Shown here: positions 1 to 21,513 of the stretch, piece after piece
How the letters are laid out: each line of letters begins with the position of its first letter
Position numbering within the stretch: the stretch's first letter is position 1
IMG/VR virus record: IMGVR_UViG_3300032050_000935
Location: 1 to 21,513 of that record
Strand: one strand, 5' to 3'
Length of the DNA stretch: 21,513 bases
Source: a virus
The notes under the pieces: generated by a model
Databases searched by the model: none
What the model was told of the DNA's origin: nothing
Seen by the model: only the letters and a program-made list of their open reading frames with translations
Position numbers and translations under genes: made by a program

Positions 1-92
1 TGTTAATCTTCCTGTGGGTGGGCAAAAAAGTTTTAAGAAAAAAAGATAGTGAAGCACAAATGTTTAATCGGAACTACGGCTATTGCTACTAA
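1..92 (+). other. possible 3' end of an upstream gene, frame uncertain
   Basis: Two forward frames are open from the window edge. One ends at TAG 47-49 with a lysine-rich tail (GGQKSFKKKR). The other ends at TAA 90-92, inside the outer arm of the stem-loop that follows. Either could be the C-terminus of the gene before the DUF551 cassette, but neither can be assigned without upstream sequence. Confidence 0.2.
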
Positions 93-165
93 CGTTTTGG
101 CGCTTGGCGATGGGCGGTAAGCGATATGTACTTTTCCGCCTATTGCCAAACGGCTGTTAGCACCA
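89..165 (+). repeat. attC-like imperfect inverted repeat, upstream copy
   Basis: A 14-nt arm (TTGGCGATGGGCGG, 104-117) pairs with CCGCCTATTGCCAA (136-149), with two G-U wobbles and an 18-nt loop. Outer ends are CTAAC (89-93) and GTTAG (156-160). This simple-site layout, with outer TAAC/GTTA boxes, asymmetric spacers and an inner stem, is that of integron attC sites. The boxes do not match the RYYYAAC/GTTRRRY consensus exactly. The bases after GTTAG match the complement of the left box of the downstream copy (see 425-476), as expected at a cassette junction. The structure is seen directly; the integron interpretation is inference. Confidence 0.5.
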
Positions 166-204
166 GTTAAAGTGCGAAGGAATTAATAACTAAAAACTAA
201 TAAT

Positions 205-423
205 ATGAATTGGATTAAAACAAAAGTACAGAAACCAGAAAGGCAACCAAATGTGAGATATTCACAAGTACCTTGCTTAGTTTATTACAAAGGACAAGTA
301 ATGATACTACAATTTAATCACGAACACGAATGTTGGGATGATGAAGATGGTGATGATTATTGCTGTGATATTGAAAGCGTAGAACATTGGATGCCTTTAC
401 CGACTCCACCGAGCGTTGGCTAA
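205..423 (+). CDS. DUF551 domain-containing protein
   Basis: This 72-residue protein carries DUF551 hallmarks: an N-terminal W-I segment with a conserved EXP-like stretch, a central LVYYKGQV strand, an acidic WDDEDGDDY patch (about residues 45-53) and the C-terminal signature HWMPLPTPP (61-69). DUF551 proteins are small, usually phage- or mobile-element-borne, and have no established activity. No signal peptide or membrane segment is visible. The ATG is preceded by an AT-rich leader with no Shine-Dalgarno, as is normal in Bacteroidota. The gene sits alone between two TAAC/GTTA stem-loops and is not packed into the phage operon, so it looks like a mobile cassette and not a phage core gene. Family recognition is firm; function is unknown. 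Confidence 0.8.
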   Translation: MNWIKTKVQKPERQPNVRYSQVPCLVYYKGQVMILQFNHEHECWDDEDGDDYCCDIESVEHWMPLPTPPSVG

Positions 424-424
424 T

Positions 425-476
425 TGGTGCTAACAAAAAACTAGGTGCAGTTTTAATTGCACTTAGTGACTGTTAT
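425..476 (+). repeat. attC-like imperfect inverted repeat, downstream copy
   Basis: CTAGGTGCA (441-449) pairs with TGCACTTAG (458-466) across an 8-nt loop, with one G-U pair. TAAC (431-434) and GTTA (472-475) form the outer boxes, with spacers of 6 and 5 nt. TGGTGCTAACA (425-435) is the exact reverse complement of TGTTAGCACCA (155-165) at the other end of the DUF551 unit. The bases following GTTA here (TCGG) do not match. In an integron array this is expected, because the left box of a cassette's own site pairs with that cassette's own first bases. Alternatively it could be a simple terminator-like hairpin, but no T-run follows. Confidence 0.5.
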
Positions 477-498
477 CGGTAGTTAAAAACAAATAGAA

Positions 499-594
499 AT
501 GAAAATATTAATATTTATATCCCACATAATCCTATCTCCAGTTTACCTTTGTTGGTATCTGGAGGTTATGGATTACTTACTACATAGAAGATGA
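499..594 (+). CDS. small hydrophobic peptide (31 aa), hypothetical
   Basis: ATG at 499 opens a 31-codon frame whose product is hydrophobic over residues 2-22 (KILIFISHIILSPVYLCWYL) and ends in HRR, consistent with a single short membrane segment and a positive tail. Its TGA overlaps the ATG of the next small ORF in an ATGA junction, typical of translational coupling in phage operons. No family was recognised. It could be a chance frame in AT-rich DNA; the coupling is the main support. Confidence 0.35.
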   Translation: MKILIFISHIILSPVYLCWYLEVMDYLLHRR

Positions 595-713
595 AAAAAA
601 ATAGACTACCTAGAAAAACAAAAAAGAAATGGAGTAAAATTGGCAGAGCAATTTGTAAAGCTAATGGACACAAATATATTTCTTTCGGTAAGATTAGGAT
701 AAAAAAATCTTAA
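591..713 (+). CDS. small basic protein (40 aa), hypothetical
   Basis: This ORF starts in the ATGA overlap with the 31-codon frame and encodes a very basic 40-residue protein (starts MKKNRLPRKTKKKW, ends KIRIKKS). About 16 of 40 residues are Lys or Arg. The composition suggests nucleic-acid or membrane-surface association, but no domain is recognised. It ends about 30 bases before the promoter of the ParB-led operon. A conserved-looking K/R-rich start and the coupled position make it more plausible than its neighbour. Function is unknown. Confidence 0.45.
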   Translation: MKKNRLPRKTKKKWSKIGRAICKANGHKYISFGKIRIKKS

Positions 714-740
714 AAAAAGTTAGAATTTACAAAATTTGAT

Positions 741-748
741 TATATTTG
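741..748 (+). promoter_or_regulatory. Bacteroidota-type -7 promoter box
   Basis: TATATTTG fits the Bacteroidota -7 consensus TAnnTTTG and lies 42 bases upstream of the ParB start codon, placing the transcription start near 755. No good -33 TTTG is seen at the normal distance. It is the best host-type promoter in the window and would drive the tightly packed genes from 791 onwards. Confidence 0.5.
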
Positions 749-751
749 CCT

Positions 752-776
752 TTGTTACTGTGTAACAACTGTGTAA
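752..776 (+). promoter_or_regulatory. candidate operator: palindrome and direct repeat at the transcription start
   Basis: TTGTTACTGTGTAACAA (752-768) is a perfect inverted repeat with 7-bp arms and a 3-nt centre. ACTGTGTAA occurs at 757-765 and again at 768-776, an 11-bp period. Both signals overlap the predicted transcription start of the 741-748 promoter, where a repressor would block initiation. Such short AT-rich palindromes can arise by chance. Confidence 0.4.
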
Positions 777-790
777 ATTAAATCTGAAAA

Positions 791-1396
791 ATGAGTAAAT
801 TCAAAACTGTATTGGTTAAAATATCTTCGATAAAACCAAACGAAAACAATCCCCGAATTATTAAGGACGACAAGTTTAAATCACTTGTTCAAAGTGTAAC
901 CGATTTTCCAGAAATGCTAGAAATCCGCCCTATTGTTGTAAACGAGGACGGAATTATCATTGGTGGCAATATGAGATACCGTGCTTGCCTCGAGGCAGGA
1001 ATAACGGAGGTGCCAGTAATCAAATTAGTTGGTATGTCGCAAGAGAAACAAAATGAGTTTCTGATTAAGGACAATGTTGCAGGAGGTGAATGGGATTGGG
1101 ATGCATTGGCAAATAATTGGGATAGTGAAGATCTGAAAGATTGGGGTTTGCAGGTATGGCAAACGAACCTGGAGGATATGAATTTTGATTCAACTGCCAA
1201 CACTAGCAAAGAGGAAAAGGAAAAGGATAATAGTCCGAGAACTACAGACGACAACTATTCCACATTTGAACTGATTATGTTACACGAAAACAAATTGGAT
1301 TTACTCGACACTTTAAATAAAGTTAAAAACGAATTCCTATTTGAAAAGCAGGAAGATGCATTGATGGAAATATTAAGAGTTTACAATAAAAAATAA
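791..1396 (+). CDS. ParB/Srx-fold N-terminal domain protein
   Basis: This 201-residue protein has a ParB/sulfiredoxin-type domain over about residues 8-80. Visible motifs are N20-P-R22 near the start, the ParB box II-like GGNMRYRA (58-65) and KDNVAGGEWDWDAL, as in phage ParB-like proteins of Bacteroidota. The C-terminal third (about 145-200) is a separate conserved segment containing LIMLHENKLDLLDTLNKV and an EDALMEI helix. Proteins of this fold bind DNA or nucleotides, and some act as nucleases, CTPases or kinases; this one lacks the central helix-turn-helix of plasmid ParB, so a partitioning role is unlikely. It is the first gene after the promoter/operator and is separated by one base from the cupin gene, implying shared transcription. 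It is the first of two ParB-fold proteins flanking the module. Confidence 0.8.
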   Translation: MSKFKTVLVKISSIKPNENNPRIIKDDKFKSLVQSVTDFPEMLEIRPIVVNEDGIIIGGNMRYRACLEAGITEVPVIKLVGMSQEKQNEFLIKDNVAGGEWDWDALANNWDSEDLKDWGLQVWQTNLEDMNFDSTANTSKEEKEKDNSPRTTDDNYSTFELIMLHENKLDLLDTLNKVKNEFLFEKQEDALMEILRVYNKK

Positions 1397-1397
1397 T

Positions 1398-2201
1398 ATG
1401 AAAAACAGAGAAAACGCAAGTTTCATCAACTTTAAAAATGATGAGGTAGGTTTGTTATTTGATGATAGCACTAATGAAAAATATCCTATAAAATATTACA
1501 ACGTATTAAACGGCATCGGGTTTGAATCAAAGCCTAACAGTTCGTATTATGGTTTTGTGTATTCTGGAACTACTGAAATTATATCTGACGGCAGACCGAA
1601 AGGAAGTATAGCTAAGGGTATGTATTTTTCAATAGCAGGTGAATTTATTATTAATCCGTCTTGCGAAAGCAAAGTTATTTTAATTGAGGTTCTGCAGGAC
1701 AAAGGTATTTATCCAAAAAATAAGTACAAAGCAGTTTATACTATTGGTGGTCCAATAGAAGAAAGCGGAAGATTAAATTATATTGACGGTTGTACCGATA
1801 GTTTATTAATCCCTCCAGTTAAACTTGGCGACCCTTGTTTTAATCATTTGCATTTCCCTACAAACATTGAGCAAACTCCACATACTCATCCAAGCCATAG
1901 AATAGGAATTGTTGCCAGAGGTAAAGGTATTTGTGTTACTCCGTTTGGTAATCTTCCTTTAGAGGAGGGAATGATTTTCGTAATCAAAGAATGGGATGGA
2001 GTAAGCTTTGAAAAAGCAGAGGACGGTAACGTTTACGAAATAGGTAACCATTGCTTTTATACACAAGAGGAGGGAATGGACGTTATTGCTTTCCATCCCG
2101 ATTCAGACTTTGGTCCACAAGATGAAAACCATCCAATGATTAACAGAACCATTGTAAAAGGTATTTCAGCAAATTCTATTGATACAATTAGAACAAAATA
2201 A
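1398..2201 (+). CDS. cupin (bicupin-like) protein
   Basis: A 267-residue protein whose second half is a cupin barrel. HTHPSH at 162-167 followed by RGKG corresponds to cupin motif 1, and H218 in GNHCF to motif 2, giving probable metal ligands H162, H164 and H218. The usual motif-1 glutamate is not obvious; R168 occupies its approximate place. The C-terminal signature FHPDSDFGP...HPMINRT looks family-specific. Residues about 45-100 have alternating strands and glycines consistent with a second, degenerate barrel. Cupins are metal-dependent oxygenases, isomerases or binding proteins, so no reaction can be named. It lies two bases before the IbrA-like gene. The fixed proximity suggests it acts on the same substrate as the PP-loop enzyme; that is inference. 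Confidence 0.65.
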   Translation: MKNRENASFINFKNDEVGLLFDDSTNEKYPIKYYNVLNGIGFESKPNSSYYGFVYSGTTEIISDGRPKGSIAKGMYFSIAGEFIINPSCESKVILIEVLQDKGIYPKNKYKAVYTIGGPIEESGRLNYIDGCTDSLLIPPVKLGDPCFNHLHFPTNIEQTPHTHPSHRIGIVARGKGICVTPFGNLPLEEGMIFVIKEWDGVSFEKAEDGNVYEIGNHCFYTQEEGMDVIAFHPDSDFGPQDENHPMINRTIVKGISANSIDTIRTK

Positions 2202-2203
2202 TT

Positions 2204-3385
2204 ATGGCACACGTAAGAAAAAAAGAGTACATCGATACCAACGTTTACGATGAGGCAATAAAAAGGATTAGCTATTTATACGATTCTTTTGACAAGGTTG
2301 TTGTGTCGTTTTCTGGAGGTAAGGATAGTACTGCAGTTTTAAATTGCGCATTGAAAGTTGCTCGAGAGAAAAACAAATTGCCATTGAAAGTTGTTTTCTT
2401 TGATGAGGAGGCTATCCATCCGCCAACCATCGAATACGTTAAGCGTGTTGCTGAAAATCCAGAAATCGATTTGGAATGGTATTGCTTAGAATTCAAACAC
2501 AGAAACGCTTGCTCAAATGAAGAACCATTTTGGTACACTTGGGATGAGGATAAAAAAGATTTGTGGGTAAGGGAACTACCTACTGGCGTAAAACTAATTA
2601 CTTCGCATCCGAAATTCAAAAAAGGAATGTCGTTCCAAGAGTTTAGCCCGTACTTATACGAAAGAAACCAAGGACGTATTGCAATGCTTACTGGAATTAG
2701 AACGCAAGAAAGTTTACGCAGATACCAGGTTATATCCAAAAAGAAAAATGATGCTTATATAAATTCAACTGCAGAGGCAGGACAAAACCAGTACCGTGCT
2801 TTTCCTATCTACGACTGGAGCAGCGAGGACGTGTGGTTGGCAGTACATAAATTTGGGTGGGATTATAACAGAACATACGATGTATTTAATCAGACAAAAT
2901 TGTTTGGTGACTTTTTGCACCAACGTGTTTGTCCTCCTTATGGAGAAGAACCATTAAGAGGGTTGTGGGTTTATTCGGAATGTTTTCCAGAAATGTGGCA
3001 CAAGATGATTGAGCGTGTTCAAGGTGTATCAACTGCTTGGCGTTATGGCAATACAGAATTGTATGCATCCGCAAAATCGAAACCAGAAAATATGCAATGG
3101 TCTCAATACATTAAAATTATTGTTGACAGTTACGATCACGATTCAAAAAAGGAAGTGCAAGACACTATCAATAAATATATCCAAGGCCATTTCAAAAAAT
3201 CTAAAATGAAAGTGGAGGAAGAAACTCCTAATCCTATTACTGGCATTAGTTGGAAGTGGCTTTGTACTATTGCTATCAGAGGGGATTTTAAAGGTCGTCA
3301 AGGGGGAATGATGAATACAAATGCTGCAAAGGAAAGAGAAAGATTGGGTATTACATTAGAGGAGGCAATTAAATTGTATAAATAA
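2204..3385 (+). CDS. ibrA: IbrA-like PP-loop ATPase (PAPS reductase family, DUF3440)
   Basis: This 393-residue protein opens with an ATP-pyrophosphatase PP-loop, SGGKDST at residues 37-43. The PAPS-reductase-family motif TGIRTQESLRR follows at about 163-173 and WSSEDVW at about 205. The C-terminal half has the DUF3440/IbrA features CPPYGEEPLRGLW, RVQGVSTAWRYG and SWKWLC. The family adenylylates or otherwise activates a substrate with ATP. Its best-known member, IbrA of E. coli prophages, was named as a regulator of immunoglobulin-binding proteins, but the chemistry is not established. The ECGLH cysteine motif of assimilatory PAPS reductases is absent, so sulfate assimilation is unlikely. The stop overlaps the next start by one base. 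A nucleic-acid or nucleotide modification role, as in PP-loop enzymes such as DndC or TtcA, is an open possibility. Confidence 0.8.
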   Translation: MAHVRKKEYIDTNVYDEAIKRISYLYDSFDKVVVSFSGGKDSTAVLNCALKVAREKNKLPLKVVFFDEEAIHPPTIEYVKRVAENPEIDLEWYCLEFKHRNACSNEEPFWYTWDEDKKDLWVRELPTGVKLITSHPKFKKGMSFQEFSPYLYERNQGRIAMLTGIRTQESLRRYQVISKKKNDAYINSTAEAGQNQYRAFPIYDWSSEDVWLAVHKFGWDYNRTYDVFNQTKLFGDFLHQRVCPPYGEEPLRGLWVYSECFPEMWHKMIERVQGVSTAWRYGNTELYASAKSKPENMQWSQYIKIIVDSYDHDSKKEVQDTINKYIQGHFKKSKMKVEEETPNPITGISWKWLCTIAIRGDFKGRQGGMMNTNAAKERERLGITLEEAIKLYK

Positions 3386-3882
3386 TGGACAGAGAACAAG
3401 CAATAGAATTTATTAATAGCTGCCAATTTAAAGAGGCTAAAAGTTATTCGGAAACTTATCCACATTGGTACACTACAAGAACATTAGTCAATAACGATGC
3501 TGACTTTGAGGCTTTTTTAAAATTCTGCAGAGAAAATTCAATCCTTAAAAAATTTTATTCAAAGCAATATTTATATTTGGAGTTGGAGGGTTTTGAGTAT
3601 TGGGAAATGGGGAGACCAATAAAGTGTGTTGAAGTTTTAAACAAAGCTATCATAAACGACAATGCCTATTACAGATATCCTGCTCCATCAAAAGAGGCAG
3701 GAGATTTTTTGAAACGTAAATTAAATTTAAGGGACGAGTATCTGGAAAAGCTATTGAAACTGGAGGCACCAACCGAAATTAATTTGCAGGAGATTGCTTT
3801 CCTAATGAATACAGAAAGAAGAATACACGGTGGAGGAAAAAACATAATCGACCATTCAGAATTAGAAATCAAATACAAATAA
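3385..3882 (+). CDS. conserved phage protein with PHWY motif, function unknown
   Basis: The 165-residue product has an N-terminal block YPHWYTTRT (25-33), an LKFCREN helix and then GFEYWEMG (about 69-76) followed by VLNKA. This pattern (PHxYtxR... YWxMG... N/K-A) resembles a small conserved protein seen in varied phage genomes, sometimes beside or fused to methyltransferases; that link is from memory and not shown here. The C-terminal part (about 100-165) is charged and predicted helical, ending IHGGGKNIIDHSELEIKYK. No catalytic motif, membrane segment or signal peptide is visible. The start overlaps the ibrA-like stop by one base and the gene ends one base before the IbrB-like gene, so it is embedded in the IbrA/IbrB pair and probably works with them. 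Confidence 0.6.
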   Translation: MDREQAIEFINSCQFKEAKSYSETYPHWYTTRTLVNNDADFEAFLKFCRENSILKKFYSKQYLYLELEGFEYWEMGRPIKCVEVLNKAIINDNAYYRYPAPSKEAGDFLKRKLNLRDEYLEKLLKLEAPTEINLQEIAFLMNTERRIHGGGKNIIDHSELEIKYK

Positions 3883-3883
3883 A

Positions 3884-4384
3884 ATGAAACCACAACCATT
3901 AAATGAAATCAGTTGGATTGATAGAAATCTATTAAAGCCAAACAACTACAACCCGAATAAGGTTGCACCTCCAGAATTAAAGTTATTAAAAATCTCTATC
4001 TTAGAGGACGGATGGACGCAGCCTATTGTTATAAACCCAGACTTTACGATTGTAGATGGCTTTCACCGTTGGACGGTTTCGGGACACAAAGAAATTTTTG
4101 AGTTGACAGACGGCAAAGTACCGACTGTAATGGTTCATCCTAAAGATGCAGCCCAACAACAAATGGCTACAATACGTCACAACCGTGCAAGAGGAACACA
4201 CGGTGTTTTAGAAATGAGTAATATTGTTACGGATATGGTAAAGCAGGGATTAAGCGGTGACGAGATTATGAAACGATTAATGATGGAGAAAGAGGAAGTT
4301 GTACGATTATTGTTCCGTGCAGGAATACCAAAAAGTGATGTGTTTAACGACAAAGGTTTTTCAACCGCTTGGCAACCTAAATAA
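3884..4384 (+). CDS. ibrB: IbrB-like ParB/Srx-fold protein
   Basis: A 166-residue ParB-like protein. The NPN segment (23-25), QPIVI and the box DGFHRW (58-63) are ParB/Srx motifs. IRHNRARGTHG follows at about 104-114, then a helix-turn-helix-like stretch (about 120-140, GLSGDEIMKRLMMEKEEV), and the C-terminus reads FSTAWQPK. This architecture matches IbrB, the ParB-like partner encoded with IbrA in E. coli prophages. Its position in the same operon as the DUF3440 enzyme supports that assignment. The partner role may be DNA or nucleotide binding, or a phosphotransfer reaction; the sequence alone does not decide. It differs clearly from the ParB protein at 791, so the operon carries two ParB-fold proteins of different subfamilies. 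It is the last module gene before the packaging genes, 8 bases upstream. Confidence 0.75.
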   Translation: MKPQPLNEISWIDRNLLKPNNYNPNKVAPPELKLLKISILEDGWTQPIVINPDFTIVDGFHRWTVSGHKEIFELTDGKVPTVMVHPKDAAQQQMATIRHNRARGTHGVLEMSNIVTDMVKQGLSGDEIMKRLMMEKEEVVRLLFRAGIPKSDVFNDKGFSTAWQPK

Positions 4385-4392
4385 AAATACCA

Positions 4393-4704
4393 ATGGCTAA
4401 TAAAGATAATCTAAAGCATCTTGTTCCTTTCAAAAAGGGATTTGATCCACGAAGAAATATAAAGGGACAACCCCCGAAGATTCCTGCAATAGATACTTTA
4501 CTGGCAGAGGTATTGGGTGAGGAAAAGGACGGAGTTTCTGCAGCTAAGGCTATCCTAATGGCTTTACGTGCTAAGGCATCTAAAGGTGATGTTCGGGCTG
4601 CAGAGGCTTTACTTGATAGGGCTTATGGAAAATCTACTCAGATTGTTGACCATACAGTTGCTTTAAATTACGATGAATTTATTGAAAAAATTACCAATGC
4701 TTAA
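4393..4704 (+). CDS. DUF5681-like protein, candidate small terminase subunit
   Basis: This 103-residue protein has a basic, glycine-containing N-terminus (FKKGFDPRRNIKGQP, about residues 13-27) and a helical core ending AAEALLDRAYGK (about 75-86). Both are features of the DUF5681 family often encoded next to phage terminase genes. The RAAEALLDRAYGK helix is a recurrent motif in phage packaging-region proteins. Its place just upstream of the large terminase suggests a DNA-recognition (TerS) role, although canonical TerS proteins are usually longer and the helix-turn-helix is not clear. It overlaps the next ORF. Family recognition is moderate and the function is inferred from position. Confidence 0.6.
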   Translation: MANKDNLKHLVPFKKGFDPRRNIKGQPPKIPAIDTLLAEVLGEEKDGVSAAKAILMALRAKASKGDVRAAEALLDRAYGKSTQIVDHTVALNYDEFIEKITNA

Positions 4705-4954
4705 ATCAGATTTACCAATAGAACCTTATACAATAGCCGAGGCTTTAGTTTGTATAAATGCGGAATTGAAATCCAAAGGCAGGCATAAAATTGGCTCCAG
4801 TCACTTCAATAATTTGATTTACAATATTGTTAAAGTGGAACGGATAAAGGTTAAAAAGAAACCAGTATCAATCCACTACAACTCTATAGTTGATATTTAT
4901 AACCACATCAACACAAAACGCTATCCAAAGAATAGAAAAACTAGGTGCAAATAA
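4697..4954 (+). CDS. small protein of unknown function upstream of terL
   Basis: The product is 85 residues if translation starts at ATG 4697, which overlaps the preceding stop by 8 bases. An in-frame ATG at 4673 would add eight residues, and neither has a clear ribosome site. The sequence begins LKSDLPIEPYTIAEAL and contains a helical middle and a Lys/Arg-rich tail (TKRYPKNRKTRCK). The N-terminal pattern could be a DNA-binding helical domain, so it competes with the previous gene as the small terminase subunit. Its stop overlaps the GTG start of the large terminase by 10 bases, arguing for co-translation. No family was recognised. Confidence 0.55.
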   Translation: MLKSDLPIEPYTIAEALVCINAELKSKGRHKIGSSHFNNLIYNIVKVERIKVKKKPVSIHYNSIVDIYNHINTKRYPKNRKTRCK

Positions 4955-6081
4955 TCCCAATATATTTCAGACACTTTAAACAGAATGCCAAAGAAAGATT
5001 TGTAGGATTAGTTGGAAGTTCAAGGTCTGGCAAAACTTATTCGGGACTTCAATGGTTATTCTTTTTAGCTCAAATGGGCATCAAATTTGAATGTACTGTT
5101 GTTGGTCGTTCTATTCCTTTTTTACGTGACGGAGCCGTTAATTCCTTTCGGGAAATAGCAAACGGTTACACAATTATACGCTCACCCTTTAGCGTAAAAA
5201 TAAAAAATGCCTCTTTCCTATTTCGTTCCTTTGAAAATGAAAACGATGCTAAGGGAGCGGAAAGAGATTTCCTTTACCTAAACGAATGTAATGACTTGGA
5301 ATATAAAGTTGTTCAACAATTAATTATGAGAACAAGGATTCAAACGATTGTGGATTTTAACCCTACAAAACGATTTTGGATTGACGAATATACTTCTGGC
5401 AGCAACCTATTAAAAACAACCTGGAAAGACAATCCATATTTAGCAGAATCCCAAAAGGAAAACTTTGCAGCAATAAAACATAGAGCAGAATTACCAAATG
5501 CATCTGCTTACGACAAGTATCTTTATTCCGTGTTCTATTTGGGCGAGTATGGAGATATGCGAGGCAATGTTTTTGGCAGGCTATCAGAATGTACGGTTGC
5601 TGAATACGAAAGTTTAACCAAACATAGTCGCAAGCTTTACGGTTTGGATTTTGGTTTCAGTCAAGATCCTTGCGCATTAATTGAAATGTCAATGGTACTT
5701 GGAGTTATTTATATCAGATACCTGCTTTATCAAAACCAACTAAACGACTTCCAGTTATCCGAAATACTGAAAGAATATTGTGATGCCAGTAACCCAATAG
5801 TTTGTGACTTCGGAGGCGGAGGTGATGCTAGGATGTCAAACATATTTCAGTTAACTGGTCTGACTTTAGTCAAGGCCACAAAGGGACCAAACTCAATTAA
5901 AACTGGAGTAGAATTATTGAATACTTATCCTATTGTGGTTTGTGGCGAACACGCAATGAAAGAATTTAGCAGCTATGAATTTGTAGATGATTCATTTTCC
6001 GAAAAGGACAACCACGGTATTGATAGTGCTAGATATGCCATTGACTATGCAGTCCGTGCCAATTACTTTAATATTAGTTAA
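4945..6081 (+). CDS. terL: terminase large subunit
   Basis: The motor protein that packages phage DNA into the prohead. The ATPase domain has Walker A GSSRSGKT (24-31) and a Walker B-like FLYLNE (109-114), with E114 as the probable catalytic glutamate and Asn in place of the usual Asp, as in PBSX-like terminases. The C-terminal RNase H-like nuclease has acidic motifs in YGLDFGF (about 225), VCDFGGGGD (about 290) and HGIDSARYAIDYA (about 357). At 378 residues it is slightly short for the family but complete. The start is GTG at 4945, inside the preceding gene, since no later start retains the whole ATPase domain. In most siphophages the portal gene comes next; here tail genes follow. Confidence 0.92.
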   Translation: MQIIPIYFRHFKQNAKERFVGLVGSSRSGKTYSGLQWLFFLAQMGIKFECTVVGRSIPFLRDGAVNSFREIANGYTIIRSPFSVKIKNASFLFRSFENENDAKGAERDFLYLNECNDLEYKVVQQLIMRTRIQTIVDFNPTKRFWIDEYTSGSNLLKTTWKDNPYLAESQKENFAAIKHRAELPNASAYDKYLYSVFYLGEYGDMRGNVFGRLSECTVAEYESLTKHSRKLYGLDFGFSQDPCALIEMSMVLGVIYIRYLLYQNQLNDFQLSEILKEYCDASNPIVCDFGGGGDARMSNIFQLTGLTLVKATKGPNSIKTGVELLNTYPIVVCGEHAMKEFSSYEFVDDSFSEKDNHGIDSARYAIDYAVRANYFNIS

Positions 6082-6103
6082 CTATTTTATTTATTTTTAT
6101 ATC

Positions 6104-6607
6104 GTGACTGAAAAAGAGATAGTTAAGGACGAATTAACTCAAATGATTGGTAGGATTGCCAATAATTTGGATAGTACTGGAACGAGTGCAAGTGGTCGTA
6201 CTGCTAAATCTATGTTTGTTGAAGATACTGAATTTGGCGTTATTGTTTGGACTTCCAGAAGATATTTTAAGGGTGTTGAAATAGGCAGACCTGCAGGAGG
6301 TGTTCCAAAAGGCTTTAATCAGATTATCAAACAATGGATTTTGGATAAGGGTATTACAGTCACTCAGTTACCTTATAAACGAAAACCATCTGCTAACTGG
6401 CAACCCAAATATAGTGTTCCAGAACGGTCGCTAATTATGGCTGCAGGTGCTATTGCAAGTAACATTAAAAGCAAAGGAACTGGATTGCATCAAAGTGGAG
6501 GACGTTCCGATATTTACAGTCAAGAAATAGAAACTACCGTTGGCAATATTAAAAAACGCTTGGCATCGGAAGTGATTGCACAAATTAAATCAAACATTAG
6601 GAAGTAA
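6104..6607 (+). CDS. tail-completion / head-tail joining-like protein
   Basis: A 167-residue protein if started at GTG 6104, 22 bases after terL; an in-frame ATG at 5987 would overlap terL by 95 bases and add an unnatural hydrophobic leader, so it is rejected. Conserved-looking blocks are TGTSASGRTAKSM (about 21-33), YFKGVEIGRPAGGVPKGF (about 50-67), WQPKYS and GTGLHQSGGRSDIYSQEI (about 127-144). The pattern of a short alpha/beta core with G-T-x-L-x-x-S-G-G-R-x-D-I-Y fits small joining proteins of the HK97 gp10 type in Bacteroidota phages. It overlaps the tape measure start by one base, which supports a tail role. Assignment is by pattern and context. Confidence 0.5.
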   Translation: MTEKEIVKDELTQMIGRIANNLDSTGTSASGRTAKSMFVEDTEFGVIVWTSRRYFKGVEIGRPAGGVPKGFNQIIKQWILDKGITVTQLPYKRKPSANWQPKYSVPERSLIMAAGAIASNIKSKGTGLHQSGGRSDIYSQEIETTVGNIKKRLASEVIAQIKSNIRK

Positions 6608-9456
6608 TGGCACAAGAGAAAGAAGAAATATTAATCGAGATTGTAGTTTCAAATGAGGCTGCAGCCAAAACTATTTTTGAAAACCAACAAAGCATTGAGC
6701 GTTTAAAGCAAACGCAAATAGAATTGACAAAGGCTCGCAAAGAGGGAACTATTACCGAAGAAGAATACAGTAAAAAAAGTACTGCAGTAAAGGTTGCCAT
6801 TGATAGCCAGAAAGAATCCATACGTCAAAACGAAAAGGAATTAAGAAATAACATTAAAAGCCAAAAGGAAAACACGGATAGCTTGGCAGCAATGAGAGCG
6901 CAATTATCCAATAGTGTTAAAGAGTTTGATAATTTAAGTAAAGCTGAAAGGGAAAGCGCAAGAGGGCAAGAATTACAAAAGAGTATTGCAGATACCGTTG
7001 AACAATTAAACGAGGCAGAGCAGGCAACGGGACGCTTTCAGAGGCAAATAGGAAACTATCCCGAGGGAATGGGTAAGGCAGGGCAAGGAATAAATCAAGT
7101 TACTGGTTTTTTAGGAAAAATGTCCGACCAGGTTAGTGTTGTAAGTCCAAAATTAGGAGGTATGATTTCATCTTTCGGAGGTTTTGCAGCAAAGGCAAGC
7201 GGTGTTTCTGAAAGTGTTGCGGATATGAGTTCAAACATTTCGCAAAGTGGTGAGGCAATGGGTTCCATTGAGGGCTTTGCAGGAAAAGCATCTGGAAGTT
7301 TAGATAATTTAGCAACCACTTCTGGAACTGCAGCAAAGGCATCTACTGGAGCATTTAGTTCTATTGCCTCAGGTGCAAGGGCCTTAGGTACGGTATTTTT
7401 AACCCCTCCCATCATAATTATTGCAGCGGTTGTAGGTGCAATCGTTGCTGCTTTTGCATTATTGAAAAAAGGATTTAATCAAAATGATGAGGCAGCGGAT
7501 AAATTAGAAAATGCAATGAGTATTTTGCAACCTATCTTTCACGCTGTTGGTGAACTAGCATCTTTTTTAGCTAATGCCATAGGAACATTAGTTGAATTTA
7601 TGGCTGATGGAATTGCAACAATAGTTGATTTTACTGCAGGATTATTTGGTATTGAAACTGGAATGAGTGCTGCAGCCCAAGAGGCAAAAAATTTATTACA
7701 AGCTGAAAGGGATTTAGAGGATGCAGAAACTGAGTTTATAGTTACCGCTGCAGATAGAGCGTTAAAGAAATCAAAATTACTGGCAGATGTTGCTAATAAA
7801 GAAAAGTTTACTGCAGAACAAAGGATAGCTTTATTGAAAGATGCAAACGCATTGGATTTAAAAGATTTAGAAGACAAGAAAAAATTTGCAGATGAAAGCT
7901 TACGTATTATAGAGGCTAAGGCAAAAGCAGAAAATAAAGCAACACACGAAGTTGAATTAGAAATAGCAAACGCTAGAGCAAGACAATTAAATACTGAAAG
8001 GGAATACTTTGATGGATTAAAGGATCTTAATAAAAAATTAGCTGCAGCTGAAAATGAATTGGCAGCGGAACAAAAAGCTAATTATGAAAAGTGGAAACAG
8101 ATACACGATGAAAAGTTAAGTAAGGAAAAGGCTGCTATCAGACAACTGGAGGATTTAGTTATCCAACAAATAAAAGATGATTTTCAACGTCAGATACAAG
8201 CAGAAGAAACTAAAACTAAACGTGCAAATGAAGATTTACTAATAAGATTAAATACAGAAAAGAATTTAACTGCAAAGGCAAGGCAGGCAATTAGTGATGC
8301 TATTATTGAGAATAATAATATACTAAACGATAAGGTAAATGAATTGACTGAAAAATCTCTGGAGGAAAACATTAAAAAAGAGATTGACGCCAAGACAAAG
8401 GAAAACGAGGCAAAATTACAGTTAGCAGAAAAGGGAAGTCAAGAAGAATTAAATATTAAGATTGCTAAACTTACTCTGCAACGTGATGCTCAATTATCAA
8501 ATGATAATTTAACTAATGTAGAAAGATTAGCTATTGAGGATAAATATAATAAGGATTCACAAGCGTTAAATGATTCGTATTTAATATCAAGAGAACAAAG
8601 ATTAATGGAGTCTTTTGATAAAGAGTTTAAATTAAGAATATTAAATGCTGAAAATAATAATATAGCTTTAGAGGAACAAAAAGCTATTGAATTAGAAAGC
8701 GCAATTTTAGAGGCTGAGAATTTAAAAAACTTAGATGCTGAAACAAAGGCAGCATTATACCAGACACAATTAGATTACGAAATTGCAATAGCAGAAAGCC
8801 AAAAGAAAATTATAATTGCACAAGAAAATGTTACTGCAGCGCAACTAACATCTTTAGTTTCTTTTAACGCAGCTATGACTAGTATAAGCCAGTCAATCGG
8901 AACAATTATAAGCAATTTAGCAGAAGATAGTTATGAGGCCGCACAATTTCAAAGGGCTTTAGCAATATTTAATATCGGGATTGCATTATCTGAATCAATT
9001 GCAGGTGTTACAAAAATGGCAGCGACTAAATCAGTTACTGTTTTTGATATGTTAGCAACTATTTTAGCAGGAACGGCATCTGTTGCATCTAGTATTGCAG
9101 GAGCAAAAAAAGCGTTTAACGAAAGCCCTATGCCTAAAAAACCTGCATTTGCATTTGGGGGGTTAGTTAGCGGACCTGGCAGCGGAACAAGTGATTCGAT
9201 TGATGCTAAATTAAGCAATGGAGAAAGTGTTTTAAATGCAAATAGTACTGCAATGTTCTCGCCATTATTAAGTGCCTTAAACCAAGCAGGAGGCGGTGTA
9301 GGTTTCGGGCAACAACAAGTTAGTAATCAATTGCAGGGTGAAGAAATGTTAGCTAGAGCATTTGCAAAAGGAGCATCAATGATTCCTCCTAATGTATTAA
9401 CTTTGAAAGAATTTCACGCTGCAAACGACAGATACGTTTCATTAAAAGAATTATAA
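6607..9456 (+). CDS. tail tape measure protein
   Basis: The 949-residue protein sets tail length and probably passes through the membrane during DNA ejection. Residues 1-150 and about 355-740 are charged, heptad-rich coiled coil (repeated K/E/A/L blocks). A strongly hydrophobic segment lies at about 260-290 (TPPIIIIAAVVGAIVAAFAL) and another glycine/alanine-rich hydrophobic region at about 740-845. The C-terminus carries FAFGGLVSGPGSGTSDSID and LSNGESVLNA (about 848-880), a signature common in phage tape measure proteins. From the usual relation of about 0.15 nm per residue, a tail near 140 nm would be expected. The start overlaps the previous stop, and the gene ends two bases before the tail-tip genes. 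Confidence 0.93.
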   Translation: MAQEKEEILIEIVVSNEAAAKTIFENQQSIERLKQTQIELTKARKEGTITEEEYSKKSTAVKVAIDSQKESIRQNEKELRNNIKSQKENTDSLAAMRAQLSNSVKEFDNLSKAERESARGQELQKSIADTVEQLNEAEQATGRFQRQIGNYPEGMGKAGQGINQVTGFLGKMSDQVSVVSPKLGGMISSFGGFAAKASGVSESVADMSSNISQSGEAMGSIEGFAGKASGSLDNLATTSGTAAKASTGAFSSIASGARALGTVFLTPPIIIIAAVVGAIVAAFALLKKGFNQNDEAADKLENAMSILQPIFHAVGELASFLANAIGTLVEFMADGIATIVDFTAGLFGIETGMSAAAQEAKNLLQAERDLEDAETEFIVTAADRALKKSKLLADVANKEKFTAEQRIALLKDANALDLKDLEDKKKFADESLRIIEAKAKAENKATHEVELEIANARARQLNTEREYFDGLKDLNKKLAAAENELAAEQKANYEKWKQIHDEKLSKEKAAIRQLEDLVIQQIKDDFQRQIQAEETKTKRANEDLLIRLNTEKNLTAKARQAISDAIIENNNILNDKVNELTEKSLEENIKKEIDAKTKENEAKLQLAEKGSQEELNIKIAKLTLQRDAQLSNDNLTNVERLAIEDKYNKDSQALNDSYLISREQRLMESFDKEFKLRILNAENNNIALEEQKAIELESAILEAENLKNLDAETKAALYQTQLDYEIAIAESQKKIIIAQENVTAAQLTSLVSFNAAMTSISQSIGTIISNLAEDSYEAAQFQRALAIFNIGIALSESIAGVTKMAATKSVTVFDMLATILAGTASVASSIAGAKKAFNESPMPKKPAFAFGGLVSGPGSGTSDSIDAKLSNGESVLNANSTAMFSPLLSALNQAGGGVGFGQQQVSNQLQGEEMLARAFAKGASMIPPNVLTLKEFHAANDRYVSLKEL

Positions 9457-9457
9457 G

Positions 9458-10870
9458 ATGAGAATTTTTACAGACCCAAGCACAATGTATATTGAATATC
9501 CAGACAATTTAGTTTTTTCTGGAGATCTTAATAGAATTTCAATTACAAAAAATACAACTGCAACACACGTCGAGATATCCTATTACCTTGGCGGTTATGA
9601 GTATAAAGAGAATTTATATTTTTTTGCAGATAGTGTTATATTTTCACTTTCTGAAACATTAAATTTAATTTTCGATAGAACGGAGAATTCAGACTTCGGA
9701 ACATCACAATCATTTTCTTTTACTATTAAGCTTTACAATAACACATCACTAATTGATACAGAAAGTTTTTCAATTAATACTGTTATATTAGGTAAGCGCA
9801 GAGTATTTGATTTATTAGGTAATGTCCCAAACATTAATACTTTTGATTTTGATAGCAGTTTAGGTTTAATGGATTTTACCTATTACTTTGAATACCTTAG
9901 TAATGTTTATGTAGTTTTGGATTCTGGAGAAGAATTTATTGATAATTACCAAGGTATTACAACTATTAGTTTAGGAGGATTTACAGAGCATATTAATTAT
10001 ATTATTTGGAGGGTTACAAACTATATGTTAAATGCTAATTTTCAATATTTAGGCGGAAATAATTTTTGGACGAACATAGATGATTTTCCTGCTTGCTCTA
10101 GTATTTTTGAAATCACTACGTCTAATAAAATGCAATTTACGATACCAGATGCAAGTTGTGGAACACAAATGGAGGTTAAATATATTGGACGTAATTTTGT
10201 AGAGGGACAACAATATACTGTATTAGTAAATATTGATGCTATTAACAACCCAAGTGGTAATACTATGTTCTTAAAGGTTGCCATTGGAGGAAACGAAAGT
10301 ACTGCTATTAATACAACTGGCATATCCTCTGTTTCTGTTACTGCAGGACCAGGAGGATTGCTAAAATTAATTGGTTATATGGATGCAGATACTAGCGGTT
10401 ACGGATCACACGGATTTAGTATTGTAAGCATAGTTGTTTCAGATACAATAGTTCATAGGATAGATTTAGATTATAACTGTAGTGGTGTTGGTGAAAAATT
10501 AAAAATAAGATTTAAAAATCGTTTTGGATTATGGAGATATTATTCAGTAACTAAAAAAACAGAAAACATCACATCAACTAAAGGGATTAGCTTATTATTT
10601 TCAGATAACAATTATACTGAATTAAATAATTTATTTACTGAGCAAGGAAAAGAGTATAATCAGTCAATACAAGTATTTAAAGAAAGTGTAAGCAAAGAGG
10701 TTGCTAATGATTTTAGTGATATTATTTATACAGATCACATACATTTGTTTGATAATATAAATGAGAATTGGCTGCCAGTAAAGGTTAATACAAATGCTTT
10801 TAATATTATTGAAAAAGAAAATTTATTTGATATATCTTTAAATTTATTACTACAATCAAACAATGAGTAA
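9458..10870 (+). CDS. tail-tip protein with carbohydrate-binding-like insert
   Basis: A 470-residue, beta-rich protein directly after the tape measure, the usual place of distal tail or tail-tip proteins. Residues 1-185 form a beta-rich N-terminal part. Residues about 190-328 look like an inserted CBM-type jelly roll: NANFQYLGGNNFWT, FTIPDASCGTQMEVKYIG, EGQQYTVLVNID and a Gly/Ser-rich second half. The tail resumes with RIDLDYNCSGVGEKLKIRF, KNRFGLWRYYS and WLPVKVNTN, a pattern I associate with tail-tip proteins of Bacteroidota phages. The insert suggests glycan binding on the host surface. No enzymatic motif is visible. It overlaps the next gene by 8 bases. Confidence 0.6.
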   Translation: MRIFTDPSTMYIEYPDNLVFSGDLNRISITKNTTATHVEISYYLGGYEYKENLYFFADSVIFSLSETLNLIFDRTENSDFGTSQSFSFTIKLYNNTSLIDTESFSINTVILGKRRVFDLLGNVPNINTFDFDSSLGLMDFTYYFEYLSNVYVVLDSGEEFIDNYQGITTISLGGFTEHINYIIWRVTNYMLNANFQYLGGNNFWTNIDDFPACSSIFEITTSNKMQFTIPDASCGTQMEVKYIGRNFVEGQQYTVLVNIDAINNPSGNTMFLKVAIGGNESTAINTTGISSVSVTAGPGGLLKLIGYMDADTSGYGSHGFSIVSIVVSDTIVHRIDLDYNCSGVGEKLKIRFKNRFGLWRYYSVTKKTENITSTKGISLLFSDNNYTELNNLFTEQGKEYNQSIQVFKESVSKEVANDFSDIIYTDHIHLFDNINENWLPVKVNTNAFNIIEKENLFDISLNLLLQSNNE

Positions 10871-12740
10871 ACTTTTATTTATAATAGACGGACAGAAAGT
10901 AGACATTGATAAAAGCATTGATTTTACTAGAATTTATAGGGGATTAGAAACAACAGATACAAAGAAAAATAATTATTCTTTGACTGTAAAATTTCCTTTT
11001 ACATATAGAAATGATTTGATATTTAAACGTACAAATTCATTATCCTATAAATCTGATTTCCCTTACGAAACACATACTTGCGATGTTACTTCTAGTTCTG
11101 GAGTAATATTGATTAGTAAAGCTAATGTTAAATTATTGTCGACGACTGACTCTTACGAGTGCGCATTAACTTGGGATGATTTCGATTTCGTTGGTTCTAT
11201 TATAAACAATCCTACAAAATTAGGAGTTTTTTTAAAAGACTTTCCGTTTGTTGAGTGGAATTACAACGACGTTGCGACTTACGACGAGGACAGTTATACA
11301 ACGTTAAAAGCTAATACTTACGGATATTGTCGTTATACTCATTTTTACGGAAGCGACGAAAACCAACACTTTAACACTTATGCTCACCCTTTAGTAAATT
11401 TTAATTATTTACTCGGGTTAATTTTCGCAGAATACGGATTTAATTTAGACGTCCCAACAGTTAAAAACGATTTCTTACAAAAATTAATTATACGACCAAA
11501 TAAAGAATTAGACATTTGCACAAATAATATTTTTGAGGCTCAGGTGCATTATACAACGGCTTATACGTCGTATATAAACGCTTTACAATTAGATTATAGG
11601 AGGAGCGCAGATTTAAGCCCTCTATCTCCTACATTTGGCAGGAATAGTTATTATTTCAAATCTTTTATGAGTAATTATGAGGGTGACGATGCGACGAATA
11701 TCGACGACGGTTACGGAATGTTACCGCAGACAAAAAGATTTAAGGCTTATGCAAATACTTTCAACAATCAATTAGTTGTTACTGATTATGTAGTCACTAC
11801 TGGCAGCACTCCAGATTTAGTAAGGTATCGTAACGGGGTTTTCACATTAATTCACTCGATAACTGGAAACGGAACATATACTTTTGACGCTCAGGATGGG
11901 GATTGGTTTTATTTTAAAATAATTGTTGCAGGCGATCAGTTTTTTAATTGCACAATAACAACTGCAATAGACGAAACGCTGACAACCCCTAATGAATTAC
12001 ATTTTCCGAGTTTATATCATATACCTACAAATATAGATTTGACCGTTGGGGAATTTGTCCGTGAGGCTTTAGACTTAACGTGCAGTCAATTAATTTACGA
12101 CGTAAATAGTGATACTTATTATTTCAAAGATATACTAAACGAAAATTCTACTGCTTACGACATTACTGGAAAAATAACTTCTATAAAAGAGATAACATAC
12201 GATACAAAATATGTTTATTCGAAATTAGCGCAGGAAAACTTTTTTAACTATTTAACTAAATTACCAATAGATGCTGACTACTCAGTACTCGCAAGTGATA
12301 CAAGACTAATCCCAGAAAAAACATTTATCGACTCTAAATTTTCAACGTCGAGCACTCAAATAGGCGGTTATTACGACGGCTTTTGCATAGCACAAGAGCA
12401 TAATTATGTTGCTGGCGATGAGTTTGTTTTATTTGTCGAGCAACCTTTACACTTACTTTGGAATGACTCAGTAAATAGCAAAATATTTTTCTCGAGTGAT
12501 TTATTTATGGGAAATATATATTCTTTATTTTGGGAAAACTATTTTATCGATTTGCTTTCGTTGGTGCTTTCGGGGACTGTTAGGCTGTTAAAAGTTAATA
12601 CCGAAATATCAGATATAGAATTTAAAAGAATTAATTTAAAGGGCTCTGTTTATATAAAAACTTACGGCAAATACTACGGCATAATCGAAGTAGCTAAAAA
12701 CGGTGACTTTGCAGAATTCTTTTTATTAGAATTATACTAA
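10863..12740 (+). CDS. large tail-tip/baseplate-like protein
   Basis: This 625-residue protein begins FIIDGQKVDIDKSIDF, is strongly beta-rich throughout and has many aromatic residues (Y, F, W). It has no recognisable enzymatic motif, coiled coil or membrane segment. Following the tape measure and the previous tail-tip gene, it is most simply a tail-tip, hub or baseplate component. It ends where the reverse-strand glycosyltransferase genes begin; the two 3' ends overlap by 4 bases. Its DNA differs from the neighbours: from about 11100 to 12700 CG dinucleotides and codons ending in -CG/-GAC are clearly more frequent than in the tape measure gene, which suggests acquisition from a different phage. 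Precise role is uncertain. Confidence 0.6.
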   Translation: MSKLLFIIDGQKVDIDKSIDFTRIYRGLETTDTKKNNYSLTVKFPFTYRNDLIFKRTNSLSYKSDFPYETHTCDVTSSSGVILISKANVKLLSTTDSYECALTWDDFDFVGSIINNPTKLGVFLKDFPFVEWNYNDVATYDEDSYTTLKANTYGYCRYTHFYGSDENQHFNTYAHPLVNFNYLLGLIFAEYGFNLDVPTVKNDFLQKLIIRPNKELDICTNNIFEAQVHYTTAYTSYINALQLDYRRSADLSPLSPTFGRNSYYFKSFMSNYEGDDATNIDDGYGMLPQTKRFKAYANTFNNQLVVTDYVVTTGSTPDLVRYRNGVFTLIHSITGNGTYTFDAQDGDWFYFKIIVAGDQFFNCTITTAIDETLTTPNELHFPSLYHIPTNIDLTVGEFVREALDLTCSQLIYDVNSDTYYFKDILNENSTAYDITGKITSIKEITYDTKYVYSKLAQENFFNYLTKLPIDADYSVLASDTRLIPEKTFIDSKFSTSSTQIGGYYDGFCIAQEHNYVAGDEFVLFVEQPLHLLWNDSVNSKIFFSSDLFMGNIYSLFWENYFIDLLSLVLSGTVRLLKVNTEISDIEFKRINLKGSVYIKTYGKYYGIIEVAKNGDFAEFFLLELY

Positions 12741-13321
12741 AAGAAATACTTTTTGTAAAGTGATAAATTTGTCTGGTTGTATTTTGTAACACACTTGGCG
12801 TTATCACTCCAACCGTCCAACTGATAGGCAAAATGCTTTTTAGAAATATAAACGTTTAAGTTTTTACCAATATAGTGGTCTATTGGCTCCGTTCCGTTAT
12901 AATCAATTATAGTTTGATAAGCCCTTTCGTTTACGATATAAAAATGGCAGCCTGCAAACTTTTGTATTTTGTTCCAGTATTTATCATCTGTATCAATTAC
13001 TTTTCCAGAATAGCAGCCAAAAATCAATACATCAAAATCACTCGGTAAATTTTCAAGTAATTCATCAAAGTAAGGCTTAGAATTTTCTCGCAAACAGATA
13101 TCATCTTCAATAATTAGAATGTTTTTTTGTTCCGTTTCATTTGCATACCTAATGCAGTTCTTATGGCTTTCTCTAATTGCCAATGTCGTGTTTTCTAAAT
13201 TGCTTACGGCATTAGAAACTACAGTTTTAAATTCACCAAAAAATTTAGTCAGTTCCTTTCTGGAATGCTCTAAACGTTCTGTTCGTTTAGGAAGATTTAT
13301 TAAGATTGAATTTATTTGCAT
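12737..13321 (-). CDS. glycosyltransferase family 25-like
   Basis: A 194-residue protein with the GT25 layout: an N-terminal ILINLPKRTERLEHS (6-20), then NILIIEDDICL (67-77) carrying the EDD motif for metal and nucleotide-sugar binding, and a central SDFDVLIFGCYSG and FAGCHFYIVNERAY. GT25 enzymes transfer galactose or related sugars to lipooligosaccharide or protein. The first 35 bases overlap the end of the preceding GT2 gene on the same strand, so it is the last gene of a three-gene coupled operon. No membrane segment is visible, so it should act in the cytoplasm. The acceptor is unknown: host envelope glycan, phage virion protein or modified DNA are all possible. Confidence 0.75.
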   Translation of the reverse strand: MQINSILINLPKRTERLEHSRKELTKFFGEFKTVVSNAVSNLENTTLAIRESHKNCIRYANETEQKNILIIEDDICLRENSKPYFDELLENLPSDFDVLIFGCYSGKVIDTDDKYWNKIQKFAGCHFYIVNERAYQTIIDYNGTEPIDHYIGKNLNVYISKKHFAYQLDGWSDNAKCVTKYNQTNLSLYKKYFF

Positions 13322-13991
13322 TGAATTTTTTATTAAATACTTTGGCTTGTGCCATAGTTAGTTGGTAATTAGTTTCAGAATCCACTGTTTTTAGCGTATT
13401 GCTGCCATTGTCAACGTGATTTACTATTGAGGTAGGTATAAGTAGGTGCTCCACATTAATAGCCTTTAACTGTTCACAATATGCATCATCGGAACACCAA
13501 AAAGTGCAACAATCGTCAAGGCCTCCGAGTTTATCCCAAAGCTTTCTAGTAAAAACTATTGCCCAACCTGATAACTCTTTTGCTATTCCATAACCTACAA
13601 CTGGCTCAGTAGTGGTAAACCATTGCCTTTGACTTTGTGATGTATGGCTGATAGGTGAGCAGGAAAATAGATCTTGTCCTTTGTAATGTTTTAGGATTTC
13701 TTCAAACCAGTTTTCATCAAAAATAACATCGTTATTAAACACTCCGATTAATTCGCTGCAGTTAAATAAAATTCCATAATTAGCAAATTGATTATAATTA
13801 AATGGAGCGATTATACTAATAGTTTTCACTCCTAAAAATTGGTTATAATCAATATCTGACACACTTTCAATTACAAGTATATTAAAGTTTTCTGAGCCTT
13901 TAGATGCCAGTAAGCTATTCAAACAATTAGCAGTTAGTTGGTAGTGCTTATCAGTTTTAGCATAGGATAAAATTACAATATCTATTTTCAT
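13287..13991 (-). CDS. glycosyltransferase family 2-like
   Basis: A 234-residue GT-A fold protein: DIVILSYAKTD (4-14), PFNYNQFANYGI (63-74), GVFNNDVIF (83-91, NND in the DXD position), a mid region with LSGWAIVFTRKLW and WCSDDAYCEQL (catalytic-base region, about 170-180), and NHVDNGSNT. The order of blocks is typical of rhamnosyl- and similar GT2 transferases. The start lies in a 4-base ATGA overlap with the upstream GT2 gene and the end overlaps the GT25 gene. Soluble, no membrane segment. The donor sugar and acceptor cannot be read from the sequence. The three enzymes probably build one short glycan in sequence. Confidence 0.75.
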   Translation of the reverse strand: MKIDIVILSYAKTDKHYQLTANCLNSLLASKGSENFNILVIESVSDIDYNQFLGVKTISIIAPFNYNQFANYGILFNCSELIGVFNNDVIFDENWFEEILKHYKGQDLFSCSPISHTSQSQRQWFTTTEPVVGYGIAKELSGWAIVFTRKLWDKLGGLDDCCTFWCSDDAYCEQLKAINVEHLLIPTSIVNHVDNGSNTLKTVDSETNYQLTMAQAKVFNKKFNANKFNLNKSS

Positions 13992-14578
13992 CTTCTTTTG
14001 TTTTTTAAGTGTTGTTGGGTTTCTGTAGTGGATTGATGATAATTGTAATAGTACAATGTTTCACTTAAATTTAATTCCGTTTTGATTAATGGAGCCAATC
14101 TTTTACTGTAATCAGAATCCTCACCGTAAAGAATATCTTTGTACTTAACCTGGAGTGCCAGTTCTCGCTTAACACACATTATATGGTTTGGCAGCCTAAA
14201 ATATCCGTCTGCAGTATTGAAATCAAATGAGTTTGCGATACTATAATGGCAGGGTTTGTACGGACCATTATTTAGTGAAACGTCAACAATAAAATTAATC
14301 ACATCAACATTATTTTCGTCAATGGCCTTAACCAGTTGCGTAACATAATTTAGGCTTATTTTATCATCATCATCAATAAAAGTTATATAGTCACCTGCAG
14401 CTGCATCCACTAAATTATTCCTTTTTGTACCTAGCATCCGCTTTTTGTTGTCGTACAAATACAGTACCTCAACATCTTCTATCCCCTCTACTTGTCGATT
14501 TAATTCGTTTAATAATTCAATGGCTTTACCGTTGACAATTCTGGAGTGAACTCCGCAAACTAATACTGATAATTTCAT
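13988..14578 (-). CDS. glycosyltransferase family 2-like
   Basis: The first gene of the reverse-strand operon encodes 196 residues with GT2 motifs: LSVLVCGVHSR (3-13), GTKRNNLVDAAAGDYITFID (50-69) leading into the acidic DDDD at 69-72, which would bind the metal and nucleotide sugar, and YGEDSDYSKRL (about 151-161) with the expected acidic catalytic region. It is shorter than most GT2 enzymes (usually 230-300), with a compact acceptor domain, but shows no break. It overlaps the next GT2 gene by 4 bases. The 69-base gap upstream is shared divergently with the tail-tube gene. Likely cytoplasmic; acceptor unknown. Confidence 0.75.
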   Translation of the reverse strand: MKLSVLVCGVHSRIVNGKAIELLNELNRQVEGIEDVEVLYLYDNKKRMLGTKRNNLVDAAAGDYITFIDDDDKISLNYVTQLVKAIDENNVDVINFIVDVSLNNGPYKPCHYSIANSFDFNTADGYFRLPNHIMCVKRELALQVKYKDILYGEDSDYSKRLAPLIKTELNLSETLYYYNYHQSTTETQQHLKNKRR

Positions 14579-14582
14579 AATC

Positions 14583-14590
14583 CAAAAATA
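14583..14590 (-). promoter_or_regulatory. weak -7-like box for the glycosyltransferase operon
   Basis: On the reverse strand TATTTTTG fits TAnnTTTG, but it lies only 4 bases from the first start codon, which would give a nearly leaderless transcript, and no -33 box was found. AT-rich DNA makes such matches common. Confidence 0.2.
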
Positions 14591-14591
14591 G

Positions 14592-14624
14592 TAAATAATA
14601 GTATAAATTAGTATTTATTTTTAC
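14592..14624 (+). promoter_or_regulatory. 33-bp repeat, candidate phage late promoter, copy 1
   Basis: This block matches 17748-17780 at 32 of 33 positions, with the mismatch at position 8. It holds tandem decamers AGTATAAATT and AGTATTTATT; a related AGTAAATAAT immediately precedes them in this copy (14590-14599), making three in phase. It ends 23 bases before the tail-tube start codon. It lacks a clear host TAnnTTTG box (TATTTTTA is nearest), so a phage-specific activator or sigma factor is more likely than plain host recognition. Confidence 0.6.
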
Positions 14625-14647
14625 ATCAAACTTAAAAAAAAAAGAAA

Positions 14648-15265
14648 ATGGCAATTACTTTATGTGGCTCATTAGTGAGCGAAAATATTTCACCTAGTTG
14701 TGATAATCCGATTTTAACTGGCATTGAATCGGTTGGTATGATATTAAACCGTGACGATGTTGATTTTGCAAACGTTGTTAAAAACGGAACTCGCAAAAAT
14801 GTTATTGAAACATTAGCAGTAAAGGTTGGCAAAAAAGCCTATTCTATTTATATCCCAAGCAACACGCCATTTAACGGTACAAAAATTTCGATGGCAACTG
14901 GAGTAAATTCGAACAAATTTAATTCAGAGGTTGCTTTTACCGTTTTAAATAATGATCCAGACGTAACGGCTGACATTATCGATGGTTTAGCAAACGGAAC
15001 GTATGTTGTAGTTATCCAAAATAAATACAACAACACGGACAAAGCAAGTACTCCAAGTGATTCTGTTTTCCAAGTATTTGGATTTGAGAAAGGATTACGT
15101 GCAACTGCTATCGAGAACGATAAATATTCTGCAGATACTGACGGTGGTTGGTCTGTAGTATTAACGGAGGAATTGCACCCTAAAGCAGGACACTTCTTGT
15201 ACGATACTGATTACGCTACAACTTTAGCAAAATTTGAGGCGTTAACAAACGTAGCAACTTCTTAG
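14648..15265 (+). CDS. probable major tail (tube) protein
   Basis: The 205-residue protein has an ITLCGSLVSENISPSCDNPI start, a beta-rich body and the stretch VFQVFGFEKGLRAT (about 140-153), then GGWSVVLTEELHP and FLYDTDYATTLAKFEAL at the C-terminus. The size and the Ig/tube-like beta pattern match major tail proteins of Bacteroidota siphophages. Support comes from context: it has an A-rich leader typical of strongly expressed genes in this phylum and the same upstream element as the capsid gene, as expected for the two most abundant virion proteins. Its stop overlaps the GTG of the next gene. It is separated from the tape measure by the tail-tip genes and the glycosyltransferase island, which is unusual. 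No sequence match was available, so this is not certain. Confidence 0.6.
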   Translation: MAITLCGSLVSENISPSCDNPILTGIESVGMILNRDDVDFANVVKNGTRKNVIETLAVKVGKKAYSIYIPSNTPFNGTKISMATGVNSNKFNSEVAFTVLNNDPDVTADIIDGLANGTYVVVIQNKYNNTDKASTPSDSVFQVFGFEKGLRATAIENDKYSADTDGGWSVVLTEELHPKAGHFLYDTDYATTLAKFEALTNVATS

Positions 15266-15615
15266 TGAACAACCAAGACATATTTGATAATCTGAAAGCC
15301 CTGCAATTAAGGGCTTTTAGTTTATCTAAGCAGGACAAGAAAGATATTGAAAATTTATCATTAGATTTGAAAATTGATTTTGTAAAGCGAAAAAATTGTC
15401 AGAATTGTTATGCCGACCAAATAATTAGATTACTGATTGAGGTTAAAAAAAGCCTTATTGTAGTTGAAAATTTAAACTGCCAGTATATGGTTATCGGTGA
15501 CAAAGACGTTACAATAAGAGGCAAAAGAATAAACAATAACACTATTACAGATGAGTTAGCGGAATGGCTTATTAGAGTTTATCCGTATCACTCGAAATAC
15601 ATTAAAAGAAAATGA
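15265..15615 (+). CDS. CxxC-containing phage protein, function unknown
   Basis: This 116-residue protein starts at GTG 15265, which overlaps the previous stop by one base. It has a KNCQNCYADQIIRLL block (about residues 43-57) with two cysteines, and C-terminal DELAEWLIRVYPYHSKYI. The cysteine pair could bind metal or form a disulfide, but two cysteines alone do not prove a zinc site. It is small, helical and follows the tail-tube gene, where many siphophages have tail assembly chaperones; no slippery frameshift site typical of those was identified. No family is recognised. Its stop overlaps the start of the next small gene. Confidence 0.55.
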   Translation: MNNQDIFDNLKALQLRAFSLSKQDKKDIENLSLDLKIDFVKRKNCQNCYADQIIRLLIEVKKSLIVVENLNCQYMVIGDKDVTIRGKRINNNTITDELAEWLIRVYPYHSKYIKRK

Positions 15616-15725
15616 GTTTTATTTTTGGATATGCAACGGGGATAGCTACAGTAATTGTAGCTTTAGTTATTTTAGTGGTAATCGGTAAAGCAAAACAAAG
15701 TTATGACAATTCTAAGCATAAGTGA
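15612..15725 (+). CDS. small single-pass membrane protein (37 aa)
   Basis: An ATG at 15612 overlaps the previous stop in ATGA and opens 37 codons. Residues about 5-25 are a continuous hydrophobic span (FGYATGIATVIVALVILVVI), followed by a charged tail GKAKQSYDNSKHK. The start is coupled and the end overlaps the next gene by 23 bases. The layout resembles small phage membrane peptides, with an outward N-terminus and a positive C-terminal side, but no family is recognised and a holin or assembly role cannot be claimed. It is short enough to be missed by gene callers. Confidence 0.55.
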   Translation: MSFIFGYATGIATVIVALVILVVIGKAKQSYDNSKHK

Positions 15726-16245
15726 TTTAAAAAATTTAATGGACGTTTCTTTTCACAAAAGGGACGAAACAATAACTGCAGCCATCGAGGCCGTTGAAAT
15801 GTCGTATGTAAAAAAATATTTTAAAGAGGAAGTTTATACTTTCATTTTAAAAAATACTATTGCATCACCAAGCAACACGTTTGCGGATTTAATTGTTGAC
15901 GGTGGTTTTTATGAGGACGAGGACGGTAAAGAATATTACATTAATGGATTAAATAAAACGATTGCACTATTAGCTTATTGTGATTTATTAATTAATCAAA
16001 CTGTAGTAACCAGGTTTGGAGCAGTAAATAAAAATGATAGCTATTCATTTAAACCAGATTTTTCCAGTATATTAGAGCAGGTTAGTAGATACAGAAAAAC
16101 TGCTTTATTATACCTGCAGGATATTGATACTATGCTTAGAGTTTACAACATCACTCCAAGCGACACGGATATTACAGATTTATTAACTGCTTACCGTTTA
16201 GAATGTGTAGGTAAAATTGAGGGAATTTTGAACGAATGGATATAG
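15703..16245 (+). CDS. head-tail connector-like protein
   Basis: The 180-residue, largely helical protein begins ILSISDLKNLMDVSFHKRDE and has a helical core with NKTIALLAYCDLLINQ (about 83-98), RFGAVNKND and SSILEQVSRYRKTALLYLQDID (about 120-141). This architecture is typical of head-tail connector/head-completion proteins (gp6-like; DUF6712-type in Bacteroidota phages). It lies immediately upstream of the portal, with an overlap of 10 bases. In other siphophages connectors normally lie downstream of the capsid gene, so the position is unusual. Function is inferred from pattern and neighbours. Confidence 0.5.
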   Translation: MTILSISDLKNLMDVSFHKRDETITAAIEAVEMSYVKKYFKEEVYTFILKNTIASPSNTFADLIVDGGFYEDEDGKEYYINGLNKTIALLAYCDLLINQTVVTRFGAVNKNDSYSFKPDFSSILEQVSRYRKTALLYLQDIDTMLRVYNITPSDTDITDLLTAYRLECVGKIEGILNEWI

Positions 16246-17213
16246 GTTTCGGAAAATATAAGATAAGTATTAGAAATACCAATACTGCAATAGTATCTGG
16301 AGATTCTAAGGCATTAATAGTTGGAGGCAATATGTTTGGCAATCTAAACTTATTGACTAATTACAAATTTGCAGATGTAATTTTATACCAATTAATCCAG
16401 AAGATTATTGATGCAATGAGTGGTATTGTTTGGACGATGCAAGGGACTGAATTAACATTGCTGCAGGCTAATCTAAAAATCATTTTTGAAAAGAATTTTG
16501 GAGACTTTTACAAGGCCTTATACTTTAATGGTATGGCAGTATTCGTTGTAAATTTTGATACACAACACGTCAAGCTATTAAAGGAAAACAAGTATAAAAT
16601 AGAAACAGACGGCTCAATAACTTTAGATAAAGAATTTGAGGGTTACCGTGTTTTTGTTACCTATTCGGAAACCTATAAAATGTTTGGCAAAACAGATTAC
16701 GAAACTTGTAAGGATATGTATTTGCATATTGATAATTTGATGAATGCAATAAATTGCACTACTGAAAATTTAGGTGCAATGGGTATTTTAAGTCCCGAAA
16801 GTGTATCTGGAGTGATGACGAATTTAGGGGATAAGGAACGAGAAAAGCTACAAACTGAATGGCGAGAAAAGTATGGTTTAAAGGTTGGCAAGTGGTCAAT
16901 CCTAATGACACAAACCCCAACTAAATTCCAACAAATTAATTTACCGATCAAAGATTTAGAACTAACACAAAAATTAGAGAATGCAGTTAAGATTCTGGCA
17001 GGCTATCACAAAGTACCTTATGAATTGGTTGCACTATCGGGACAAAGCACCTATGCAAATAGAAAAGAGGCAATGAATGAATTAATCGATTTAACCTGCA
17101 AAGCTTATGCGAATAAATTATTTGATATTGCCAGTCAGATTTTCTTTACAAAACCTATTAAAGTAAATTACATATTTGAAAAAATAATCACAAACAATGG
17201 AACAACTATTTAA
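16236..17213 (+). CDS. portal protein
   Basis: A 325-residue protein with portal features: an N-terminal region leading to SGIVWTMQG, a central KALYFNGMAVFVV and, near the C-terminus, KILAGYHKVPYEL followed by SGQSTYANRKEAMN (about 268-281), a signature of HK97/SPP1-like portals. It forms the dodecameric ring through which DNA enters the head and is joined to the tail. It is short compared with about 400-500 residues in most portals, mainly at the ends. The ATG overlaps the connector gene by 10 bases and the stop overlaps the protease start by 17 bases. The following protease and capsid genes confirm a head module. Confidence 0.8.
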   Translation: MDIGFGKYKISIRNTNTAIVSGDSKALIVGGNMFGNLNLLTNYKFADVILYQLIQKIIDAMSGIVWTMQGTELTLLQANLKIIFEKNFGDFYKALYFNGMAVFVVNFDTQHVKLLKENKYKIETDGSITLDKEFEGYRVFVTYSETYKMFGKTDYETCKDMYLHIDNLMNAINCTTENLGAMGILSPESVSGVMTNLGDKEREKLQTEWREKYGLKVGKWSILMTQTPTKFQQINLPIKDLELTQKLENAVKILAGYHKVPYELVALSGQSTYANRKEAMNELIDLTCKAYANKLFDIASQIFFTKPIKVNYIFEKIITNNGTTI

Positions 17214-17754
17214 AATAAACAACGCAACCACTTACAAATTTGATAAAGTAGGTGAAGATGCAACAACTTTGAAATATATCATCAAAGGTGATGTGTCGCA
17301 TTATGGAGTTAGAAATGAGAATTACGAAATAGACAACAAAGGTTGTTTTTCTAAGCATTTAAAAAAGGTGAAAGAAAATAATTCTGCTATTCCATTGGTA
17401 TTAAACCACAACGATTCGGATGCTGAAACTATTGGTAAATTTGTCGAGTTTGAGGACGGAGATACTTACCTATGGGGTTCTGCAGAATTGGTAAAAACTC
17501 CTTATATAATTAATGAGGTTGTTCCAAAGATTGAGGCAGGAATTTATCCGTGCTTTAGTACTTACGGTTGGGCAACACAAGGCAGTTGGAATAATGAGAA
17601 AGAGGCTTTTATTGTGGACGAGGCGGTTTTAATGAATGTATCTCTGGTTTCGCAAGGCGCTGACTTAAGAGCAAAAGCAACTTTGCAGCAACTTAAAAAC
17701 AAATTTGAGGTTAAAGAAACCACAAAAAAAACTTTTATTTTTAATTTTAAATAA
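17197..17754 (+). CDS. HK97-type prohead maturation protease
   Basis: The 185-residue protein matches the U35/HK97 prohead protease: LKYIIKGDVSHYGVRN near the start, LVLNHND with putative catalytic H71, IGKF, and GIYPCFSTYG with putative nucleophile S121. The C-terminus is Lys-rich, with NFEVKETTKKTFIFNFK-like sequence. It would cleave the capsid protein delta domain during head maturation. It lies between portal and capsid genes, as expected. The stop lies inside the first bases of the 33-bp element upstream of the capsid gene, so that element is intergenic only in part. Confidence 0.85.
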   Translation: MEQLFKINNATTYKFDKVGEDATTLKYIIKGDVSHYGVRNENYEIDNKGCFSKHLKKVKENNSAIPLVLNHNDSDAETIGKFVEFEDGDTYLWGSAELVKTPYIINEVVPKIEAGIYPCFSTYGWATQGSWNNEKEAFIVDEAVLMNVSLVSQGADLRAKATLQQLKNKFEVKETTKKTFIFNFK

Positions 17755-17780
17755 AAGTATAAATTAGTATTTATTTTTAC
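17748..17780 (+). promoter_or_regulatory. 33-bp repeat, candidate phage late promoter, copy 2
   Basis: Nearly identical (32/33) to the block ahead of the tail-tube gene; it ends 28 bases before the capsid start codon. It contains the decamers AGTATAAATT and AGTATTTATT in tandem. The third, upstream decamer of copy 1 is only partly matched here. Outside the block the two leaders diverge, so the identity is not just shared leader DNA. Confidence 0.65.
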
Positions 17781-17808
17781 GACAATTAAAAACATAAAAA
17801 CAACAATA

Positions 17809-19032
17809 ATGAAAAAAAATACAAAACTTGTTGCACTTTTTAAAGAATTAAAAAACTCTTTAAGTGCTGAAACCAAAACAGAAGTTATGGCAGCATTTGA
17901 GGCAGCTATTGCAGAGGCAGAATCAGCAGAGGCTGAGGTTACTAAAGATGATTTAATCACATTAGTAGAATCTAAACTTGCAGGATTAGCAACTGTAGAA
18001 CAAATGGCTGAAATGCAAAATATGATTAACAACAAATTCACTATGAAAAACCAAACTGAATATTTAAAAACTAAAAAATCTTTAACGGATTTTTACAACG
18101 TAATTAAAAACTCGAGTCGTGATACTTACAAAGAGAATTGGGCTAAGGTTTGTAAAACAGAAATCAAAAACGACATCGACCCAGACGGCGTTTTATTACC
18201 TGCAGCGATCACAACTGCAATTATTGATAACATCAATAAGGCAGGAACATTATTTTCTTTGTTAAACAAAACTGGTTTAAAATCTATCAAGGTTCCAGTA
18301 AACACTTTAGCAGAAGATGCAACAACTGGTCGTGCAGGTCGCCATACAAAAGGAACTACAAAGGACGCACAAGTTTGGGATTTAGCACCAAAAACAATTT
18401 TAGCGCAAGCAATTTTCAAATTGTTGCCAGTTGATTACGAAACTTTACGCCAGGTTGAAGATGAGGCTGCTTTAGTTCGTTACATCGTTGCTGAGTTAAC
18501 AAACTTTTGGACTAAAGAAGTTGAAATGGCAATTTTAGTTGGGGACGGACGTTCGACTTCTGATTCTCGTCACATCACTTCTTTTGAAACTATTGCGGTT
18601 TCAGCATCAACGGATTACATTACAGTTGTGGATAACACGGCATCCCCTGCAGTTCCTACAATGGAATTAGTACGTGAGGCAGTAGACTCTATCGAGTCTG
18701 AGGGACGTTTAGTATTAGTAATGTCAAAACAAAATAAGACTTTATTAGCCAAGCATATTTACGCAACTGGAGGTACAACTCGTTACGCAAGTGATGCTGA
18801 GTTAGCAGGTCAATTAGGTGTTGATGAAATTATTATTAACAAACACGTAAACGCAGCGAATGGCGCTTTAGCTATTGTGTTGGACGTTGATGCTTACAAT
18901 GTTGTAGGTGATACTACTCCAGAACAAATCAATCAATACGACATCTATAAAAACCAAAATGTTTTCGAATTAGTTGGTTTAGCAGGAGGTGGTTTAGTAA
19001 GATTGAAATCTGCAGCGGTTGTGAAACCATAA
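17809..19032 (+). CDS. major capsid protein, HK97 fold
   Basis: A 407-residue protein. Residues 1-85 are Lys/Glu/Ala-rich helix (KNTKLVALFKELKNSLSAE..., with EAEVTKDDLITLVESKL), typical of the cleaved scaffolding delta domain. The core has DPDGVLLPAAITTAI, KVPVNTLAEDATTGRAGRHT, the P-domain/spine-like region with DYETLRQVEDEAALVRYIV, AILVGDGRS (about 240-248) and the C-terminal YDIYKNQNVFELVGLAGGGLVRLKSAA. This is the HK97-fold capsid. The maturation cleavage should fall near residues 85-105, but the exact site is not visible. It lies between the repeat element and a strong hairpin terminator and therefore can be transcribed as a single gene. Confidence 0.92.
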   Translation: MKKNTKLVALFKELKNSLSAETKTEVMAAFEAAIAEAESAEAEVTKDDLITLVESKLAGLATVEQMAEMQNMINNKFTMKNQTEYLKTKKSLTDFYNVIKNSSRDTYKENWAKVCKTEIKNDIDPDGVLLPAAITTAIIDNINKAGTLFSLLNKTGLKSIKVPVNTLAEDATTGRAGRHTKGTTKDAQVWDLAPKTILAQAIFKLLPVDYETLRQVEDEAALVRYIVAELTNFWTKEVEMAILVGDGRSTSDSRHITSFETIAVSASTDYITVVDNTASPAVPTMELVREAVDSIESEGRLVLVMSKQNKTLLAKHIYATGGTTRYASDAELAGQLGVDEIIINKHVNAANGALAIVLDVDAYNVVGDTTPEQINQYDIYKNQNVFELVGLAGGGLVRLKSAAVVKP

Positions 19033-19057
19033 AAATTAATTACAAATTTTTACCTAG

Positions 19058-19086
19058 AAAGGGTGGGTTAACGCTCACCCTTTTTT
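19058..19086 (+). terminator. rho-independent terminator after the capsid gene
   Basis: AAAGGGTGGG (19058-19067) pairs with CTCACCCTTT (19074-19083) across a 6-nt loop TTAACG, with one G-U pair, and continues into a T-run to 19086. It follows the capsid stop by 25 bases and lies just before the next start codon at 19093. Confidence 0.85.
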
Positions 19087-19092
19087 ATTAAG

Positions 19093-19605
19093 ATGAAAAT
19101 AACTAAGACTACAAAACTATCTGAGTGTTCAAGTATCATCACGCAAGATGATATAAATACGATTGAAAGTAAAGTGGATGATAGTTATATAAAAAAGTTT
19201 CCTAGCATAGTAAACAATACCGTTGGTGAATTCATAATGTTATTAAGAGGGGACCAGGAATATTTAAAGGAATTCTTTTTGAAAAACGAAAACGATATTA
19301 CTGTTTACGAATATTGCGCAAAACTAAAGCATCTAAAAAAGGAAATAACTAAGGTTTCAGACCACTTAAAAAATTTAAGTATCAAACAGACGGTAAACGA
19401 GATTGAGGCTGCCAAAGGTGTCCTTTTCCCCTCTTTCGAGGAAAATATTTTGATATACTGCCAACAAAAGTTCTTTCTTAATTCGATAAGACAAGCGGAA
19501 GAAATTTTACTATGTGATTTTCTTTTGCTGAAAAAAAATGATATGGCAAATATTAAATTTGAAAAGAATTTAAGAAAAATAACCGAACCAAAATTTAAAA
19601 AATGA
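19093..19605 (+). CDS. hypothetical phage virion-region protein
   Basis: A 170-residue helical protein with no recognised domain. Features: a short N-terminus MKITKTTKLSECSSI, then VNNTVGEFIMLLRGD (about 41-55), ENDITVYEYCAKLKHLKKEI, EAAKGVLFPSFEENILIYC (about 109-127), and a Lys-rich C-terminus ending EPKFKK. It begins 7 bases after the capsid terminator and overlaps the next gene by 4 bases. The size and helical content would fit a head- or tail-assembly chaperone or joining protein, but nothing shows which. Expression would depend on read-through or on a promoter not seen here. Confidence 0.55.
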   Translation: MKITKTTKLSECSSIITQDDINTIESKVDDSYIKKFPSIVNNTVGEFIMLLRGDQEYLKEFFLKNENDITVYEYCAKLKHLKKEITKVSDHLKNLSIKQTVNEIEAAKGVLFPSFEENILIYCQQKFFLNSIRQAEEILLCDFLLLKKNDMANIKFEKNLRKITEPKFKK

Positions 19606-20192
19606 GTTTCTACGATAAAATAAAAACGATTGCCAGTACAATGTCTGGTTACAATGTTATTGTTGACACTTCAAACGGTGCAAATGTAGAATTTGATAGG
19701 TTGGAAATGCCTGCAATTTTAATTCTTATTCAACAATCTGGAACATACAACACGGCAAACTCACACTATAGAGATTCATCAAATGTAAGAATTGTTATTT
19801 TTAATAAAATACCTCAAGGTTTTAAGAGTACTGATATTGATACGATTAAAGAAACTCTAAAAGAGGATTTGGTAAGATTGCACCACAAGATCAGATACAA
19901 TTTTGATTTCAAAATAAATTCAATCAATCTGAATTACGATTTAGTTTACGATGAATACGATGCTAATTTATTTGGTGTTGTAATGAATGATGTAATAACT
20001 GAACGTGTTGGATTAAATTTAGCGTGCTTTAATACGCCACAACCACAACAATTCACTGTTGAAATAAAGGACCAGGACGGCAATATAATAGAAACTTTTA
20101 CATCAAGCGGTGAATACTTTGTTACTTTATTCAGCGGCGTAAGTGATACAATTACAAATAATGTTACAACAATTTTAGACGATATAATATAA
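19602..20192 (+). CDS. tail-terminator/neck-like protein
   Basis: This 196-residue protein has a small alpha/beta core (about 1-145) of a type seen in tail-terminator/completion proteins: YDKIKTIASTM, then a GANVEFDRLEMPAILILIQQ strand-helix, IVIFNK and EDLVRLHHKIRY. Residues about 146-196 form a C-terminal extension (TVEIKDQDGNIIETFTSSGE...) resembling small beta domains appended to virion proteins in Bacteroidota phages. It overlaps the previous gene and shares the last base of its stop with the tail-fibre start. Head-tail joining is inferred from pattern and context, not from a strong match. Confidence 0.5.
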   Translation: MSFYDKIKTIASTMSGYNVIVDTSNGANVEFDRLEMPAILILIQQSGTYNTANSHYRDSSNVRIVIFNKIPQGFKSTDIDTIKETLKEDLVRLHHKIRYNFDFKINSINLNYDLVYDEYDANLFGVVMNDVITERVGLNLACFNTPQPQQFTVEIKDQDGNIIETFTSSGEYFVTLFSGVSDTITNNVTTILDDII

Positions 20193-21127
20193 TGGGAATA
20201 GTTAATGGCAGCCTACAATTAGGTTATAAAGATAATGCTTGGTTTACAGCCAATGCTAGTTTAGTTTTATTAGTAGGTCAAATAGTTTATTTAGAACAAA
20301 CGGGCACTTATAAAATAGGTAATGGCGTAACGGCTTTAAGTGCTTTATCTTTTTTAGGCGGTGGTAGTGGCTCTGGCGTTCAATCAGTAAGCGGTACAAA
20401 CGTAGATAATACTGATCCTTTGAATCCAATAGTATTAGAGCAAACAACAATAGCTGGTGAAACTATTGAAACACAAAACAATAAAGGTCAAGCAAATGGA
20501 TACGTAGAATTAGATGGCTCGAATAGGATTCTATTCCCTGCTCAGGCAAACCCTAGTGTAAAATCAATTATCAGAAATATTAATGCTACTTCTAGAAATT
20601 ATATATTTCCAGATTCAAACGGAACGGTGGCATTAACTACTGATATACCCAGTATTGCTGGATTAATTAAAGTAATTGCAAAAGATATAGCAACAAGTTC
20701 AGCTTTAACTGGAACAACTGCAATAACATTACTTAGGTCAATTTTGATTCCTGCTAATACATTTACAACGGGCGATGTTTGCCGAATATTTAATAGGTCA
20801 ATTAGAAGTACTGCAACAGGTTCAGCTACAAATTACATTTATATAAATACAAGTGCTAGTCTATCTGGAGCTACTTTAGTTGGAACGCAAACAGCGGGGA
20901 GTCGTTTTTACGGTATGGAACGTAATTTATATATAAAGTCTTCAACAGTTAGTGAAACTGTTGATACTTCTACTTCAGTAAGTGGTGATTCGGTTGCGGT
21001 ACAACCAGTGGCAAACTCAAATCTTAATATAGATTGGACTGTAAATCAATATATCATTCATGCTTTTGCTAATGCTGCAACAGGAAATAGCACGGTTTCA
21101 AGCGGTTTAATTGTTCAAAAAATGTAA
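20192..21127 (+). CDS. tail fibre-like protein
   Basis: The 311-residue protein begins with a short fibre-attachment-type domain (about 5-57): LQLGYKDNAWFTANASLVL, GQIVYLEQTGTYKIGNGVTA and then SALSFLGGG. That pattern (W/F-x-x-N-x-x-L..G-x-K-I-G-D/N-G) is common at the N-terminus of phage fibres. A Gly/Ser linker follows, then a low-complexity, Ser/Thr/Ala/Asn-rich beta region (to 311) with YVELDGSNRILFP and SNGTVALTTD motifs, typical of trimeric fibre shafts. It is the likely receptor-binding fibre. It ends just before a small unknown gene. A structural spike or fibre-joining protein is an alternative. Confidence 0.65.
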   Translation: MGIVNGSLQLGYKDNAWFTANASLVLLVGQIVYLEQTGTYKIGNGVTALSALSFLGGGSGSGVQSVSGTNVDNTDPLNPIVLEQTTIAGETIETQNNKGQANGYVELDGSNRILFPAQANPSVKSIIRNINATSRNYIFPDSNGTVALTTDIPSIAGLIKVIAKDIATSSALTGTTAITLLRSILIPANTFTTGDVCRIFNRSIRSTATGSATNYIYINTSASLSGATLVGTQTAGSRFYGMERNLYIKSSTVSETVDTSTSVSGDSVAVQPVANSNLNIDWTVNQYIIHAFANAATGNSTVSSGLIVQKM

Positions 21128-21128
21128 A

Positions 21129-21317
21129 ATGGAAATAGATTTAAAAAAAATAGTTTGGGTTCAAGTGATTAATGAAAATCAAAGTCATATTAATATTGAT
21201 GGTGATGGGATTAAATTATTAGAGTTTGATAAAATGGATATTAATAATATTACTTATAAGAATAGTAATGATTTTGTAACCGTAAATAATTTAACCATTT
21301 TAGACAATGGCATTTAA
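21129..21317 (+). CDS. small hypothetical protein
   Basis: A 62-residue protein if started at ATG 21129, one base after the fibre stop (an in-frame TTG at 21111 would overlap the fibre and is less likely). It is acidic, rich in Asp/Asn/Ile (NIDGDGIKLLEFDKMDINN, NSNDFVTVNNLTILDNG) and has no visible domain. It resembles small proteins encoded after phage fibres, possibly a fibre-assembly or accessory protein. It overlaps the next gene by 11 bases. Function unknown. Confidence 0.5.
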   Translation: MEIDLKKIVWVQVINENQSHINIDGDGIKLLEFDKMDINNITYKNSNDFVTVNNLTILDNGI

Positions 21318-21513
21318 GTTTAACGAGATAACTTTTGATTTAAAGGATATACTTCTAATCGTTGGATTAGTAGCAGGATATTTCAATTTTAAATCAGAGC
21401 AAAAAGAACAATTTACTCAGTTAAAAAGTGAGATACAGCAAATAATAGCGGATAACAAAATCCAAGAAATTAAATTTAACGCTAAATTTGATTTGCTAAG
21501 TAAACCAACAAGC
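21307..21513 (+). CDS. partial membrane-anchored coiled-coil protein
   Basis: The ATG at 21307 lies 11 bases inside the preceding gene, and the frame is open to the window edge (69 codons seen). Residues about 11-28 contain a hydrophobic span (DILLIVGLVAGYFNF), followed by a Lys/Glu/Gln-rich helix with coiled-coil character (SEQKEQFTQLKSEIQQIIAD). A short N-terminal membrane anchor with a long charged helix resembles phage lysis-cassette or membrane-protein partners, but the end is missing, so holin or spanin cannot be assigned. The 3' end is beyond the window. Confidence 0.55.
   Translation, partial: MAFKFNEITFDLKDILLIVGLVAGYFNFKSEQKEQFTQLKSEIQQIIADNKIQEIKFNAKFDLLSKPTS

Follow-up and report, generated by a model that had tools for sequence, protein, structure and literature searches.

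Two copies of a 33-bp element, one before the gene for a tail-tube-fold protein and one before the major capsid gene of a 21.5-kb virus record, appear to be promoters, presumably late, that would express these two genes as separate short units; a phage factor acting at them is the less certain part of this reading, to which we give a probability of about 0.6. The window, by which we mean the whole stretch of 21,513 nucleotides that was analysed, carries a tailed-phage structural gene set with terminase, tape measure and three minus-strand glycosyltransferase genes, after which the plus strand encodes a 205-aa protein, small proteins, portal, protease and capsid. The AF2 model of the 205-aa protein (pLDDT 78) gave Foldseek matches mostly to tail-tube and neck folds, none of them singly confident; that to the SPP1 tail tube 6yeg had a probability of 0.94 and an E value of 0.02. 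Upstream of the terminase genes, at 791–4384, two ParB-like proteins flank a PAPS-reductase-like gene. Comparison with L010 and L011 indicates a module exchange at 6104–14578: between terL and the tail-tube gene these relatives have lysis-like genes, and the window has the tape measure and glycosyltransferases instead. The elements and the genes that they precede are:

14592–14624, plus strand: element copy 1, putative late promoter before the tail-tube-fold gene; 32 of 33 positions identical to copy 2, with orthologous elements at the same place in the diverged relatives G003 and G004
14648–15265, plus strand: tail-tube-fold protein, 205 aa (phrog_21217)
17748–17780, plus strand: element copy 2, putative late promoter before the major capsid gene; the protease stop codon (17752–17754) falls within its left end
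17809–19032, plus strand: major capsid protein, 407 aa (phrog_3270/phrog_7080 and PF06673)

The repeat is real and far above chance. The sequence-only reading had described a 32/33 match, tandem decamers with a third decamer in copy 1 (14590–14599), distances of 23–28 bases from element end to start codon and the absence of further copies in the window, and all of this was borne out: the gaps to the ATG codons are 23 and 28 nt, and the 20-mer AGTATAAATTAGTATTTATT, searched with up to 3 mismatches, occurs only twice (0.04 expected). The longest exact direct repeat in the window is 25 bp, and 50 dinucleotide shuffles give at most 20; the next best matches to the element in the window reach 23/33, the same as in shuffles. 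The tail-tube gene and GT1, a glycosyltransferase gene that diverges from it, are 69 bp apart, and copy 1 lies between them.

The 205-aa protein has a homologue in a Bacteroides phage, the terminase has homologues in many Bacteroidota phages, among others, and no obvious Shine-Dalgarno sites precede the genes, whose leaders are A-rich, from which we infer a Bacteroidota host, probably a relative of Flavobacterium. Promoters of Flavobacterium have a TAHHTTTG box at -12 to -5 and AT-rich blocks centred at -18 and -28 (PMC6847099); their leaders are short and their -33 box is weak (PMC6847099, PMC9723704). The elements were originally thought to lack a clear host box. This is probably wrong, since TATTTTTA in each copy fits the Bacteroidota -7 consensus at 7 of 8 positions and, with the start placed at the end of the box plus 5 (PMC6847099, PMC9723704), predicts that transcription begins 20 nt upstream of the one start codon and 25 nt upstream of the other:

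14616–14623, plus strand: -7 box TATTTTTA of copy 1, 7/8 to TAHHTTTG; predicted start 14628
14628–14647, plus strand: predicted A-rich leader of the tail-tube-fold gene, 20 nt, from the -7 box; unstructured, weak folding
17772–17779, plus strand: -7 box TATTTTTA of copy 2, 7/8 to TAHHTTTG; predicted start 17784
17784–17808, plus strand: predicted A-rich leader of the capsid gene, 25 nt, from the -7 box; weak folding

Over six copies from the window and its relatives the boxes, with starts 4–5 nt after them, predict leaders of 20–32 nt that are A-rich, as is usual in Flavobacterium; the median in F. psychrophilum is 24 nt (PMC9723704), and the predicted lengths are those expected of a Bacteroidota primary-sigma promoter. 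The tail-tube copy of G004, TATTTTTG, matches TAHHTTTG at 8/8 and the other copies at 7/8; the consensus is that of the Bacteroidota, the presumed host group, and in AT-rich sequence weak matches are common. The elements resemble promoters of the Bacteroidota primary sigma factor (sigma-A / sigma-ABfr; TTTG / TAnnTTTG) in three ways: a putative -7 box (TAHTTTTR) is as far from the start codon as expected, the sequence upstream is AT-rich, and the leader is A-rich with no Shine-Dalgarno site. They differ from them at -5, where most copies have A and not the near-invariant G, and at -33, where TTTG is absent and AAATAAA is found instead; the missing TTTG is not decisive, because the -33 box is weak genome-wide in F. 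johnsoniae (PMC6847099).

The relatives found in IMG/VR divide the element into three blocks. G002 and G005 are the same phage (~100%), G001 is 93–95% identical over most of its length, and the diverged relatives are G003, a fragment (major capsid protein 83%, tail-tube protein 78% identical), and G004 (66% and 69%). The element precedes both genes in all relatives, except that G005 ends before its capsid gene, and in G003 and G004 the ungapped layout TAAATAAA-N14-TTTATTTTTAC stands before the same two genes with the same spacing, so that the element is present in related phages where the sequence-only reading had asked that it be sought. Both elements are unchanged in G001 (0/66), compared with about 3–7% change in nearby genes. 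The blocks upstream of the -7 box are, in the window:

14592–14599, plus strand: upstream block TAAATAAT of copy 1, about -36 to -29; 92% identity within and between genomes
14600–14613, plus strand: genome-specific middle block AGTATAAATTAGTA of copy 1; 88% identity within genomes, 39% between
17748–17755, plus strand: upstream block TAAATAAA of copy 2; 92% identity within and between genomes
17756–17769, plus strand: genome-specific middle block AGTATAAATTAGTA of copy 2; 88% identity within genomes, 39% between

The outer blocks are equally alike within and between genomes (92/92% and 88/88%, about 90%), and the upstream block is kept also where it is non-coding, in all three tail-tube copies. 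The middle 14 bp are 88% identical within genomes vs 39% between them (Fisher p 1e-7, with sites treated as independent); the two copies match at 14/14, 12/14 and 11/14 positions within the three genotypes and at 4 to 9/14 between genotypes, and the between-genome identity is near the 36% expected from composition. Since the middle blocks of one genome resemble each other and those of different genomes match at chance level, the copies of one genome have changed together since the genomes parted, a conclusion that rests on three diverged genotypes and thus on few events. Neither the conserved TAAATAAA block nor a 14-bp block common to the copies of one genome is a feature of Bacteroidota primary-sigma promoters.

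The decamers fared less well than the element as a whole. Their helical phasing had been proposed as a functional unit, but the 10-bp repetition is private to the genotype of the window (8/10 in that register, vs 3–4/10 in the relatives' elements), and the window decamers fall at -28 and -18, positions that are AT-rich in Flavobacterium promoters generally. Helical phasing is therefore unsupported, because the relatives lack the repeat and F. johnsoniae promoters in general are AT-rich around -18 and -28 (PMC6847099). A T4-like late box (TATAAATA), prompted by TATAAAT in the window, is absent from the relatives' elements and was discarded.

Downstream of each gene lies a hairpin that would end a short transcript:

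15292–15320, plus strand: terminator-like hairpin 3' of the tail-tube gene, in the 5' end of the following ORF; four genotypes have a hairpin here
19056–19085, plus strand: intrinsic terminator 3' of the capsid gene, -17.3 kcal/mol, z -5.0; present in four genotypes

The case for these hairpins rests on their stability and their presence in relatives and not on the generic terminator scan, since the scan as a whole was at chance (8 found, 7.0 expected). Together, the conserved position, spacing and architecture in relatives, the host-type -7 box, the A-rich leaders and the hairpins make it very probable that the two 33-bp elements are promoters. Of the earlier proposal of a phage late promoter, a promoter before two abundant structural genes is thus supported, and "late" is drawn from the genes served.

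Two other roles for the element were considered. It might be an RNA-level attenuator or processing site in read-through transcripts, as an AAATAAA...TTTATTT inverted repeat with a U-rich end is found in most copies; however, this weak hairpin is no more stable than those of shuffled sequences (z -0.48 and 0.12), the genes behind copy 1, which lies between divergent genes, are on the minus strand, and within-genome conservation of the middle block would be left unexplained, so that we regard this as very improbable. Least probable of all is that the element marks a boundary at which recombination of phage modules is favoured: gene content upstream of the tail-tube gene is indeed swapped right at copy 1 among relatives (lysis genes or glycosyltransferases), but the capsid copy lies inside an unshuffled portal-protease-capsid block, and the -7 box spacing and the leaders would require a separate explanation.

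Additional sites of this kind are present in the relatives. Downstream of terL, G003 has a third copy (28/33; shuffle maximum 24) that carries the G003 middle block, and G004 has a related site before GT1 (26/33, 0 in 100 shuffles) with 12/14 of the middle block of its tail-tube copy. A score of 26/33 is not proof by itself, because a second 26/33 match in G004, which lies within the tape-measure gene in antisense orientation (L107, 5850 minus), is probably due to chance. Two sites in the window have related boxes:

6068–6100, plus strand: weak related site after terL, element status uncertain; 23/33 to the window's element, box TATTTTTA at 6092–6099
14583–14590, minus strand: divergent host-type box TATTTTTG, 4 nt before the GT1 ATG (14578)

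The box of the post-terL site lies 4 nt before the GTG at 6104, and the site is part of the second-best upstream pair of the genome (24/33 vs a shuffle maximum of 22–23); it has the same position as sites in G003 and G004 but is without the upstream and middle blocks. We note that TAHHTTTR boxes stand 4 nt (once 6) before the start codons of the post-terL gene, GT1 and terS (window 6092–6104 and 14590–14578; L106 9269–9283; L108 5871 and 7913; L107 12286), and these predict leaderless mRNAs, which make up only 5.5% in F. psychrophilum (PMC9723704). Other upstream repeats were also seen: two small G004 genes (L107 12970 and 13349, minus strand) have a near-identical leader of ~48 bp (GAGATAATTTTAGAAACCAAAAATAACAACTAACGCCAACTAAAATG), G001 early genes (L103 10244 and 12695) have a common leader AATATAAACCCTAAAAACAAAAA, a second upstream repeat unrelated to the late element, and the Flavobacterium phage FPSV-D22 (L115) has its own at 22159/31742 and 24730/31742, one of which combines AAATAA with a TATNTTTG box (27/33) and is possibly another promoter class.

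The element was not found outside one clade among the loci searched. A search of IMG/VR for TAAATAAA-N14-TTTATTTTTAC (105 stretches) gave, among the 80 loci listed, only one, that of G003, in which the pattern stands before a gene and is matched by a second copy. Four other flavophages have no common element before capsid and tail genes, and none was seen at distant tail-tube homologues (up to 56% identical, L019–L093), in which the tail-tube gene is mostly close behind another gene, apparently capsid, as in BS-TP3. Profile searches with the major capsid protein and portal found no relatives among genome contigs and no additional clade member among viral contigs.

The main rival to a phage factor is that the elements are plain strong host primary-sigma promoters that need none, the likeness of the middle blocks of one genome being the result of recent duplication or gene conversion. 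A host-type -7 box with AT-rich -18 and -28 blocks suffices in Flavobacterium (PMC6847099), the phages encode an Erf-type annealing protein (G001 has an ERF recombinase gene), and no sigma factor or regulator was found by fold search or by pfam/PHROG scans of the relatives' early genes that took in part of their small ORFs, the G001 early genes having one winged-helix protein, at L103 13086–13391, in the pfam/PHROG scan. Conversion, however, would have to stop at the element edges, where identity ends, and in G003 it would have to span the upstream and middle blocks but leave out the -7 blocks, which differ; the third site also carries the genome-specific block, and the same event would be required in each lineage. 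We consider this explanation unlikely. The chance that a phage factor reads the middle block we put at about even. That the middle-block copies have changed in concert makes the putative activator site of the earlier reading plausible. One speculative candidate for such a regulator, by position and predicted helices, is:

4697–4954, plus strand: 85-aa basic protein between terS and terL, conserved in G003 and G004 (54/49%)

Its AF2 model is helix-helix-wing-helix (pLDDT 72), and fold and family searches gave no family match and no confident fold match.

The promoter reading would then work as follows. The host RNA polymerase, through its primary sigma factor, would read the -7 box and start 20–32 nt before the ATG and, less certainly, a phage-encoded DNA-binding factor would read the genome-specific middle block and turn the sites on together; shifts in the specificity of this factor would cause the middle-block copies to shift in step. 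Promoter and terminator-like hairpin would make the tail-tube and capsid genes separate short transcription units, and the two most needed proteins could thus be produced in larger amounts than the other products of the operon, which may be the purpose. This arrangement is like that of the T4 middle promoters, which have a MotA box at -30 and a host -10 (PMC2988021), in that a host downstream box is kept and the upstream box is replaced by phage-type sequence common to the phage's promoters (here the middle block, 88% within and 39% between genomes). It differs from them in host phylum and box and in serving structural, not middle genes, and the family scans made found no MotA or AsiA homologue. 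A literature search on late promoters and late-gene control of Bacteroidota phages found no mapping paper. The promoter of Whitaker et al. 2017, cited in PMC10582963, is reportedly a strong one from a Bacteroides phage that serves as an expression tool, and the elements are like it, as far as its description goes, in being phage promoters for a Bacteroidota host.

We tentatively suggest a small late regulon in which the host primary sigma factor is joined by a phage factor whose specificity changes together with that of its sites, so that the promoters of sibling phages are mutually orthogonal, although this is somewhat doubtful. The three sibling genotypes form a natural experiment in which the polymerase-contact blocks were conserved and the middle block was swapped. 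If a phage factor does read the middle block, it should be findable from few genes, and these phages would supply ready-made, mutually exclusive promoter-activator pairs for Flavobacterium.
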